Part shown: positions 1 to 64,000 of the stretch, piece after piece
Numbering within the stretch: the stretch's first letter is position 1
Layout of the letters: the number at the start of each line of letters is the position of its first letter
DNA from: Calditrichota bacterium
Lineage (GTDB): Bacteria > Zhuqueibacterota > Zhuqueibacteria > Zhuqueibacterales > Geothermadaptataceae
Assembly: GCA_008501765.1 (NCBI GenBank)
Contig: QQUE01000002.1
Location: forward strand, 1,176,336-1,240,335
Direction of reading: 5' to 3'
DNA length: 64,000 nt
Program-made: the position numbers and the translations under genes
The notes under the pieces: generated by a model
What the model saw: only the letters and a program-made list of their open reading frames with translations
The model's database searches: none
What the model was told of the DNA's origin: nothing

Positions 1-679
1 CATGAATTAAATTGAGCGCAGCGTCGGAAGAAGGGCGGTCGGATGAGCGCTGCGAACCGACCATCACGATTGGCACCGGGGGATTCTGCACCATAAAAGA
101 AAGAGCCGCAGCAGTGTGGTGCATCGTGTCCGTGCCGTGCCCGATAACGATGCCGTCGATGCCATTTTTTATCTCTTTTTCGATCGCTTTGGCCAAGGTG
201 ATGTATTGCTTTGGCCCCATATTTTCACTAAAAACTGCGAACAGTTTGTCGGTGGATAAATTGCAAATATCAGCCAGTTCCGGCACAGCACCGTAAAGTT
301 CCCCTGGCGAAAATGCCGGAATGACAGCTCCGGTGCGGTAGTCCAGCCGTGAGGCAATGGTTCCACCTGTTCCCAATAATTTGATGTTGGGCCGGTCAGG
401 CGAGGTGGGGAATTCTTTTTCCGGAATTTTATAGTGGGCTTCTTTGTACCCGTGTTCTTTCATGTCTTCGATTGAATCGATGGCGATGCCGACATTGTAT
501 CCCGTGGCGAGTTTTAAAACTATGTGGTTGGCATCATCATTTTCCGAGCGTGGTAAAATAATGCCCTTGAACTCACCGCGGCTCGTGCTCACGTGGGCTT
601 CGCTCCAGACTCGGATTTTATATTTTTTTAAGGCCGCTAAAGCCCCACCTTTGTAACCTTTAAAAATATCTGCCATCAT
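1..679 (-). CDS. gatD: Glu-tRNA(Gln) amidotransferase subunit D (partial, 3' end outside window)
   Basis: This is the asparaginase-like subunit that releases ammonia from glutamine or asparagine so that GatE can convert Glu-tRNA(Gln) to Gln-tRNA(Gln). About 226 N-terminal residues are visible; the gene runs off the left edge. An N-terminal Tudor/SH3-like part (about residues 1-90) precedes the asparaginase fold. The fold shows the first threonine motif GTGGTIASR near residue 102 and the second motif GHGTDTMHHTAAA with its Thr-Asp pair. The N-terminal extension and the neighbour separate it from ordinary L-asparaginase. The start ATGATG overlaps the gatE stop codon by four bases, so the two are translationally coupled; the second ATG (676) is equally possible. 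The family is known from archaea, where GatD and GatE form a heterotetramer. Its presence in a window that otherwise looks bacterial is unusual. Confidence 0.93.
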   Translation of the reverse strand, partial: MMADIFKGYKGGALAALKKYKIRVWSEAHVSTSRGEFKGIILPRSENDDANHIVLKLATGYNVGIAIDSIEDMKEHGYKEAHYKIPEKEFPTSPDRPNIKLLGTGGTIASRLDYRTGAVIPAFSPGELYGAVPELADICNLSTDKLFAVFSENMGPKQYITLAKAIEKEIKNGIDGIVIGHGTDTMHHTAAALSFMVQNPPVPIVMVGSQRSSDRPSSDAALNLIH

Positions 680-2637
680 TCGCCTCCATCCAGTTTTGTC
701 CACAATCTTTTCAGTTCCATATTTCCGATAGCGCGGGGACGCAGACGGCCCATAATCCAGGCATTTTGGGCGCCATGATTTTTTCTGCAAATATCTTCAA
801 ATTTTTCTTTGAGATCTGGAATTGAGGCTAATATCTCATCTTCGGTCAGTTTCTTAAAATCAATAGTCGTGAGAACGGACTCAAAATCCATGTTCGGATA
901 TTGATAAATGATGGGTAACATTTTTTTTGCGATATCCGGCTGCAGGTTTTCTTTCTCTAAAAAGGAAAAAAGCTGGTAAAGACGTTCGTATTCGAAAATG
1001 GAAGACGGGGTAATCCGGCCTTCGATGTTTTTCAGATTGTGGCCAAATAATGTGCCGACAAATGCCGGGTGTAGTTTGAAATCTTTAATGATTTTTTTTA
1101 CCAGCGGGAACAGATTTTTTTTCAGAATGAAGGCAAAAACATCATCTGGAAATTTCCATTTTCGCATTTGTTTTAAATTTTCGGAAACATCTGCGGGCAT
1201 TTTTTTTTGTAATCTGATGATCGATTCTTCGGCGATGGGCAGCGGCGCCGAATCGGTATCAGGGTACATGCGATCGGGCCCGGGCAGAACCCGTTCGAAA
1301 ATTGTTGTTCCGTCGGGCAAGGATTTTCGTGTTTCATTGGGGACACCTGCAAAAGCGAGGTGGCAGCGTTCTGCTATCGTTTCCAACGCCATTTTCATAT
1401 CTTCATACGGCCCCCAAATTAACAATTGCACGTCATTCTCGCGGCTTTCGAGTTTCTGACGCACAACCGACCAATCGATTCCAGAATTTGACTCCTCTGA
1501 GAATCTTAAATTGGGTTTTTCCAGGCAGGCAATGACTTTGAGCCGGTCGCTGATTTCATCAGCAAAACATTTTCCCGGCTGGGTGAAAAAAGACAGAATT
1601 TCTTTGAAATCAGGCAGGTTGACACCAATTAACGCATATTTATTTTTACGGATATCCTTTTGCGGAATTGTATCATTGGAAAATTTGCGCTCGGAAATAG
1701 CCGTGTGGGAAATCTCCCATTTTTTTTCATCCAATTTTTTATTTGCAAGTATCTGTTTTATCTCCAGCAATGCTTTTTGCCGAAATGCTTCGTTGTGCGT
1801 GAGTTGCGGGATCCAGCTAATATGTGCCACACCTTTTATCTCAACGCGGGTGCCACCGGAAATGCTGACATTCACATCTTGCCGCGCGGCGCCAATTCCT
1901 GTTCTAACTTTCCCCGTGCTGCGCGCCAAAAATCGCAGATAGTGACCTGCTTCCGCTGCTTCTTCCGGTGTGAGCATCTCCGGATAAGTCACCATCTCAA
2001 TCAACGGCATGCCGAGGCGGTCGGTCATGTAAATGCGTTCGTGGCCAATATCGGAGACCTCGCGGCAGGAATCTTCTTCGATACTCAATTGAATCATGTT
2101 TATTTTTTTGCCGGAAATAGGAATGCTTCCTTCGATTCCGACGATGGCCGTCCGTTGAAATCCCGTCGGGATGCTGCCGTCGAGATATTGTTTTCGAGTA
2201 ATATGCAATTCGCCAACGATGCTGGATTTGAGTAACAGCGCAATTTCAATGGCAATCGACAGAGCGTCCTGATTGATGGGAAAGGGGGGCGTGTCATCAA
2301 TTTCATAGGTACAGGCGTTCTCATTTTTTAGCCGGTAGGTGATATTTTTGCGTGTCTTGAATTCCATCAATGCAGTACCATCGTATTCGCCTAATTCGCT
2401 GAGAGTTGGCCGCATGTGCCGGATGATTTCTGCATTAAAATCATCTGGTGTCTGATAAATACCTGCCGGGCACCGGCAAAAAAGTTTCTTCTCGGTTTTT
2501 AATTGCTGATGAATTTCGAGACCGCATTTGAACCCCAACTTTGTGTATGTTTGTTTTGTCGCCTTATTTCTTGGGATGTAACCAACCTGTTTTTTCGACT
2601 TTTCATAGTTGCTCGGAGAATCAAATTTTCCAGACAT
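676..2637 (-). CDS. gatE: Glu-tRNA(Gln) amidotransferase subunit E
   Basis: This is the tRNA-binding kinase/transamidase subunit, which phosphorylates Glu on misacylated tRNA(Gln) and amidates it with ammonia from GatD. Its 653 residues match the usual archaeal GatE length (about 600-650), longer than bacterial GatB (about 480). The cradle domain begins with CGLEIHQQL near residue 38 and continues with GFQRT, the EEDSCRE segment and VEIKGVAHI. An AspRS-like GAD insertion lies around residues 405-470 (IWGPYEDM, LPDGTTIFERVLPGPDRMYPDT). That insertion is diagnostic of GatE rather than GatB. A tail/YqeY-type helical region follows. The start is supported by GAGAAGGA a few bases upstream. It is the first gene of a gatE-gatD operon. 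GatB was considered and rejected because of the GAD insertion and the adjacent gatD. Confidence 0.94.
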   Translation of the reverse strand: MSGKFDSPSNYEKSKKQVGYIPRNKATKQTYTKLGFKCGLEIHQQLKTEKKLFCRCPAGIYQTPDDFNAEIIRHMRPTLSELGEYDGTALMEFKTRKNITYRLKNENACTYEIDDTPPFPINQDALSIAIEIALLLKSSIVGELHITRKQYLDGSIPTGFQRTAIVGIEGSIPISGKKINMIQLSIEEDSCREVSDIGHERIYMTDRLGMPLIEMVTYPEMLTPEEAAEAGHYLRFLARSTGKVRTGIGAARQDVNVSISGGTRVEIKGVAHISWIPQLTHNEAFRQKALLEIKQILANKKLDEKKWEISHTAISERKFSNDTIPQKDIRKNKYALIGVNLPDFKEILSFFTQPGKCFADEISDRLKVIACLEKPNLRFSEESNSGIDWSVVRQKLESRENDVQLLIWGPYEDMKMALETIAERCHLAFAGVPNETRKSLPDGTTIFERVLPGPDRMYPDTDSAPLPIAEESIIRLQKKMPADVSENLKQMRKWKFPDDVFAFILKKNLFPLVKKIIKDFKLHPAFVGTLFGHNLKNIEGRITPSSIFEYERLYQLFSFLEKENLQPDIAKKMLPIIYQYPNMDFESVLTTIDFKKLTEDEILASIPDLKEKFEDICRKNHGAQNAWIMGRLRPRAIGNMELKRLWTKLDGGE

Positions 2638-3284
2638 TTTATCCTTCTCTCGTACTTTAATTCGAATGTGAGCGCCGCTGGTTTAATAGGAAATCGGTTG
2701 TCTCCTTAAAATGTGTGGTATTAAAAAAACTGGCAAGAGCAGTCGGTTAGCCAAACCGACTTTTGGGAATCTTTAATTACAATTATTAACAAGTAATTTG
2801 ATAATCTAACAAGTCAGCATTCTATGTCAAGTTCTATGGGAATATGGTAGAATATATTTTTTCAGAATAAGGAGAGACTCACTTTTAAATTGAGGGACAA
2901 AAAGGACAGCACAAAAAATGGCCCTGTCAAATGAAATTGACAAGGCCACAGTGTGAGTGGTCTTCCCCTGGAAAAACCAGTTCGTTTAATTTTAGAAAAT
3001 TTTGTCGATCCAGCCGCAAGTACACTAATAAACGGAATATTGTTCTGCAAACAAGGGATGCAACCAATATTTAACATTCGTTTGTTAAATATAATATGAA
3101 TGTTACCGCGCATCTGTATCTATGAAAATTATGTTAAATTGGCAAGCATTGGATGTGCTTACCTGAGAATTTCGTACTAAAAAAATTGCGGATCACAAGA
3201 AAGCAATCCTTGCTATAAATCTAAAAATTCAATATGTTAGCCGGGATTTATTAACAATAATTTTTGATTGAAAAAGGGTGAGTT
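2638..3284. other. Intergenic region between gatE and the cyclophilin gene
   Basis: This 647-base AT-rich divergent region must hold the promoters of gatE (leftward) and the cyclophilin gene (rightward). I could not assign convincing -35/-10 boxes. The only clear structure is the hairpin at 2920-2947, listed separately. An open frame on the minus strand (2862-3113) spans the hairpin, has no ribosome site and resembles no family I know. Confidence 0.5.
2911..2947 (-). terminator. Terminator-like hairpin, minus strand
   Basis: An 11-base stem with one mismatch (2920-2930 with 2937-2947) and a 6-base loop is followed, on the minus strand, by a short run of Ts. That is the form of a rho-independent terminator reading leftward, yet no minus-strand gene lies to its right before 3284. 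It may end a small RNA or an antisense transcript. Confidence 0.35.
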
Positions 3285-3989
3285 ATGAAAAAGCTGCATT
3301 GGACTTTACTCAGTTTGTTCATTTTGTTTTTTGCTTGTGGAACCAATGAAAAGTTGGAAGAACTCGAGTCCGAAAATCAGGAAATGCTCCAAAAGTTGGA
3401 GATGGAAAAAAGTGAGATTCTCAAAAAAATGGAGAAGCTCAATGCGGATTTGGCGTTTTATGAAAAGGCGGACATCAAACTCAATTTTCTCTCCGCGAAA
3501 ATGAAAAATCTTAAAGCACGAATTGTCACCAACCACGGTGATATTGAGGTCAGCTTTCTGCCGTACAAAGCGCCAATCCATTGCTTCGCATTTATTGAGC
3601 GGTCGCTAAATGGGTTCTATGATAACACAACATTCCATCGCGTCATGGCAGATTTTATGATCCAGGGTGGTGATCCCAACTCAAAAGACAAAGACCCGAA
3701 TAACGATGGGATGGGCGCCCCTCTTTTGGCGATTCCCCATGAATTTAACACGACGAAACATGTGCCCGGTGTTCTTTCGATGGCTCGGGTCAGCGATACA
3801 CGCATGGGGGCAGGCTCCCAATTTTTTATTATGCATGGAACAAAATCACACCTCGATGGGCAATATACGGCATTTGGTAAAGTCTTAAAAGGCATGGAAG
3901 TGGTGGATGCGATAGCACAGGTTGAAACAAACGAACGGAATCGTCCATTGAAACCTGTTGTTATTAAGACTATTGAAATTATCCAGTAA
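3285..3989 (+). CDS. Lipoprotein peptidyl-prolyl cis-trans isomerase (cyclophilin type)
   Basis: A proline isomerase probably anchored to the cell envelope, catalysing cis-trans isomerisation of X-Pro bonds in exported proteins. The first about 19 residues form a lipoprotein signal ending in LFFAC-G, so Cys18 would be lipidated. A highly charged coiled coil (about residues 22-70, rich in Glu/Lys/Leu) forms a spacer. The cyclophilin domain (about 78-234) shows NTTFHRVMADFMIQGGDP, then GVLSMAR, GSQFFI and YTAFGKV, including the catalytic Arg of FHRV and the QFF motif. The domain is the compact bacterial size. A strong site (AAGGGTGAG) precedes the ATG. It leads a co-directional set with the DUF6483 and metallophosphoesterase genes downstream. 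Confidence 0.93.
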   Translation: MKKLHWTLLSLFILFFACGTNEKLEELESENQEMLQKLEMEKSEILKKMEKLNADLAFYEKADIKLNFLSAKMKNLKARIVTNHGDIEVSFLPYKAPIHCFAFIERSLNGFYDNTTFHRVMADFMIQGGDPNSKDKDPNNDGMGAPLLAIPHEFNTTKHVPGVLSMARVSDTRMGAGSQFFIMHGTKSHLDGQYTAFGKVLKGMEVVDAIAQVETNERNRPLKPVVIKTIEIIQ

Positions 3990-4049
3990 TGTGGGGTTGA
4001 AAAGTCTCGACATCCCTGCCAAAGTGCGAGCAAATAGAGTTATTTCACC

Positions 4050-4709
4050 ATGATCCAAAAAGATTATTTTATGCGAATGATTGAGCAGTTTGCACAGGCG
4101 CTTGGTCTCATTTTATCCAATAAAAAGAAAGAACGTTGGAAGGAAATGGATGAGAATATTGCGGCGACCTGTGAAAAACTGCTTGGTACCAATTATCAGA
4201 TGTTCCGCCATGTGGAAACCGAAGATTTGGTAGCGCTGCTGCGAAATGGTGAATTTGTTGATTCCGGCAAAGCCTATGTTTTGGCTGTGCTCTTCACTGA
4301 AGAGGCCGAAGGTCTCGATTTACAAAATAACGAGAAGGCGGCCACTTCGTTGTTTCTCAAATCGGCGACCCTTTTCATTGAAGTGGTAAAAACAGGAAAT
4401 CCGACGCTCGTCCCTTTGGCTCGGTTAAAAATACCACCAATTCTCAAACGGGTCGAACCTGTAGTCTGGTCTGTGCCATTTCGGCTTCGCCTTTTTCAGT
4501 ATTACGAATCAGTCGGGCAATTTGCCAATGCGGAAAATCTCCTTTTTGATTTGGCAGAGGAAAATGTGCCGGGCATGGCTGAATCCGGTGTGTTATTTTA
4601 TGGCAGATTACAAAAAAAATTAAATTCCGAATTAGAAAATGGCAACTTGAACCGGCAGGAAGTCGATGAGGGTAAAACCGATTTTGTGCAGAAATTTGTT
4701 CGCAAATAG
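4050..4709 (+). CDS. DUF6483 family protein
   Basis: A 219-residue soluble, mostly helical protein starting MIQKDYFMRMIEQFAQAL, the usual opening of the DUF6483 family. No signal peptide or membrane segment is visible. The middle part (about residues 90-190) reads like helical pairs resembling tetratricopeptide repeats. The biochemical function of the family is not known to me. It lies 60 bases after the cyclophilin gene and 12 bases before the metallophosphoesterase gene on the same strand, so co-transcription is likely. The start has only a weak ribosome site. Confidence 0.7.
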   Translation: MIQKDYFMRMIEQFAQALGLILSNKKKERWKEMDENIAATCEKLLGTNYQMFRHVETEDLVALLRNGEFVDSGKAYVLAVLFTEEAEGLDLQNNEKAATSLFLKSATLFIEVVKTGNPTLVPLARLKIPPILKRVEPVVWSVPFRLRLFQYYESVGQFANAENLLFDLAEENVPGMAESGVLFYGRLQKKLNSELENGNLNRQEVDEGKTDFVQKFVRK

Positions 4710-4721
4710 AAAAAAACATCG

Positions 4722-5591
4722 ATGGCATTATTAGGCAGAGGCAGGAATTATCCTCGATTTCGAGCCAGAGTTGAAGCAATTGAAAATAGATTATTTAGAA
4801 ATTCGTGGCCGGCTCGGCTGGCGTTTAAACTGGGATTGCAGAACAATATAAAAACGACGAATTATCCTCTCAAACTGCGCAATTACCCGGAGGATGTCCC
4901 TTCTTTAAAAATTGGCTTTCTCTCCGATTTTCACGCCGGACTCGTAACCCATCCAAAAATGATCGCCCGCAGTATTGCGAAAATTCAGGTTGAAAATCCC
5001 GATATTATCCTGCTCGGCGGTGATTTTGTCGATTTCGATCCCGGATTTCTCGATGATGTTTTGCGCCCGCTGCAAAAATTACAACCCCCTTTAGGCATTT
5101 TCGCGGTGTTGGGAAATCACGACTTGTGGTCGGATGACGCAACGATTCAAAGTGAACTTGAGGCAATTGGCATCACTTTTTTAATTAATGAGGGTGTCCA
5201 TTTGCCCGCGCCATTCGACGGCATTTACCTTTGTGGTCTGGATGAATGGTTCACCGGCTTTCCGGATTCTGAGCGGGCTTTTGCAAATAATGGCTGCGTC
5301 AATATCGTATTGATGCACAATCCCGCCAATTATTTGGATATCAAAAATCGCAATTTTGATGTGGCATTTTGTGGGCACACGCACGCAGGGCAGATTGCAT
5401 TGCCCTTTCAAACGCCCATCGTTATGCCCCGCGATCCCTATTGTCGAAAGTACAGCTACGGCAAGTTTAAAGTCGGTAAAAATCGCCAAAGTAATCTCAT
5501 TGTTACCAGCGGCATCGGATACCACACCTTGCCTTTTCGCTTTCTCGCCTGGCCCGAAGTTGTCGTGTGCACAATTTCCGGGAAAAAGTGA
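4722..5591 (+). CDS. Metallophosphoesterase (calcineurin-like, YkuE-type)
   Basis: A two-metal phosphohydrolase of 289 residues. The classical metal-ligand motifs occur in order: DFHAG (about residue 70), GGDFVD (about 105), GNHD (about 135), a single His in LMHNP (about 195) and CGHTHAGQ (about 220). The order and the DFHAGL form fit the YkuE/UDP-2,3-diacylglucosamine-pyrophosphatase-like group, whose substrates are often lipid-linked or envelope phosphoesters. An N-terminal segment of about 60 residues is basic and aromatic but is not a clear signal peptide. It starts 12 bases after the DUF6483 gene. The exact substrate cannot be read from sequence. Confidence 0.9.
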   Translation: MALLGRGRNYPRFRARVEAIENRLFRNSWPARLAFKLGLQNNIKTTNYPLKLRNYPEDVPSLKIGFLSDFHAGLVTHPKMIARSIAKIQVENPDIILLGGDFVDFDPGFLDDVLRPLQKLQPPLGIFAVLGNHDLWSDDATIQSELEAIGITFLINEGVHLPAPFDGIYLCGLDEWFTGFPDSERAFANNGCVNIVLMHNPANYLDIKNRNFDVAFCGHTHAGQIALPFQTPIVMPRDPYCRKYSYGKFKVGKNRQSNLIVTSGIGYHTLPFRFLAWPEVVVCTISGKK

Positions 5592-5665
5592 TGCGCAGGG
5601 TATTTCAATAATCAACAATCAATATTCATTTCTCAATGTTCAAAATGGAATTATAGTACAATCCT

Positions 5666-5876
5666 GGTTATCCAGTTAACTCAGCTAAATACGAACCCAC
5701 CCCTGATATGCTGCAAAACGCTACGCTTTTTCGCATATCGTCCCCTCCCGGGATGGGATTTGAAAACCGTCTCAGGCTAAATCCCATCCTTGGAGGGGAC
5801 AGAACGATGCGAACGGCAAAGCCGATGAGCAGCGAACAGGGGTGGGTTTGTGCGAAGCTGAGTTAACTGGATAACC
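5666..5876 (-). repeat. Multi-hairpin repeat, copy E1, with long terminal inverted repeat
   Basis: E1 belongs to a family found five times between 5.6 and 13.1 kb. Outer arms: 5666-5686 and 5856-5876 are a perfect 21-base inverted repeat, continued inward by the family ends 'acgaacccacccctg' and its complement. Inner parts: two GTCCCCTCC...GATGGGATTT arms facing each other (about 5749 and 5785) and a hairpin at each side. Read on the minus strand it has the same order as copies E3-E5, so it is inverted relative to them. It fills most of the gap between the metallophosphoesterase gene and the convergent crotonase gene. It encodes no protein. Confidence 0.85.
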
Positions 5877-5956
5877 GAATAGCACAAGCGATAAAATTTT
5901 GTTATTTATGTAATTTATAGCCAAGTTTTTCCTTAAAAATTGAATATTGAATATTG

Positions 5957-6706
5957 TTATTTTCTCGATAGAAATGCAGTCATCGCAGCTTTGGCTTCCG
6001 GGCTGTGCAGCAATTCTGCAAAAATCTGAATTTCTTTGTAAATCATTTCCTCCACTGTAATTCCTGAATTCGATTTCAAAAGTGCTTTTGTGTGGCGCAA
6101 CGCTGCCAGTGATTTGCCTGCAAGTTTTTTCGCGGTTTCCATCGCTATATTTTCAGTCTCGGAGTCCTGACAGACGGCATTGATAATGCCAATTTTTTGC
6201 GCAGTGTGAGCGTCGATTGACTCGCCCAACATCAACATTTCGGTGGCCCGACGCAATCCCACGGTTTGTGGCAAAAGCAGGCTGGATGCGGCCTCGGGGC
6301 ACAGCCCGAGATTGATGAACGGTAAAATGAACACGGCTGATTCACCAGCATAGATAAAGTCACAATGCAGCAAAAGTGTTGTGCCGATTCCCACCGCAGG
6401 CCCATTGACCGCCGCAACGAGCGGTTTTTGCAAATTTGTCAGGGACTTTAAAAACTGAAATCCGGGGCTGTTTTCTCCGGTCGGGGGAGATGCGAGAAAT
6501 TCCCGCAGATCGTTGCCTGCCGTAAAACAATTCTGGCCACCACAGAGAACGATGACTCGAATTTCGGGGTCAGCATCCGCATTTTGCAATCCTTTCGAAA
6601 GGGCAGTATACATTGCCTCATTGATGGCATTTTTCTGTTGCGGTCGATTGAATCGAACTATACAAGTATGTTTTTCTTTGGTAATCTGAACTTCCGGAAT
6701 GGACAT
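5957..6706 (-). CDS. Enoyl-CoA hydratase/isomerase family protein (crotonase fold)
   Basis: A 249-residue cytoplasmic crotonase acting on an acyl-CoA thioester. The first oxyanion-hole segment is FTAGNDLREF (about residue 65) and the second is NGPAVGIGTTLLLHCDF (about 105-120). The segment NLGLCPEAASSLLLP (about 140) places a Glu where delta3-delta2-enoyl-CoA isomerases carry their base, so isomerase activity is at least as likely as hydratase. The start is supported by AGGAG upstream of the ATG. It is transcribed alone and convergent to the metallophosphoesterase gene. It could serve fatty-acid or butyrate-type metabolism (compare ptb-buk at 46-48 kb), but nothing nearby fixes the pathway. 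Confidence 0.87.
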   Translation of the reverse strand: MSIPEVQITKEKHTCIVRFNRPQQKNAINEAMYTALSKGLQNADADPEIRVIVLCGGQNCFTAGNDLREFLASPPTGENSPGFQFLKSLTNLQKPLVAAVNGPAVGIGTTLLLHCDFIYAGESAVFILPFINLGLCPEAASSLLLPQTVGLRRATEMLMLGESIDAHTAQKIGIINAVCQDSETENIAMETAKKLAGKSLAALRHTKALLKSNSGITVEEMIYKEIQIFAELLHSPEAKAAMTAFLSRK

Positions 6707-7001
6707 TTAATCGGCTCCTGGGTTTTAATATTATTGTATATTAGCCACAAAGTCTCAGAGAATTTTTCGAAAAATTTAATGAAAGCGGAAGAAATAGTAT
6801 AACTTTCTGAGTTTATAAAGCGAACGTTTTTTTCGGAGTACAATTCTCATTTTTAAATCTCAGTGATCTCTGTGACTCTGTGGCAACGAGCTGCAAAGCA
6901 CCATGTAAAATTAACACAAAATGTGAAATAAGTTGCATTTAAAAGAAAAAATCAACAAACTTTTTTAGTCGTTTAACTAAAAACTGGATTGAAAAATTTT
7001 A

Positions 7002-7922
7002 ATGAATTCAAACAAAAAGAAATTATTTTTCAGGATAGTTAGTTCTGTTTTGCTTTTTCTGATTTCTACAATCATGCTACGCGCGCAAAATGCTCTGGTT
7101 TTGCAATCAGATTTCGGAACGAAAGATGGCGCTGTTGCCTCGATGAAGGGCGTTGCATTTGGCGTCTCCCCTCAATTGCCTATATTTGATTTAACCCATG
7201 AAATTCCTGCGTTTGATATCTGGCAGGCAGCTTATCGTCTGCAGCAAACAGCACCGTATTGGCCCGCGGGAACAGTTTTCGTCTCAGTCGTCGATCCGGG
7301 AGTCGGCACCAATCGCAAGTCGGTTGTACTCAAAACAAATTCAGGCCATTACTTTGTTTCGCCGGATAATGGAACGCTGACTTTGGTTGCAGAATCTCTC
7401 GGAATTACGGCAGTCCGCCAAATTGATGAAAAGCGAAATCGCCGCGCGGACAGTTGGCAAAGCCATACTTTTCATGGCCGTGATGTTTATGCGTTTACAG
7501 GTGCAAAATTGGCAGCTGGTGTAATTACTTTTGCGGAAGTAGGTCCGTTGCAACTGCCGGAAATATTTAAGTTTGCATATCAAAAACCAGAATTTCACGA
7601 TGGCAAGCTAATCGGAAATATCCCAATTCTCGATGTGCAATACGGCAACGTGTGGACAAATATCGACAGCAGTTTATTGTCCCGGGCAGGACTTAAAAAA
7701 GGTATTCGTTTAAATGTGTTGATTCACAACAAAGACAAAAAAATGTGTGAAATTGAAGCCCCGTTGGTTTCAACATTTGCAGAAGTTCCACAGGGCACGC
7801 CTTTACTTTACGTGAACAGTTTGGGTGATCTATCGCTCGCGTTGAACATGGAAAATTTTGCCGAAAAATATAAAATTGGCTCTGGCGCCGACTGGTCTAT
7901 TGAATTGAGGGAAATTAAATGA
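7002..7922 (+). CDS. SAM hydrolase / hydroxide adenosyltransferase (DUF62) with signal peptide
   Basis: This family splits S-adenosylmethionine with water into adenosine and methionine; fluorinase and chlorinase are relatives. The 306-residue protein has QSDFGT at 35-40, DLTHEIP at 63-69, VVDPGVGTNR at 96-105, SPDNGTL at 120-126 and FHGRDVYA at 157-164. The Asp-Arg-His triad of the hydroxide-using group is present as D98, R105 and H158, which argues against halogenase activity. Residues 1-30 look like a secretion signal (basic start, hydrophobic core, then LRAQN), so the enzyme may work outside the cytoplasm, odd for a SAM-consuming enzyme. Its stop overlaps the start of the nucleoside phosphorylase gene by four bases. 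The ribosome site is weak. Confidence 0.9.
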   Translation: MNSNKKKLFFRIVSSVLLFLISTIMLRAQNALVLQSDFGTKDGAVASMKGVAFGVSPQLPIFDLTHEIPAFDIWQAAYRLQQTAPYWPAGTVFVSVVDPGVGTNRKSVVLKTNSGHYFVSPDNGTLTLVAESLGITAVRQIDEKRNRRADSWQSHTFHGRDVYAFTGAKLAAGVITFAEVGPLQLPEIFKFAYQKPEFHDGKLIGNIPILDVQYGNVWTNIDSSLLSRAGLKKGIRLNVLIHNKDKKMCEIEAPLVSTFAEVPQGTPLLYVNSLGDLSLALNMENFAEKYKIGSGADWSIELREIK

Positions 7923-8701
7923 ATCTAAAAGTGCCAATTCTTGAATTTGATGCAACAAAAAAAGCCATCATTGAACCTGCAGAAACCACTAAAGCGATCG
8001 ATGCCCCGGAGTATTGTGTCCTGTGCTTTTTTCAGGATGTATTGGCAAAGCTCGCCCAAGAAATACCTTTTCGCCGCATTGCCCGGCAGCGCTCGGAATT
8101 GACAACACACCCCCTGTGGGAATTTGCATACAATGGAAAGCGAATCGCCGCGTTGCACCCCGGCATTGGTGATGCATATGCGGCAGCGATGTTCGAGGAA
8201 ATCATCGCCCGTGGTTGCCGGAAATTCATTGTTTGCGGCAGCTCCGGCGTGCTGGATGACGAAATCGCCATGGGGCACGTGCTTGTGCCGGTTTCCGCCG
8301 TGCGTGATGATGGTGCCTCGTATCACTATTTGCCGCCTTCGCGGGAAGTCGAGGCACATCCCGCAGCCGTTGTGGCGATCGAAAAAGTTCTGTCGCGCAA
8401 TAAAATCCCGTTTATCCGTACGAAAACCTGGACAACGTCCGGGCTTTATCGCGAGACCCGGCAACGAATGGAAGCACGGAAAAATGAAGGCTGTCTCACC
8501 GTTGAAATGGAAGCAGCAGCCCTTTTTGCCGTCGCGGAATTTCGCAATGTGCCACTCGGTCAAATCCTCTACGGCGGCGATTCTCTCGGTGGCGCGGAAT
8601 GGGATTCGCGCGGATTCACCAAAGATATTTCCATTCGCGAAAAACTGTTCTGGCTGGCGGCTGAGGCGTGTATTGAAATTGAGAATAATATTAAAAAATA
8701 G
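7919..8701 (+). CDS. Nucleoside phosphorylase (PNP/UDP phosphorylase family)
   Basis: A 260-residue phosphorylase expected to cleave a nucleoside with phosphate to base and ribose-1-phosphate. Family signs are the phosphate/nucleoside pocket segment HPGIGDAYAAA (about 80-90), the core CGSSGVLDD (about 106), the ribose-binding VEMEAAALFAVA (about 200) and GGDSLGG with the base-contacting Asp (about 223). Its ATG overlaps the SAM hydrolase stop (ATGA), so the two products are made together. Adenosine from the first enzyme is the natural candidate substrate. The same pairing, a DUF62-superfamily enzyme with a phosphorylase, is known from fluorometabolite clusters (flA/flB). No signal peptide is seen, so the two proteins may sit in different compartments. 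Confidence 0.88.
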   Translation: MNLKVPILEFDATKKAIIEPAETTKAIDAPEYCVLCFFQDVLAKLAQEIPFRRIARQRSELTTHPLWEFAYNGKRIAALHPGIGDAYAAAMFEEIIARGCRKFIVCGSSGVLDDEIAMGHVLVPVSAVRDDGASYHYLPPSREVEAHPAAVVAIEKVLSRNKIPFIRTKTWTTSGLYRETRQRMEARKNEGCLTVEMEAAALFAVAEFRNVPLGQILYGGDSLGGAEWDSRGFTKDISIREKLFWLAAEACIEIENNIKK

Positions 8702-8853
8702 CTTGGCCACTGATATTCACGGATGAAACACGGATAATTATTATAAATTAACTCGATGTGCAAACTTGGTTTTAAACACTCATTCTTCTTTTTCAAGTGT
8801 TACTCCCGCTAGAATTTAGCATATTGGTATTAACTTAATATTTGAGTCTAAAT

Positions 8854-8947
8854 CCGGACATCCCCATCCAAATAGGGCTTTTAAATTCTCCCTTTGAAGG
8901 GAGACGATTTGTGCTCGTCAAGAGCACTAATCCGAGGGATGTTCACC
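8854..8947 (+). repeat. Divergent multi-hairpin repeat, copy E2
   Basis: A shorter, diverged member of the E family. The ends are 'gacatcccc' and 'gggatgttc', which face each other. Inside are a CTCCCTTTGAAGGGAG hairpin, the family-like GAGACGAT step, and a further hairpin GTGCTC-GTCAA-GAGCAC. The order (outer arm, C-rich/G-rich pair, ACGAT, hairpin, outer arm) matches E3-E5 although the sequence has drifted. It lies in the 449-base gap between the phosphorylase and cupin genes. Confidence 0.6.
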
Positions 8948-8997
8948 ACAATTTATGAGTTATCCACATACATAATATCCTAAGGTTGATGTGCATG

Positions 8998-9055
8998 CGA
9001 TAAAAACATTCAGAGCCGTAGGCAGGCGTCAGTAAAATGGCAAATAATGGCCATT
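8998..9055 (+). repeat. Fragment of the REP-like repeat also seen at 50.7 kb
   Basis: The stretch containing 'agccgtaggcaggcgtcag' matches, with scattered substitutions, the right half of the repeat at 50671-50790. The left half is missing here. A perfect 9-base hairpin (TAAAATGGC with GCCATTTTA) follows. I see no gene between this point and the cupin gene at 9151. Confidence 0.5.
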
Positions 9056-9150
9056 TTAAGTGGATTTTTTAATTTGTTGCACAACAGGTTATAAAAATAC
9101 TGTGTTTAGACTGTGCCAATCCGTGGCCCAAGCAAATAAGGACAGATAAA

Positions 9151-9651
9151 ATGAAAACAGCAGATTACTGGATCGAAAAACTCAATCTCGCATCCCACCC
9201 CGAAGGCGGTTATTTTCGTGAAACTTACCGTTCCGATGAGAAAATAAGCCGGGAAGATTTACCGCAGCGATTTGCGGGCGATCGCGACATCTCTACGGCT
9301 ATTTACTTCTTATTAAAATCTGGACAACGGTCACTTTTTCACCGCATTAAATCTGATGAACTCTGGCATTTCTACAGTGGCAGTCCGCTGACAATTCACA
9401 TGATTTCGACAGAAGGTCATTACACTACGCTGTCCCTTGGAACCGGGATTGAAAACGGCCAACATTTTCAGTGTAGCGTACCAGCCGGCATCTGGTTTGG
9501 CGCCACCGTCGATTTGCCAAATTCGTTCTCCCTCGTCGGCTGCACGGTCGCCCCGGGCTTTGATTTCGCTGATTTTGAGTTTGGTAAATACGATGAATTG
9601 GTGAAATTGTGCCCGGAGCAAAAAAATATAATCGCGCTTTTGTCAGCATGA
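9151..9651 (+). CDS. Cupin superfamily protein, DUF985 (Cupin_5)
   Basis: A 166-residue small beta-barrel protein. The opening LNLASHPEGGYFRETYRS is typical of DUF985, followed by STAIYFLL, FHRIKSDELWHFYSG (cupin motif 1 with His and Glu), VPAGIWFGA and GCTVAPGFDFADFEFG at the end. The family is widespread; some members resemble sugar-epimerase-like cupins, but no activity is established as far as I know. AAGGACA precedes the ATG. The gene stands alone between two repeat copies (E2 upstream, E3 starting ten bases after its stop). Confidence 0.9.
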   Translation: MKTADYWIEKLNLASHPEGGYFRETYRSDEKISREDLPQRFAGDRDISTAIYFLLKSGQRSLFHRIKSDELWHFYSGSPLTIHMISTEGHYTTLSLGTGIENGQHFQCSVPAGIWFGATVDLPNSFSLVGCTVAPGFDFADFEFGKYDELVKLCPEQKNIIALLSA

Positions 9652-9660
9652 AATGAAATG

Positions 9661-9806
9661 TGCGCAAACCCACCCCTGGTCACAAATTCTGGACGAATTT
9701 GCAACTTGTCCCCTCCAGGGATGGGAATTCAAAATCCCCTCCCTGGAGGGGACGACACCAGTAAAAAGCGCAGCGTTTTTACTGGTGTCCGGGGTGGGTA
9801 CTGGCA
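9661..9806 (+). repeat. Multi-hairpin repeat, copy E3
   Basis: The simplest complete copy. Left end 'tgcgcaaacccacccc', right end 'ggggtgggtactggca'. Between them lie a small hairpin (CAAATTC/GAATTTG), a GTCCCCTCC...GGGAATT arm facing AATCCCCTCC...GGAGGGGAC, and a strong hairpin at 9754-9789 with a 14-base perfect stem and the loop GCGCAGCG. It could double as the end of the cupin transcript. Confidence 0.85.
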
Positions 9807-9913
9807 CGATCACTGGCTTGGGGATGCTCCATTTAATTCACCCTTGCAATAAATGCCGACCAGTCTTATATTTTACTATAATTTCAATAGTCAACTATTA
9901 ATCCGGTGTTGCT

Positions 9914-11920
9914 ATGAAAAAAACGCTATTCTCTACCCTGATATTCCGTGTTTCACTGACTTCCGTACTCTTTTTTGTTTTAATTCCACCCACTTTTGCG
10001 CAATTGGCCCAATTGAATCTTTCCGGCACACCCCAAAAATCTGCCGACGAAATATCCGCTGTGCGTGATGCCAACGGCCGGTTCTGTGCCGCAATTCAGG
10101 TGATCTCCGATATGGACGGTTTCGTATACCAGTCTTACAACGGCATTGTCAAAGTGGACGACCAGCCCGGCCGCGATATGGTTTACCTGCAGCCAGACGA
10201 ACGGGTGCTGGAAATTTTTAAAAGTGGCTACCAGCCGCTCAAGCTCATTCTTTCCGAATACGGGATCCAGCTTAACTCCAAAGATGTGTGGAAAATTATA
10301 ATAAAAGGCGGCCCCAAACTTGGTGATCTGCTGCCGGTGACGATTTTTATAACGCCTGCAGATGCCCAAGTTTCTGTTGATGGGAAATCGGTCCAAAGCG
10401 GTAAACCTGTTGATCTGAGCAAAGGAAACCACCGCTTGCGTGTCAGTAAACCGGGTTTTAAAACCATTGATAAAAATATCTCTGTGAGTAAAACCAAGGT
10501 GGTTTTTAACGAAACTCTGGGTGAAGTTGAACTCGAGCAGGTGGTGATTAGCTCCAGTCCGGCGCAGGCGACAATATTTTTGGATGGCGCGCATAAAGGC
10601 GAAACCGACAGGGGATTGTTTCTCTATCCGGGTGAATACCGGCTCAAACTCACGAAGACCGGTTATGTGGAAATAGACAAAACAATTGCCGTGGGTGCAG
10701 GCAGGAATAATACTTTTTCTTACACTCTCCTTAAAAACAGCGGCACTCTGAATTTAAACATTACCCCGGCCAACGCTAAAGTTCTGATAAATAAAGAAGA
10801 TTATTCCAACCGCTCGCAAATTGAGCTCGCTCCCGGGCGTTATAAAATAGAACTCTCCAAAAACGGCTACAACCCGGCCAGCGAAACTGTGACCATTGAA
10901 CGCGGCAGCGCTGTGCGAAAAACATACAACCTCAGCGCCAAAACCGGCACGCTGCAATTCAATGTTCAGCCCCTGACAGCGCAGGTGGTTTTAAAACAAA
11001 ACGGCCGCACCGTGCAGAGCTGGACAGGCATGAAATATCTGAAGAACCTGCAGATCGGCAGTTATGAACTGGTGTGCAGCGCAGCGGGTTTTGCCACGGA
11101 AACGAAACAGATAACTATTACGGAAGGCCGCGCCGAAGTTGTGGATGTGAAGTTGAATAAACCTGCCGGGTTTTTAAAACCCGGCAGGTTTGATGCGGGT
11201 GGAAACATGGTTTTCGTAAAAGGCGGTACATTTCAAATGGGTGATACTTTCGGCGATGGTAGTTCCGATGAAAAACCGGTGCATACGGTGACAGTGAGCG
11301 ATTTTTACATTGGAAAATATGAAGTAACACAAAAAGAATATCGTGAAATTATGGGAAAGAATCCATCTCGTTTTAAAGGCGATAATCTTCCGGTGGAAAA
11401 GGTGAACTGGTTTGATGCGGTGAAATTCTGCAACATAAAGAGTGAGCGCGATGGTTTGCAGAAGTGCTATGCGATTTCCGGCAAAAATGTCACCTGTGAT
11501 TTCAGTAAAAATGGCTACCGTCTTCCAACGGAAGCGGAATGGGAATATGCGGCGCGAGGCGGCAACCAAAGCCGGGGTTTTAAATACAGCGGCAGCAATA
11601 CGGCCGGTGATGTGGCGTGGTACGGGAGTAATTCAGGCAAGAAAACACACCCGGTTGGGCAGAAACAGGCGAACGAACTCGGGCTGCACGATATGAGCGG
11701 CAATGTGTGGGAATGGTGCAATGATTGGTATGATTCAGGCTATTATGGCAGCAGCCCACAGAGCAACCCTCGAGGAGCGGATTCTGGTAAATATCGCGTA
11801 TTGCGCGGCGGGTCGTGGTACTTCGATGCAGGCATCACGCGGTGCGCTTATCGCGACTGGAATAATCCCGTCTTCACGAACTATAGCTACGGGTTCCGTC
11901 TTTCCCAGAACGTAAATTAG
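9914..11920 (+). CDS. Secreted PEGA-repeat protein with C-terminal SUMF1/FGE-like domain
   Basis: A 668-residue exported protein. Residues 1-30 form a signal peptide (cleavage near PTFAQ). About residues 140-415 hold successive PEGA-type repeats ('GEYRLKLTKTGYVEIDKT', 'GRYKIELSKNGYNPASET', 'GSYELVCSAAGFATETKQ'), which often bind cell wall or surface polymers. The C-terminal domain (about 432-668) has the formylglycine-generating-enzyme fold: FVKGGTFQMGD, KYEVTQKEY, RLPTEAEWEYAARGG, GNVWEWCNDWY, RGGSWYFDAGITR, YGFRL. The cysteine pair that makes true FGEs active is not seen in the GGSW region, so this is probably a structural or binding domain. The linker between the two parts is encoded by a perfect palindrome (11159-11191). 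Confidence 0.88.
   Translation: MKKTLFSTLIFRVSLTSVLFFVLIPPTFAQLAQLNLSGTPQKSADEISAVRDANGRFCAAIQVISDMDGFVYQSYNGIVKVDDQPGRDMVYLQPDERVLEIFKSGYQPLKLILSEYGIQLNSKDVWKIIIKGGPKLGDLLPVTIFITPADAQVSVDGKSVQSGKPVDLSKGNHRLRVSKPGFKTIDKNISVSKTKVVFNETLGEVELEQVVISSSPAQATIFLDGAHKGETDRGLFLYPGEYRLKLTKTGYVEIDKTIAVGAGRNNTFSYTLLKNSGTLNLNITPANAKVLINKEDYSNRSQIELAPGRYKIELSKNGYNPASETVTIERGSAVRKTYNLSAKTGTLQFNVQPLTAQVVLKQNGRTVQSWTGMKYLKNLQIGSYELVCSAAGFATETKQITITEGRAEVVDVKLNKPAGFLKPGRFDAGGNMVFVKGGTFQMGDTFGDGSSDEKPVHTVTVSDFYIGKYEVTQKEYREIMGKNPSRFKGDNLPVEKVNWFDAVKFCNIKSERDGLQKCYAISGKNVTCDFSKNGYRLPTEAEWEYAARGGNQSRGFKYSGSNTAGDVAWYGSNSGKKTHPVGQKQANELGLHDMSGNVWEWCNDWYDSGYYGSSPQSNPRGADSGKYRVLRGGSWYFDAGITRCAYRDWNNPVFTNYSYGFRLSQNVN
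11159..11191. repeat. Perfect 16-base inverted repeat inside the coding sequence
   Basis: Bases 11159-11174 and 11176-11191 are exact reverse complements around one central T (arm 'aaacctgccgggtttt'). The palindrome is read in frame, without a stop, as NKPAGFLKPGRFD, and lies exactly at the joint between the PEGA repeats and the SUMF1-like domain. Its form (GC core, A/T ends) is that of intergenic palindromes in many bacteria, so it looks like a repeat inserted in frame. Confidence 0.9.
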
Positions 11921-11962
11921 TTCTATGAGCCCTTTTTTATTTTTTTTACGCTTTTTTTTAAT

Positions 11963-11993
11963 ACCCGCGTAGCGGGTTCGGAATTTTTTTTTC
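11963..11993 (+). terminator. Rho-independent terminator after the PEGA/SUMF1 gene
   Basis: The hairpin ACCCGC-GTA-GCGGGT (11963-11977) is followed by TCGGAA and a run of nine Ts, 43 bases after the stop codon. Other T-runs lie just upstream. Confidence 0.6.
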
Positions 11994-12234
11994 GTTTGTA
12001 GTCCGGAGCTTGCTCTGGTATTTTAACTGTTTTATAAAATAATTTCATCAAAATCATGGCTGACAAAGAAAATATTCTGACATTGACATATGATTTGTTG
12101 CTCTATCTTATTCCGCAATTGGGGACGCCGACCGGGTGCTTATTCCTGAGCGAGTGTCGAAGGGCACCAGCCGCCCGTATTATTTTTCTGCAGGTTGGAG
12201 CCTGGGAACCAGCATTAAAAATAAGTGCTTATGT

Positions 12235-12418
12235 TGTTACGCAGAACCCACCCCGGGTCACAAATTCTGGACGAATTTGCAACCGTCCCCTCCGTTGGAT
12301 GGGAATTAAAATCGGGGTGATATGCGTAAAAGAGCAGCACACATAAAATCCCCTCCCGGGAGGGGACGATATCAAAAAAAGCGCAGCCTTTTTTTGATAT
12401 CCGGGGTGGGCTCGTGCA
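12235..12418 (+). repeat. Multi-hairpin repeat, copy E4, upstream of the DUF559 gene
   Basis: The left end shares 22 identical bases with E5 (beginning 'tgttacgcagaacccacccc'); the right block 12359-12400 is identical over 42 bases to 13009-13050. Parts: hairpin CAAATTC/GAATTTG, a TCCCCTCC-type arm, a middle hairpin around 12321-12345, a second G-rich arm, a strong hairpin 12368-12401 with a 13-base stem and loop GCGCAGCC, and the right end 'ccggggtgggctcgtgc'. It lies 46 bases before the DUF559 start. The 11921-12234 stretch to its left has no supported gene; it holds the terminator and a 'gagtgtcgaaggg' fragment common in bacterial intergenic repeats. Confidence 0.87.
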
Positions 12419-12463
12419 CTCAGGCACAATACCAAAACCAAAGCAAATAACCAAGGAAGCAAA

Positions 12464-12841
12464 ATGCGCCACAAAATCCTGCCATACGACCCGGCGCTGA
12501 AAGAACGCGCCCGCCACTTGCGCAAAAAGAGCACCCTGTCCGAAGTGGTGTTGTGGCAACGGATAAATGGCAAGCAAATCCACGGCTGCGATTTTGACCG
12601 GCAAAAGCCAATCGACAAATACATCGTGGACTTTTATTGCAAACGCCTGATGCTGGCCATCGAAATCGATGGCGAGAGCCATCAGGAAAAAGCCGAATAC
12701 GACCACAGACGACAGCAGAGGCTGCAGTCGTTGGGTGTTCGTGTAGTACGTTTTTTGGATGTGGATGTGAAAAGAAATATGGAGGGTGTTTTGTGGGAGT
12801 TGAACAGGGTTGTGGATGAGATGTTGCAGAGCGAAGATTGA
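12464..12841 (+). CDS. DUF559 endonuclease-like protein (VSR/restriction-endonuclease fold)
   Basis: A 125-residue protein of the DUF559 family, related to very-short-patch-repair nucleases of the PD-(D/E)xK fold. Visible elements: LRKKSTLSEVVLW (Glu27), FDRQKPIDKYIVDFYC with Asp56, LAIEIDGESHQE with Glu67, Asp69, Glu71 and His73, and YDHRRQQRLQSLGVRVVRF, where the strand-helix ends in the family's usual 'VVRF'. These residues suggest a metal-dependent DNA nuclease, though no family member's biological role is firmly known to me. AAGGAAG gives it its own ribosome site. It sits alone between two same-orientation copies (E4, E5) of a multi-hairpin repeat, which suggests the gene and repeats are linked, for example as a small mobile unit. 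Confidence 0.9.
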   Translation: MRHKILPYDPALKERARHLRKKSTLSEVVLWQRINGKQIHGCDFDRQKPIDKYIVDFYCKRLMLAIEIDGESHQEKAEYDHRRQQRLQSLGVRVVRFLDVDVKRNMEGVLWELNRVVDEMLQSED

Positions 12842-12870
12842 GCTTGATTCAGTGAACCCACCTCTTCGAC

Positions 12871-13068
12871 TGTTACGCAGAACCCACCCCGGATATCAAG
12901 TTCTTAACGAACTCGATATCGTCCCCTCCGTTGGATGGGAATTTAAAAATCCGCTCCCGGGATGGAATGATATGTGTAAGAGCGCAGCACACACAAAATC
13001 CCATCCTTGGAGGGGACGATATCAAAAAAAGCGCAGCCTTTTTTTGATATTAGGGGTGGGTTCGTGCG
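12871..13068 (+). repeat. Multi-hairpin repeat, copy E5, downstream of the DUF559 gene
   Basis: Same orientation as E4 and largely alignable with it end to end. Left hairpin GATATCAAGTTC/GAACTCGATATC, then a TCCCCTCC arm, an internal module CTCCCGGGATGGAA-TGATATGTGT with loop AAGAGCGCAGC, a second arm ending GGAGGGGAC, the hairpin 13018-13050 with loop GCGCAGCC, and the right end 'aggggtgggttcgtgc'. The internal module looks like a truncated second copy of the right-hand module. A partial end 'gtgaacccacctc' lies just upstream at 12852. The next gene starts 113 bases later. Confidence 0.87.
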
Positions 13069-13181
13069 CAAAAGTACAGATTTATTAAAATCACCACGAC
13101 GATGGATTCCTAAAATTTACCAGTTCGATAAAATGAGAGCAGATAAAAAATGGAAACAGAACCTGAAAAGGAAAAATCCCG

Positions 13182-14996
13182 ATGAAATTTCAAATCGTAC
13201 TTTTGCTCATGATATTTAACCTGATCCAAGCTCAGACCAAAGAGCAGATCAAAAATTCCACCGACTATTATTACGGTAGTGGCGTCTCTTCAAACGTCCG
13301 GGAGGCGCGGGACCGGGCTTTGGAAGAATTGACCGAGCAGATCGCTGTTCGGGTGGCGAAATCTTTTGAGCTCAAGATTCAGGAGTCGAGCGGAAATCTG
13401 GATGACAACGTCAAATCCATTTTGAAAACTCACAGCACTGCCACTTTAAAAAATGTAAAAACCATCAAAAAGCCAATGGCGGATGGGCGCATCGAAGTGT
13501 TTTGTTATTTGTCTAAAAAAGAGGTGGCAAAAGTATTTGACGAACGCAAGCGGTTGATTAGTGACTTCGTTCAAAATGCAGAGAAGAACGAGAGGGTAGG
13601 CCAGTGCGCCAATTCGCTGAAGTTGTATTATTTTTCCATGCTGTTGCTCAACTCGTTGCCTGAACAGAATGTGGTTTACAACGGAATGAATTTTACGACC
13701 ACAATTCCCGAGCGCATCAATAGCCTTATTTCAAAAATCCATTTCGAACTTGTGGATGATGTAAAAATTGCTGTAAAAGAGCGTGAAATCACCGTGAAAA
13801 TTACGCATGCCGCTTTGCCGGTTGCTCTGCTCGATTTCACTTTTTGGGACGGCTCGAACCAGGTTTCTGTGCAAGGCCGTGATGGCTTTGCAACCTTTCA
13901 CCTGCTGGGCGCTTCTTCTGCTTTTAAGAATTTAAAGCTCAACATAAAATACGCCTATTACGATGCCCGTGATGAATACAACGTCATCGCCGATTTGTGG
14001 AATGTGGTCGATAAACCGGTGTTTGATGCGGTGAAAACACTCAAGTTAACGACGAAAAGCGAACGGGATGTTCTGGTAAAACCACAGAAAGTGCAAACAC
14101 AAAATTGGAATCTGAAGCTGGAATACGAAGGCGACATCCCGCTTACTGAAAAAGTTGCTCAATCAGTTGCTGAATTTTTGGACGTTGTCACCGCGGGTGA
14201 TAAAAAACAAATCCGGCAGAAATATAAAAATGATCCTTTTTTGAACGAAAAAATCCAAAGTTACATAGCATACAACCACCCTAAAGTCCTGTCGAAAACC
14301 ATTCAGGCGAAAGTGTGTAAAACCAAATCCGGTTACGAATTGCGCAAGATTCGCATGCTGCACAACTACGCGACCATCAACAAACAAGCCACCGAGTACC
14401 TGGTGCTGGATTTCGCAGAAAACGGTGAACTTATTGATTTTAATACAAGTATAGCAGAAAACTTGTACAATGAATTTGTCAAGCAATCAGAGTTTGGTCG
14501 CGACTGGAATCAACGTCATCAGATAATAAAGTTTATTGAAAAATACCGCACCGCTTATCTAACCCGCACTATCGAAACAGTGGATCTCATGTTCGCAGAA
14601 GATGCACTTATTCTGATTGGCCGCAGAATCGAACGCAAAATTCTACCGGAAAACACGGTGCAGTTTCATAAGTTTGGCAATGAACCGGATTATGAATATA
14701 TTCGCTTGACCAAAGAAAAATACCTTTCGCGGCAGCGCACAGTGTTTAATTCGCAAAAAGACATCTTTCTCGATTTTGGTAGTTTCGATATCGTGCAGAA
14801 AAATAACGCCAAGAATGTGTACGGTGTGGAAATGCGCCAAAGTTATGCTTCAACCACATATTCGGATGAGGGGTACCTGTTTTTGCTCATGGATTTTAGT
14901 GAACGCGACCCGATGATTTACGTGCGCGCGTGGCAGCCAAATGAATGGAGTGATTCCTCTTTGGTGCGCACCGCCAACTTTCGAGTTTATAAATAG
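13182..14996 (+). CDS. Exported LPP20-domain protein of unknown function
   Basis: A 604-residue protein with a signal peptide (MKFQIVLLLMIFNLIQAQ). Residues about 22-120 (YYYGSGVSSNVREARDRALEELTEQIAVRVAKSFELKIQES... then IEVFCYLSKKEVAKVF) match the LPP20-type lipoprotein domain in layout, but there is no lipobox Cys, so it would be periplasmic or exported. The remaining about 480 residues are not recognised: a beta-rich middle (about 200-290) followed by charged alpha/beta sequence. LPP20 and PEGA proteins often occur together in envelope-stress or surface loci, and the PEGA/SUMF1 protein is the previous chromosomal gene apart from the DUF559 insertion. The start follows AAAGGAAAAATCCCG. Confidence 0.72.
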   Translation: MKFQIVLLLMIFNLIQAQTKEQIKNSTDYYYGSGVSSNVREARDRALEELTEQIAVRVAKSFELKIQESSGNLDDNVKSILKTHSTATLKNVKTIKKPMADGRIEVFCYLSKKEVAKVFDERKRLISDFVQNAEKNERVGQCANSLKLYYFSMLLLNSLPEQNVVYNGMNFTTTIPERINSLISKIHFELVDDVKIAVKEREITVKITHAALPVALLDFTFWDGSNQVSVQGRDGFATFHLLGASSAFKNLKLNIKYAYYDARDEYNVIADLWNVVDKPVFDAVKTLKLTTKSERDVLVKPQKVQTQNWNLKLEYEGDIPLTEKVAQSVAEFLDVVTAGDKKQIRQKYKNDPFLNEKIQSYIAYNHPKVLSKTIQAKVCKTKSGYELRKIRMLHNYATINKQATEYLVLDFAENGELIDFNTSIAENLYNEFVKQSEFGRDWNQRHQIIKFIEKYRTAYLTRTIETVDLMFAEDALILIGRRIERKILPENTVQFHKFGNEPDYEYIRLTKEKYLSRQRTVFNSQKDIFLDFGSFDIVQKNNAKNVYGVEMRQSYASTTYSDEGYLFLLMDFSERDPMIYVRAWQPNEWSDSSLVRTANFRVYK

Positions 14997-15308
14997 CTTA
15001 AAATAAAAATCCTAAATTTTCGTCATTTTTTTTCGTCGGCGTTTGGCGCGTCATATTTTTAGACGGAATACATTTTGGATTGAGACTACGAAATATGGAT
15101 TCCCGATAAAATCATTCGGGAATGACATGAGGGGTTGAGTTTTCTTTCAGACACCAAACAGCTTAAAATAAAAATCCCAAATTTTCGTCATTTGGCGCGT
15201 CATGTTTTTAGACGGAATACATTTTGGATTGAGGCTACAAAATATGGATTCCCGGTAAAATCATTCGGGAATGACATGAGGGGTTGAGTTTTCATTCCGA
15301 CACTAAAC
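14995..15308. repeat. Two tandem direct repeats of about 165 and 149 bases
   Basis: Unit 1 (14995-15159) and unit 2 (15160-15308) are nearly identical; the main difference is a 16-base block near 'cgtcattttttttcgtcggc' missing from unit 2. A third unit begins at 15309 but breaks off into the gltB terminator. Each unit holds the REP-like segment 'tttttagacggaatacat' and 'ggattcccg', also found at 50.7 kb. The first unit starts within the stop codon of the LPP20-type gene. Confidence 0.85.
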
Positions 15309-15316
15309 AGCTAAAA

Positions 15317-15368
15317 ATAAAAACCCCCGTGCTGGAGGTGGCTAATCCTCGGGTAGCGCACGGGGGTG
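15317..15368 (-). terminator. Rho-independent terminator of the glutamate synthase gene
   Basis: On the minus strand a long GC-rich hairpin (15323-15332 with 15357-15367, 'acccccgtgc' arms) is followed by TTTTTATTTTT. It lies 35 bases beyond the gltB stop codon. Confidence 0.85.
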
Positions 15369-15402
15369 CTATGGTTGGTTGGTGTGGAAAAAAAAGCTAA
15401 TT

Positions 15403-18400
15403 TTATATTTTTACTGGCGATGCTTTAACAAAGGTCGTTTTTATATTTTCCTGCATTGCTTTTATTTTACCGGCTTCATCATTTTGGTGCGTTTCCCGTA
15501 AGGCTTTTTCATAAGCACTGAGCAATTCTTCAATGTTGCGGTTATCAGTTCTCTCCAAATCCTGAATTTTTACAAGAGATCCATGGGCCAATCGAAACTC
15601 CAGTGCCTCTCGGGTCAATCTCATTTTTTTGTCGAGGCGAAAATACACGACGCCGCCACTCATGCCCGCGCACATCCATGGACCGGGATCTCCGAGTACC
15701 AACGCCCGGCCGCCAGTCATATATTCGAAAGCAAATCCTTTGATATTTGCGCGTGCTGCGATGTGCCCGGTAGCATCATTTAAAGGTTTTTGCGGCATGC
15801 CACCTATTATTACATCGGCTCCCGAGAGTCGAATTCCGGCACGAGAGTCCGCATTTCCCTGCACGATAAATAGTCCTTTTTGCGCGCCATAAGCGAAACA
15901 TTTACCGACCGAACCATCGACTCGCAAGCCATCGTGATTCCTTCCTTTGAGAATATAGGCTGTGCCGCCATTGCCGCATTTTAGCGTGCTATCCTGTGCG
16001 CCACTGTATACGATCAGTTTAATTCCATCGCTGATAAAAGCCCCGAGTCCATTGCCGGGAACACGTTCTCCCTTCATTTTCAGAGTGATATCGTGGTTAT
16101 ATTTTGTGCTGTTATTATTGTACTTTAGTCGCTCGAGGGCTCCGGCGAGGTGCGTGCCGATCGCCCGGTCAACATTGGCTATTTTATCATCTTCGTATAG
16201 AATCCGGCTGGAATCTTTTTTGATTTCCTCGAGAACCAACTGCGAAATGCTGCGCGTAACCGTTGTCATTCGTCGCCGCAATCGTTTTACTGAACCGTTT
16301 TGATGCGGGAATTTGGGTTGTGAATCCGGTTGATGAAAAAGTGAGGTGCAGTCCACTTTATCCAATTCCCGAACTTGTTGCAAAATATCAGTTCGGCCGA
16401 CGATATCCTGTAAATTTTTAAAACCAAGCTGTCCGGTTCGTTCTTTTAAATCGGTAAACAGGCTGGAGAAAAGGACGACCAATTGCTGAACAGAGGCTTC
16501 ATAATTCCGCGGTGAATATTTTTTTAGCCCATATTCGAGAGCTGTTTGTTCGCTATCAAAATGCGCCGTGATGCCAACGTGACAGGTTCCCAAATTGCAA
16601 TCGCGGCAAATCGTGCAGCCGATGGCTACCATGGCTAACGTGGCGAAACCGACGCGGTTGGCGCCCAGAGCGATCATTTTTAAAACATCTTCGGAAGATT
16701 TCATTCCCGCATCTGCCCAGATTTCAACCCGATTCCGCAAGCCCGATTCGACGAGTGCACAATGCGCCTGCCGAACGGCAATCTCAGCCGGGTAACCGAC
16801 GAATTTCAGTGCATGCTTTCGCGCAGCACCCGTGCCACCATCGTAACCGGAGATGGTCACAATATCTGCTCCGCCCTTGGCTATTCCTGTTGCGATCGGT
16901 CCGATATTCGGGATGGCAGGAATTTTTACCGATACTTTGGCATCCGGATTTATGGTTTTTAACTCCTCGATAAGTTGCGCTAAATCCTCTATCGAATATA
17001 TATCGTGGTTGTTGCTCGGTGAAATCAGTTCGATGTTCGGTGTTGTATTTCGAGCTTGGGCGATTTTTGCTGTTACTTTAAAGCCGGGAAGCTGCCCACC
17101 CTCGCCGGGTTTGGCTCCCTGTCCAATTTTTATCTCAAGATATTTTGCTGAATTCAACATGCGGGCATTGACGCCGAAACGACCGCTCGCAATTTGTTGA
17201 CCACGATTGTTGTAGTATTTTCCCATCAGGTCGTGAAGTTCGCCGCCTTCACCGTTCATGGTGAGAAAATTTAGCTCTTTGGCTGCCTGCGCGTAGGCTC
17301 GAAAAGAAATTTCTCCCTGACTGCCGTAACTCATTGCGGAGATATAAACTGGAGCAGCCAAACCATCAATACGAATATCCACTTCTTCTGCGGGGATGTT
17401 TTTATCCTGTTTCTTTAAGTCCCAGGTGTGGCGCAAACTTGCCGGTGTTTTTTCCTCGGCTTTTTTTAAGCGTTGATGAAATTCTGAATAAGGCATTTTT
17501 TTCTGTGCAACATCGCCGATAGTTTTCCATACCTTCGGATAAATGTAGCTGTCGGTGGGCGTGCGCATACGTGTCGACCTGAATATCTCCAACCGCTTGT
17601 GCATGTCGCTGGCCACATCCGCCAGGCCTTTGCCTGCTTTTGGGCTCGCGAGGTCATTTTTACAACGAAAGAGATCCGCTAATTCTTGCTTAAAACCGAT
17701 GGACGCAAACAATTTTCCGTAGCCGGCTATTTCATGTATTCCCATCGTGGACATGACTTTCTTTATGCCTGATTGACAGCCTGATAATAAGTTTTGCAGC
17801 GCAATTTCCGCTGATGGACCCGTCTTGCAATTGAGCGCCCGACGAATCATCAAATAAGGAATGACGGCATCCGCACCAAGTCCGAGCGCCAGCATAATGC
17901 TGTGGGTGCCGGATAAAACGCCAGAGCAGAGGATTAAACTTGTTCGACGTCTGAGGCTAATTTTTTGCCTGTTTACGATATCTTCGAGGTGGTTGTTTGC
18001 AACGGCCAATGCCAGATGCCCATCGAGTACATATTCATTTCCCACCGTAAATGCTTGGCGATCATCGAGGACAAGTATCGATGAAGTGTGCTTTTTCGCG
18101 GCTTTTTCAACCGCATTTTTGACTTTGATTAAACACGTTTCTATCGAACTGAATTCAGAAAAAGTAATTGGAACAATTTCAACCACTGGCATTTTTAACG
18201 AAGATACCTGATTTTTATTTGTTGAATCATCCTCATTTTTCTTCGTTGACAAGGCTATTTCCGGTAGCGCCGGATTTTCATCTGGCGCTGTCTCGATTCC
18301 GCGCGTTTGTAAAGCGTCAAGTGTAATTGTACCTGATTTTTGAGCCTGGATTTTCAGCAAATTTTCGACTCCGGGAGCAGCGCTATCGAGAACAATCGGT

Positions 18401-20088
18401 AAATTTATCAATACTTGCGGTGCAAAAGCTTTGTTTAGTTTGTCTGTATTCTTTCTTAAATAAAATGGCGGTTTACAGCCGAGAAAAGTGTTGGTTGAAA
18501 AATGGGCGCCTTCGCGAACTTGATCAATCGCCGGATTTGTAACCACAGCAACCCGTTCCTTGAAATAATCAGCCAGATTTCTCAGGCTTGAGACGAGAAT
18601 TGTTAATTGGCCATCGTAGCCCGTCGCACCAACAGATTCTTTACCTGAGTTTGCCAGTATTTCGATATTTTCCACCTCATCGCGCTGCCAGCCGAAAGCT
18701 GAATATTGCGATTCAGGGAGTGGATCCGGAATGTCAATCTCCGGGGACTGGCCCGTGTCCATGTGCACAATGACACTCAGATTCGATTTGGCTAACTTTG
18801 CCCCATTTAATTTATTAAAGTGGGCTAAAATTCTTTTTTGCAATTGCTTGTGCGTATAAACCCGGCTTCCGGCGGCTTGTGTTGCAGTGAGCCGGCGTTT
18901 ATCGGATTTGTATGGCCGTTTAATTCGTATAGCCATTTTTTCGCCGGGAGCCAGCGGTTTTGGATCTTTTTCCAGTCGGCTGACATCAACAATTCCTTTT
19001 TCGGACGAGGCGATATATTCTTTTTCGGTTTCGCAAAACCATAAAGGACGCAATCCGAGCGCATCTGCGCTGAAAACAATTTCATCACCCTGTCTGGCGA
19101 TAAGTGCTGCCGGTCCTTGCGCCAGTTTTCCAAAGGCGCGCCGGCCATACAAGTAGAAATTTTGCATCTTCGACGGCAACTGCTGTAATTCTGACCAGAC
19201 CGGCGGAAATAACAATTCGATGGCTTCAGACAAAGTACAGCCAAAAGAAAACATGAGTGATTCAACAATGCGGTCGAGATTTTGTGAATCACTGCCATTA
19301 TCGATTAAGCTGAAACCCAGCATTCTGGCTTCACGCCGTAAGCGCGCAATAGTATTAATTTCACCATTGTGCCCCAACGTAGAAAACATCTGTGCACGCT
19401 CGGGAACGGAGGCCGTATTTGTACTGTAGCGGCCGTGTGCCAACGAGATGGCTGAAACATAATCCGGATGCCGAAGTTCGGGATAATAGCTCCAGATCGT
19501 ATTGATGTCGCCGAGCCCTTTGTAGATTACTGAATTTTTGCTAAAGGAGGCAACATGGACTGCCGGCACTTGTTTTTCGATTGCCAGTGTGGCCCGGAAA
19601 CTGCGTGCATCGCTGCTGGTTCTATGCTTGGAGGGCAGGGCGCCGATTTGTAAAAAATACGGTTCATCCGCCTTGGCGCGTCGACCAAGTTCATAGCTAT
19701 GCACCTGATGTTTACGAGAAAGAACGACTTCATAATCAAAACTGCAGATTATATCTTTAAGCTTTTCAATTACTGAATCGAGTTGGGAATCGATTTCTTT
19801 TCTGATTAAAAATTGACCGACGGTGAAATAAGGATTTGAGGCAACGACAGAATTCAGCTCTGCGTCACCGATCCATTTTTCCCATAAAAGATAGGGAATA
19901 TCCGTCTGAATTCCCGAGCCGTCGCCCTCCTGATCAATAACCCCGGTTCGATGACCCATCTGATCCAGGGCTTCCAAGGTTCGTTTTACGTTGCCGTGGG
20001 TCGCTTTGCCATCTTTTTTTACACTGGCAATGATTGCACAGGCGCCGTATTCGGATTGTTCAATTTCATTTATATAATTAAAGGACAT
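15403..20088 (-). CDS. gltB: Glutamate synthase large subunit
   Basis: Makes two glutamates from glutamine and 2-oxoglutarate. The 1561 residues match the family length. Domains in order: class-II glutamine amidotransferase with nucleophile candidate Cys17 in YGACAII (a short propeptide must be removed), then LGHNGEINT; a central domain (about 700-850; VLSGTHSIMLALGLGADAVIPY, STMGIHEIAGYGKLFASIGF); an FMN/synthase barrel (about 930-1240; SAMSYGSQGEIS, GQGAKPGEGGQLPG, SGYDGGTGAA); the 3Fe-4S motif C-x5-C-x4-C in GCTICRDCNLGTCHVG; and the C-terminal GxGxG helix domain (about 1320-1500). No small subunit gltD is adjacent, so the enzyme may use ferredoxin or a distant partner. A terminator lies just after it. 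Its start is preceded by a 1.2 kb region without a gene. Confidence 0.94.
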   Translation of the reverse strand: MSFNYINEIEQSEYGACAIIASVKKDGKATHGNVKRTLEALDQMGHRTGVIDQEGDGSGIQTDIPYLLWEKWIGDAELNSVVASNPYFTVGQFLIRKEIDSQLDSVIEKLKDIICSFDYEVVLSRKHQVHSYELGRRAKADEPYFLQIGALPSKHRTSSDARSFRATLAIEKQVPAVHVASFSKNSVIYKGLGDINTIWSYYPELRHPDYVSAISLAHGRYSTNTASVPERAQMFSTLGHNGEINTIARLRREARMLGFSLIDNGSDSQNLDRIVESLMFSFGCTLSEAIELLFPPVWSELQQLPSKMQNFYLYGRRAFGKLAQGPAALIARQGDEIVFSADALGLRPLWFCETEKEYIASSEKGIVDVSRLEKDPKPLAPGEKMAIRIKRPYKSDKRRLTATQAAGSRVYTHKQLQKRILAHFNKLNGAKLAKSNLSVIVHMDTGQSPEIDIPDPLPESQYSAFGWQRDEVENIEILANSGKESVGATGYDGQLTILVSSLRNLADYFKERVAVVTNPAIDQVREGAHFSTNTFLGCKPPFYLRKNTDKLNKAFAPQVLINLPIVLDSAAPGVENLLKIQAQKSGTITLDALQTRGIETAPDENPALPEIALSTKKNEDDSTNKNQVSSLKMPVVEIVPITFSEFSSIETCLIKVKNAVEKAAKKHTSSILVLDDRQAFTVGNEYVLDGHLALAVANNHLEDIVNRQKISLRRRTSLILCSGVLSGTHSIMLALGLGADAVIPYLMIRRALNCKTGPSAEIALQNLLSGCQSGIKKVMSTMGIHEIAGYGKLFASIGFKQELADLFRCKNDLASPKAGKGLADVASDMHKRLEIFRSTRMRTPTDSYIYPKVWKTIGDVAQKKMPYSEFHQRLKKAEEKTPASLRHTWDLKKQDKNIPAEEVDIRIDGLAAPVYISAMSYGSQGEISFRAYAQAAKELNFLTMNGEGGELHDLMGKYYNNRGQQIASGRFGVNARMLNSAKYLEIKIGQGAKPGEGGQLPGFKVTAKIAQARNTTPNIELISPSNNHDIYSIEDLAQLIEELKTINPDAKVSVKIPAIPNIGPIATGIAKGGADIVTISGYDGGTGAARKHALKFVGYPAEIAVRQAHCALVESGLRNRVEIWADAGMKSSEDVLKMIALGANRVGFATLAMVAIGCTICRDCNLGTCHVGITAHFDSEQTALEYGLKKYSPRNYEASVQQLVVLFSSLFTDLKERTGQLGFKNLQDIVGRTDILQQVRELDKVDCTSLFHQPDSQPKFPHQNGSVKRLRRRMTTVTRSISQLVLEEIKKDSSRILYEDDKIANVDRAIGTHLAGALERLKYNNNSTKYNHDITLKMKGERVPGNGLGAFISDGIKLIVYSGAQDSTLKCGNGGTAYILKGRNHDGLRVDGSVGKCFAYGAQKGLFIVQGNADSRAGIRLSGADVIIGGMPQKPLNDATGHIAARANIKGFAFEYMTGGRALVLGDPGPWMCAGMSGGVVYFRLDKKMRLTREALEFRLAHGSLVKIQDLERTDNRNIEELLSAYEKALRETHQNDEAGKIKAMQENIKTTFVKASPVKI

Positions 20089-20674
20089 GGTAATTATCTA
20101 TTTTCTCGGGCCATCTGGCCACTTATAAACAAAGAAACGGCTATCCAGGGAAATTTGGTGAAAACAGGAGCATGGATTTAATTTCCGGGAGCCGCTGTGT
20201 TAAAATCAGATTATTGGAAATTCTAAATTTTAAGGAAATATCTGGTAAAATGGACTGATCGATTAATTTATATGCATGCTACTGGCGCTGACTTATTTTT
20301 GCTATTCTTCAAATCGCATCGATTTTCATTGTCTTCAAAAAAACAGGCCATTCATAATTATGCATAACCTATTTTTTTTACTGGTTGAATAATGAATTTT
20401 TATTTGCTTGGTTGAATTTTTCAGTCAATTTTAGTAGCTGAAATATAGAAAACAAAACTTTGCAATGCAATAAATTTTTGTTACTTTATTTACTAAAACA
20501 GCCTGATTTCTAAATTTATTTAATATTATTAATAGCTGTCTTTAATTAATTTAGTTTACCTCGATTCGTTGTGATTTGAAGAGTGGGTGAGTTCACAGGC
20601 TGCACTCGCCCGCAATTTCAAACCGACTATTCGTGGACATGGCCAATTGTACGGCCATATTTCATCTTAATAAA
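20089..20674. other. Intergenic region upstream of glutamate synthase
   Basis: AT-rich sequence that should contain the leftward gltB promoter. No open frame with family resemblance is visible. A small palindrome ('atggccaattgtacggccat', about 20639-20658) is the only clear structure. The further stretch 20844-21306, between repeat F1 and htrA, likewise shows no gene and presumably holds the htrA promoter. Confidence 0.5.
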
Positions 20675-20843
20675 TTAACGTGAGTTCGATGTAAGCTGTA
20701 ACATTCTTTACCAAGCATAATTAAAATAGAGCGAAGGCGTCTCGCCGAGCGTTTCGTGTGTTATCCTCGGCGGGACGCCTTCGGACTAGATCCTATAATT
20801 AATTCGTATTGTCCCAATTCTTCTTACATCGAACTCACGTTAA
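20675..20843 (+). repeat. Inverted-repeat element, copy F1 (MITE-like)
   Basis: The two ends, 20675-20695 and 20823-20843, are perfect 21-base inverted repeats (TTAACGTGAGTTCGATG...). Inside is a second inverted repeat, GAAGGCGTCTCGCCGAG facing CTCGGCGGGACGCCTTC. A copy in the same orientation lies at 22918-23086, and the two differ at only about ten positions. It contains no open frame. Confidence 0.9.
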
Positions 20844-21306
20844 ATTAGTGCGAAATATGCGTAGTTCCTGCAGGAGCTTAGTTTGTTTTTTCATAAAAAT
20901 CAGGTGATATGCTGTGCGTTTATGTGCTCTTCGTCAAGAACGCGCATTATTCGAAACTTTTCGCTTTGATAAATTCGGATAGAACTGCGGCACATTTTCA
21001 CGGAATTTTGGATAATCAAGGTCAGAAATCTTCGTATTTTTTCTGAGAATCGGGAGAGTCGCAACAAAATTAAATCTTTTTCATCTCTATTTTCGTCTCA
21101 TACAGGCAATTTTAACCAAATTGCAGCAATGACGTTTATACATGAAGATAAGAGTTGCGTTAATTTAATATGCACAAAAAAATTTATTGCATAAATTAGA
21201 GATATTTTCACGTATCAGGAAAGTAAAAGATGAGGAATAATTTGGGCCGTTAGTGCGTGCTTAAGTTTTCCGATAGAAAATAATTTATTTAAGGAGTAAC
21301 CAGAAA

Positions 21307-22806
21307 ATGAAATCGATGAAAGTATTTGGTGTTTTAGCTGTGGGGATTGCTGTTGGTGTACTGGCGACGACACAGTTAGAATGGCTACCAAAGATGAAGG
21401 CAAACTTGCCTCAAACTGTTAGTAGTACTGTTGTCACAAGTTCCCCCCAGCCGGCAAAATTGAATTATAACCCTGATGTCATCAGCAACTTGAACAATGC
21501 TTTTATCTCAATTGCTGAACAAGCAAAACCAAGCGTGGTCACGATTATGACAAACAAAGTGATCAAATCCACTGGTCGGAGCCCGCATGGACAAAACCCG
21601 TTTGGTGATTTTTTTGATTTTTTTCACCCACCGGACCAGCAACGCGAGCGCCAAATGCGTGGTCAGGGCTCTGGTGTTATCGTCAATGAAAAAGGCTATA
21701 TATTAACCAACAACCATGTTGTAGCTGATGCCGACGAAATTAAAATTATGCTGCATGACGGCAAAAAATTGGATGGAGAAATTGTCGGTCGTGATCCCCG
21801 CAGTGATATCGCTGTAGTGAAGGTTGATTCAGAGAATTTGACGCCGGTTAAATTTGGAGACTCGGAATCCCTGCGCGTCGGGGAGTGGGTGATGGCAATT
21901 GGCAGCCCCTTGCGGGAGGGTCTGGCAAACACTGTTTCAGCGGGCATTGTTAGCGCCAAGGGTCGTTCGCTGCAATTGGCGGCTGTCGAAAATTTCATTC
22001 AGACGGATGCAGCTATTAATCCGGGAAATTCCGGTGGCGCAATGATCAATTTATATGGCCAACTCGTTGGAATTAATACCGCTATTGTCAGCCAAAGCGG
22101 TGGTTTTCAGGGAATTGGTTTTGCCGTTCCCATTAATCTTGCAAAATGGGTGATGGATAGCCTGATAGAAGATGGCAAGGTCGCTTATGGTTATTTGGGC
22201 ATTTTGCCACAGCCTGTTACCGAAAAAGTTGCAGAGGCGCTGAAATTGCCATCAACAAAAGGCGCATTGATTAATGAAGTGACCGCAGGAACGCCGGCCG
22301 CCGAAGCCGGATTGCGCGAAAGTGATGTAATCGTCGATATCGATGGGCAGGAAATTCGTGATGACAATCACCTGCGCAAAGTCGTTGGTACGATTCGCCC
22401 TGGCACCCGGGTTTCGATGGGAATTATCCGCGATGAAAAGCGAAAAAATGTCACGGTCACTTTGGGCGATTATCCAGAAAATTTGAGCGCCGGATCTGAA
22501 CCCGAGAAAAAGGATAATTACAATAAGCTGGGAATCGAAGTTGCTGACTTGACCAACGATTTGATGCGAAGATACAATCTCAAAGATGGTGATGAGGGCG
22601 TGTTAATCACCAATATCGATCGCAACAGCGATGCCTGGCAGGAGCGGTTGCGTGCGGGCGATCTCATTCTTTCGGTCAATAAAAAACGTGTGGATTCGGT
22701 GCGCGAATTTAACAAAATTATCGCTGAGTTCGAAAAAGGAGATACAATCCTGCTGCGGTGCAAGCGCGATACGCGGCGGTTTTTTAGCGCAATTACGGTA
22801 AAATAA
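21307..22806 (+). CDS. HtrA/DegP-type serine protease
   Basis: A periplasmic protease/chaperone that degrades misfolded envelope proteins. 499 residues: an N-terminal signal or membrane anchor (about 5-24), a trypsin-like domain with His137 (TNNHVVADADE), Asp167 (DPRSDIAVVKV) and Ser242 (INPGNSGGAMIN), then two PDZ domains (about 300-385 and 405-495). The LA loop (PHGQNPFGDFFDFFHPP, 93-109) is of the DegQ/DegP kind. AAGGAG precedes the start. A terminator follows at once, so it is a single-gene transcript, and two nearly identical copies of the F element flank it. Confidence 0.95.
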   Translation: MKSMKVFGVLAVGIAVGVLATTQLEWLPKMKANLPQTVSSTVVTSSPQPAKLNYNPDVISNLNNAFISIAEQAKPSVVTIMTNKVIKSTGRSPHGQNPFGDFFDFFHPPDQQRERQMRGQGSGVIVNEKGYILTNNHVVADADEIKIMLHDGKKLDGEIVGRDPRSDIAVVKVDSENLTPVKFGDSESLRVGEWVMAIGSPLREGLANTVSAGIVSAKGRSLQLAAVENFIQTDAAINPGNSGGAMINLYGQLVGINTAIVSQSGGFQGIGFAVPINLAKWVMDSLIEDGKVAYGYLGILPQPVTEKVAEALKLPSTKGALINEVTAGTPAAEAGLRESDVIVDIDGQEIRDDNHLRKVVGTIRPGTRVSMGIIRDEKRKNVTVTLGDYPENLSAGSEPEKKDNYNKLGIEVADLTNDLMRRYNLKDGDEGVLITNIDRNSDAWQERLRAGDLILSVNKKRVDSVREFNKIIAEFEKGDTILLRCKRDTRRFFSAITVK

Positions 22807-22880
22807 ATCCTGAATCGAAAAAAAATACCGGATTCAATTGATATTTTTTTTGAATTAAGTTACAAATAGAAATAATAGAA

Positions 22881-22918
22881 AAACGGGAGTTGGTCGCACC
22901 AGCTCCCGTTTTTTATTT
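22881..22918 (+). terminator. Rho-independent terminator of htrA
   Basis: A 14-base stem with one wobble pair (AAACGGGAGTTGGT with ACCAGCTCCCGTTT) around CGC is followed by TTTTATTTT, 75 bases after the htrA stop. Confidence 0.88.
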
Positions 22919-23086
22919 TAACGTGAGTTCGATGTAAGCTGTAACATTCTTTACCACGCATAATTAAAATAGAGCGAAGGCGTCTCGCCGAGCGTTTCGT
23001 GCGTTATCCTCGGCGGGACGCCTTCGGACTATATCCTATAATTAATTCGATTTGTCTCAATTCTTCTTATATCGAACTCACATTAT
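22918..23086 (+). repeat. Inverted-repeat element, copy F2 (MITE-like)
   Basis: Second copy of the F element in the same orientation as F1. The outer arms have decayed slightly at the right end (CTTATATCGAACTCACATTA). It begins directly at the htrA terminator. The stretch 23087-23539 between it and korA holds no recognisable gene and probably carries the kor operon promoter. Confidence 0.9.
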
Positions 23087-23539
23087 TTTAGGGTTTCTCA
23101 TTGTATTCCTGCATTCTTAAATGTAGGAAAAAATAACAGAAATTTCTATAAACAAGAAATAATTTTAATTCCGATGAAAACGAAGCGACCAATTTCTGAG
23201 TAAATAAAATACCATTAAATTTTTCAGCTTGGTCTAATGATTGCAAAGCTTGCAAAATTGTTTTTATCGAGAGTCTTTTTATTTGTCTTTTTTATAAAAA
23301 AAACTGTATTCTCTGCTTGGAAAATAATTTTGGTAAATATACTTTAAGAGTTTAACTTTTGTTTACTGAATCATTCTAAAACCGATTCTTTTGATACATT
23401 TAGTTTCCCAAAATCGTTCGTTGTAAAACACACCACTGGTTCCATTTAAAAGTTTTGTATCGGGTCTACCTTTTAGGGTTTTTATGATAATTGGATGCCA
23501 GCGAATCAAAAAATTAAAAGTACCACACATGAGGCAAAC

Positions 23540-25429
23540 ATGGACAAAGTAGATACTTTGGCGAAAAATGCACCTGATCAAACGGGTGAAAAAAAGAAAG
23601 TTATAATAAAAGAGCACATTATCGAAATCGTTAGCGATGCCGGTGAAGGCGCTCAAAAAGCAGGTCAGTCCTTTGGCGGCATTTCAGCAAAAGCTGGAAA
23701 TGGAATCTGGACGGTGGAAATTATCCCTGCCGAGATTCAGCCACCCCCTCGTAGCAAAGCAGGTGGCAGCGGCAACCGTATTCGTGTTGGCTCATTTTAT
23801 ATTACCAATGCTGGAGATGAAGCCGATCTCGTCGTCGCGTTTAACGAGCAATCATTGCTTGGCCGTTTTGAATCCGGCAATCTAAAACCGGATGCGATTG
23901 TTTTATTGGAAGATAAATGGCGCAACCACGCGGATCCCGATATTAAAAAAATGTACCGTGATGCAATCGATGATCTGAAAAAGACCCCTTTGCGCATTTA
24001 TGAAGTGCCGATGGAAAAAGAGTGTTTAAAAATTGTGCAAAACGCACAACGCGGAAAAAATATGTGGGCTCTGGGAATGCTTTGCAGCGTTTATTCCCGT
24101 GACCTTGAATCGGCGAGAAATGAAATTAGGCTCACATTTGCGAAAAAAGGCGAGAAAGTCATCAAACCGAATATCGATCTCCTCGAATCGGGTTTCCAAT
24201 GGGCCGAAGAAAACCTCGATTTTAAATTTGAAATCCCTTCTGCCGGAATAACCAAACCGCAAATTGTGATAAATGGGAACACGGCCATCGCTTTGGGTGT
24301 GGTTGCTTCCGGCATGGACGTTTGTGCGATGTATCCAATTACACCCGCCACTTCGGCATCCCACTTTTTAAGTGAAATTTTCGAAAATGTCGGTGGTGTG
24401 GTGCATCAGGCAGAAGATGAAATTGCGGCCGCCGCATTTGCAGTGGGCGCGTCTTACGCTGGAAAATGCGCTGTAACGATTACTTCCGGCCCGGGTTTGG
24501 CGTTGAAAACTGAAGTTCTCGGTTTGGCCTCGATGGCGGAAATTCCACTGGTCCTCGTTGATGTTCAGCGCGGCGGACCGAGCACGGGATTGCCGACAAA
24601 AGTGGAACAGGGTGACTTGCTGATGTCCCTGTTTCACACACACGGTGACGCACCGAAAATTGTTATGGCTCCGGCAACTATTGAAGATTGTTTTTACGCC
24701 CCGGTCACCGCGCGCAAAATTGCGGAAACCTTTCGCATGCCGGTCTATATCTTGTCGGATGCGAATTTGGCTACCGGACAGCAACCATTTGCTAAACCGG
24801 AATTTAAAGAAGAATGGGTGGCGCCGCCGTTTGACCAATCTCCAGTTCCCGATGGCAAACAGCCGTATGACTGGGATGAAGAAACCGGCCTTTCAACACG
24901 CATAATTCCTGGCCAGCCAGGCGGAATGCACACCGTAACCGGATTGGCCCATTCACGGCAAAGTAAAGTCGCTTACGAACCGTGGACGAACCAGGAGGGG
25001 ATGGAGAACCGCAGTAAAAAATTAGCCGCGTTTCAGAAAACCTTGCAAACTCCCAAAGTAAACGGTGATGACAAAGGCGATATTTTAATCGTGGGCTGGG
25101 GCAGCACAAAAGGTGTGATCGAAGAAGCTGTCAATATAGCTCGCGATCAGGGTTATTCCGTATCCTCGTTACACATCAAATATTTGCAACCGATGGCTTC
25201 CGGCATTAAAGAGATAATGCAGCGCTTTAAAAAAGTGATCACAGTTGAAATCAACTATTCCGATAGCTATAAAGATAAAATCTTCGATGAAAATAACCGC
25301 CGATACGCAAATCTTGCGTTGCTCTTAAGGGCGCGTTATCTCGTCGATGTCGATTGTTGGTCCAATGTTTATGGTCAGCCAATTAAACCACATTCCATTT
25401 TGGATTTGATCAAAGAGCGTTCCGAGTAA
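23540..25429 (+). CDS. korA: 2-oxoacid:ferredoxin oxidoreductase, fused gamma-alpha subunit (KorA type)
   Basis: With KorB it oxidises a 2-oxoacid with CoA to acyl-CoA, CO2 and reduced ferredoxin. I place the start at 23540 (GAGGCAAAC before ATG), giving 629 residues; an in-frame ATG at 23495 has no ribosome site. The gamma domain (about 22-205) carries DAGEGAQKAGQSFGGI, the usual G-rich turn. The alpha/pyrimidine-binding domain (about 225-420) has YPITPATSASHF, HQAEDEIAAAAFAVGASYAG, TSGPG and RGGPSTGLPTK. A transketolase-C-like domain (about 500-600) ends the protein. This gamma-alpha fusion is typical of 2-oxoglutarate and related oxidoreductases; the substrate (2-oxoglutarate or a branched-chain oxoacid) cannot be fixed. 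First gene of a six-gene operon. Confidence 0.92.
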   Translation: MDKVDTLAKNAPDQTGEKKKVIIKEHIIEIVSDAGEGAQKAGQSFGGISAKAGNGIWTVEIIPAEIQPPPRSKAGGSGNRIRVGSFYITNAGDEADLVVAFNEQSLLGRFESGNLKPDAIVLLEDKWRNHADPDIKKMYRDAIDDLKKTPLRIYEVPMEKECLKIVQNAQRGKNMWALGMLCSVYSRDLESARNEIRLTFAKKGEKVIKPNIDLLESGFQWAEENLDFKFEIPSAGITKPQIVINGNTAIALGVVASGMDVCAMYPITPATSASHFLSEIFENVGGVVHQAEDEIAAAAFAVGASYAGKCAVTITSGPGLALKTEVLGLASMAEIPLVLVDVQRGGPSTGLPTKVEQGDLLMSLFHTHGDAPKIVMAPATIEDCFYAPVTARKIAETFRMPVYILSDANLATGQQPFAKPEFKEEWVAPPFDQSPVPDGKQPYDWDEETGLSTRIIPGQPGGMHTVTGLAHSRQSKVAYEPWTNQEGMENRSKKLAAFQKTLQTPKVNGDDKGDILIVGWGSTKGVIEEAVNIARDQGYSVSSLHIKYLQPMASGIKEIMQRFKKVITVEINYSDSYKDKIFDENNRRYANLALLLRARYLVDVDCWSNVYGQPIKPHSILDLIKERSE

Positions 25430-25482
25430 TGAGTTGGGCTTGGTTTCTAGATAAAACGAAGAAAAAATTTAAGAGGTGAGCC

Positions 25483-26463
25483 ATGTTTGGCATAAATCAA
25501 AATTGTGAAATTGCATTACCCGATACTTATTATACTTTGGAAGATTACCAAAGTAATATTCCGCGCTGGTGTCCCGGATGCGGCGACAATTCAATTCTTA
25601 CTGCCGTGCAACGGCTTTGCCGGGATGAGCAACTTGCTCCGGAAAAAACCGTTTTTGTTTCCGGTATTGGATGCTCGAGCCGGCTTCCCCACTACATGGG
25701 CACATACGGATTTCATGGCCTGCACGGCCGGGCTTTGCCGATAGCAGAGGGCGTGAAAATTCGTCGCCCGGACTTGAATGTCTTTGTAAATATGGGTGAT
25801 GGCGACTGCTGCAGTATTGGCACCGCCCACTGGATTCACGCTGTACGCTACAATATGAATATGACCGTAATGCTCCATGACAATGAAATTTATGGACTTA
25901 CTAAAATGCAGGCTTCCCCAACCTCACCACAGGGTTTGGTGACGAACACAACACCAAAGGGATCCTATCTCAAACCCATCAAACCTTTGAGCGTGACGCT
26001 GGGAATTAGCAATGTTTCATTTGTTGCTCAAGTTGCTGAATGGATGCCGGAGCTGATGTTTGAAATCATTAAAAAAGCCTATTATCACAAAGGTTTTTCA
26101 TTCATACGAATTGTGCAGCGATGTCCCCATTTTACACCCCATGTTTTTGACGATCTCATGAATCCGGATTCAGCTTTACTGCTGCAGCACGAAGATGGAT
26201 TGAGCTCGAGCGAAACAATGCTAAAAACTTATAAGGAACAGGAAATCCACGATCCATCCAATATTGATCGTGCCCGTGAACTTGCTGATATAGATGATGT
26301 TTTACCTGTTGGAATCCTCTATCGCAATGAAAACATCGAAGTCTATGATGAGACGAGAAGACGGCAACGATTCGTGACCCACAAAATGCGCAAAGATGCC
26401 CTCGAAACCCAATTTGACAAATTTTTAATCGAGCCGGTAAGCGGAGGTAACGGCCATGCCTGA
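25483..26463 (+). CDS. korB: 2-oxoacid:ferredoxin oxidoreductase, beta subunit (KorB type)
   Basis: TPP- and 4Fe-4S-binding subunit, 326 residues. Cluster ligands are visible as Cys30 and Cys33 (RWCPGCGD), Cys64 (GIGCSS) and Cys214 (IVQRCPHF). The TPP/Mg motif is NMGDGDCCSIG followed by HDNEIYGLTKMQ. GTYGFHGLHGRALPIAEG is the conserved loop of the Kor/Oor group. AAGAGGTGAG lies before the start, 53 bases after korA. The last 8 bases overlap the next gene, so the third protein is probably made in proportion to the enzyme. Confidence 0.94.
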   Translation: MFGINQNCEIALPDTYYTLEDYQSNIPRWCPGCGDNSILTAVQRLCRDEQLAPEKTVFVSGIGCSSRLPHYMGTYGFHGLHGRALPIAEGVKIRRPDLNVFVNMGDGDCCSIGTAHWIHAVRYNMNMTVMLHDNEIYGLTKMQASPTSPQGLVTNTTPKGSYLKPIKPLSVTLGISNVSFVAQVAEWMPELMFEIIKKAYYHKGFSFIRIVQRCPHFTPHVFDDLMNPDSALLLQHEDGLSSSETMLKTYKEQEIHDPSNIDRARELADIDDVLPVGILYRNENIEVYDETRRRQRFVTHKMRKDALETQFDKFLIEPVSGGNGHA

Positions 26464-28816
26464 TCCTGCAGTTGATCGCCAGGTTGATCAGGTGAGCAGC
26501 AATGGAGCGCTTGATCAATCAAAGAAGATTGACGTTCAGCAAGTTCTGCGGCAATTTTTCCTCTCCGGCCGCAAAAAAGATGTGCAAGTCGAAATACAAT
26601 CGCTCTCCGGATTGAATTCGATTTATAAAACCCGATTGCTCGGCGTTAATAAAATGCGTACAGATTTTCCGATAATTATGCCGGAAAAAAAATCCTTGCA
26701 CGTCGTGCCATTGCATCAATTTATTGATGACATAAATAGTGAATTGTCCGGCGATGATGAAGAAACAGCCGAACTCAAACACTATTTACTTCTCATCGAA
26801 GGTGCCATTCGCGAAAAATATTTTAAAAAATCGGCTGACCTGAAAGACGGGTGGAAAAAAGCAGTGAAATCCGTGGTTTCAGCATCGCGTACGGAAAAAA
26901 GCAAAAAGGAAAATTTACAGAAATCACTCACTTCTCTGTTCAAGAAATATGGCTTTTCTGGAGAATTGGTTGGCTTTCACCCGGAGGTTATTCAGCGCAT
27001 TTTCTCCCGCATTTATGCAAAACAAACAGCAAAACGAGCAGGCGATTTCCTGCAAAACACCAAAGATTTGCTGCAGAATATCACCGATATTTTGACCTCG
27101 GAATTTGAGAAATCGGATGCGGCAAAAACACCGGGACAACTGCGCAGCCGCCTTGCGGATGATGAGTTTAAGCTGGATACTTTTTCTGGCATGATGGCCC
27201 ACATCGGTGATCTTAGTTTATCGGAGAAACGAATCGCACGACTGGAACTGGTGAAAGAAAAATTGACGCAGTTGGTCACCACCATTGAAAGTGGCGAGAT
27301 GGCTGTTTCAATTGAATTGCAAACTGGTTTAAAGCACTATGAAGCCGAATTAAGAAAATTTATCGCTTATTTCCGCGCCCGCCAAATTGCACAACTCGAA
27401 ATTAAAAATAGCTACAAGCCGGAAAAACACGATCCTTTTTTTGAAAAGTTCGATCTGGTAAACATCCCGGTGCACGAACAAGTTTTTATTTCGCCTGCCA
27501 TAATTTACCTAAAACAGGATAAACTGGATGCAGAATGCCTTGCTGAAATTGCCCGCCTGGCGGAAGCGGATGCACCGGTTAAAATAATTATCGAGATCGA
27601 AAAGCCGCTTGAACCCGGGAAATCATCGTACGAACTAATGCAAATTTCCAGTAGCGCCAACCGCCTTTTGCGAACTTTGTTGGGTGAAAATCGTGCGTTT
27701 GTTTCCCAGATTTCCATTTCTGATCTCAAGGGAATGAAAAATGGATTCAAAAAAGGTCTACAGCATAACGGGCCTGCTATCTGGGGTGTCTTTGTCGGTG
27801 AGAAGAAAAATTCCGTCGACAGATATGTTGAGGTGATGAGTGCAACGCACGGGCGCGTCAGTCCGGTTTTTACTGCGGATCCGGCAAAAGGCAGTTGGGC
27901 ACATAAATTTTGCCTGAAGCACAACGAGAATTTTGAACAAAAGTGGACACAATCTGCTACCTCTTTTAGAAATGAAAATGAGGAAGTCAGCGAAGTCACC
28001 GGGTTATATACTGTCTTCGATTATTTGTCAGACCAACCTGAATTTGACTCCCATTGCATCGCTGTTGAATTATCAAAACTGACAGATTCGTTTGTCCCGA
28101 TGGATACATTTATTTCGGAAAAATGCAGTGCTGATAGCATTCCCTATGTGGTAAAATACGATAAATATGGGCATGAATTTGCCGTTGTCATCTCCCAGTT
28201 TTTAATAAATGTCGGACAAAAATTGACTCAAAATTGGCAGGCTTTGCAAGAACTGGCCGGCATCAATAATTCCCATGTATTGGCGCAAATGAGCATCGAG
28301 CAGGAAAAACTCGAAAAAGCTTTGCAGCAAAAAGAAGCTGATCTCGAACAGGCCTATCAGGCCAAACTGGATTCCGCGCTCGGCTCCCTCGCTGATGAAA
28401 TTGTCGGCAATATTGCCGCGGGTCTGCTCGGACAGGCCGCCTCGCCAGTTTCAACACCAGCACCGGCGGCTCCCGCCACCGCCCCATCAGAAACGCCCTC
28501 CGCGGAAAGTGCAAAAATTGCTGAACCCGAAACCACGGAAGAGGCCGAGGAAGACGATGCAATGTCGTTTGATGAGGCTTATATTGATACGCCGCTATGC
28601 ACGAGTTGCAACGAATGTGTGCAGCGCAACTCGATGATTTTTGCATACGACGGCAACAAGCAGGCAATCATTAAAGATGCCGCTGCCGGCCCATTTCGTG
28701 ATATTGTTGAGGCGGCCGAGAAGTGCCCGGTGAAAATAATTCATCCCGGAAAGCCTTTGCATCCCGATGAAGATGGTCTCGAAGATTTGATAAAACGTGC
28801 GGATGTGTTCAATTAA
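26456..28816 (+). CDS. Large accessory protein of the oxoacid oxidoreductase operon with C-terminal ferredoxin domain
   Basis: A 786-residue soluble protein. Residues 1-300 are mostly charged helices that I do not recognise. About 330-620 is an alpha/beta region ending in a module (about 521-604: FDYLSDQPEFD..., then IPYVVKYDKYGHEF and QNWQALQELAG) that reappears near the end of the 1459-residue protein two genes downstream. A helical, then Pro/Ala/Glu-rich linker (about 610-705) leads to a one-cluster ferredoxin domain with Cys715-x2-Cys718-x2-Cys721 and Cys757-Pro. A good site (GGAGGT) lies inside the korB end, which this gene overlaps by 8 bases. I infer an electron-transfer or assembly partner of KorAB. 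No function is established that I know of. Confidence 0.75.
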   Translation: MPDPAVDRQVDQVSSNGALDQSKKIDVQQVLRQFFLSGRKKDVQVEIQSLSGLNSIYKTRLLGVNKMRTDFPIIMPEKKSLHVVPLHQFIDDINSELSGDDEETAELKHYLLLIEGAIREKYFKKSADLKDGWKKAVKSVVSASRTEKSKKENLQKSLTSLFKKYGFSGELVGFHPEVIQRIFSRIYAKQTAKRAGDFLQNTKDLLQNITDILTSEFEKSDAAKTPGQLRSRLADDEFKLDTFSGMMAHIGDLSLSEKRIARLELVKEKLTQLVTTIESGEMAVSIELQTGLKHYEAELRKFIAYFRARQIAQLEIKNSYKPEKHDPFFEKFDLVNIPVHEQVFISPAIIYLKQDKLDAECLAEIARLAEADAPVKIIIEIEKPLEPGKSSYELMQISSSANRLLRTLLGENRAFVSQISISDLKGMKNGFKKGLQHNGPAIWGVFVGEKKNSVDRYVEVMSATHGRVSPVFTADPAKGSWAHKFCLKHNENFEQKWTQSATSFRNENEEVSEVTGLYTVFDYLSDQPEFDSHCIAVELSKLTDSFVPMDTFISEKCSADSIPYVVKYDKYGHEFAVVISQFLINVGQKLTQNWQALQELAGINNSHVLAQMSIEQEKLEKALQQKEADLEQAYQAKLDSALGSLADEIVGNIAAGLLGQAASPVSTPAPAAPATAPSETPSAESAKIAEPETTEEAEEDDAMSFDEAYIDTPLCTSCNECVQRNSMIFAYDGNKQAIIKDAAAGPFRDIVEAAEKCPVKIIHPGKPLHPDEDGLEDLIKRADVFN

Positions 28817-28904
28817 TATTTGAATCATATGTTCGAAGTGCAGGTACGATTTGGTCTCTGTATTCGTGCCTGATTTTAAATGTAAAAATTAGAATCAGAA
28901 TATT

Positions 28905-29747
28905 ATGGAATTTTTAACATCGGTAGGTTTTTTAACCGGATTGAGTATCGTTCTCGCGCTTTTGCTGGTTTTTGCCAACCGAAAATTGAGCGTGTACGAA
29001 GATCCCCGCATTGCCCAGGTGCAGGATATGCTGCCCGGTGCGAACTGCGGCGCGTGTGGCGTACCCGGTTGCGCAGCCTTCTCCGAAGAATTGGTCGCCG
29101 GCAAAGCGCTGCCGAGCGGGTGCTCGGTTGGCGGCCCGGAAACAGCCGAAGCCATCGCCAGTTTTTTAGGGATTGACGCCGGTTCTGCCGAGCGTAAAAT
29201 TGCCCGCCTTCTTTGTGCCGGTGGCTGCGATGTTGCCGGTGATATCGTCGATTACGCAGGATTTTCCTCCTGCCGTGCCGCGGCAACAGTTGCCGGCGGC
29301 AGCAAAGCGTGTACATGGGGTTGTCTCGGCCTCGCCGATTGCGAAGTCGCCTGCGATTTTGACGCCATTCACATGGGTTCCACCGGCCTGCCGGTCGTCG
29401 ACGCGGATAAATGCACGGCGTGCGGTGACTGCGTTGATATTTGCCCGAAAAATCTTTTCGAACTGCACTCCGAAAACCAGAAATTGCTGGTGCAGTGCAA
29501 ATCATTACTTGCCGGCGATGATGCGACAGATTTGTGCCAGGTAGCCTGTACGGGTTGTGGCATTTGTGCCGCCGATGCTCCGGCAGGTTTAATCGAAATG
29601 AAAAATAATTTGGCTATTGTCGATAAAAATAATTTTTTTGATCAAACAGAGATAGCTACTCTGCGCTGCCCCACCGGGGCCATTATATGGCTGGACGGTC
29701 AGCAATTCCCCAAAGAACAACGCTCCGCCAAATTGCAAAAAATTTGA
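28905..29747 (+). CDS. rnfB: RnfB-like iron-sulfur protein
   Basis: Electron-carrying subunit resembling RnfB of the Rnf ferredoxin:NAD oxidoreductase. 280 residues: one N-terminal membrane helix (about 5-24), the four-cysteine cluster motif Cys48, Cys51, Cys56, Cys73 (NCGACGVPGC...SGC), then CTWGCLGLADCEVAC and CTACGDCVDICP forming a two-cluster ferredoxin domain. The last ferredoxin-like domain keeps CTGCGIC and a distant RCPTGAI, while the fourth Cys of its first motif is Ala and most of the second motif is missing, so it can hold only one cluster. It lies 88 bases after the accessory protein gene. The membrane subunits RnfA, D, E and G are not in the window. Confidence 0.88.
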   Translation: MEFLTSVGFLTGLSIVLALLLVFANRKLSVYEDPRIAQVQDMLPGANCGACGVPGCAAFSEELVAGKALPSGCSVGGPETAEAIASFLGIDAGSAERKIARLLCAGGCDVAGDIVDYAGFSSCRAAATVAGGSKACTWGCLGLADCEVACDFDAIHMGSTGLPVVDADKCTACGDCVDICPKNLFELHSENQKLLVQCKSLLAGDDATDLCQVACTGCGICAADAPAGLIEMKNNLAIVDKNNFFDQTEIATLRCPTGAIIWLDGQQFPKEQRSAKLQKI

Positions 29748-29758
29748 GAGAATTTTCT

Positions 29759-32700
29759 ATGCTTTTCAAGAAAAATGATAAATCCAAATCGCAGAAGGCG
29801 CCTTTTCCCGGGAAGCCTGCGATAGCAAGCGGAAATACTACAGTTTTTGACCTCGAATCCAGGTATTGCGATACCATTGCAATCACAGCATCAGAACTGC
29901 AATCAGGTCGAAATTCCCAAAGTGCTGCCCGGTGCCAGATTGAACGATTTCAAAAAGAGAGTGCGGCTGTAAGTTATGTCGGAGGTGCAACTGCAATGGG
30001 ATTGCGCACAGCGGTCCTTTTAAACACAAAAAATTCGGCTCAATTAATCGACGGCATCACCGATGCGGTGGGAAAACATCTGCCGATTTTGTATCACTCA
30101 ATTTTGCATGAGATTGGTTATTTACATCAAATTTTAGACAGCGGGGCGCTGGTTTTATTTGCCAATGATGTGCAATCGCTGGCCGATCTTTCCTTAATTG
30201 GGCGCGCGGCTGCTGAGCGTGCACTGCTGCCCTGCGTCATTTTGAATGATGTACATTTGTCCCGCAACACACAAAATTATTTACATCCGGAAGAAGAATT
30301 AATACGGCAATTTCTTGGTGTTTCGTCAGATTATATTTCGCCAGCTACACCGGCGCAGGAAATGATTTTCGGCAAAAAACGCCAGCGCGTTCCACGCTAC
30401 TGCAACCTTGACCAACCAATGGCCGTTTTGCAAAATTTGAACCCTGCTTATGCTGCTCAAAATTCAGCAGCAGACCTCGTTTTCTCCGAACAACACAGTG
30501 AAGGTATTTTGCGCCAAAGCATGATCGATTTTGCTCAACTCACCGGCCGCGACTATTCAAAACCCCAGATGCATGCGTCGAAAAACGCCCGGCATTTCGT
30601 TGTCGCACAGGGATCGGTTTACCGCGAAATGTGTCCGGTTGTCGATTATCTTGAATCGGACCAAAAAATTAAGTGTGGTGTGCTGCATCTTTACAGTTTT
30701 ACACCGGCTGCCCTGCAGGATGTCGCTCAAAAACTCAGCGACTGCCGGAGCGTAACCGTCATCGAAAAATCGCAGAAATTCACTGGCAATCCGGGGCCAC
30801 TGTCGCGAATGCTGCAGCAGGCGCTTCCGGAAATTCACGGAAAAACTTCAGAAATTTTCACAGCGCTTGATGCGGGAGCAGAACGGAAACCATCTTTTGC
30901 TGAACTTGCAGCTGTTGTCGGCAATATGACTGCGGCAGCGACGCCGAGGAAAAAATATGTCATCGGGGCCCATTTTTCCCAGCCGGGCTTGCGATTGCCG
31001 AAGCTTGAAATGCTGCAGCAAAATGTGGAGAAAAATTATCCCGGAGCATCTGAGCATGTTTTAAGCGCTGACAAAATCACGCACAATTTGGTCGCAGGGG
31101 AGCAGATTTTACTTTTGCATAATACCGACTTTGATGACAAACTTGTCGCGCTCTTTTGCGCTGCTTTTTCTGCGGAGAATGGCGGGGCATTTGAAGCCGG
31201 GTATAGCTATCACAACGATGAAAAAGCGCTGATTTTTACGCGTACTTTACCTGAAAATAAGCCGTTCACCGGCCGCAAAGTTGTGGTCGCGGAAAGTACC
31301 ATCCAACTTGAAACAGCACTCCCGCAATTTAATTTGGCACAAGGCGGCAGCTTGCTTTTGCTGCAATCTGATAAAGAAATTCAAGCGTCAGAAAAATTAG
31401 CAGAATATTTACAACAGAATGCGATAACTATTTATACAATTCGGGAAAAAACACAGGCGCGTGCGCTGGCAATTTTAGGTGCGATCGCTCGATTTTTCCC
31501 GTTTGCCGATAAAAAGCAGAATAGTAAACTTAAAAAACAGTTTCTCTCGGCAATGAAAAAATCTGAGTTTAAATCACTCAGCGACGATTTTATATTTGGA
31601 TATGAATCTGTTAAATCCGTTAAAATTAGAAAAAACAAAGTTGAATCGATAAGCAAAGTCGATGAAATCGATGCGCCGTGGACGGTGAAATCTCTGCAAA
31701 AAATGGACGGCAGTCTCTTTGATCTGGAGAAATTCTGGAGCCGCATCGGCTACCAGCAGGCGGACGGTGATTGGGATAAAATTAGCGCCGATCCCTTCTC
31801 GGCAATGAAAACGATGCCCGCGGGCAGCAGTGCTTTTGCGAGCACAGCCACGGAAATAAAACAAATCGTGCAGTTTATTCCGGAAAATTTACCAGGCAAT
31901 GATTTAGGATTTTTGCACGCATTTGATGCCGGTGTTTGGGGTACGGTTCAAGAGCTTGGCGCGATTCTCGATACCGCGATTAATCTCAGACAAAGTTCAG
32001 GATTCACATTTTCGCAGCTCCCGCGCATGCGCGATAATTTGGCAAAATTGGCCTACAACGCTTTCCAGAAAGAGTTGGTCGAAAATTTCTGTTTTGCCGG
32101 AGATTTATTTGATGGCGCTTTCGCAAAACTTATCGATAAAATGCAGCCAAAAGAAGATCAAAAGCAGCAGATGCAGGCAGAATTTGATGCGGCCATTTCA
32201 CTTTGCCGTGAATTACTTTTGCTGAAAAATGAGCACTTTTTTGATGCCGCCCAAGCCAAAGAAAAAGGCAGCGGCAGGGCTGTCGTTTTGACGATCAATC
32301 CCGGTGAATATCGGGATGCAACGCATTTGTTATCATTGCTACCAAATTTGGCCGCCGAGGAAGTGAACGCCACGCCGGAAATCATCGCCAAATCGCAACA
32401 AAACTGGCTGTTTAGCCAGGCCCTGCCCGTGGTCGAACTCGATGATTTGCATTGCGAGTTGAATCCGTGGCACAGTGTGCTGAATAAGAATATTCGAGCG
32501 GCAGTTTTGCCTTTTTCCGGCCTGCCCTCCGGCGATGGTGTGCAGACAGCTTTGCGCATCGTTACCGTCGCAATAGAAAAATCGATGCAAAAGCGATCAT
32601 TGCAACTCAAAGAAAAAATTGCCGGCCTGCAGAAAAAGGTTGAAGAAAAAATCCAGGGGGATTTGAGTAGCGCCAGTCAAATTAACGATTTTGAAGCGTA

Positions 32701-34138
32701 CGGGCATCGATTAAATGAGCTGCTCGAAAGCGATGATAAAAAAATAAATGCCGCCAATCTCGCAGCCACCCGCCTCAACGCTGAACCCAGCGCAGAAAAA
32801 ATTCAGGAACTGGTAGCGGCCCGGGAAGCGCTTGTTGTCTTGAATCAGGCCTATGCAACTGGTGTCAGCGGTAGTGGACGCGCCAACGCTATTTTGGCAA
32901 TCGATGCGCAAATTGAAGTCGCCAAATTTCCTTATAACACCATTAAATCTCCGTGGTTGCAAGTGACCACAGCAGGTTCAACCGCAAGCCTGCAGGGATT
33001 GTTCGCTGGAATGACGAAACAAATGAGTGATACTTTTCTTGCTTTACGCAACGCTGAAAATCTGCTCGAAAAAGGACGCCAACTAACCACGAATTCACTG
33101 CAATGGGCTGATTTTACCGAAGAAGAAAAATCGTTTTGTCCCCCGGTTGTGAGCGTATTCCCGGATATCGGGTGCGGCAGCGAAATGAATGATATTTTAG
33201 GCCTGACCGCGTCCGCAAAGCCTTTTAAAATCGTTCTTTTAAATTCACAACCTGAAACCAACAACGCCTCATTTCTGCATCCAGTATTGGCAACTTTGAA
33301 TGCGAGCTTCCAAAATAATACAGCAGTTGTGCAGGGTGATATTGCCGATTCAGCATATCTTCTTGAAAAAACCAATACGAATTTCGAATTTGCCGGCCCG
33401 GCACTCATACAGATTTCTGCCCCTAAAAAGTTGGCAGGCAGCCACGCGATTGCCTTGGCGGAATTGGCGCGTCAATCGCGCTTCTCTCCTGCTTTTTCCT
33501 CGATTCCGGGCGACAGCGACCAAATCCTGCCCGGCCTGGATATTTCGGCCAATCCGGACTTCGATCAAATGTGGGTGACGAAAAACTGGATCCAAATAAA
33601 TAAAGAAGGATTGCGCAAAGCACTGACTGAAAAACTGACACCAGCGCACTTCCTCTCTCAATGGCCGCAATTTAAGCCTGAATTTGACGAAATAGCCGCC
33701 GCTTCTCTTAACGAGAATCACGTTCTGTTAACCGAATTTCTTGAACTTGAAACTGCTGACAGAACGGGCCGAATTCCCTATTTTCGGATGCTCGACTCCA
33801 ACAATGCGCTGCATTATTTCATGGTATCGGAGAATATGGTTCGGGTGTGCGAGCAGGCGAAACAATTGTGGCAGCTCTTGCAAAAACTCTCCCAACCTGT
33901 GCCCGATAAAACAGTTTCCAGTGATGCCAAGAATGTGACGGATTCATTTACCGGCGTTGAAAAACAGGAGCTGGAGAAGAGAATCGCTGAGCTCGAGCAA
34001 AACAGCGATCGCGTTATGCAGGAAAAGTTAAAAGGACAATTGTTGAATTTGAGCGGTTTTGCTGCCGGTAGTGATAATTTTCAGGAGACCCTGCGCACAT
34101 TTTTAGCAGGAATCAGCGAGACAAAAGATCAGGAATGA
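29759..34138 (+). CDS. PFOR-like giant protein lacking cofactor motifs (probable pseudoenzyme)
   Basis: 1459 residues from the ATG at 29759; a longer frame from 29687 would run into rnfB and lacks a ribosome site. By eye the layout follows single-chain pyruvate:ferredoxin oxidoreductase: a pyrimidine-domain-like part (about 60-200), a domain-II-like part with LTGRDYSKPQMHA, HFVVAQGSVYREM and VTVIEKSQKFTGNPGPL (about 255-350), a gamma-like domain (about 400-600), and a pre-ferredoxin segment reading IPENLPGND near 705, where PFORs have PENCIQCN. The two-cluster ferredoxin domain is absent. A TPP-domain-like part (about 1130-1290) keeps only DIGCGSE and has no GDGW-type motif. The tail (about 1298-1385) is shared with the 786-residue protein. 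It is probably a scaffold or regulator of KorAB. Confidence 0.7.
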   Translation: MLFKKNDKSKSQKAPFPGKPAIASGNTTVFDLESRYCDTIAITASELQSGRNSQSAARCQIERFQKESAAVSYVGGATAMGLRTAVLLNTKNSAQLIDGITDAVGKHLPILYHSILHEIGYLHQILDSGALVLFANDVQSLADLSLIGRAAAERALLPCVILNDVHLSRNTQNYLHPEEELIRQFLGVSSDYISPATPAQEMIFGKKRQRVPRYCNLDQPMAVLQNLNPAYAAQNSAADLVFSEQHSEGILRQSMIDFAQLTGRDYSKPQMHASKNARHFVVAQGSVYREMCPVVDYLESDQKIKCGVLHLYSFTPAALQDVAQKLSDCRSVTVIEKSQKFTGNPGPLSRMLQQALPEIHGKTSEIFTALDAGAERKPSFAELAAVVGNMTAAATPRKKYVIGAHFSQPGLRLPKLEMLQQNVEKNYPGASEHVLSADKITHNLVAGEQILLLHNTDFDDKLVALFCAAFSAENGGAFEAGYSYHNDEKALIFTRTLPENKPFTGRKVVVAESTIQLETALPQFNLAQGGSLLLLQSDKEIQASEKLAEYLQQNAITIYTIREKTQARALAILGAIARFFPFADKKQNSKLKKQFLSAMKKSEFKSLSDDFIFGYESVKSVKIRKNKVESISKVDEIDAPWTVKSLQKMDGSLFDLEKFWSRIGYQQADGDWDKISADPFSAMKTMPAGSSAFASTATEIKQIVQFIPENLPGNDLGFLHAFDAGVWGTVQELGAILDTAINLRQSSGFTFSQLPRMRDNLAKLAYNAFQKELVENFCFAGDLFDGAFAKLIDKMQPKEDQKQQMQAEFDAAISLCRELLLLKNEHFFDAAQAKEKGSGRAVVLTINPGEYRDATHLLSLLPNLAAEEVNATPEIIAKSQQNWLFSQALPVVELDDLHCELNPWHSVLNKNIRAAVLPFSGLPSGDGVQTALRIVTVAIEKSMQKRSLQLKEKIAGLQKKVEEKIQGDLSSASQINDFEAYGHRLNELLESDDKKINAANLAATRLNAEPSAEKIQELVAAREALVVLNQAYATGVSGSGRANAILAIDAQIEVAKFPYNTIKSPWLQVTTAGSTASLQGLFAGMTKQMSDTFLALRNAENLLEKGRQLTTNSLQWADFTEEEKSFCPPVVSVFPDIGCGSEMNDILGLTASAKPFKIVLLNSQPETNNASFLHPVLATLNASFQNNTAVVQGDIADSAYLLEKTNTNFEFAGPALIQISAPKKLAGSHAIALAELARQSRFSPAFSSIPGDSDQILPGLDISANPDFDQMWVTKNWIQINKEGLRKALTEKLTPAHFLSQWPQFKPEFDEIAAASLNENHVLLTEFLELETADRTGRIPYFRMLDSNNALHYFMVSENMVRVCEQAKQLWQLLQKLSQPVPDKTVSSDAKNVTDSFTGVEKQELEKRIAELEQNSDRVMQEKLKGQLLNLSGFAAGSDNFQETLRTFLAGISETKDQE

Positions 34139-34187
34139 GAAATACTAAATTCTCAGGTTTAGAAGAAATGGGATGACGGAACAATAA

Positions 34188-35540
34188 ATGTTTAATTTTT
34201 TGAGTCACGGCAATAAAACCTTCGACCGCGGTGTGCACCCGGGTGATTTTAAAGAACAGACGCGTACCCTGCCCATCGAACGCATGCCACTGGTGGATGA
34301 ATATATTTTACCGCTGAGCCAACATCTTGGCGGGCCTTCCAAAGCGGTCGTTAGCGTTGGAGAAAAAGTAATTCGCGGCCAATTGATCGCCGAACCGGCT
34401 GGCTTTGTATCGGCGGCGTTGCACGCCTCCGTCACCGGGACTGTTATCGCCATCGAACCGAGGCCACATCCATCCGGGCGGTTTGTCGAATCAATCGTGA
34501 TTAAAAGAGATCCTTATTCAGCGCAGCGGCTGTTTGATGAGCATGCCACAGATTGGAAAAAAATGGAACCCGCTGAATTGTTGCGCGCCATTCAACAGGG
34601 TGGATTTGTCGGTCTCGGCGGTGCTGCTTTTCCGACTCACGTTAAATTGAGCGTGCCACCGGGCAAAAAAGTTGATTTTTTTATGATAAATGCGGCGGAG
34701 TGTGAGCCCTATTTGACCAGTGATCACCGTGTTATGCTCGAACAGCCCGAGGCTATTTTTCTCGGCATTCGCATCTGCATGAAAATTCTCGGAGCAAAAC
34801 GGGCTTATCTCGGTGCGGAAATCAACAAGCTGGATGCGCTGGCGCAACTGCAAAGCCAAATTCCTGCCGATTTGCCCTGTGAGATTGTGCCCCTGGAAAC
34901 GAAGTATCCACAGGGTGCTGAAAAAATGCTCACCGAGGCAGTTTTGAAAAGAGAAATCCCCAGCGGCAAATTACCGATCGATATTCAGGTTGTGGTCAAC
35001 AATGTCGGTACTGTGGCAGCGATCGGCGATTTATTCCGCTATAATCAGCCGGTTATTGAACGCGTCGTGACGATGACAGGCCCTGGCATTCAAAATCCAC
35101 GCAACTTGCTCATTCCAATCGGCACAAAACTGACGGAAGTCATCGAATTTTGTGGTGGCATGAAAGAAGATGTGCGGCAAATATTGTTCGGCGGTCCGAT
35201 GATGGGCAATGCGGTGCGCTCCACCGACGTTCCAATCACCAAAGGCACCTCCGGCGTGGTTTTTTTCACCGAAGACGAGATGGTTTCGACGAAAGAATAC
35301 CCCTGCATTCGCTGCATGCGCTGCGTCGACGCCTGCCCGGTTTATCTAAACCCAACCCAACTTGGCGCACTCGCCCGCGCCGGCCATTATGATGATATGA
35401 TGGATTTAAATATCATGGATTGCATGGAATGCGGTTCCTGCTCTTATGCCTGCCCCTCCAATATTCCACTGGTACAAAGTTTTCGTGTCGGTAAAGCGCT
35501 GTTGCGCGAAAAGATGGCGCGGGAACGCGCGGAAGGGTAA
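34188..35540 (+). CDS. rnfC: RnfC-like NADH-binding iron-sulfur protein
   Basis: 450 residues. The N-terminal barrel/SLBB-like and flavin/NADH fold carries GVHPGDFKEQT, GLGGAAFPTHVKL (about 145) and NAAECEPYLTSDHR. Two 4Fe-4S motifs follow: CIRCMRCVDACPVY (about 373) and CMECGSCSYACPSN (about 412). In Rnf complexes this subunit docks NAD(H) and passes electrons to RnfB. Here it is the last gene of the kor operon, 49 bases after the PFOR-like gene, and no rnfD, G, E or A follows. It may therefore serve a soluble NADH/ferredoxin-coupled oxoacid oxidoreductase, or the rest of the complex is elsewhere. The last 90 bases of the gene are duplicated beyond the fic gene. Confidence 0.92.
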   Translation: MFNFLSHGNKTFDRGVHPGDFKEQTRTLPIERMPLVDEYILPLSQHLGGPSKAVVSVGEKVIRGQLIAEPAGFVSAALHASVTGTVIAIEPRPHPSGRFVESIVIKRDPYSAQRLFDEHATDWKKMEPAELLRAIQQGGFVGLGGAAFPTHVKLSVPPGKKVDFFMINAAECEPYLTSDHRVMLEQPEAIFLGIRICMKILGAKRAYLGAEINKLDALAQLQSQIPADLPCEIVPLETKYPQGAEKMLTEAVLKREIPSGKLPIDIQVVVNNVGTVAAIGDLFRYNQPVIERVVTMTGPGIQNPRNLLIPIGTKLTEVIEFCGGMKEDVRQILFGGPMMGNAVRSTDVPITKGTSGVVFFTEDEMVSTKEYPCIRCMRCVDACPVYLNPTQLGALARAGHYDDMMDLNIMDCMECGSCSYACPSNIPLVQSFRVGKALLREKMARERAEG

Positions 35541-35550
35541 TTATTAGAAT

Positions 35551-36693
35551 TTAATCATTTAGAGGAAGGAAATTTTTCTTTCCCAGAATTTCGATAATAC
35601 TTCGCAATAGATAATTATTGTCGAATCGGATAAGATATTTTCTCGCACTATTCTCTGCAGGTGAAATCATTTTCTTTGCTTTAAGTCGTCCAAGTGACCG
35701 GGATCTTTCTGTGTGCGCCTTCCCCGGAAAAATATATGCAATATCAGCTGACATAAATATTTGCTTTTTTATTGCTACCTTCAATATTTTTTCTTCTTGC
35801 TCGGTAATGGTTTCTTTCTTCTTTGCCAAAGAGACAGCAGGTGAGAGAATATTGTCGTGTAGAAAATTGTAATCTAAGAGTTTGTCTATTTTCTCGATCT
35901 CATTTTTTAATCCCGAGAGCACATATTCACTCCAAGATAAAAGTCCATTTTTCGTGCCTGAATCAGCAAGGGCAAGTGCAGCATAATATTGATTACGATC
36001 ATTGCAAAAAATTGCCGTTGGGTTGAGAATGCGTCCGAGATTTACAGTAAAACCTTGTTTCACAAGCATAGCATAGGTCAGCAATCGAACTGTCCTGCCA
36101 TTTCCGTTGTCGAAAGGATGAATCCAGGAAAAACGGTGGTGAGCAATTGCTGTTTTTAAAAGATCATATTTTTCTGAGTGTTTTGTATTAATAAAATCAT
36201 AAAGCTCATTCATATAATCCTGCACTTGTGCTGGATCTGGTGGTTTATGCATCGAACCAGTAATTTTTAAGTTTGTCTGCCTGTATTCACCCGGATGTTT
36301 GCTCCCTTCGCGGACTAAATTCTTTACGACTCTCTTGTGCAATTCACTTATAAATGCTCTGTTTACCAAATTTTCTGAAATATTTTCATCAATGAATTGT
36401 ATCGCTTGTTCTGCATTCAAAATCTCCCGAATATTTTCATTTTTTATTCCGGATTGATCGAATTTGGTTTCAATATATTCTGCGATTGTGGTATGATTTC
36501 CTTCAATTCGGGCTGATCCAATACTTTCAAGCATCTGGAAAATATGCTTTAATTGAAAAAATATTTGGGGATGGGTAGTTCCAGTAAGGTGTTTTTTTCT
36601 CAGATGATCCAGATCAATAATTAAATCTGTTAAATTTGATCCAAAATCAGGGTCCAGAAGCTTTAAATCAAAATGTTTAAATGTAGCATTCAT
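35551..36693 (-). CDS. Fic family protein (probable adenylyltransferase with N-terminal inhibitory helix)
   Basis: 380 residues, predicted to transfer AMP to a hydroxyl side chain of a target protein. The inhibitory motif (S/T)xxxE(G/N) is present before the Fic fold as Ser60-Ala-Arg-Ile-Glu64-Gly65. The catalytic motif HPFDNGNGRTVR starts at His192, complete with the Arg that pairs with the inhibitory Glu. A flap region GEYRQTNLKITG (about 135-146) and a C-terminal winged-helix-like part (about 290-375) follow. The gene is AT-rich compared with its neighbours, oriented opposite to the rnf operon, and framed by a repeat of the rnfC 3' end. I infer horizontal arrival. The start has no clear ribosome site. 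Without a visible antitoxin partner it is more likely a self-inhibited Fic than a toxin-antitoxin pair. Confidence 0.9.
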   Translation of the reverse strand: MNATFKHFDLKLLDPDFGSNLTDLIIDLDHLRKKHLTGTTHPQIFFQLKHIFQMLESIGSARIEGNHTTIAEYIETKFDQSGIKNENIREILNAEQAIQFIDENISENLVNRAFISELHKRVVKNLVREGSKHPGEYRQTNLKITGSMHKPPDPAQVQDYMNELYDFINTKHSEKYDLLKTAIAHHRFSWIHPFDNGNGRTVRLLTYAMLVKQGFTVNLGRILNPTAIFCNDRNQYYAALALADSGTKNGLLSWSEYVLSGLKNEIEKIDKLLDYNFLHDNILSPAVSLAKKKETITEQEEKILKVAIKKQIFMSADIAYIFPGKAHTERSRSLGRLKAKKMISPAENSARKYLIRFDNNYLLRSIIEILGKKNFLPLND

Positions 36694-36874
36694 AGTTTTA
36701 ATATGTAATAGTTTATGTTGCTAACTTATTTAATTTTAAATAGTTTTTACGATAGATATTTTAAACATTATGTAGCAAAAGCACAAGTGAAAAAGTAGCA
36801 TCCAGCTCTTACTAATAAATATTTAAGGGGCAGATTTTTTTAAGATTGCCCCCCGCATGTACTGTGTTGGCAAC

Positions 36875-36963
36875 TGCCCTCCAATATTCCCCTGGTACAA
36901 AGTTTTCGTGTCGGCAAAGCGCTGTTGCGTGAAAAGATGGCGCGGGAACGCGCGGAAAGATAG
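36875..36963 (+). pseudogene. Duplicated 3' end of rnfC (remnant)
   Basis: This 89-base stretch repeats the end of rnfC (35451-35540) including the stop codon. The changes are mostly silent third-position ones (CCA/CCC, GGT/GGC, CGC/CGT), plus one missing base at the left end and a changed last codon and stop (TAA to TAG). Silent changes suggest the two copies diverged while both were coding, as when an insertion brings its own version of a target gene's end. No integrase is present. The rest of the 36694-37194 gap shows no gene. Confidence 0.85.
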
Positions 36964-37194
36964 GATGTTTTTAAGCGTTTGGGGAATTCAGGTCAACAGC
37001 CATTATATGAAGGACGCTCGGCAGAAATTGTCCAAATATTAGAAATCACCGTGTACCCGGCAATCGCCTGCAAAATTCATCGTATGAAATTTCTAACATT
37101 GTCTTCGTTTTATAATTCATTCAAACTGGACTCGTTCAACTTGAACGTATAGGGTTCATTCGACTGATCTTCAATGCTATTTCAACCTGGCAAC

Positions 37195-39162
37195 TCATAC
37201 CTTTTCCTGCTGAGTCAATGTTCGAAAAGATGCAAGTTGCTCAGCGTCGCCCATCACCGCTAATAAATCTCCACTGTCAAAACGGTAGTTCGCATCAGGA
37301 TTTGGTGTTAAATTCCCATCACGCATCACCCCTACAACAGAAACACCGGTTTTGTTGCGAATAGCCAGATCCTTTAAAGTTTTACCAATGAGCGGGCTGT
37401 CTTTTTCCAGACAGATCCAGTTTAATTCCAACAGGTTTATTGCATTTTGTAGTTGTTTTAGCATTCCATAGTTGCTTTGCTTCTGGTAAAGCGGCATATA
37501 CAGCTCCTTACGGACAGCGTCGGTATATCGATGAATCTCGGTGGCGGCAATATTCAGATGTAACAATGCCTGGCGAGTTATTTCGAGGCTGGCCTCAAAT
37601 TCCGGTTGAACAGCTTCGTACACGCCCAGATCGTGGAGCGTTTTCATTTGTTCGACCCCTTCAGCTCTGGCCACTATGTGGAGTTGTGGATGCATTCGTC
37701 GTACTTGATTGACCATCGTTTGGGTTGTAACGATGGCTGGAACTGTACTGAGCAAGAGACGCGCACCTTCAACTTTGGCCGCCTTTAGAACCACTTCCTG
37801 GCTGGCATCTCCAAAGATTACGGGATATTTGGCTGTTTTAGCCTGTTCAACCCTGCGATAATCCAATTCTATCAGTACAAAATCCAGTTTTAAGCTATGT
37901 AAAACCTGAGCAACATAGTGGCCAATTCTTCCTGCCCCGGCAATAATAACATGATTCTGTAATCCTGCTTTGGGGAGATTATCAGCCTGAGGATGTTCGT
38001 GTTTGAACCAGCGTCTGCGAAGTGCATAAAGCGGCGCACTCAAGCCGGAAACGAGAGGCGTGAAAACCATCGTTATAATGGCAACATTGAGAACCAATGA
38101 ATAGAGGTCCCTGTCGATTGAATTTGTGCTCAGTCCGACACGAGCAAGAACAAACGAGAATTCCCCGACCTGAAAAAGTCCCAGGCTGAGGGCCAAGGGC
38201 ACCACGTTGCGATAGTGAAACAGCGGAGCCAGCGCTCCAAAGATAAGCGCTTTCCCGGCGGAAATTAAAAACACAACAAGAAGCACGGTTTTCCAATTGG
38301 CCAACAAAAAGGCCGGATCGAACAACATGCCCACCGAGACGAAAAACAGGAGAACAAACAAATCCCGCACAGGGATAATGTCGCTCAAAGCCTGATGGCC
38401 ATAATCTGACTCACTCAAAACCATGCCCGCAACGAAGGCGCCGAAGGCAAACGACAATCCAAATAAGTAGGTTGCGTAACCAATTCCCAAACCGATTGCG
38501 GTGACTGCCAAAAGAAACAATTCCCGTGAATTCCCGCCGGCGATATAAGCCAAAAGGCGAGGAAGAACACGGGTGCCAAGAAATATCATAACAACGAGAA
38601 AGACAGTTGCACGCAATGCGGCCAGTCCCAGGAGTGTCAGTCCACTATCCGGGTTGCTCAACTGCGGCAAAATGATCATCATGGGGACGATTGCCAAATC
38701 CTGAACAAGCAGCATTCCGATCATTACCCGGCTGGAAAGTGTGCCAAGCCGGCCCTGATTCATCAGAGTTTTCAAGGTCACCATGGTACTCGATAGCGAG
38801 AATAAAGCGCCAAGCCAGAGTGAAGGTATTAATTCCAAACCCAGGTAGTGTCCGATGGCGACACCGTAAGCGATAGTAAGAAAAATTTGTATAGGTGTGC
38901 CAATTAGTGCGATCTTGCGAACAGGTTTTAATTCTTTGAATGAAAACTCCAGCCCTAGTGCAAAAAGTAAAAGTGCGACGCCGATTTCTGCAAGGAGTTC
39001 AATATTGTGGACTTCTGTGATCGGTACCACTCCGCTATAGGGACCAACCAATACCCCGGCCAGAATGTAGCCTAATATGAGTGGTTGTTTTAGTTTCTGG
39101 GCCAGTACCCCACCAATTAAGCCTGCAACTACAATGATTGAAAGGTCAGCAGCTATTCCCAT
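37195..39162 (-). CDS. Monovalent cation:proton antiporter, KefB/CPA2 type with TrkA domains
   Basis: 655 residues in the inner membrane. About 1-385 is a 12-13 helix Na+/H+-exchanger domain with [54 protein letters not shown] and [14 protein letters not shown] TrkA-N Rossmann domain (about 400-520) has [15 protein letters not shown] and a basic second strand ([11 protein letters not shown]), followed by [12 protein letters not shown] TrkA-C domain closes the protein (about 565-650: [24 protein letters not shown]). Such proteins exchange K+ or Na+ for H+, gated by a nucleotide or thiol-conjugate ligand. It is transcribed leftward, and a remnant of another antiporter (nhaA) lies just upstream. 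Confidence 0.93.
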
Positions 39163-39198
39163 AATTTATATTTCAGTTTCCACGTTAAATTGTTTAAT

Positions 39199-39456
39199 TC
39201 AACCGGTTGGTTGAATTTTATTATCAGAACCCAAAGAAAATCTTAAAACATAATACCCTAAAACACCCGAGAGAATTGAACCTAAAATGATGCCAAGACG
39301 CTCGTCAAACAACAGATTCACGCCCGTTTCTTCGAAGGCGAGAGAGCCGATGAATAAACTCATCGTAAAACCAACGCCGCATAAAACGGATGTGCCGTAA
39401 AGTGATAACCAAGATACGCCCGGCGGCATATCAGCAAAATTGTGTTTAAGTGACAA
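39199..39456 (-). pseudogene. nhaA: C-terminal remnant of Na+/H+ antiporter NhaA
   Basis: Only about 85 residues remain: PPGVSWLSLYG, then CGVGFTMSLFIGSLAF and RLGIILGSILSGVLGYYVLRF, which correspond to the last two or three helices of NhaA (full length about 380-390). The upstream sequence on the same strand shows no further NhaA frame before the secreted-protein gene at 39573, so the 5' three quarters are lost. The Asp-Asp transport motif is therefore absent and the fragment cannot transport by itself. Confidence 0.85.
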
Positions 39457-39572
39457 ACGCCATATTTATGTACTTTTCTTTTTTCAACGCGAAAAAAATG
39501 AGTATACATAACTTACTTAAAAAAAAGACAAATTCCCATGTAATAACCTGTTTTTTTTACTTGTAAATTCCA

Positions 39573-42296
39573 TTATTTGAGCAGCAAAAATTTCTTGGTA
39601 CTGCTGAATTTGCCAGCACTTAATTTGTAAAAATAAACGCCGCTTGCCAAATCGCTGCCGTCAAAAGTGATACTGTGCAAGCCGGCGGCTCTGTTTTCGT
39701 TTATTAAAGTTTTTATTTCATGTCCAAGATTATTGAAAATATTCAGTGTGACAAAAGCGTCCTGCGGCAGATTAAATTTAATCGTCGTCACCGGATTAAA
39801 GGGATTGGGATAGTTTTGCTCCAGCCTGAATGTTCCAGCGATCTGTTCCGTTTGTGCATCGACACCGGTTGAATGCTCTTCGACAAGCTGAAAACGCACG
39901 GCATCGGTGCGGATTACCACACCCGTGGTGCTGTTGCCGGTGTCTTTTATCCAAAGCTCAATTTCTTTATTTGCCGGAAGGGCCGAAGTACCAATCGTTA
40001 CCCAATCACCACTGCCATTATTTTGATTTACATGAAAGGACCCGTGCAGCTCACTGTCGAATATTATTTCATACAGAGCGTCATCGGTGGAGTTTACGGT
40101 ACTGGGCACAATTTGCAGAATGTCGTAGGTGCCGCTTTTCTTCAGGGTTGTGTAAAATCGAGCTGAAGCAAGAGGGGTTTCGTTCAGATGGGCGTAGCGG
40201 CTGGTTGGGCCGTAAATAGTGGCCACACTGGTTCTCCAATCGCCAAATTCCTCATAATTCTCGCGGTCTTCATTATCGATCGTACAAAAATAGAGCTTCA
40301 CATCTGCTGATACCCTCAATGTTATTAGCGAGTCGACCGGGTCATCAGAATAAATTTCTAAAAGATCTGTTTGCATCCCCATTTCCTGAGAAATAAAGGT
40401 CAGTGGCAGGGCGATACTGGACATCGGCGGGATGGTAAATGGCACGGGGAAGTCTATGAAAATTAAATCTTTAAAAGTACGGAGTTCGGAAATCTGTAAT
40501 TCATCTATACCGGTATTTGATATTTCCAGCACATAGTGTAGCGAATCCTCGACACTCACTGCGCCCAATTCGATCACACTTTTTTTGATCTCGATATCCC
40601 GGCCACGGACAAGCGGCGTGATTTTGAGCACATCCGCGACAAGTTGTTTGCCTGCCTGATTTTTGCCGGCAGCAGACATTTCCACGTTGATTTCGCTTCC
40701 GGATTCGGCATCCACGGTCGAAAGAAAAATCCATTTTTTTGCTGGCAAAACCTCCGATGTAATTATTGTATCCAAAGGCATGTGATTATTGGAAATTAGG
40801 AACCGCAGTTCATTTGCCCGGTTGGATACGTCCGGAAATTGTATAAAAACATTATAATACCTTGATTGTGGAACCGGGTAATTCCACGAAACCTGCGCCG
40901 AATCATTGGCTGCTAAAGTAATTATTCGCGAATCCGTGCCCCAGGAATAAGTCGAAGAATTGTTCCAGTCGCCCTGCAATTCCGCGTACCCCGCATCCAC
41001 ATTATCGATAAAAACATCGTCGGGCAGGTAGGAGATAAATTTCATTGCCTGATTTCCCATTGTATCGCAGACAGTTACTCCCGCTTTGGCTAATGTCTTT
41101 AACGGAACAGAATTCCGGGTTTGCCATTGATTCGCACCTGTTTGCTCGCATTCGAGCACTAAATATTGTTCGTATATATTTTTGATGGCGACAAAGGGTT
41201 GCTGTTGAAAAATGGTTTCGTCGGATTCAATATTAAAGTAGACCGCATCCCCCAAAACAGCATCTGAAAACTGCACTTCGGGGGCTGCAAAATCTTCGTT
41301 ATTTCGCCACAATTGCATCGCCTCGATGGCAGTGCAATACTGGAATTTCACCTCAGGATAAAGTGCTGCTTTAGCATGCGCCAGGCTGTCGATCATCTGC
41401 ATATTTTCCGGAAAATCAGCTTCCGGAAGGTGAGCCCAAAAGCAGGCGACCTGATCGGTTCCCTGCTCTGCTGCGGCAAAAATGGATTCCATTATTCCGG
41501 GAATACGCGCCGCCCTTTGGAATGAAACCGAGCGCAGTTGCCAACCCGGGCCATCACCGGGAATCTGGTAGTTTTCCGTGGATGGATGGTAGGGGATAAA
41601 AGTTGATGGTGCCTCTGACCAGTCGAAAAGATTATTGATGGGTTCTAAATCTTCTGTGCGTTTCCCCGGATAATCGTTATGCATACTGTATGGCAGCACC
41701 CGTTCATCGAGGTAACGCTGCCAGTCGTTATCCATATAATGCCAGCCGCTGCGAAAGGAAACCGGAAACACCTTTTCTTCGAGAAGAAACTGGGCCAGGG
41801 TAACTTTAAAATCATCCAAAGATTCCAAAAAAGACTTGGCCTGATTCCAATAATAAGTGCCATCCTGATCGTAGTCTGACCACAAAAATGTGTGATAGTG
41901 CAAGGAAAGTTCATCCCCGGTGGCCAGGACATTTTCACCGTGATATTTTTTCATTAAATACAAAGTCATGATATTGGGAACCGGGACATTGGTATTCGTG
42001 GCATAGCGAAAAATATTACCTGCCATCATCCACCAGGTCATTTTCATTGGCTGCCCGAAGGAATCAAGTAAATCCGCCCGAAAAGCCGGATCCATCACAG
42101 TGTAGGCATTTCGCAATGGATCTGTGTAAAGCGATTGGTCGTAGGTATTGTTGTATTGGGCAACGTCCATCCGGGACCAGATGGCGGTGTCCGATCCGAT
42201 GACGAGATAGACTTTTCCGCCTGAAAAGACATTGCGCGAAAAACTAAAGAGCAGAACGGATAATAAAAATAATCTGAATAAGGTATGTTTGTGCAA
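39573..42296 (-). CDS. Secreted multidomain protein with polysaccharide-deacetylase-like and golvesin-like domains and a type-IX-type tail
   Basis: 907 residues, starting at a TTG codon with AAAGG upstream. A signal peptide (about 1-25) is followed by a region (about 60-330) with the pattern of NodB-like/polysaccharide-deacetylase barrels: a His pair in LSLHYHTFLWSDYDQDG, FRSGWHYMDND, and FWAHLPEADFPENMQ. The assignment is tentative. Two beta domains resembling golvesin carbohydrate-surface modules follow (about 430-550 and 650-780), separated by a choice-of-anchor-like Ig segment (about 560-640). The last about 85 residues are the FlgD-like sorting tail (LEQNYPNPFNPVTTIKF ... KKFLLLK). I infer an extracellular, surface-attached enzyme acting on a polysaccharide. 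The downstream gene's tail is nearly the same. Confidence 0.7.
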   Translation of the reverse strand: MHKHTLFRLFLLSVLLFSFSRNVFSGGKVYLVIGSDTAIWSRMDVAQYNNTYDQSLYTDPLRNAYTVMDPAFRADLLDSFGQPMKMTWWMMAGNIFRYATNTNVPVPNIMTLYLMKKYHGENVLATGDELSLHYHTFLWSDYDQDGTYYWNQAKSFLESLDDFKVTLAQFLLEEKVFPVSFRSGWHYMDNDWQRYLDERVLPYSMHNDYPGKRTEDLEPINNLFDWSEAPSTFIPYHPSTENYQIPGDGPGWQLRSVSFQRAARIPGIMESIFAAAEQGTDQVACFWAHLPEADFPENMQMIDSLAHAKAALYPEVKFQYCTAIEAMQLWRNNEDFAAPEVQFSDAVLGDAVYFNIESDETIFQQQPFVAIKNIYEQYLVLECEQTGANQWQTRNSVPLKTLAKAGVTVCDTMGNQAMKFISYLPDDVFIDNVDAGYAELQGDWNNSSTYSWGTDSRIITLAANDSAQVSWNYPVPQSRYYNVFIQFPDVSNRANELRFLISNNHMPLDTIITSEVLPAKKWIFLSTVDAESGSEINVEMSAAGKNQAGKQLVADVLKITPLVRGRDIEIKKSVIELGAVSVEDSLHYVLEISNTGIDELQISELRTFKDLIFIDFPVPFTIPPMSSIALPLTFISQEMGMQTDLLEIYSDDPVDSLITLRVSADVKLYFCTIDNEDRENYEEFGDWRTSVATIYGPTSRYAHLNETPLASARFYTTLKKSGTYDILQIVPSTVNSTDDALYEIIFDSELHGSFHVNQNNGSGDWVTIGTSALPANKEIELWIKDTGNSTTGVVIRTDAVRFQLVEEHSTGVDAQTEQIAGTFRLEQNYPNPFNPVTTIKFNLPQDAFVTLNIFNNLGHEIKTLINENRAAGLHSITFDGSDLASGVYFYKLSAGKFSSTKKFLLLK

Positions 42297-42444
42297 AATG
42301 TAAACCTTTATTTTGGTGGCACGTCATTCAGTGCCAAATCGTTAAAGTTTTTTTTAGCTTTATTTTGTGAATCGCCATTCAGGCTAAGACTTTTTCTGAA
42401 TAATTTATCGGGGAGAGCGGCTAATTGAAGCCGCTCAAAGATTC

Positions 42445-43887
42445 CTATTTCAACAACAAAAATTTCTTTGTGCTACTAAACTTGCCGGCGGTGATTTTAT
42501 AAAAATAAAGTCCGCTCGCAAAATCACGGCCATCAAAATTTATGCTATGCAAACCATGGGCTCTCTTTTCATTTAATAGAACGGCAATTTCATGCCCCAA
42601 TTTGTCATAAATTTTTAGGGTTACAAATTCATCCATTGGAAGATTAAACTTGATCGTGGTCACCGGATTGAAAGGATTGGGATAATTTTGCATCAGCTCG
42701 AATTCGTGGGGTAATTCATTGTTTGTCGCTTCGACACTGGTTTCAACATTGCCAAAAACCACGATTTTCGGCCCTGCGATGGCGTAGAGCCGGTGGTTAA
42801 CTACAATCGGTTGATAGCGGTAATCCTCAGAATTGTCAAAAAACAGTTGTGCGCCATTTTCGATGTTATATCCGTATAAAGTTTTTTCCGGAAACGGAAC
42901 CACGTAGACGACGCCGTTCGCGATAACCGGGGCGAATACAAATTCCCCAATAAAAGTGCGCTCCCACAGGAATGCGCCGGTTGCTTTGTTGAGCGTTACT
43001 ATCTGTCCATTTTTATCCGCATTGCTGCGAATATTAAAACAGAGCTTGCTGTCGGAAATAGCCAGTCCGTTTTGGTTGCCGATTTGCAGAGTCACCCCCG
43101 GCCGGTGATAGAACCAGTTGACTTCGCGGGTGGATTTATTAAATGAAAACATGGTATCATTGGAAAAAGTATAAAAATTGAGCTCATCAATAGCGATTGC
43201 TCCGGAACTACTCTGAGAAGTGGCGCGTTCCCAAACCAGGGTTCCATCATTTTTATCGTAAATTTGGATTTTCAGATTCCCGACAATATAGACCTGCGAT
43301 TCATCAACTGCCGGGGTTGCTTGCAGCTGAATTTTTTTTGACCAGACGGTTGCACCGTCGGTTATTCTTAGACAATAGAGGCTGTCGCCTAAAATATAGG
43401 CGTTGGGCGCATCGAGGATTATATTTTTTGTGAACAGCGGTCCGATCGGTTTGTGCCATTTTTGTTCTCCGGTTTCTCGATCCAGCGCATAGAGACCGAG
43501 TCCCAATTGGCCACCGGCAAAAATCAGAGAATCTGTTTGAGCACAGGTAAAATTCATCGCCGCCTGGGTGTTCGGAATCTGAAAAGTCCATAAAGTATCA
43601 CCTGTTTGAATATCAAATACTTCCAGAGTGTTTGGCGTATTTTGAGCCGCAACACTCAGTATATTATCGACTAAGGCGAGGTCACCGATATGCGTCCCGT
43701 TGGATTTGAGACTCATTTTTGTTTTAATTTCCAGCGGTGGCAACAGAACAGTTTCCTCGGAGGCCCAGGATGTTCGTTCTTTGCATTTGTTGAGCATGGG
43801 CCAATCTTGAGCGATGCTTGAATTTTCTACACAAAAACAGAAGGCGGCGACGGCAATTGAAATTTTAGCTGTACATTTTAACTTCAT
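42445..43887 (-). CDS. Secreted PQQ-like beta-propeller protein with type-IX-type tail
   Basis: 480 residues with a signal peptide (about 1-26). About 60-385 consists of seven or so PQQ-type blades with the recurring 'G.lyalD..tG...W' pattern (IFAGGQLGLGLYALDRETGEQKWHKPI, VYIVGNLKIQIYDKNDGTLVWERA, KLCFNIRS...LNKATGAFLWER). The Trp docking pattern is typical of protein-binding propellers rather than of quinoprotein dehydrogenases; no cofactor residues stand out. The C-terminal 85 residues (LMQNYPNPFNPVTTIKFNL ... FSSTKKFLLLK) match the tail of the preceding chromosomal gene almost residue for residue. AGGATAAAT precedes the ATG. Probably outer-surface or extracellular. Confidence 0.82.
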   Translation of the reverse strand: MKLKCTAKISIAVAAFCFCVENSSIAQDWPMLNKCKERTSWASEETVLLPPLEIKTKMSLKSNGTHIGDLALVDNILSVAAQNTPNTLEVFDIQTGDTLWTFQIPNTQAAMNFTCAQTDSLIFAGGQLGLGLYALDRETGEQKWHKPIGPLFTKNIILDAPNAYILGDSLYCLRITDGATVWSKKIQLQATPAVDESQVYIVGNLKIQIYDKNDGTLVWERATSQSSSGAIAIDELNFYTFSNDTMFSFNKSTREVNWFYHRPGVTLQIGNQNGLAISDSKLCFNIRSNADKNGQIVTLNKATGAFLWERTFIGEFVFAPVIANGVVYVVPFPEKTLYGYNIENGAQLFFDNSEDYRYQPIVVNHRLYAIAGPKIVVFGNVETSVEATNNELPHEFELMQNYPNPFNPVTTIKFNLPMDEFVTLKIYDKLGHEIAVLLNEKRAHGLHSINFDGRDFASGLYFYKITAGKFSSTKKFLLLK

Positions 43888-43969
43888 ATTTATCCTGCCT
43901 TTCTAGATGAACGGGGAGAAGATGAGTTTTGTAGATTCAGATCAATAGTGCATTAAATATTGAGTTGGA

Positions 43970-44899
43970 CTATATTTTTCTCCTTCTACGTCTTAATAAA
44001 AAATATGTAAAAATAATCGCCACGACATCAATTAACAGTAAAAGTATAATTTGGATGGAGTTCAATAAGTTGTTGTAAGTTAATGATATCTTTGGGATTG
44101 CAATTATCAAGGATACTATTCCAGTTACGAGAAAAATGCCTGATGCAGATATTTCTGTTGACTTGGTTAGCAGGTTTTTTTTCGTTTGTAGTTTATAATT
44201 ACTAATAAAATTTTCCCAACCAATTCCGGCTAATTCAGATTCGATATGATTTTTTATGTAATTTCCTATTTCACCTGCTCTTACATCGCTGTGCATCCAT
44301 GCGATTGCTAGAAATAGTGCTAAAATTGGATAAACTAATAAAACCATAACGGATGCACCTGTTGTTGACCCGAAAGACAATACTGAACCTGCTACAATCA
44401 ATGTAAATGTTAATATGTGATTCCTAAATTCCATCCGTTTTAAAATCTCATCTCGTAATGAAGAGTATTCAGCAATCATCTCAGTTTTTTGATCTTTTTT
44501 AATCGTTCTTATATATTTTTCGAGCACAAAATTATGTAGAAATGCTAAATTTTCTGATGCGGCTTCAGCGAGAGGCACCCATTTTATTTCTATTATTTCA
44601 GCTTTCGAGAGCTTAGTGATTCCAGAAACTTTTCCATGGAAGATACTTACATCAGCATGGATTTTTTTGTTTGGAATAATTTCATCAAAATTCCATAAAT
44701 AAGAGGGTTTAAAGTCTAACCCAATTTCTTCTTTTATTTCCCTGATGACTGCTTCAAATGAAGTTTCGTTTTGTTCAACATGGCCTCCCGGGATTGACCA
44801 GTACCCTTTATAAGGTTCCGTATTTCTTCTGGCAAGCAATACATGTTTTACCCCATTTTCAACCTTTGTTATTATCGCTGCAACCGTTGATTTTGTCAT
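43970..44899 (-). CDS. Nudix hydrolase fused to a four-helix membrane domain
   Basis: 309 residues. The N-terminal part (1-130) is a complete Nudix domain; the Nudix box fits G-x5-E-x7-REUxEExGU exactly (Gly39, Glu45, Arg53-Glu54, Glu57, Glu58), so it should hydrolyse a nucleoside diphosphate linked to another group. After a charged helix (EYSSLRDEILKRMEFRNHIL, 144-163) come four membrane helices (about 162-178, 182-201, 250-268, 281-302) ending in the basic tail RRRRRK. The Nudix-membrane fusion is unusual; the C-terminal half resembles uncharacterised membrane proteins and, in layout, SLATT-like effector domains. AAGGGTGAG precedes the start. No operon partner is visible: upstream is a 594-base gap. 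Confidence 0.85.
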   Translation of the reverse strand: MTKSTVAAIITKVENGVKHVLLARRNTEPYKGYWSIPGGHVEQNETSFEAVIREIKEEIGLDFKPSYLWNFDEIIPNKKIHADVSIFHGKVSGITKLSKAEIIEIKWVPLAEAASENLAFLHNFVLEKYIRTIKKDQKTEMIAEYSSLRDEILKRMEFRNHILTFTLIVAGSVLSFGSTTGASVMVLLVYPILALFLAIAWMHSDVRAGEIGNYIKNHIESELAGIGWENFISNYKLQTKKNLLTKSTEISASGIFLVTGIVSLIIAIPKISLTYNNLLNSIQIILLLLIDVVAIIFTYFLLRRRRRKI

Positions 44900-45493
44900 A
44901 TCTCACCCTTTTTTTAGAGATTTACATTATTTTACAAAAATGCTTTATCTATTGAACTAAATCTCGATACATGAAAGTCTTTAACGGTATTTATAAATGC
45001 GCGGAGTAGGAGTAAATAAAATTTTCATAACAGAACTCCTCTAATTTTGACAAGCTTAGAAAAGGAAAATTATTCATTAAATTACAATCGAAAAATAAAG
45101 AATAAAGGGCAAAGACCATTTTGTCAAGCAATTTCCTACCAAAAATCAGCTTTACTATAAATGTGTAGTAATTTTTTTATATTAAAATTTTCAAGGTCAA
45201 ATGGTGAATTAATCGGAAGCCAAATAAGGAATTGATATCGATTGACGACTGGACCAGATCAAGTTTTCGAAATAATATAGGCAGTATTTACGTTCCACAT
45301 GGATGCGACAACCAATAAAAATAGGCTAAATGGGGCGAGTGCTGTGTGTTGAAATGGGTAAAGAAACCTTGAATCAGGGAAGATTTAAAACAGATAACCG
45401 TTCATTAATGGTTATTTTTCAGGGGAGTTGTAAAAAACAAAATCTATCGTACAAATTTAAACCAGGTACCATCTTACAATTAAAGGAGTCGTT
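44900..45493. other. Intergenic region between Nudix and VOC genes
   Basis: 594 AT-rich bases between divergent genes. It should hold both promoters, but no box pair was convincing. No hairpin, repeat or gene-like frame was recognised. Confidence 0.5.
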
Positions 45494-45862
45494 ATGAACA
45501 CCATCGGGCATATGGAAATTCCATCCGCAAACATCGAGAAAACAAAAGAATTTTATTCAAACTTATTTAATTGGGAATTTCAGTACCATCAGGATATGGA
45601 TTATACCATGTTCACCATTAAAAATAAAGAGGGCGAAGTTGTTTCGGGTGGAGGCATTCTGCCAAAAGAAAATGACCAACAGACGATTACAAACTATGTA
45701 AATGTTGAAGACATCGATGTTTCGATGAAGACCATTGAAGATCTTGGGGGTAAAATTGTAGTTCCCAAAACACCCGTCCCCGGCATGGGCTGGTTTGTGC
45801 AATTTACTGATTTGGATGGCCATGTTATGGCGATCTGGCAGGAAGACAGTGCGGCTAAATAA
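45494..45862 (+). CDS. VOC family protein (glyoxalase/bleomycin-resistance fold)
   Basis: 122 residues forming one paired beta-alpha-beta-beta-beta unit set. The opening GHMEIPSANIEKTKEFYSNLFNWEF is the standard VOC start with a metal-ligand position (His5); the second half has YVNVEDIDVSMKTIEDLGGKI and FTDLDGHVMAIWQ with the closing His and an aromatic/Gln. These proteins bind a divalent metal and act on small electrophiles or bind drugs; the subgroup resembles 27-kDa-antigen-like single-domain proteins. AAGGAG lies six bases before the ATG. It is transcribed alone, with an inverted repeat about 60 bases downstream. The exact substrate is unknown. Confidence 0.88.
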   Translation: MNTIGHMEIPSANIEKTKEFYSNLFNWEFQYHQDMDYTMFTIKNKEGEVVSGGGILPKENDQQTITNYVNVEDIDVSMKTIEDLGGKIVVPKTPVPGMGWFVQFTDLDGHVMAIWQEDSAAK

Positions 45863-45919
45863 GGCTGGTTCCGATGTGAATGCTGCCAGCAAGCACAAAC
45901 TTTAAAACAGTATTTAATT

Positions 45920-45958
45920 TTCAATTCCGGGCAGCTCGCACATCCGCCCGGAATTGAA
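45920..45958. terminator. Inverted repeat, possible bidirectional terminator
   Basis: A perfect 13-base inverted repeat (45920-45932 with 45946-45958, arm TTCAATTCCGGGC) around a 13-base loop, placed downstream of the VOC gene. The T-runs on both sides are short, so termination is plausible but not certain. The rest of the 45863-46229 gap shows no gene. Confidence 0.5.
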
Positions 45959-46229
45959 TTTCCCACCAAACAGAAAAATTTCCACTCAAAAATAGTCATT
46001 TTTTCTTTTGCCCGCAGGCAATGTTGTCATTGTTTAATCAGGCATTGAGCGCGGTGAACCACAAGGATTAATTTCGCTATCATGCAAAAATATTCATCGA
46101 ATTAGAACTTGGAAATGGGTTCTAATAAGGATAAATTAGCTTATATTTTTATTAAAAAAAGCTGCAGGAGCAGGAAAAAAACCCAATTGATAAGTTTAAA
46201 TTTAACCAGAGAATTACGTGGGAACAGCG

Positions 46230-47153
46230 ATGAAATTACAGCCTGTCAGAACATTTTCACAGCTCCTCGAGCGGGCTCAAAAAGAGAAAACGAAAAAAGT
46301 TGCGATCGTCTGCGCGGAGAATGACATCGCGCTGAAAGCCTTGGCTTCCGCTGTGGCGAAAAAAATTGCACGACCGGTTTTAATCGGCGATGAAAACAAC
46401 ATCCGCGAGAAAATTTCAGCCCTGGATTTAACCGCGGAGTTGTCGACGGCTACTTTTTTTCAGGCGCGCACTGTTGAACAGGCAGCAGAATATGCGGTGG
46501 CATTGGGCCGCAATGGAAAAGTCGATATTTTGCTGAAGGGCAATTTGCGCACCGATCAACTATTACGGGCTGTCTTGCACAAAGAAAAAGGGTTGCGCAG
46601 GGGGGAGTTGCTCAGCGATATTTTGCTTTATGAAGATAAATGCTCCGGCAAAACAAGATTGGTCGGTATCACTGATGGCGGATTGACGCCGCAGCCAAAT
46701 TTGCAGCAAAAAATCGCACTCATTCGCAATGCGGTTCCGGTGATGCAGGCGCTGGGAATTTCCCGCCCCAAAATGGGATTGATGAGCGCAACAGAATCAA
46801 TCTCTGAGGCCGTTCCATCGACTGTCGATGCGCAGAAAATAACAGAGAAAGCGGGCGAACTGTTTACGGATTGCGATGTATTTGGACCTTTGGCATTGGA
46901 CAATGCACTGCTCAAATCCGCCGCCGAAGCGAAAGGCATTAGCTCGCCGGTTGCCGGCGCCGTCGATTGTATGATTGCGCCCAATATCGAAGCCGCAAAT
47001 ATGACCGCCAAGGCGGTTAAATATATCGGCGGTTCTACCTGCGCCCATGTCATTATGGGAGCGCAAATCCCCGTTCTCATCCCCTCGCGGGTGGAAAGCG
47101 CCGAAGATAAATTATACGCAATCGCATTGGGGGTGCTGATCGATGCCGATTAA
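46230..47153 (+). CDS. ptb: Phosphate butyryltransferase (phosphotransbutyrylase)
   Basis: Exchanges CoA for phosphate on butyryl- or a branched-chain acyl-CoA. 307 residues from the ATG at 46230 (GTGGGA upstream); an in-frame GTG at 46218 would add four residues. Family signs are VDILLKGNLRTDQLLRAVL (about 90-108), GITDGGLTPQPNLQQKIALIRNAV (about 145-170), DVFGPLALDNALLKSAAEAKGI, GAVDCMIAPNIEAAN and the C-terminal GAQIPVLIPSRVES. The stop overlaps the butyrate kinase start by 11 bases, so the pair is one operon. Together with the kor operon it suggests ATP formation from acyl-CoA during oxoacid fermentation. Phosphotransacetylase was considered, but the downstream kinase and motif set favour Ptb. 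Confidence 0.92.
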   Translation: MKLQPVRTFSQLLERAQKEKTKKVAIVCAENDIALKALASAVAKKIARPVLIGDENNIREKISALDLTAELSTATFFQARTVEQAAEYAVALGRNGKVDILLKGNLRTDQLLRAVLHKEKGLRRGELLSDILLYEDKCSGKTRLVGITDGGLTPQPNLQQKIALIRNAVPVMQALGISRPKMGLMSATESISEAVPSTVDAQKITEKAGELFTDCDVFGPLALDNALLKSAAEAKGISSPVAGAVDCMIAPNIEAANMTAKAVKYIGGSTCAHVIMGAQIPVLIPSRVESAEDKLYAIALGVLIDAD

Positions 47154-48225
47154 AAAATTTCAGATTCTTGCCATCAATCCAGGCTCAACTTCGACCAAAA
47201 TCGCGTTTTATGAAAATGAAGAATGCATTGTCAGTGAAAATTTACAGCACTCAGCAGAAGAATTGCAGCCCTTTGTCAGGAAACCGATGCCGGCACAACT
47301 TGATTTCCGGCTGAAAAAAATCAAATCTTTTTGTGATCAAAATCAAATCGATTTGAATGAATGTACTGCGATTGTTGGACGCGGTGGGCTTTTACAGCCG
47401 CTGAAAAGCGGAACATACCAGGTGAATGCACGAATGTTGGCAGATTTGCACGCGGCAAAACGTGGCGAACATGCCTCAAATCTTGGCGCTATGCTTGCCG
47501 GGAAACTGGTTCACGGGACAACTGCCCTCGCGTGCATCGTCGATCCCGTGAGCGTGGATGAGCTGCAGCCGGTTGCCCGGCTTTCCGGTTTGCAGGGAAT
47601 GGATCGCGAATGCCTTAGCCACGCACTCAACACCAAAGCGATTGCGAAACGCTTTGCCAAAGAAACGGAAAAAGATTACGCTGCCCTGCGATTGATTGTA
47701 GCTCACTTAGGCAGTGGCATTTCCATTTCTGCCCATGAAAAAGGCCGCATGATTGACGTGACCAATCCGCGCGATGAGGGCGCATTTTCACCGGAGCGGG
47801 CTGGCTCAGTGCCGGTCATGCCACTGGTTGAGCTGTGTTTCTCCGGGCAATTCACTCAGAAAGAAATCGTCGATAAGCTGTTTAAAGAAGGTGGATTGTA
47901 CTCCTACTGTGGTACGAAAGACATCCGCCAGCTTATGGCATTGCGAAATGAAAATGATACCCTTGCCGCACTTGTTTTTGATGCCATGGTTTATCAAATC
48001 AGCAAAGAAATAGGAGCGATGGCTTCGGTTTTATCCGGCGAAGTAGACGCGATTTTGCTCACGGGCGGCATGGCAAAAAGTGCTGAAATCGTCACCGGAA
48101 TTCGCGAGCGAACAGCGTGGATAGCGCCGGTTTCTGTATTTGCAGGCGAAGAAGAATTACAGGCATTAACAGAGGGAGCACTGCGTGTATTGCGCCGCGA
48201 GGAGCCGATTTTAGAATACGTTTAA
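47143..48225 (+). CDS. buk: Butyrate kinase
   Basis: Transfers phosphate from butyryl-phosphate (or isobutyryl/isovaleryl-phosphate) to ADP. 360 residues of the ASKHA kinase fold: phosphate-1 loop ILAINPGSTSTKIAFYENE (about 8-26), RGGLLQPLKSGTY (about 85), CIVDPVSVDEL and HALNTKAIAKRFA, the phosphate-2 segment VAHLGSGISISAHEKGRMIDVTN (about 186-208), and the adenosine loop ILLTGGMAKS (about 304). The end REEPILEY is typical. Overlaps ptb by 11 bases. It is convergent with the patatin gene, 13 bases away. Confidence 0.94.
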   Translation: MPIKKFQILAINPGSTSTKIAFYENEECIVSENLQHSAEELQPFVRKPMPAQLDFRLKKIKSFCDQNQIDLNECTAIVGRGGLLQPLKSGTYQVNARMLADLHAAKRGEHASNLGAMLAGKLVHGTTALACIVDPVSVDELQPVARLSGLQGMDRECLSHALNTKAIAKRFAKETEKDYAALRLIVAHLGSGISISAHEKGRMIDVTNPRDEGAFSPERAGSVPVMPLVELCFSGQFTQKEIVDKLFKEGGLYSYCGTKDIRQLMALRNENDTLAALVFDAMVYQISKEIGAMASVLSGEVDAILLTGGMAKSAEIVTGIRERTAWIAPVSVFAGEEELQALTEGALRVLRREEPILEYV

Positions 48226-48238
48226 ATTGCTATCATCC

Positions 48239-50398
48239 CTAAAATCGATATCCGATACAAATGTGGGTGAGCAAGGCATGACGGCGGCTGGTTTCAAGGG
48301 TGATTTCCAGGGGGCCGAATGGTGTGGCCGCGCCAAGGCCAAGGCTGAATCCAGAAAAATAGCGGTCGATATCGGTATCAATTTTCCAGGTGTCAAACAC
48401 ATTGCCGGAATTGACTTGCGCCGTGATAAACTTATCCCGTAAAACTTCCAGCTGCAGGCCAAACGTTAGCGCCTGCAAATTGGTTCCGGCAAGTTCCTGT
48501 GCTTTAAATCCATAAAATGAATCGTATCCACCGAGGTAAAACTGGTGCGGCAAGGGCAGGGAATCGCTGGTGGTGAATCCGGCTTGCAGGCGAAACAGCC
48601 CGGTTACTTTTTTTGTGATGGGCACGAATGTTTTGAGATCCAGCGACGTTCGCCAAAACTCGTTCTCGCTGCCAATCTGTTTGATTGCCAGTTCAGTTTT
48701 TGATTTGAAATGTACCCCGCGCCTCGGAAATGCCGTTTTATTTTGCGAATCGAATTGCAAAAGATAGCTGAGCCGCGCAATGCGGGAAAAGGTTTCCTGA
48801 TAGACAGGATTGCCGATTTCTCTTTCAATATCAACAAATTCCAAATTGTAGCCCGCGCCGGTCATCAGTTTTTTTGAAAAGAGTGAACCCAGAAAAATAT
48901 CGGCTCCCTGAACCTGGCTGCCAAACTGCGCAGTGCGGTTGTCGCCATTGTAAATATCATAAATTGTCGAATGGTGATAGGCTTGCAAACGCAGGCCGAG
49001 ATGGTTGGCCCATCGCGGTGCAAAATAATATTCGGCGTCGAATTGCGTGCGGCTGGCCAATTGCAAATCCAGGGAAAATACAGAATTTGGACCGGTAATA
49101 TTGCGAATGGTTGTGTTAAATAAAAATTTTGCTGCATCCCGGGAGTTGTAATGAAATCCGTAGCGCAATAGTTTCGGATCTTTCTCCTGCAATTGAATGC
49201 GAAGCCATTTTTCGGAATTCTCTGCTTCAATTTCATAGGTGATTTTGTGATAAGCCTGGCTGCTGTAAACCCGGTTAATTGCGTGGGTCATCGTGCGAGC
49301 GGAAATGTAATTTGGGAATTTAAGCCCGAGCTCCTGTTCGACAATTTCGGAACTGCGATGGCTGGCGCCTTCTAAAATCATGCTGTCAATTTTGCTGGAT
49401 TGGTTTTTTAGAATTTTTTGTCTTTGCTCCGATGTCAGTTTCTCTTCGGTTAGATTTTTTTCCAGATAAGCTAGCAGTTCGGGCAACTTCTTTTTCGCGG
49501 CTTCTTCGCCGCGTTTGATGAGCTCCGCTGCCGAGTTGAAATCGGAAAAAGCCAGATTGCTCATATCCGGCGCGATGACAAGATCGCATTTGTCCCGCTG
49601 CTCGATGGTCTGCAAATACGAACCGAGGCGGATTGATTGATCCATAATATCGATGAAAGTTGTCAATTCCTCGATAGTTCGCAATGCTGTGCCGACATCG
49701 ACACCGATGATGTAATTGGCGCCGAGGTCTTTCACATCCTGGGCGGGTAAATTGCGTGTTATGCCACCATCCACGAGTAATTTACCCTGCAAAACTTGCG
49801 GTGTCATTAAACTTGGGATTGCCATTGTCGCGCGTAAAACTGTCGCCAAATTGCCCGATTTCAGGGGAACGGAACGACCGGAAGCGATGTCGGTGGCTAC
49901 GGCAACGAACGGGATCGGCAGTTCGGAAAAATCGGTTATTGCGTTCGCCCGCCAGGTCATTTCCGCCAGCAATGTCGAAATATTTTGCCCTTTGATAATT
50001 CCAGTCGGCAGACTGATCGTTCCTTTTTTGAGCTCAAATGAACCCAGGTAGCGATCAAATTTTTCTTTTTCTGCCATTGGCAGGAGCGAGCGTGGAATTT
50101 GGTCAGTGAGCACACTTTGCCAATCGAGAGTTGTTACCAATTCCTCGATTTCGGCGGGCGAATAGCCGATGGAATAAAAAGCACCGACGAGTCCGCCCAT
50201 GCTGGTCCCGGAAATAAAATCGATGGGAATGCCGGCTTCATCGAGCACTTTGAGCACGCCGATATGGGCAAATCCTTTGGCACCACCGCCACTCAAAGCG
50301 ATGCCGATTTTTACTTCTTTGGTTTGGCCGTTGGCCGGCAGGCCGGAGATGAGTAAAATAACGATGGCAACCAGAATTTTTTTGGGGAATGATTTCAT
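48239..50398 (-). CDS. Patatin-like phospholipase with POTRA and Omp85 barrel (type Vd-like)
   Basis: 719 residues, with a signal peptide (about 1-25). The patatin domain (about 30-290) has the oxyanion loop SGGGAKGFAHIG (36-47), the catalytic serine Ser66 in GTSMGG and the Asp of the dyad, Asp210, in VDGGITRNLP. A POTRA-like domain (about 325-400) is followed by a C-terminal outer-membrane beta barrel (about 410-719) with repeated aromatic strands and a terminal Phe (GYRF). This is the PlpD/RssA-type layout, in which the lipase is moved across or held at the outer membrane by its own barrel. It implies a diderm organism. The ribosome site is weak. The 14-base convergent gap to buk leaves no room for a separate terminator. 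Confidence 0.92.
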   Translation of the reverse strand: MKSFPKKILVAIVILLISGLPANGQTKEVKIGIALSGGGAKGFAHIGVLKVLDEAGIPIDFISGTSMGGLVGAFYSIGYSPAEIEELVTTLDWQSVLTDQIPRSLLPMAEKEKFDRYLGSFELKKGTISLPTGIIKGQNISTLLAEMTWRANAITDFSELPIPFVAVATDIASGRSVPLKSGNLATVLRATMAIPSLMTPQVLQGKLLVDGGITRNLPAQDVKDLGANYIIGVDVGTALRTIEELTTFIDIMDQSIRLGSYLQTIEQRDKCDLVIAPDMSNLAFSDFNSAAELIKRGEEAAKKKLPELLAYLEKNLTEEKLTSEQRQKILKNQSSKIDSMILEGASHRSSEIVEQELGLKFPNYISARTMTHAINRVYSSQAYHKITYEIEAENSEKWLRIQLQEKDPKLLRYGFHYNSRDAAKFLFNTTIRNITGPNSVFSLDLQLASRTQFDAEYYFAPRWANHLGLRLQAYHHSTIYDIYNGDNRTAQFGSQVQGADIFLGSLFSKKLMTGAGYNLEFVDIEREIGNPVYQETFSRIARLSYLLQFDSQNKTAFPRRGVHFKSKTELAIKQIGSENEFWRTSLDLKTFVPITKKVTGLFRLQAGFTTSDSLPLPHQFYLGGYDSFYGFKAQELAGTNLQALTFGLQLEVLRDKFITAQVNSGNVFDTWKIDTDIDRYFSGFSLGLGAATPFGPLEITLETSRRHALLTHICIGYRF

Positions 50399-50670
50399 GC
50401 ATCACTTTCGGTTTTCTGATTCATCAGCACTTATTTTTGAGTTCAGATTTTTAGGGGTACAATTTTATTGGACTTGAATTGATCGTAAGATTAATAAAAG
50501 GAAATGTTTGGCAATTGTCAAATTTTAACTTGGAAAAAAGCGGCAGGATAGCAAGAAAAAATACTTGGTGTACAGATATAATGAATGCATTGAACTTTAA
50601 AAAGGGGAGATTCTATTTTCATATTTTTAATTCGTTGAGCAGAATTCAATCTAATCTGTCACAAGTCGAC

Positions 50671-50790
50671 TTTTTCTCGTCATTCCGCCATGTTTTTAGA
50701 CGGAATCCATCGTTTTGCAGTCTAAATCCCATCTGGATTCCCGCTAAAATCGTGCGGAGCCGCAGGTCGGCGCCAGCAAAGTGACGAATA
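50671..50790 (+). repeat. REP-like repeat related to the 15 kb tandem units
   Basis: Contains 'tttttagacggaatccat' and 'ggattcccgctaaaatcg', matching the core of the 14995-15308 units, and 'gagccgcaggtcggcgcc', matching the fragment at 8998-9055. Ends read CTCGTCATT and GTGACGAAT, a loose inverted pair. It lies in the 509-base gap between the patatin and kinase-like genes, which holds no gene. Confidence 0.6.
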
Positions 50791-50907
50791 AATAGAAAAA
50801 TTTTCTATTCTGCACAATGGGTTATTTTTACAAAATATGCGCTTGGAGTCTGCTAATGCGTACTCATTTACTGGCAAATCGTAAATTTTCGCTAAAATAT
50901 ATTTTTA

Positions 50908-51627
50908 CTATACGGCTTTTAATTCATCCAACGGCATCTCAAATTTTGCCGACAGGGCTGCGATGATAATTTTTGCAGCAGTAGTATAATTGACGTTGCC
51001 GGTGTTGATCACCAGGTCATAATTCAGAGGATCAAATTCGCTGCTATTAAAGAATTTATGCAGGAAAGCCTGACGCTCATTGTCTGAATAGATGACAATT
51101 TTTTTCGCTTTTTCGTAATCGATATTAAGTTTATCCGCCATATAATAAGCCCGGTGCTGAATGGGTGCGATGAGCCGTACGTCCAGAGTTTGGCCCTTGG
51201 GAAGAATGAAATTAGCGCCGCGGCCAATAATTACGGCGCGGCCGCATTTGGCGAGGGAAAGAATGACTTCGCTGAGGTGGCGGATGTACTGGTCGCTTTG
51301 TATCAATGAATTTTGAAACACGGCTTTAATCCAGTATTGGAATTCATTGCGCGTTTTCTCATCAAAGGCATCGATTAGTTTTTCATTCAATTCTGCGTTG
51401 TTGGCTATTTTTTCCACGATATTTTTGTCGTAGATTGACCAACCGAGAATTCTGTTGAGCTCGGCGACAACTTCACTTTCCCCGCTGCCGGTCTCCCGTG
51501 AAATACTGATCGATGGATAGTCGATAGATTTTTTTTTGCTGGCCATCCGTGAACGGCTTTGTTGCCCCAGGCTCACCTGTCGGGAGACAATTTTTTCAAT
51601 CGGGATTTCTTTCGCTAATTTGGACAT
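50908..51627 (-). CDS. Cytidylate-kinase-like family protein
   Basis: 239 residues. After a basic N-terminal leader of about 33 residues, the P-loop kinase fold begins SISISRETGSGESEVVAEL; in the family this is normally SREYGSGG.EIA, so the loop here is altered (GSGESE) and ATP binding is less certain. Next are GWSIYDKNIVEKIAN (about 68), a helical lid region (about 85-125), RAVIIGRGANFIL (about 131), VRLIAPIQHRAYYM and the C-terminal DLVINTGNV. Members of this group (PF13189) are often found near nucleotide or signalling genes, but their substrate is not established. AAAGGA is well placed before the ATG. Single gene. The 397-base gap to the next gene shows nothing recognisable. Confidence 0.82.
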   Translation of the reverse strand: MSKLAKEIPIEKIVSRQVSLGQQSRSRMASKKKSIDYPSISISRETGSGESEVVAELNRILGWSIYDKNIVEKIANNAELNEKLIDAFDEKTRNEFQYWIKAVFQNSLIQSDQYIRHLSEVILSLAKCGRAVIIGRGANFILPKGQTLDVRLIAPIQHRAYYMADKLNIDYEKAKKIVIYSDNERQAFLHKFFNSSEFDPLNYDLVINTGNVNYTTAAKIIIAALSAKFEMPLDELKAV

Positions 51628-52024
51628 TGTACTATCCTTTCATAAATTAAAAGGTTAATAGAATTCCAGGATTATCCCAACGCCAAAAAATTACAGATCG
51701 GCAAATCAATTTATTTCGCTAACGGTTCGATTTCAGTTTTCGGTGTGAATGGAATGCGGTCAATAATCAGGTGTGTAGAAAATAATAAGAAACTTCGGCT
51801 TTCATTGCAAGTGGTTTTCGATTCAGATTGGCTGGCTCATCAGGCTTGTAACGGCAGTACAGCGCCATTTGAAAATCAACGATTAGTCTATTTTAACAGG
51901 AAATTTGATTTCCTGCATTTTTGAAAGAGACCTCTTTCACAAGAAAAGTTTTGCAATTACATTAATAATGTTATTTTTTATGGATTCAGATATTAGCCGC
52001 TATAAACTAATTGATGGAAATTAC

Positions 52025-52447
52025 ATGTTAAAAACAATTCGAATTGTTCTTATTGGGGGAATTGTTTTACTGAGCGCCTGCCATAAAAAATCAAAACAAT
52101 CTTCACCTGTTCCCCCGGCTAATGTTATGAAAAGTGCCGTTACCGAAGTGTTGGGCGAAAAATTTAAAACGCTGCCCAATGCGACAAATTCTCTCTTCTT
52201 GTGTATGAAAAAATCGGAGACCGGGAACGAAATTATGTACTCGACGCATGTCGTCATTTGGGATAGTGTGGCAAGCAAAATAATTTATCAGAAACGCTTT
52301 CGTGGCGAAAAAATTCGTTGGTATGATAACGATCATATTCAGGTAACAGAAATTCCCGGCATTGTTCGGGAAGATGAGAGACCGCGACCTTTTCTCGTGA
52401 ACGTTAAAACGGGAAAAAAACAGGAAATTCGCTCGCAAAAAAAGTAG
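52025..52447 (+). CDS. Small lipoprotein of unknown function
   Basis: 140 residues from the ATG at 52025. An upstream in-frame ATG would add 40 residues before the signal sequence and is unlikely. The signal peptide MLKTIRIVLIGGIVLLSAC ends in a lipobox with Cys19, then a short polar linker. The rest is a beta-rich domain with no family I recognise (…FLCMKKSETGNEIMYSTHV, WYDNDHIQVTEIPGI, a closing VNVKTGKKQEI). The pattern of short strands resembles one or two propeller-like blades. Transcribed in the same direction as the sortilin-like gene that starts 165 bases later. Confidence 0.65.
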   Translation: MLKTIRIVLIGGIVLLSACHKKSKQSSPVPPANVMKSAVTEVLGEKFKTLPNATNSLFLCMKKSETGNEIMYSTHVVIWDSVASKIIYQKRFRGEKIRWYDNDHIQVTEIPGIVREDERPRPFLVNVKTGKKQEIRSQKK

Positions 52448-52612
52448 TGGTTATATTGCCAGCCTGACCGGATGAACAATGCGATTTACTGTTGAGTTTT
52501 GAATTAGAAAATCGCATTTGACGATTCGAATTCATTGTCTTCGTGGCCATTTCGCAGCTTAATTTCTTAAAAACAATTACACTGTTTCAAAAATAAAACA
52601 GAAGGGAATTTT

Positions 52613-55600
52613 ATGAAAACTGTGGCTAATGCACGTTTTTGGGTAGGGGGAGCACTTGTCGTTTTGTTATGCCTCGCTGTCGGCAGTCAGATTCAATTTG
52701 AGGGCAGCAAAGCGCCGGGTTTGTCAAAAAAAGTGAAAATGGAAAAAGATCCTTTTTCCGAGAAAAAGAAACGGGTGAAAGGCCAGGCACGGCACGACAG
52801 CCCGGGGAAATTTGCTGAATTTCACCGTTTGTTACGCACCCGCGATGGCGAAGCAGGCCCGGCTTATCCCCACAATTATAAAATCAAAGAGCTGATGAAA
52901 GCCAAATCAATTTCATCGACAAAAGATTTGGCAAAAAATAAAATTGCCGCTACGCTGGACTGGACCGAACGCGGCCCCGGAAATGTTGCCGGCCGCACAC
53001 GCTCAATCGTTGTTGATCCCGATGATCCAAATATTGATACCTGGTTTGTGGGTTCCGTCAGCGGTGGCGTCTGGAAAACTACCAATGCCGGTCAAAGCTG
53101 GACCGAGCTGACAAAAGATTTACCCAACCTGGCAACCAGTGTTCTGGTGATGGCCGAATCCAACCCCGATATCATGTACGTTGGCACCGGGGAGGGTTTT
53201 GGCAATACCGATCAGGTCGACGGCAGCGGCATTTGGAAATCAACCGACCGCGGCCAGACCTGGGACCAGCTCGCCAGCACCGCGAATAACGATAATTTTG
53301 ATAATGTGACTCGCATGGTGGTTGATCCTGCGAATCCGGATATCGTGGTTGTAACAACTGCTCCGGGTTTCAATCTTATCACCAATCAAAAATCGCTCAT
53401 CCTGCGCTCGGAAAATGGTGGCATTTCGTGGACAACGGTTTATGAATCGGGTACCGGTGATTTGGAAGACCTGGTTGTGAATCCGCTAAATTTTAACACA
53501 CAATACGCCTCCGTAAGTGGTTCTGGCGTGGTTAAATCAATTGACGGTGGTAAAACATGGAACGATTCTTCCACAAATATTGGGTCTGTTGGTCGCATTG
53601 AAATAGCAGTTTCACCGGTCGATACTTCCTGGGTTTTTCTTTCTTGCGAAGGTAAGGGAGATGCATCTTCTCTCTATGTTTCGACCAATAGCGGTCTGGA
53701 TTGGGTCATCGGCAATGATTTAACGGCTGAAGATATCGAATGGCTTGGCGCACAAGGCTGGTATGACAATGCCATCGCCGCGCATCCTTACGAAAAAAAT
53801 AAAATCTTTGTTGGTGGGATAAATCTCTGGGCTATCGATGTAAAACCTGATGTGACTACTACGGATCCAGATGTAATTGGTATCGATTATGAAAATACCG
53901 CTTCCTTTATGACTTACATTAATTTTAGTGGTGCGCTTGGTAATGGTGGCATCGATTACGGCGAAGTTCCGGTCGCTCAACTTGTTTCGGTCGAAATGCG
54001 TTTTGGCCCTGGAAAAACGCAGAAAGCCCATCGTTTTTTCGTTCCCTCTGGTGAAACTTCTGGAGTCCCGGCATCAAATTACACTTATCAGGATTATGTT
54101 GATGTGCCATTTGAAGTGTGGGATATCACAAATAATCAACAACTTATGGTATCATTTCGTGACCAATCACGCAATGGCGTGTGGGAGTTAGCAGCGGATG
54201 TTACTACTGATCGAGAATTTGCACGGGAATATCTTTTTTTCCAGAAAGAAGCGTACAACGCAACGACTCCGCATGCTTCGATCACAGTAAATGGCGGCCA
54301 TGAATATCAACAACTCTATTTTGTCTGGCCAGTTCTGGCTGATGGTGGCTCTTTTGATCCTGCAAATTTACCTGAAGCGACTTTACGCATAAATTTCGGC
54401 AGTATCACGGCACGGGATATGGAATTAACCAACATCACCGACGGTTACGGCGAGCACGGTGGCATCAGCAAATTTGTGCATGTCGATCACCATAAAATTC
54501 TCTTGGTTCCAACCAATGTGGCCGCCAAGGAATTCCGCTTGATCAATGGCAACGACGGTGGTGTTTCGTACTCCGACGATGGTGGAACTTCATTTAAAAA
54601 TACGCTCAACGGCTACAATACAACCCAGTTTTATGGCGTAGATAAAATGCATGGCGCCGACCGCTATATCGGTGGCACACAGGACAACGGCAGCTGGTAT
54701 TCCCCGGTTGATGCCGACGCAGCAAGTTCGTGGAAAGATGCACCGAGCGGCGATGGATTTGAGGCTGTTTGGCATTACGACCATCCTGATAGCATGCTGG
54801 AGACCTCGCAATTTAATAATATTTTCCGCTCCACAAATGGTGGCGCCACCTGGCATTCTGTCGATAGTGAAAGTGGGCTCAATGAACCAAACGGAAATCC
54901 GTTCATTTCCCGGCTTGCCAAAACAAATATGGATCCGGATCTGGTTTTTGCAACCGGCGGCTCCGGCCTCTGGCGCACCGATGATTTTGCCACCAGTTGG
55001 CGCTTAATTCCAATGCCGGAAACTTTTGTGGGTAATAGCAGTTTTTCACAAGTGGAGATTTCGCAGGCAACACCACAAGTTGTATGGGCTGGACACTGGA
55101 TGGCTGGAACCAATGATCGCATTCCCTCGCTTTCTCGTGATGGAGGCATCACATTTAGCCCAACTACAATGTATACCGAGACGCCTACCGGAAGAATTAG
55201 TGGCATTGCAACCCACCCAACGAATCCGGGAACAGCCTATATTCTATTTGCTTTTGCCAAAGGCCCGAAAGTGCTCCGTACAACAGATTACGGCCAAAAC
55301 TGGGAAGATATTTCCGGATTTGGCACCAATAGCACCAGCAGTACCGGTTTCCCGGATGTGGCAGTTTATGATCTGATTTGTATGCCATACAACACCAATA
55401 TTCTCTGGGCTGGAACTGAAATCGGCATTATTGAATCCCTGGATGGCGGCGCTTCCTGGGCTTTCGCGGATAACGGGCTTCCTGCCGTGGCTATCTGGCA
55501 AATGCGCATCGTCGACGACGAAGTTGTGGTTGGAACCCATGGCCGTGGCGTCTGGTCGGTGACACTGCCGGAATTGGCGAATTATGAACTGCCCGATGTA

Positions 55601-56710
55601 CCGCGTGCACCACGTCTCAAGAGTGTTGGCCAGCGTCCCAATGGTTCGGTTGTCGCCGCGTATTCGATGCAATCAAGCTTTGATTCCACGCAGATTGTGC
55701 TCGATGGAGCGGTTGTTCAGTCTTTGGGAGCCAGCACGCCGGGCAACTATGATGTTACGATTTCAGGAGTCTCCGAGGGCGAGCATGCTGTTTTTGTCCG
55801 TGGATATGATCAGGGTATTGTCTATCGATCCCCTGCAGATACACTGCAGGTTTTGAATGTCCCGGCTACACAGTCTTCGTACAGTTGGGACTTTAATTTC
55901 AATAAGACTGATTTCATTTTCGATGGATTCAGCCGCATTCGCGGGGATAGTTTTAATAGTTTTGCACTGCATTCCGGGCATCCGTATGACGATGCAAAAG
56001 ATATCATCGCCATGCTGCGTATCCCGATTAAAGTCGATATGGGCGATGATTCCTTTTCCTATGAGGATATTGCCATCGTCGAAAAAGGCGATGATGGAAC
56101 CGTTTTTGGCGACGAAGAATTTTGGGATTACGTCATCGTTGAAGGATCGCGTGATGGCGTCACTTGGCTGCCTTTAGCGGATGGTTATGACGCAAGCGCC
56201 AATGCGGCCTGGTTGGTGAAATACAACACAGCGCCAACTACTCCCCCGCTACAATCACTTTATGTTAGTCACACGCTGCATTTAAGAGATACTTTTGCAG
56301 CCGGAGAAAAAATCTTCATCCGTTTTCGTTTGCATGCCGATGCCAACACCAATGCCTGGGGTTGGGTCATCGATAATTTGGTGATTCAGCCGAATGCAAC
56401 CGGAGTTGAAGAGCTGGACAACCTGCCGGACCAGTTTTCTTTGGCACAAAACTACCCAAATCCTTTCAATCCGGAAACGATGATCAGCTACGCTTTGCCT
56501 GAAAAGGTAGAAGTTTCACTGCAGATCTTCAATATCCGTGGTCAGAAAGTACGGACACTGGTGCAGTCGGAAAAGCAGGATGCCGGGCACTATAACTTAA
56601 AATGGAACGGTTTGGATGATAGCGGACTCTCCGTTTCGAGCGGTGTTTATTTTTACAAATTGCAGACATCAAAATTTGTTAAATCCCGCAAAATGAGCTT
56701 AATTCGCTAA
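52613..56710 (+). CDS. Secreted sortilin/BNR-repeat beta-propeller protein with type-IX-type tail
   Basis: 1365 residues. An N-terminal hydrophobic segment (about 9-27) is a likely signal. About 110-430 and 640-1010 contain many sortilin (Vps10)/BNR repeats with Asp-box-like motifs (GGVWKTTNAGQSWTEL, GIWKSTDRGQTWDQL, IFRSTNGGATWHSV, VLRTTDYGQNWEDI, IIESLDGGASWAFA). An inserted beta domain lies at about 430-640. An Ig-like region (about 1030-1100) and a jelly-roll-like domain with WGWVIDNLVIQPN (about 1110-1265) precede the sorting tail SLAQNYPNPFNPETMISYALP (about 1280) ending SRKMSLIR. The sequence is like extracellular glycosidase- or protease-associated propellers, but catalytic residues are not evident. 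AAGGGAA precedes the ATG and a terminator follows the stop. Confidence 0.85.
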   Translation: MKTVANARFWVGGALVVLLCLAVGSQIQFEGSKAPGLSKKVKMEKDPFSEKKKRVKGQARHDSPGKFAEFHRLLRTRDGEAGPAYPHNYKIKELMKAKSISSTKDLAKNKIAATLDWTERGPGNVAGRTRSIVVDPDDPNIDTWFVGSVSGGVWKTTNAGQSWTELTKDLPNLATSVLVMAESNPDIMYVGTGEGFGNTDQVDGSGIWKSTDRGQTWDQLASTANNDNFDNVTRMVVDPANPDIVVVTTAPGFNLITNQKSLILRSENGGISWTTVYESGTGDLEDLVVNPLNFNTQYASVSGSGVVKSIDGGKTWNDSSTNIGSVGRIEIAVSPVDTSWVFLSCEGKGDASSLYVSTNSGLDWVIGNDLTAEDIEWLGAQGWYDNAIAAHPYEKNKIFVGGINLWAIDVKPDVTTTDPDVIGIDYENTASFMTYINFSGALGNGGIDYGEVPVAQLVSVEMRFGPGKTQKAHRFFVPSGETSGVPASNYTYQDYVDVPFEVWDITNNQQLMVSFRDQSRNGVWELAADVTTDREFAREYLFFQKEAYNATTPHASITVNGGHEYQQLYFVWPVLADGGSFDPANLPEATLRINFGSITARDMELTNITDGYGEHGGISKFVHVDHHKILLVPTNVAAKEFRLINGNDGGVSYSDDGGTSFKNTLNGYNTTQFYGVDKMHGADRYIGGTQDNGSWYSPVDADAASSWKDAPSGDGFEAVWHYDHPDSMLETSQFNNIFRSTNGGATWHSVDSESGLNEPNGNPFISRLAKTNMDPDLVFATGGSGLWRTDDFATSWRLIPMPETFVGNSSFSQVEISQATPQVVWAGHWMAGTNDRIPSLSRDGGITFSPTTMYTETPTGRISGIATHPTNPGTAYILFAFAKGPKVLRTTDYGQNWEDISGFGTNSTSSTGFPDVAVYDLICMPYNTNILWAGTEIGIIESLDGGASWAFADNGLPAVAIWQMRIVDDEVVVGTHGRGVWSVTLPELANYELPDVPRAPRLKSVGQRPNGSVVAAYSMQSSFDSTQIVLDGAVVQSLGASTPGNYDVTISGVSEGEHAVFVRGYDQGIVYRSPADTLQVLNVPATQSSYSWDFNFNKTDFIFDGFSRIRGDSFNSFALHSGHPYDDAKDIIAMLRIPIKVDMGDDSFSYEDIAIVEKGDDGTVFGDEEFWDYVIVEGSRDGVTWLPLADGYDASANAAWLVKYNTAPTTPPLQSLYVSHTLHLRDTFAAGEKIFIRFRLHADANTNAWGWVIDNLVIQPNATGVEELDNLPDQFSLAQNYPNPFNPETMISYALPEKVEVSLQIFNIRGQKVRTLVQSEKQDAGHYNLKWNGLDDSGLSVSSGVYFYKLQTSKFVKSRKMSLIR

Positions 56711-56716
56711 CTTTTC

Positions 56717-56746
56717 AGGGGCCTGTAAAGGCCCCTTCTTTATTTA
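56717..56746 (+). terminator. Rho-independent terminator of the sortilin-like gene
   Basis: Hairpin AGGGGCC-TGTAAA-GGCCCCT followed by TCTTTATTT, seven bases after the stop codon. Confidence 0.85.
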
Positions 56747-57160
56747 TAGTGCAAAATTTTTTTCCACCTGGCCAATCCTAACAACCGGGACGTCCACTTA
56801 CTAAAACACCTATTGCTTGACAATCGCTAAAAACTTTGCTATTGTTAGTATCAGATGTTAAATTTTTATCATACCATGGTTAAATTACTTCTTAACACCA
56901 AAGCGCGAGTTCAATTTTTTCAACAATTTAGCAGCGAGCAAAAAAATGCAATTAGCGTGCAATGGCAAAAATAAGTGCCAGAATGAAATTGATCTCCGAA
57001 CTGTGCTTCTAGAACAAAAAACGAATAAGTCCGATCAGTTTAACTCGGGAATTGACATGCCAATGCGTGTCATTTTGAAATGCCAACACTGTGCTGAAGG
57101 ACGGGTAATATTGACGGGAGACATGTTCTGGAGCCAACATTTTGAGATTTTGATGGGATA
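56747..57160. other. Intergenic region between convergent terminators
   Basis: About 410 bases between the sortilin-like and VWA-protein terminators. One short frame (56946-57161, 71 codons, with a CxxC near the middle) is open but has no ribosome site or family resemblance, so I do not call it a gene. Confidence 0.4.
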
Positions 57161-57187
57161 AAAAAACGCCCGGCATAAACCAGGCGC
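57161..57187 (-). terminator. Rho-independent terminator of the VWA-protein gene
   Basis: On the minus strand the hairpin CGCCTGG-TTTATG-CCGGGCG (one wobble pair) is followed by TTTTTTATC, about 20 bases after the stop codon. Confidence 0.85.
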
Positions 57188-57205
57188 CTCTATTCTGTGT
57201 AAATC

Positions 57206-59626
57206 TTACTTGACCAGACTAACCTTCTGCAAACCCCTGTAATTATTTCCTTTTGTGCTCATCAAAAGCAATTCGATAAAATAGGTTCCACTTGCTACAT
57301 GCCTGCCGGAAAAATCTCTGCCATTCCAAACATAACTGAAAGTTCCAGCCGATTCGATGCTAAATTCTGCACTGGTGAGCATCTGCCCAACTGAATTATA
57401 GATATGAACGGCAACATGAGCCGCGTCAGGTGCATCATACACTATTTTTGTTGACGGATTAAAGGGATTTGGGTACGCTGGATAAAGTTTGAAATTTTGC
57501 GGCACATCTTGCACTTTGTAAGATTCGTTTTTGAGTTCACCAATCTCATTCATTTGTCCCTGTGCACCGACAAATGCGATATCTGTAAATGTTACTTCGC
57601 TCAAATCAAAATCAGTGCGGGAGTGCATTTTTATTTCGACAATTTCACCATTTTCATGGGGAAAAACCTGACCGTCAGTTAACATTATTCCCATGGAAAA
57701 AAGACCGTTTTCTTTGTCATCGTTTGAAATATACAATGGCTGCCGATGCCACTTTTCCCCAACTCTGGCTGTAACGGAGTCAATTTTTTCAACAGGATAG
57801 TGCATTCTGAAGGTGATGCCTGCGAGTGATTGTGCGGCCGCATTATGCCAATTCAATTTTAGCATTGCGACATTTGCATAATCTGCGGACTGCTTTTCGA
57901 TGGATAATGTCCCTTGCGGTGCTGCACCAGTTTTTGCAGCTGCCGGAAAGTTATTTCGTGCCGCATCCGAGCGGGAGAGCGACCAATTTACGGCGATGGG
58001 AATGAGATCTCTCTCGTTGATGAGACCGCCGCCGTCAGCATCCGCAAAAGTAGCCTGGGTCGTGGCGAATTTGTTCGCCGATTGTGGCTTCCAGGCAACT
58101 AAATCAGGCTCAGACCGCGCTGGCCCTCGTAAATCCCAGAACAGGCCGAGTCGCAGTACATCACTCAGTTCAACTTTGCCATTGTGGTTGGTATCACCGG
58201 GCCACACCCACATGCCGTTGGTGTATTCGGTGTTTGCCTCAATTGTCAGTGCAACTTCACAGCCGCGCCGGTTTTCTGATGCGACATTCTCGATCGAAAA
58301 ATGCAATGCTGTGCTGTCAATCAAGCTGGAATCTGGCTGGAAAATTATTTCAGCGAGTGAACCCTTTCCGGTAATAATTGCGCCTGCGTCAAGCTTGGCG
58401 ATAGAAATATCGATTTTTCCCTCGTTCTCGCGCACTGTGAAATCAAACGCATGGCTTGCCGCGCTGCCCAGCAAAGTTCCGGGAAGGACCGAGGCTGCGG
58501 CCGGTTGCACTATTTTTATTTGTGTCGGATCGTAAGAAACAGTAAAATTTACAGATCGCATATTAAATAGTGGCAAACTGGAGGGCGGCACCTGCAGGCT
58601 GAGATGGAAATTTTCACCGGCATGCGGTCGTTTTTCCATTTCCGGTTTGATAGTAACATAATGGCCGGGTGCAGTGTATTGATGCGTATATTCACCGCTA
58701 TAACCGTTGTGTGCCACTTCAATTTTTAATGTTCGGCTACTGCCATCTTCGATACAATTTTCAGCCATATACGAGAGCACATAGTATTGATTTGAAATAA
58801 TATAAGCGATTTCTTCGTAAATTCGCGCTAATTCGCCAGTGGTTGGTGAGCGGAAATATTGGCCACCGCTGGACTCTGCAATACGCCGCATAGTCGCTTC
58901 ACTTTTATAATCCAGCGTCCGTCCCAATCCGATCAAATAAACAGGAATCCCTTCGGCTTCGAGTGTAGCCAGTAGCGCTTCAAGTTGGGTGCTGCTGCGG
59001 CTATCGTGGCCGTCGGCGAGCACGACGAGAGCTTTTTTTCCATCGATAGGCCGGGTTATGTTGAGCCCGGCAACCAGGGCATCATAGAGCGCGGTGCCTG
59101 CGCCGATTTGCAGGCTGTTTATTGCATTGATGACGGTTGGTTTGTCGAAAGTAAAACCATGAACAACACGGGCATAAGCATCAAATGATATGAGCGACGC
59201 CTGGTCGAGCGGATTGAGCAAGTTGATAAAATTAACGGCGGCAACTTTAGCTGCAGGCAGATCGTCGTCCATGCTGCCGCTGATGTCCATAATCATTGTT
59301 ATCGCGGCGCCGCCGGAGTCCCCACCAAAGGAATTCAGGGCATGTGTGGGCTGTTCGATGCGATCTTCCCATAAAGTAAATTCAGAAACGTGCAAATCGG
59401 TCACAGCCGTGCTGTCCGAGTAACTCACCTTCAGTTCGGCGAGAATTTCGGGGAAGTTGGTTGTGTTGAGCGAAATGAACTCAATATTTAGATCGCGGTT
59501 TGCTTGAAATCCGAAAAGGGGATTTTTCTCATGGGGAAAGAAGAAAAATGTCATCAGCAGGATTATAAAAAACAAAAGTCTTGAAATAAGAGCCCGCCCG
59601 TTGTGTGTTGTAATATTTTTCATCAT
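57206..59626 (-). CDS. Secreted VWA-domain protein with cohesin-like, dockerin-like and type-IX-type domains
   Basis: About 806 residues from the ATG at 59626 (ACGAGG upstream); a longer frame from 59674 lacks a site. A signal/anchor helix (about 17-31) precedes a von Willebrand A domain (about 95-290) with the metal site DISGSMD, then SFDAYA, GTALYDAL and LADGHDS. A cohesin-like beta sandwich (about 350-460) follows. Next is a split dockerin-like pair, GDTNHNGKVELSDVLRLG and DADGGGLINERDLIPIAVNW (about 475-555), with calcium-loop Asp/Asn spacing. A second cohesin-like part (about 590-700) precedes the tail YPAYPNPFNPSTKIVYDAP ... GLQKVSLVK. It is probably a surface protein for calcium-dependent assembly or adhesion. 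A terminator follows. Confidence 0.85.
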   Translation of the reverse strand: MMKNITTHNGRALISRLLFFIILLMTFFFFPHEKNPLFGFQANRDLNIEFISLNTTNFPEILAELKVSYSDSTAVTDLHVSEFTLWEDRIEQPTHALNSFGGDSGGAAITMIMDISGSMDDDLPAAKVAAVNFINLLNPLDQASLISFDAYARVVHGFTFDKPTVINAINSLQIGAGTALYDALVAGLNITRPIDGKKALVVLADGHDSRSSTQLEALLATLEAEGIPVYLIGLGRTLDYKSEATMRRIAESSGGQYFRSPTTGELARIYEEIAYIISNQYYVLSYMAENCIEDGSSRTLKIEVAHNGYSGEYTHQYTAPGHYVTIKPEMEKRPHAGENFHLSLQVPPSSLPLFNMRSVNFTVSYDPTQIKIVQPAAASVLPGTLLGSAASHAFDFTVRENEGKIDISIAKLDAGAIITGKGSLAEIIFQPDSSLIDSTALHFSIENVASENRRGCEVALTIEANTEYTNGMWVWPGDTNHNGKVELSDVLRLGLFWDLRGPARSEPDLVAWKPQSANKFATTQATFADADGGGLINERDLIPIAVNWSLSRSDAARNNFPAAAKTGAAPQGTLSIEKQSADYANVAMLKLNWHNAAAQSLAGITFRMHYPVEKIDSVTARVGEKWHRQPLYISNDDKENGLFSMGIMLTDGQVFPHENGEIVEIKMHSRTDFDLSEVTFTDIAFVGAQGQMNEIGELKNESYKVQDVPQNFKLYPAYPNPFNPSTKIVYDAPDAAHVAVHIYNSVGQMLTSAEFSIESAGTFSYVWNGRDFSGRHVASGTYFIELLLMSTKGNNYRGLQKVSLVK

Positions 59627-60030
59627 GGTGCAGTGCCTCGTTGCATTATAGTTAATCTGGTGCGCATAATGCAAAGACTGTGCTAAAAAAAAATCAATTG
59701 ATTCAGATGTCTGATTTTATTTGATTTAAATAATCGGCAATTGAATTAGAATAGTAAAATATAGCAGAAAAATGATTCGAATTTCATTTATGAATTACAG
59801 AATTCAAATTCAATTTACAGGCTTGTTTTTTTTGTTATGACACGCTAACTGCAGGTATTAATTAGGTGATTCGATTGCTTGCGTCCACTATTTCAGTCCG
59901 GTTTTGAGTAAAACAAGCTTATCCTGAACCAATAGTTTTTTTAGAATTTAAATCACCAGAGATTTAAACCAAGATTGCTATTTGATTTTACTTGATTATA
60001 TTTGTTCCGATGCCAAATTCAGGAGAATTA
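59627..60030. other. Divergent intergenic region
   Basis: About 400 AT-rich bases between the VWA-protein and M1-peptidase starts. Both promoters must lie here. No repeat, hairpin or gene was recognised. Confidence 0.5.
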
Positions 60031-62022
60031 ATGAAATATCTGCTTTACAGAATTATTCTAATACAGATTCTGATCACTTTGTCCCCGATGGTGATACAGG
60101 CACAATTTTCGGAAAAAGCCGGACATTATGAAGATATTGCCGAGATCGAAAAAAATAAAAATGCCTGGCGACTTGATACAAAGGTCTTCACCAGTAATTT
60201 ATCGCTGCAAATGCAAAATTATGAGGTAAAATATTACAGGCTCAACTTGAATATTGATCCTGACGAATCGAATCTATACGGCAGCGTAGTTGTGCAAGGA
60301 TTGAGTCAGATTGCAGAACTTGATTCGATTGTTTTAACCTTAAATATGTCGATGCAAGTAGATTCAGTCGCTGGAAATATTCATTCGTGGCAGCGCGATG
60401 ACGATTTAATAATCATCAGGCTCAACTCGCCTGTTGGCCTCGAGGCACCGTTTTCACTGGAAGTATTTTACCGTGGTAATCCCCAGGCGGGTGGCTTCGG
60501 TGGTTTTGGATTTGATGAACAGGATGATGAACCGGTAATCTGGTCTTTGAGTGAGCCCTATTTTGCCAGGAATTGGTGGCCGTGCAAAGATTTTCCCAAT
60601 GACAAAGCTGATTCGGTGGATATTTTCATCACTGTCCCGGAAAATTTAACGGCTGTATCCAATGGCAGCCTTAAATCAGTCACCACAAATTCGGGAAATA
60701 CAAGAACTTTTCACTGGCATGAAAAATACCCCATCACAACTTATCTTGTCTCGGTGGCAATTACAAATTACGCGAAATTTTCACAGTGGTTCAAATATTC
60801 ACCCACAGATTCGATGGAAATTACCAATTACATTTACCCGTCCGATCTTGACTTTGCAAAGGAACAACTCGCGAGCCTGCCGGATATGCTGTCCTTTTTC
60901 CACGATACCTTCGGGCCGTACCCGTTTATCGATGAAAAATATGGGGTAGCGCAGTTTCCGTGGGGCGGCGGCATGGAGCATCAAACCATCAGCAGCCAGG
61001 GCAGTTTTGGTGAGTCGCTGAATGCCCACGAATTGGCGCATCAGTGGTTTGGTGATCTCATCACCACTGCAAACTGGACTGAAATCTGGATGAATGAGGG
61101 ATTTGCCGCATACAGTGAAGCTTTGTATTTTGAACATGTGCTCGGCAAAGAATATTATCACATTTATATGGGGTTCAAAAATAAAAAATACGAGGGGACA
61201 ATTTTCCGTGCGGATACCACCAGTGTTGGTTCAATTTTTAACCGCATCGTTTATGATAAAGGAGCGTGGGTTTTACATATGTTGCGCCATGTGCTGGGGG
61301 ATGACACATTTTTCGGTATGTTGAAAGCATACGTTGGCGACCCACGCTTTGCCTATGGGAATACTTCAACGCAGCGTTTTCGGGAATTTTGTGAGGATTA
61401 TGCCGGTCGGCAACTGGACTGGTTTTTTAATCCATGGATTTATGGAACCGGCCGGCCGGTTTACGAATATTCCTGGCAGACGAGCACCGGGATGGATGAG
61501 TTCATCGTTACACTGCATATTGCGCAAAAACAACTGGCAGAACACCAATTATTTACAATGCCACTGGATATTCTCTTGTCTTCGGATACAGGAGATACTA
61601 CAGTCACAATATTAAATGACCAAATTTCTCAGGATTTTGAAATTCGCACCAATTTTGAACCAACATCTGTCGTTTTAGACGATGAAAATTGGGTTTTAAA
61701 AACGGTGACACAAATTGGTGATGGTGCACCCGGTTCATTGAATGGCTATCAACTGCGTCAAAATTACCCGAATCCGTTTACCGAAACGACGCGCATTGAG
61801 CTCCAGTTGCCATTTACAACTGCAAAGCCGGTGCTGAAAATATACGATATTCGTGGCCTGCTCGTCAAACAAATGCGCCTCAATTTACCGAATCCGGGTG
61901 CCAATCATTTCACGTGGGATGGCCGCAACGGAGAAGGGCAGACTGTGGCCAGTGGAGTCTACTGCTACACTGTTGAGGTCGACGATTATTTCTCAAAAAA
62001 GAAAATGGTTTATTTACATTGA
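60031..62022 (+). CDS. Secreted M1-family aminopeptidase with type-IX-type tail
   Basis: 663 residues from the ATG at 60031, which is preceded by CAGGAGA; a frame from 59992 has no site. Signal peptide about 1-25 (SPMVIQAQ). The M1 N-terminal beta domain (about 50-230) includes ARNWWPCKDFPNDKAD. The substrate-anchoring loop reads WGGGMEHQT (GAMEN-like). The zinc site is His333-Glu334-x2-His337 with Glu356 (HELAHQWFGD ... WMNEGFAAYSE). A thermolysin-like C-terminal helical part follows to about 490. It lacks the long ERAP-type C-terminal domain. The tail (about 570-663; LRQNYPNPFTETTRIELQL ... KKKMVYLH) is the FlgD-like sorting domain. Expected role: extracellular peptide trimming. Confidence 0.92.
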   Translation: MKYLLYRIILIQILITLSPMVIQAQFSEKAGHYEDIAEIEKNKNAWRLDTKVFTSNLSLQMQNYEVKYYRLNLNIDPDESNLYGSVVVQGLSQIAELDSIVLTLNMSMQVDSVAGNIHSWQRDDDLIIIRLNSPVGLEAPFSLEVFYRGNPQAGGFGGFGFDEQDDEPVIWSLSEPYFARNWWPCKDFPNDKADSVDIFITVPENLTAVSNGSLKSVTTNSGNTRTFHWHEKYPITTYLVSVAITNYAKFSQWFKYSPTDSMEITNYIYPSDLDFAKEQLASLPDMLSFFHDTFGPYPFIDEKYGVAQFPWGGGMEHQTISSQGSFGESLNAHELAHQWFGDLITTANWTEIWMNEGFAAYSEALYFEHVLGKEYYHIYMGFKNKKYEGTIFRADTTSVGSIFNRIVYDKGAWVLHMLRHVLGDDTFFGMLKAYVGDPRFAYGNTSTQRFREFCEDYAGRQLDWFFNPWIYGTGRPVYEYSWQTSTGMDEFIVTLHIAQKQLAEHQLFTMPLDILLSSDTGDTTVTILNDQISQDFEIRTNFEPTSVVLDDENWVLKTVTQIGDGAPGSLNGYQLRQNYPNPFTETTRIELQLPFTTAKPVLKIYDIRGLLVKQMRLNLPNPGANHFTWDGRNGEGQTVASGVYCYTVEVDDYFSKKKMVYLH

Positions 62023-62112
62023 AAATTCTCAGCCTATTTTTTTATTTGAAAACCCAATTCAACACCCTATCTTATTTTAGAATAATTGATAAATCAAGAT
62101 TTGAGAAATAAT

Positions 62113-62712
62113 ATGCCTGCGAAAATGGCGATCTTCCCCCTGCTTTTAGTTCTGGTTTTAACCACCAGTTGTACCAATCCATTTACCACGCGCGATCCTG
62201 AAGAACCGGATTCAGCTCGCCAGAGCTGGATACAACCACGGCAGCCGGAACTGGTTTTGGATAATTTGCGCAATTCCATTCTTGAGATGAATATCGATAA
62301 TTATTTGCGCTCTTTGAGCGATACCAGCAAGGCATTGCCGTTATTCAAATTTATTCCGGCGCCGGATGTGGCTGCTGAAAATCCGGGTGTTTTTATGGCG
62401 TGGACGAAAGAAAATGAGCGCAGTTATTTTACGGTTTTGGGTGTACTCACGCCGGCAGACTCGCTGCATTTTATTTCATTTAAAACGAATAAACTGGATT
62501 TTTCAGGGGAGGCAGCATTAATAATCGCCAATTATACTTTACGGATTCACCACACACAGCAGGCGCAGGGAATTCCTGCTGTGGTTCAGGGTGAAGCCCG
62601 TTTCACTTTGATGGCTGACACTTTTGGAGATTGGGCGATCGTCGAATGGCAGGATATTTCGACGGAGGAAGCGCCAACATGGAGTGTTTTTAAGGCAAAT
62701 TACGGTCAATAA
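62113..62712 (+). CDS. Lipoprotein of unknown function
   Basis: 199 residues from the ATG at 62113 (TTGAGAAATAAT upstream). The signal MPAKMAIFPLLLVLVLTTSC ends in a lipobox at Cys20. The mature part starts with a Pro/Arg-rich linker, then an alpha/beta domain with LDNLRNSILEMNIDNYLRSL and, near the end, WAIVEWQDISTEEAPTWSVFKANY. That last pattern is like the 'hypothetical lipoprotein' families in which a conserved Trp-rich strand closes an NTF2-like fold. It lies 90 bases after the peptidase gene and 13 bases before the deacetylase gene, so it is probably co-transcribed with the latter. Confidence 0.7.
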   Translation: MPAKMAIFPLLLVLVLTTSCTNPFTTRDPEEPDSARQSWIQPRQPELVLDNLRNSILEMNIDNYLRSLSDTSKALPLFKFIPAPDVAAENPGVFMAWTKENERSYFTVLGVLTPADSLHFISFKTNKLDFSGEAALIIANYTLRIHHTQQAQGIPAVVQGEARFTLMADTFGDWAIVEWQDISTEEAPTWSVFKANYGQ

Positions 62713-62725
62713 AAATAGGAAATAC

Positions 62726-63817
62726 ATGGCGCGAAGAACAAAGAAGAAAGAAAAGCATACTTTTATTTATCTAATTTTTACGATGATTTTATCCGGCGTT
62801 TTATTCGTGGTGGCAGTCAGAACCGGATTGATTTCGCTGTCCTGGCTGGATAAAAAAACAACGCAAATAACGCCAGCCTTCCCCCTATCCACGGAAATTT
62901 CTAAAATTTTATTGCGAAACCAAATCCCTGCCGCGGCGATGAATATAAACATAGATCGTATGCAAATAGCAGTGCCGCAGAAAATTCACCCGGCAGTTCT
63001 GTATCATGCGATTTCAGGATTGATATTGAAAAAAGACGGCAGGATAATATCCGGTCAACAGACAGACAGCACAGGGACAGCGCAACTGCAATTTAATTAT
63101 AAATCAAATCAAACTTTTCTCATCAATTTCGTGCCGGACAGACAAGCGCCGACCGGGCCGAAAATTGCAATTGTCATCGATGATTTTGGATACAATCGTG
63201 GGAAAACTGTACAACAATTGATTGGATTTCCCTACTCGATAACTTATTCCGTCATCCCCGGATTGCCGAAATCAGAAGCGATTGCCAAAGAGCTTTTTCA
63301 ACTTGATAAAACAATTTTTATCCATTTGCCGATGGAACCGATGCAAGGCAGGGTAGAGTCGGAGGGCTACACTCTTTTTACTAATTTAGAAGCCGAAGAA
63401 ATACGCATCAGGGTGCAAAAAGCCATAGCGGCCGTGCCTCATGCAAAGGGGCTGAATAATCATATGGGTTCAAAAGCCACAGCAGATTCGGCCACGATCA
63501 CACCAGCGCTGGAAGAAATTAAAAAAGCCAATCTCATTTTTTTGGATAGCCGGACATCGCCACAGTCTGTGGCCTATAAACTTGCCGGAAAAATGCAAAT
63601 GACTGCCTACCTCAACAATGCATTTATTGATGCGGTGGATGAAAAAGAAGCCATTACCCAAAAAATGCAGCGTCTCGCGAAACAAGCTAAAAAGGACGGT
63701 CTGGCCATCGGCATTGGCCACCCGCGGGCAAAAACGCTGGCTGTGCTCAGCGAAATGATGCCGAAACTGGCCGAGCAGGGATTTGTGTTTGTTGTGTTGG
63801 GGAGAAATATAATGTAA
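62726..63817 (+). CDS. Divergent polysaccharide deacetylase family protein (DUF610/YibQ type)
   Basis: 363 residues from the ATG at 62726 (AGGAAATAC upstream); a longer frame from 62624 runs into the lipoprotein gene and is rejected. One membrane helix (about 12-31) with a basic start anchors it. After a spacer (about 40-145) the DUF610 domain begins KIAIVIDDFGYNR (about 147), followed by ITYSVIPGLPKSEAIAK, IFIHLPMEPMQ, LNNHMGSKATAD (a His/Asp metal-site pattern), IFLDSRTSPQS and IGIGHPRAKTLAVL. The fold is that of NodB deacetylases. These proteins are expected to act on cell-envelope polysaccharide. The gene is complete; 183 bases without a gene follow to the window end. Confidence 0.9.
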   Translation: MARRTKKKEKHTFIYLIFTMILSGVLFVVAVRTGLISLSWLDKKTTQITPAFPLSTEISKILLRNQIPAAAMNINIDRMQIAVPQKIHPAVLYHAISGLILKKDGRIISGQQTDSTGTAQLQFNYKSNQTFLINFVPDRQAPTGPKIAIVIDDFGYNRGKTVQQLIGFPYSITYSVIPGLPKSEAIAKELFQLDKTIFIHLPMEPMQGRVESEGYTLFTNLEAEEIRIRVQKAIAAVPHAKGLNNHMGSKATADSATITPALEEIKKANLIFLDSRTSPQSVAYKLAGKMQMTAYLNNAFIDAVDEKEAITQKMQRLAKQAKKDGLAIGIGHPRAKTLAVLSEMMPKLAEQGFVFVVLGRNIM

Positions 63818-64000
63818 TGGTATCGATAAGGTGATTTGCCACTTGAAACAAATTCAAACCAGAATTCATCCTCCGAGTCACAAAATAATCTCGATTGAAT
63901 TTATAACTGCTTTCAATTTTTAAGGGAAGACATTCCTAATCTGATTAAAATAGCCTTTGATATTGCGGCCATATCGTAAAAAATAAATTGACTTCGCGCC

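What the first reader, a model, noticed from the sequence alone, without database searches (positions are those of the whole stretch)
23540..35540. Six-gene operon: 2-oxoacid oxidoreductase with RnfB/RnfC and two giant accessory proteins
korA, korB, a 786-residue ferredoxin-tailed protein, rnfB, a 1459-residue PFOR-like protein and rnfC follow each other closely, with an overlap or short gaps, and without the Rnf membrane genes. This suggests a very large complex that links oxoacid oxidation to NAD(H) and ferredoxin, possibly by confurcation or bifurcation. I know no described complex with this composition.
Basis: partly seen in the sequence, partly recalled or inferred. Interest (0 to 1): 0.8.

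Follow-up and report, generated by a model that had tools for sequence, protein, structure and literature searches.

The report
Oxoacid-oxidase input arm for Rnf pump
Six neighbouring genes appear to encode a metabolic enzyme physically joined to part of the Rnf ion pump through two giant, catalytically dead enzyme relatives; related operons in several phyla contain the whole pump, so some bacteria may turn oxoacid oxidation directly into an ion gradient without a free electron carrier.

Summary
The six genes are real and intact. The two "giant accessory proteins" are not unknowns. Both are catalytically dead relatives of a long (1646-aa) pyruvate:ferredoxin oxidoreductase (PFOR) that the same genome encodes inside its only Rnf operon (rnfB-PFOR-rnfC-D-G-E-A). 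G (1483 aa) has lost the TPP and substrate residues. X (786 aa) keeps a dead beta domain plus an intact single-cluster ferredoxin tail. Outside the window's genus (Calditrichota, Chromatiales and other Gammaproteobacteria) the operon often runs on as korA-korB-X-rnfB-G-rnfC-rnfD-rnfG-rnfE-rnfA. So the window operon is a ten-gene "oxoacid-Rnf" operon that lost its membrane half. The genome holds one Rnf membrane core, in the PFOR-Rnf operon; RnfB2 keeps its membrane helix and the domain that docks on RnfA/E. Best reading: KorAB-X-G-RnfB-RnfC is an alternative cytoplasmic arm for that core, passing electrons from a 2-oxoacid to NAD+ without free ferredoxin. KorAB-X also sits next to NfnAB transhydrogenase genes in one KorA clade, so X looks like a general adaptor. 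No bifurcating flavin subunit is present here. Gene content, homology and residue losses are shown; complex formation, core sharing, direction and substrate are inferred. No described precedent was found in the searched library.

The parts
23495..25429 (+). korA: 2-oxoacid oxidoreductase gamma-alpha fused subunit; alternative ATG at 23540
   Evidence: TIGR03710 4e-158, POR_N 2e-47, POR 1e-19; YPITP and QRGGPSTG motifs intact
25483..26463 (+). korB: TPP/[4Fe-4S] beta subunit, catalytically complete
   Evidence: TIGR02177 6e-72, TPP_enzyme_C 2e-25; aligns to S. tokodaii and Magnetococcus OFOR structures with Cys, GDGD and YGLTK intact
26456..28816 (+). X: dead PFOR beta domain plus C-terminal single [4Fe-4S] ferredoxin tail; proposed electron adaptor
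   Evidence: 24% identity over 519 columns to PFOR1646 1169-1646, E=2e-35; Fer4_13; 4 tail Cys in 69/69 X, TPP residues not conserved; AF2 pLDDT 86 and Foldseek hits to PFOR/OFOR beta and D. africanus Fd I
28905..29747 (+). rnfB (Kor type): N-terminal membrane helix, B8 domain, polyferredoxin
   Evidence: PRK07118.1-3 3e-71, FeS domain; 56% identity to RnfB of the PFOR-Rnf operon; all B8 Cys (48, 51, 56, 73) invariant
29687..34138 (+). G: full-length dead PFOR paralogue; alternative start 29759
   Evidence: 24% identity end to end to PFOR1646, 3e-94; POR_N and PFOR_II hits; TPP/substrate set and all 8 Fd Cys lost; purifying selection, pN 0.33 against saturated pS 0.76
34188..35540 (+). rnfC (Kor type): FMN/NADH domain plus two [4Fe-4S] clusters
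   Evidence: TIGR01945 9e-160; Complex1_51K 2e-45, RnfC_N, SLBB; FMN motif and 8 cluster Cys intact; groups with RnfC of Kor-type operons
46218..48225 (+). ptb (46218-47153) and buk (47143-48225), phosphate butyryltransferase-like and butyrate kinase; directly after rnfC in sister species G001, here about 10 kb away
35454..36962 (.). fic gene (35551-36693, -) flanked by an 86-bp repeat of the rnfC 3' end (35454-35539; 36877-36962, 94%): probable insertion at the operon's end

Best explanation
The operon encodes the cytoplasmic input arm of an oxoacid-driven Rnf complex. KorAB decarboxylates a 2-oxoacid (2-oxoglutarate or a short/branched-chain oxoacid) to an acyl-CoA. Its electrons pass from the KorB cluster to the ferredoxin tail of X, then to the polyferredoxin RnfB, through an Rnf membrane core and out through RnfC to NAD+, pumping ions. 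X and G are catalytically dead remnants of a long PFOR that once did this job inside Rnf; they now work as scaffold and wire that hold KorAB on RnfB/RnfC. In most relatives outside the genus the core genes rnfDGEA follow in the same operon; in the window genome they are gone, and the arm most likely docks on the single RnfDGEA core encoded with the catalytic PFOR-Rnf operon elsewhere in the genome. Shown: gene content, homology, catalytic losses and retentions, operon conservation, one Rnf core in the genome. Inferred: complex formation, electron route, core sharing, direction, substrate.
For: Own genome: rnfB-PFOR1646-rnfC-D-G-E-A on contig 17, with PFOR1646 keeping every catalytic and cluster residue tested. 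G and X are paralogues of PFOR1646. G is dead in all lineages but keeps 8/8 Fd Cys outside the window's genus; X keeps its Fd tail in 69/69. Ten-gene operon in several lineages; tandem Kor-Rnf and PFOR-Rnf operons in G084 (L147/L148). The window RnfC lies with RnfC of Kor-type operons, while PFOR-operon RnfC form their own clade. One Rnf-type RnfD and one Rnf RnfA/E pair in G000, the rest Nqr. RnfB2 keeps its helix and B8 cluster. In Rnf structures electrons go RnfB -> RnfA/E -> G -> D -> RnfC, with no direct B to C step (PMC11889175). G and X are under purifying selection.
Against: No biochemistry. Sharing of one core by two RnfB/RnfC pairs rests on copy number and domain retention only. In the window genus G has lost its clusters, and in G001 G carries an in-frame TAG near its end, so G may be decaying there. 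RnfB2 and RnfC2 could do something else, or dock on the Nqr core. The substrate is unresolved: KorB pocket residues resemble the Magnetococcus 2-oxoglutarate enzyme, whereas ptb-buk next door suggests acyl-CoA to acyl-phosphate. The genome has other oxoacid oxidoreductases (C20, C12).
Confidence: 0.55

Rival explanations
1. A non-pumping NAD-linked oxoacid oxidoreductase: KorAB, X, G, RnfB and RnfC form a membrane-anchored complex in which electrons reach RnfC directly or through rearranged clusters, without any Rnf core.
For: The window operon has no rnfDGEA and the arm is complete up to an intact NADH site. NAD(P)-linked relatives of KorAB are known from memory (phenylglyoxylate:NAD+ and 2-oxoglutarate:NADP+ oxidoreductases). 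KorAB-X beside NfnAB needs no membrane core.
Against: In A. woodii Rnf the closest RnfB and RnfC clusters are more than 30 A apart with no direct transfer likely (PMC11889175). G, the only extra wire, has no clusters here. RnfB2 keeps the parts that dock on RnfA/E.
Confidence: 0.2
2. Ordinary KorAB with X as its ferredoxin; RnfB, G and RnfC are a decaying remnant of a duplicated Rnf operon, kept only by linkage.
For: rnfDGEA lost, G clusters lost, an in-frame TAG in G of G001, fic inserted after rnfC.
Against: RnfB 83%, RnfC 87% and KorA 88% identical between species with near-saturated synonymous sites; cofactor residues intact. A 1483-codon frame at 51% identity without stops in the window is not neutral.
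Confidence: 0.12
3. The arm runs in reverse: NADH and the ion gradient drive reductive carboxylation (for example 2-oxoglutarate synthesis) or supply low-potential electrons; the PFOR-Rnf arm may do the same for pyruvate.
For: Oxoacid:ferredoxin oxidoreductases and Rnf are reversible (established knowledge); L081 lies beside anaerobic benzoyl-CoA pathway genes, a pathway that needs low-potential electrons.
Against: ptb-buk in the window genus points to oxidative acyl-CoA use with ATP gain.
Confidence: 0.1
4. Flavin-based bifurcation or confurcation.
For: The same KorAB-X core sits beside NfnAB, a family known to bifurcate, in one KorA clade.
Against: No NfnA, NfnB, EtfAB or HdrA-like subunit in the window operon; RnfC is a one-flavin NADH site.
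Confidence: 0.03

Closest known systems
Rnf complex (ferredoxin:NAD+ oxidoreductase, RnfABCDEG)
   Same: RnfB and RnfC are clear members with all cofactor residues; relatives carry rnfB...rnfC-D-G-E-A in one operon
   Different: An oxoacid oxidoreductase (KorAB with dead PFORs, or an active long PFOR) is built into the operon; the window copy lacks the membrane genes. A term search of a 2025 Rnf/Nqr review found no mention of such a variant (PMC12174285)
Pyruvate:ferredoxin oxidoreductase (PFOR, NifJ)
   Same: G is colinear with PFOR from the N-terminal domain to the beta domain; X matches the beta domain
   Different: TPP, substrate and proximal-cluster residues lost; about 450 extra residues and a C-terminal ferredoxin in the long form
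KorAB-type 2-oxoacid:ferredoxin oxidoreductases (S. tokodaii OFOR, Magnetococcus OGOR)
   Same: KorA and KorB align over most of their length with catalytic motifs intact
   Different: A subtype almost always followed by X; the electron acceptor is probably X, not free ferredoxin
2-oxoglutarate:NADP+ oxidoreductase (Azoarcus evansii) and phenylglyoxylate:NAD+ oxidoreductase (from memory)
   Same: OFOR-type core wired to a pyridine-nucleotide flavoprotein
   Different: They use soluble flavoprotein subunits; no RnfB/RnfC or dead PFOR known to me
NfnAB transhydrogenase
   Same: Lies next to the homologous korA-korB-X in one KorA clade (55 loci)
   Different: Absent here; RnfB-G-RnfC takes its place

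Membership tests
Rnf complex | RnfC with FMN/NADH domain and two [4Fe-4S] motifs | tested here: met
   Pfam/NCBIfam and Cys columns
Rnf complex | RnfB with membrane helix, B8 domain and polyferredoxin | tested here: met
   the helix is judged from sequence and conservation
Rnf complex | RnfA, D, E, G encoded with RnfB and RnfC | tested here: not met
   Absent from the window operon; present in the ten-gene relatives and once elsewhere in this genome. The window operon is therefore filed as Rnf-derived, not as a complete Rnf
PFOR (for G) | YPITP, catalytic Glu, Arg, GDG and Asn of the TPP/substrate site | tested here: not met
   No G in any lineage has the full set; PFOR1646 has all
PFOR (for G) | Colinear PFOR domain order | tested here: met
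   BLASTP 3e-94 end to end
PFOR beta subunit (for X) | TPP-binding residues and proximal [4Fe-4S] Cys | tested here: not met
PFOR beta subunit (for X) | Beta-subunit fold | tested here: met
   Foldseek hits to PFOR/OFOR beta chains, probability 1.00 but partial and low TM; BLASTP 2e-35 to PFOR1646
KorAB 2-oxoacid oxidoreductase | YPITP in KorA; Cys ligands, GDGD and YGLTK in KorB | tested here: met
KorAB 2-oxoacid oxidoreductase | Substrate specificity | tested here: inconclusive
   Arg at the Lys49 position as in Magnetococcus OGOR, Leu123 and Lys125 kept; ptb-buk points elsewhere
Flavin-based bifurcating complex | Bifurcating flavin subunit (Nfn, Etf, Hdr type) | tested here: not met
   None among the six genes
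Azoarcus 2-oxoglutarate:NADP+ oxidoreductase | Purified KorABC with NADP+ activity | not testable with these tools
   Known from memory only; the paper was not found in the library

The most novel reading that the evidence does not exclude
There is a widespread, undescribed class of Rnf complexes with the oxoacid oxidoreductase built in: a PFOR-Rnf and a KorAB-Rnf form, the latter derived from the former by death of the PFOR and recruitment of KorAB. They work as ion-pumping oxoacid:NAD+ oxidoreductases with channelled electrons. In the window's genus two different arms share one membrane core, and in Proteobacteria the same KorAB-X head was moved onto NfnAB.
Probability: 0.5. Interest if true: 0.9.

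Novelty: new variant of a known kind. Interest (0 to 1): 0.77.

Why it matters
Rnf is taught as a pump fed by soluble ferredoxin. Operons that combine an oxoacid oxidoreductase with rnf genes in Calditrichota and Gammaproteobacteria suggest dedicated complexes that turn pyruvate or another oxoacid directly into NADH plus an ion gradient, or the reverse for CO2 fixation. The dead PFORs are an unusual case of a large metabolic enzyme reduced to a scaffold, and the model can be tested at once by co-purification and membrane assays.

Tried and rejected
Giants as novel unrelated proteins: rejected by homology to PFOR1646. G as an active second PFOR: rejected by residue check. Bifurcation in this operon: no candidate subunit. 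A second hidden Rnf core in the genome: PF02508 finds one Rnf pair and one Nqr pair. Operon restricted to Calditrichota: rejected. Promoter and terminator scan: counts equal to shuffled sequence, uninformative. Literature: ten searches for rnf operons containing PFOR or Kor, or related topics, gave nothing that describes this; only open-access papers were searched. In the Riftia symbiont, korAB(3) and a 'PFOR-like' gene fall together in expression (PMC11636981), a possible lead that could not be checked by sequence.
Full report
OBSERVATION. Six tightly spaced ORFs on the + strand at 23495-35540 encode KorA, KorB, a 786-aa protein (X), RnfB, a 1483-aa protein (G; 1459 aa from the next ATG) and RnfC. 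X has only a C-terminal ferredoxin hit of note; G has weak POR_N and PFOR_II hits. Promoter and terminator scans give no more hits than shuffled sequence, so the operon claim rests on spacing and on conservation of order.

WHAT THE TWO GIANTS ARE. The same genome holds a second locus on contig 17: rnfB, a 1646-aa PFOR, rnfC, rnfD, rnfG, rnfE, rnfA. The 1646-aa protein has all PFOR domains plus a C-terminal ferredoxin. G aligns to it almost from end to end (24% identity, E=3e-94). X aligns to its last third (E=2e-35), and the ferredoxin tails are most alike. X and G also match each other. Residue check: PFOR1646 and its orthologues keep Thr31, Glu64, Arg114, GDG, Asn996 (D. africanus numbering) and all cluster Cys tested. 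No G from any lineage keeps the set. All G outside the window's genus keep the eight Cys of the two ferredoxin-type clusters; in the window's genus even these are gone. In 69 of 69 X proteins the four tail Cys are kept and the TPP residues are not. AlphaFold2 gives X a confident fold (pLDDT 86); Foldseek finds PFOR/OFOR beta chains (partial, low TM) and D. africanus ferredoxin I (TM 0.84 by target length, 1.2 A). In G004, G065 and L071, X is 1414-1470 aa long and its N-terminal half is PFOR-like too, so the 786-aa form looks like a shortened second PFOR paralogue. G and X evolve fast (51% and 56% identity between species, against 83-88% for KorA, KorB, RnfB and RnfC) but under purifying selection (pN 0.33 and 0.27 against pS 0.76 and 0.73). 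G of G001 has one in-frame TAG near its end.

CONSERVATION. In 82 genomes of the phylum, this KorA subtype (72% or more identical) and X occur in exactly the same six genomes; G is in the same six. A scan of about 85,000 species genomes with a KorA alignment (two peptide patterns, so a biased sample; best 80 of 119 kept) found the subtype in many phyla. By my count, X follows korB in 68 of 71 loci with enough sequence. Two contexts dominate. In the de-duplicated KorA set 17 loci are Rnf type and 55 Nfn type; 7 show neither or are cut off. The Nfn genes were identified by NCBIfam in two loci and elsewhere by similarity to these. In the KorA tree the Nfn type is one clade (SH-aLRT 99) within a Rnf-type background (quick tree, distant outgroup, so the direction of change is tentative).

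THE TEN-GENE OPERON. RnfD hits and fetched flanks show that in most Rnf-type genomes outside the window's genus the operon continues after rnfC with rnfD-rnfG-rnfE-rnfA: G084 (Calditrichales), G082 (S139_29 MAG), G087, G089 and G091 (Chromatiales; G089 seen as far as rnfG at a contig end), G085 (Gammaproteobacteria), G094 (with inserted genes), and probably G090 (across a contig break). More gammaproteobacterial cases are L164, L168, L169 and L170. G084 carries the Kor-Rnf operon followed about 4 kb later by a complete PFOR-Rnf operon. PFOR-Rnf operons with catalytic motifs intact also occur in Gammaproteobacteria (L161, L162, L166, L167, L171). In a 296-genome sample of the order of G087, 61 genomes match X or the PFOR tail. 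The window's RnfC groups with RnfC of Kor-type operons of Calditrichota and Rhodothermota, though the Kor types as a whole are not one clade; RnfC of PFOR-type operons form a separate, well-supported clade.

MECHANISM. In A. woodii Rnf no direct transfer from RnfB to RnfC is likely (over 30 A); electrons go RnfB, RnfA/E, RnfG, RnfD, RnfC (PMC11889175). RnfB and RnfC without a core should therefore not connect. The window genome has one Rnf-type RnfD and one Rnf-type RnfA/E pair, all on contig 17, plus one Nqr set (assembly 98.9% complete). The window RnfB keeps its membrane helix and all B8-domain Cys, the part that inserts between RnfA and RnfE. I infer that KorAB-X-G-RnfB-RnfC is a second arm for that core. 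Precedent for changing the input arm of this core: Nqr replaced RnfB by NqrF (PMC12174285). Use of the Nqr core instead is not excluded. Inferred route: oxoacid, KorAB, X tail, RnfB, core, RnfC, NAD+. The reverse direction is possible.

SUBSTRATE. KorB has Arg at the S. tokodaii Lys49 position, like the Magnetococcus 2-oxoglutarate enzyme, and keeps Leu123 and Lys125. In sister species G001 the operon is followed directly by phosphate butyryltransferase-like and butyrate kinase genes; in the window the same pair lies about 10 kb downstream, beyond a fic gene flanked by a repeat of the rnfC 3' end and other genes. That pair would fit a short or branched acyl-CoA product. In L081 the ten-gene operon lies beside benzoyl-CoA pathway genes. 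The substrate stays open.

NOVELTY. Ten literature searches of open-access papers found no description of an oxoacid oxidoreductase inside an rnf operon, and a term search of a 2025 Rnf/Nqr review found none. Subscription papers were not covered. The Riftia symbiont paper reports a korAB isoform and a 'PFOR-like' gene falling together in expression (PMC11636981), possibly this system.

LIMITS. Most genomes are MAGs. The KorA scan used two peptide patterns. Complex formation, core sharing, direction and substrate are not shown. The Azoarcus and phenylglyoxylate comparisons are from memory.

Noticed in passing
window 35454-36962: A fic gene (35551-36693, minus strand, AT-rich) sits right after rnfC, flanked by an 86-bp repeat of the rnfC 3' end (94% identical): an insertion that seems to have duplicated or restored the gene end.
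   Followed up: partly
L127 7411-15095 and about 55 similar loci: In Proteobacteria, including isolates (Photobacterium lipolyticum, Cohaesibacter, Tropicimonas, Aliiruegeria), NfnA-NfnB-korA-korB-X forms a conserved five-gene cluster.
   Followed up: partly
L161, L162, L166, L167, L171: Complete rnfB-PFOR(about 1650 aa)-rnfC-D-G-E-A operons in Gammaproteobacteria, catalytic motifs intact: a likely pyruvate-fed Rnf, possibly more important than the window operon itself.
   Followed up: partly
L081 3502-9706: The ten-gene operon lies beside had, oah, dch (benzoyl-CoA pathway) and an aldehyde ferredoxin oxidoreductase-like gene.
   Followed up: partly
L101 7610-9740; L078 1377-3285: An RnfC-like protein followed by a microcompartment (BMC) shell protein just upstream of korA.
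   Followed up: no
L085 20977-21645 and L152 5493-6911: In a Latescibacterota chromosome rnfC seems split: N-terminal part after G, C-terminal part with rnfD-G-E-A far away; rearrangement or misassembly.
   Followed up: partly
L070 11922-15039: A KorB-KorA fused ORF (708 aa) lies between korA and korB, and a NuoEF-hydrogenase cluster lies divergently upstream.
   Followed up: no
L071 3-1868: A lipoyl-acyltransferase (E2)-like ORF and a lipoyl synthase-like ORF lie upstream of korA, judged by eye from sequence.
   Followed up: no
window 39574-39831 and 42446-42703: A 258-nt direct repeat (74%) at the 3' ends of two secreted proteins; the second has a Por secretion-tail domain hit.
   Followed up: no
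G019 C64 and G028 C196 (L060, L062): Stand-alone long PFORs (about 1580-1620 aa) with catalytic residues but no ferredoxin tail, in another family of the class, not next to rnf genes.
   Followed up: partly
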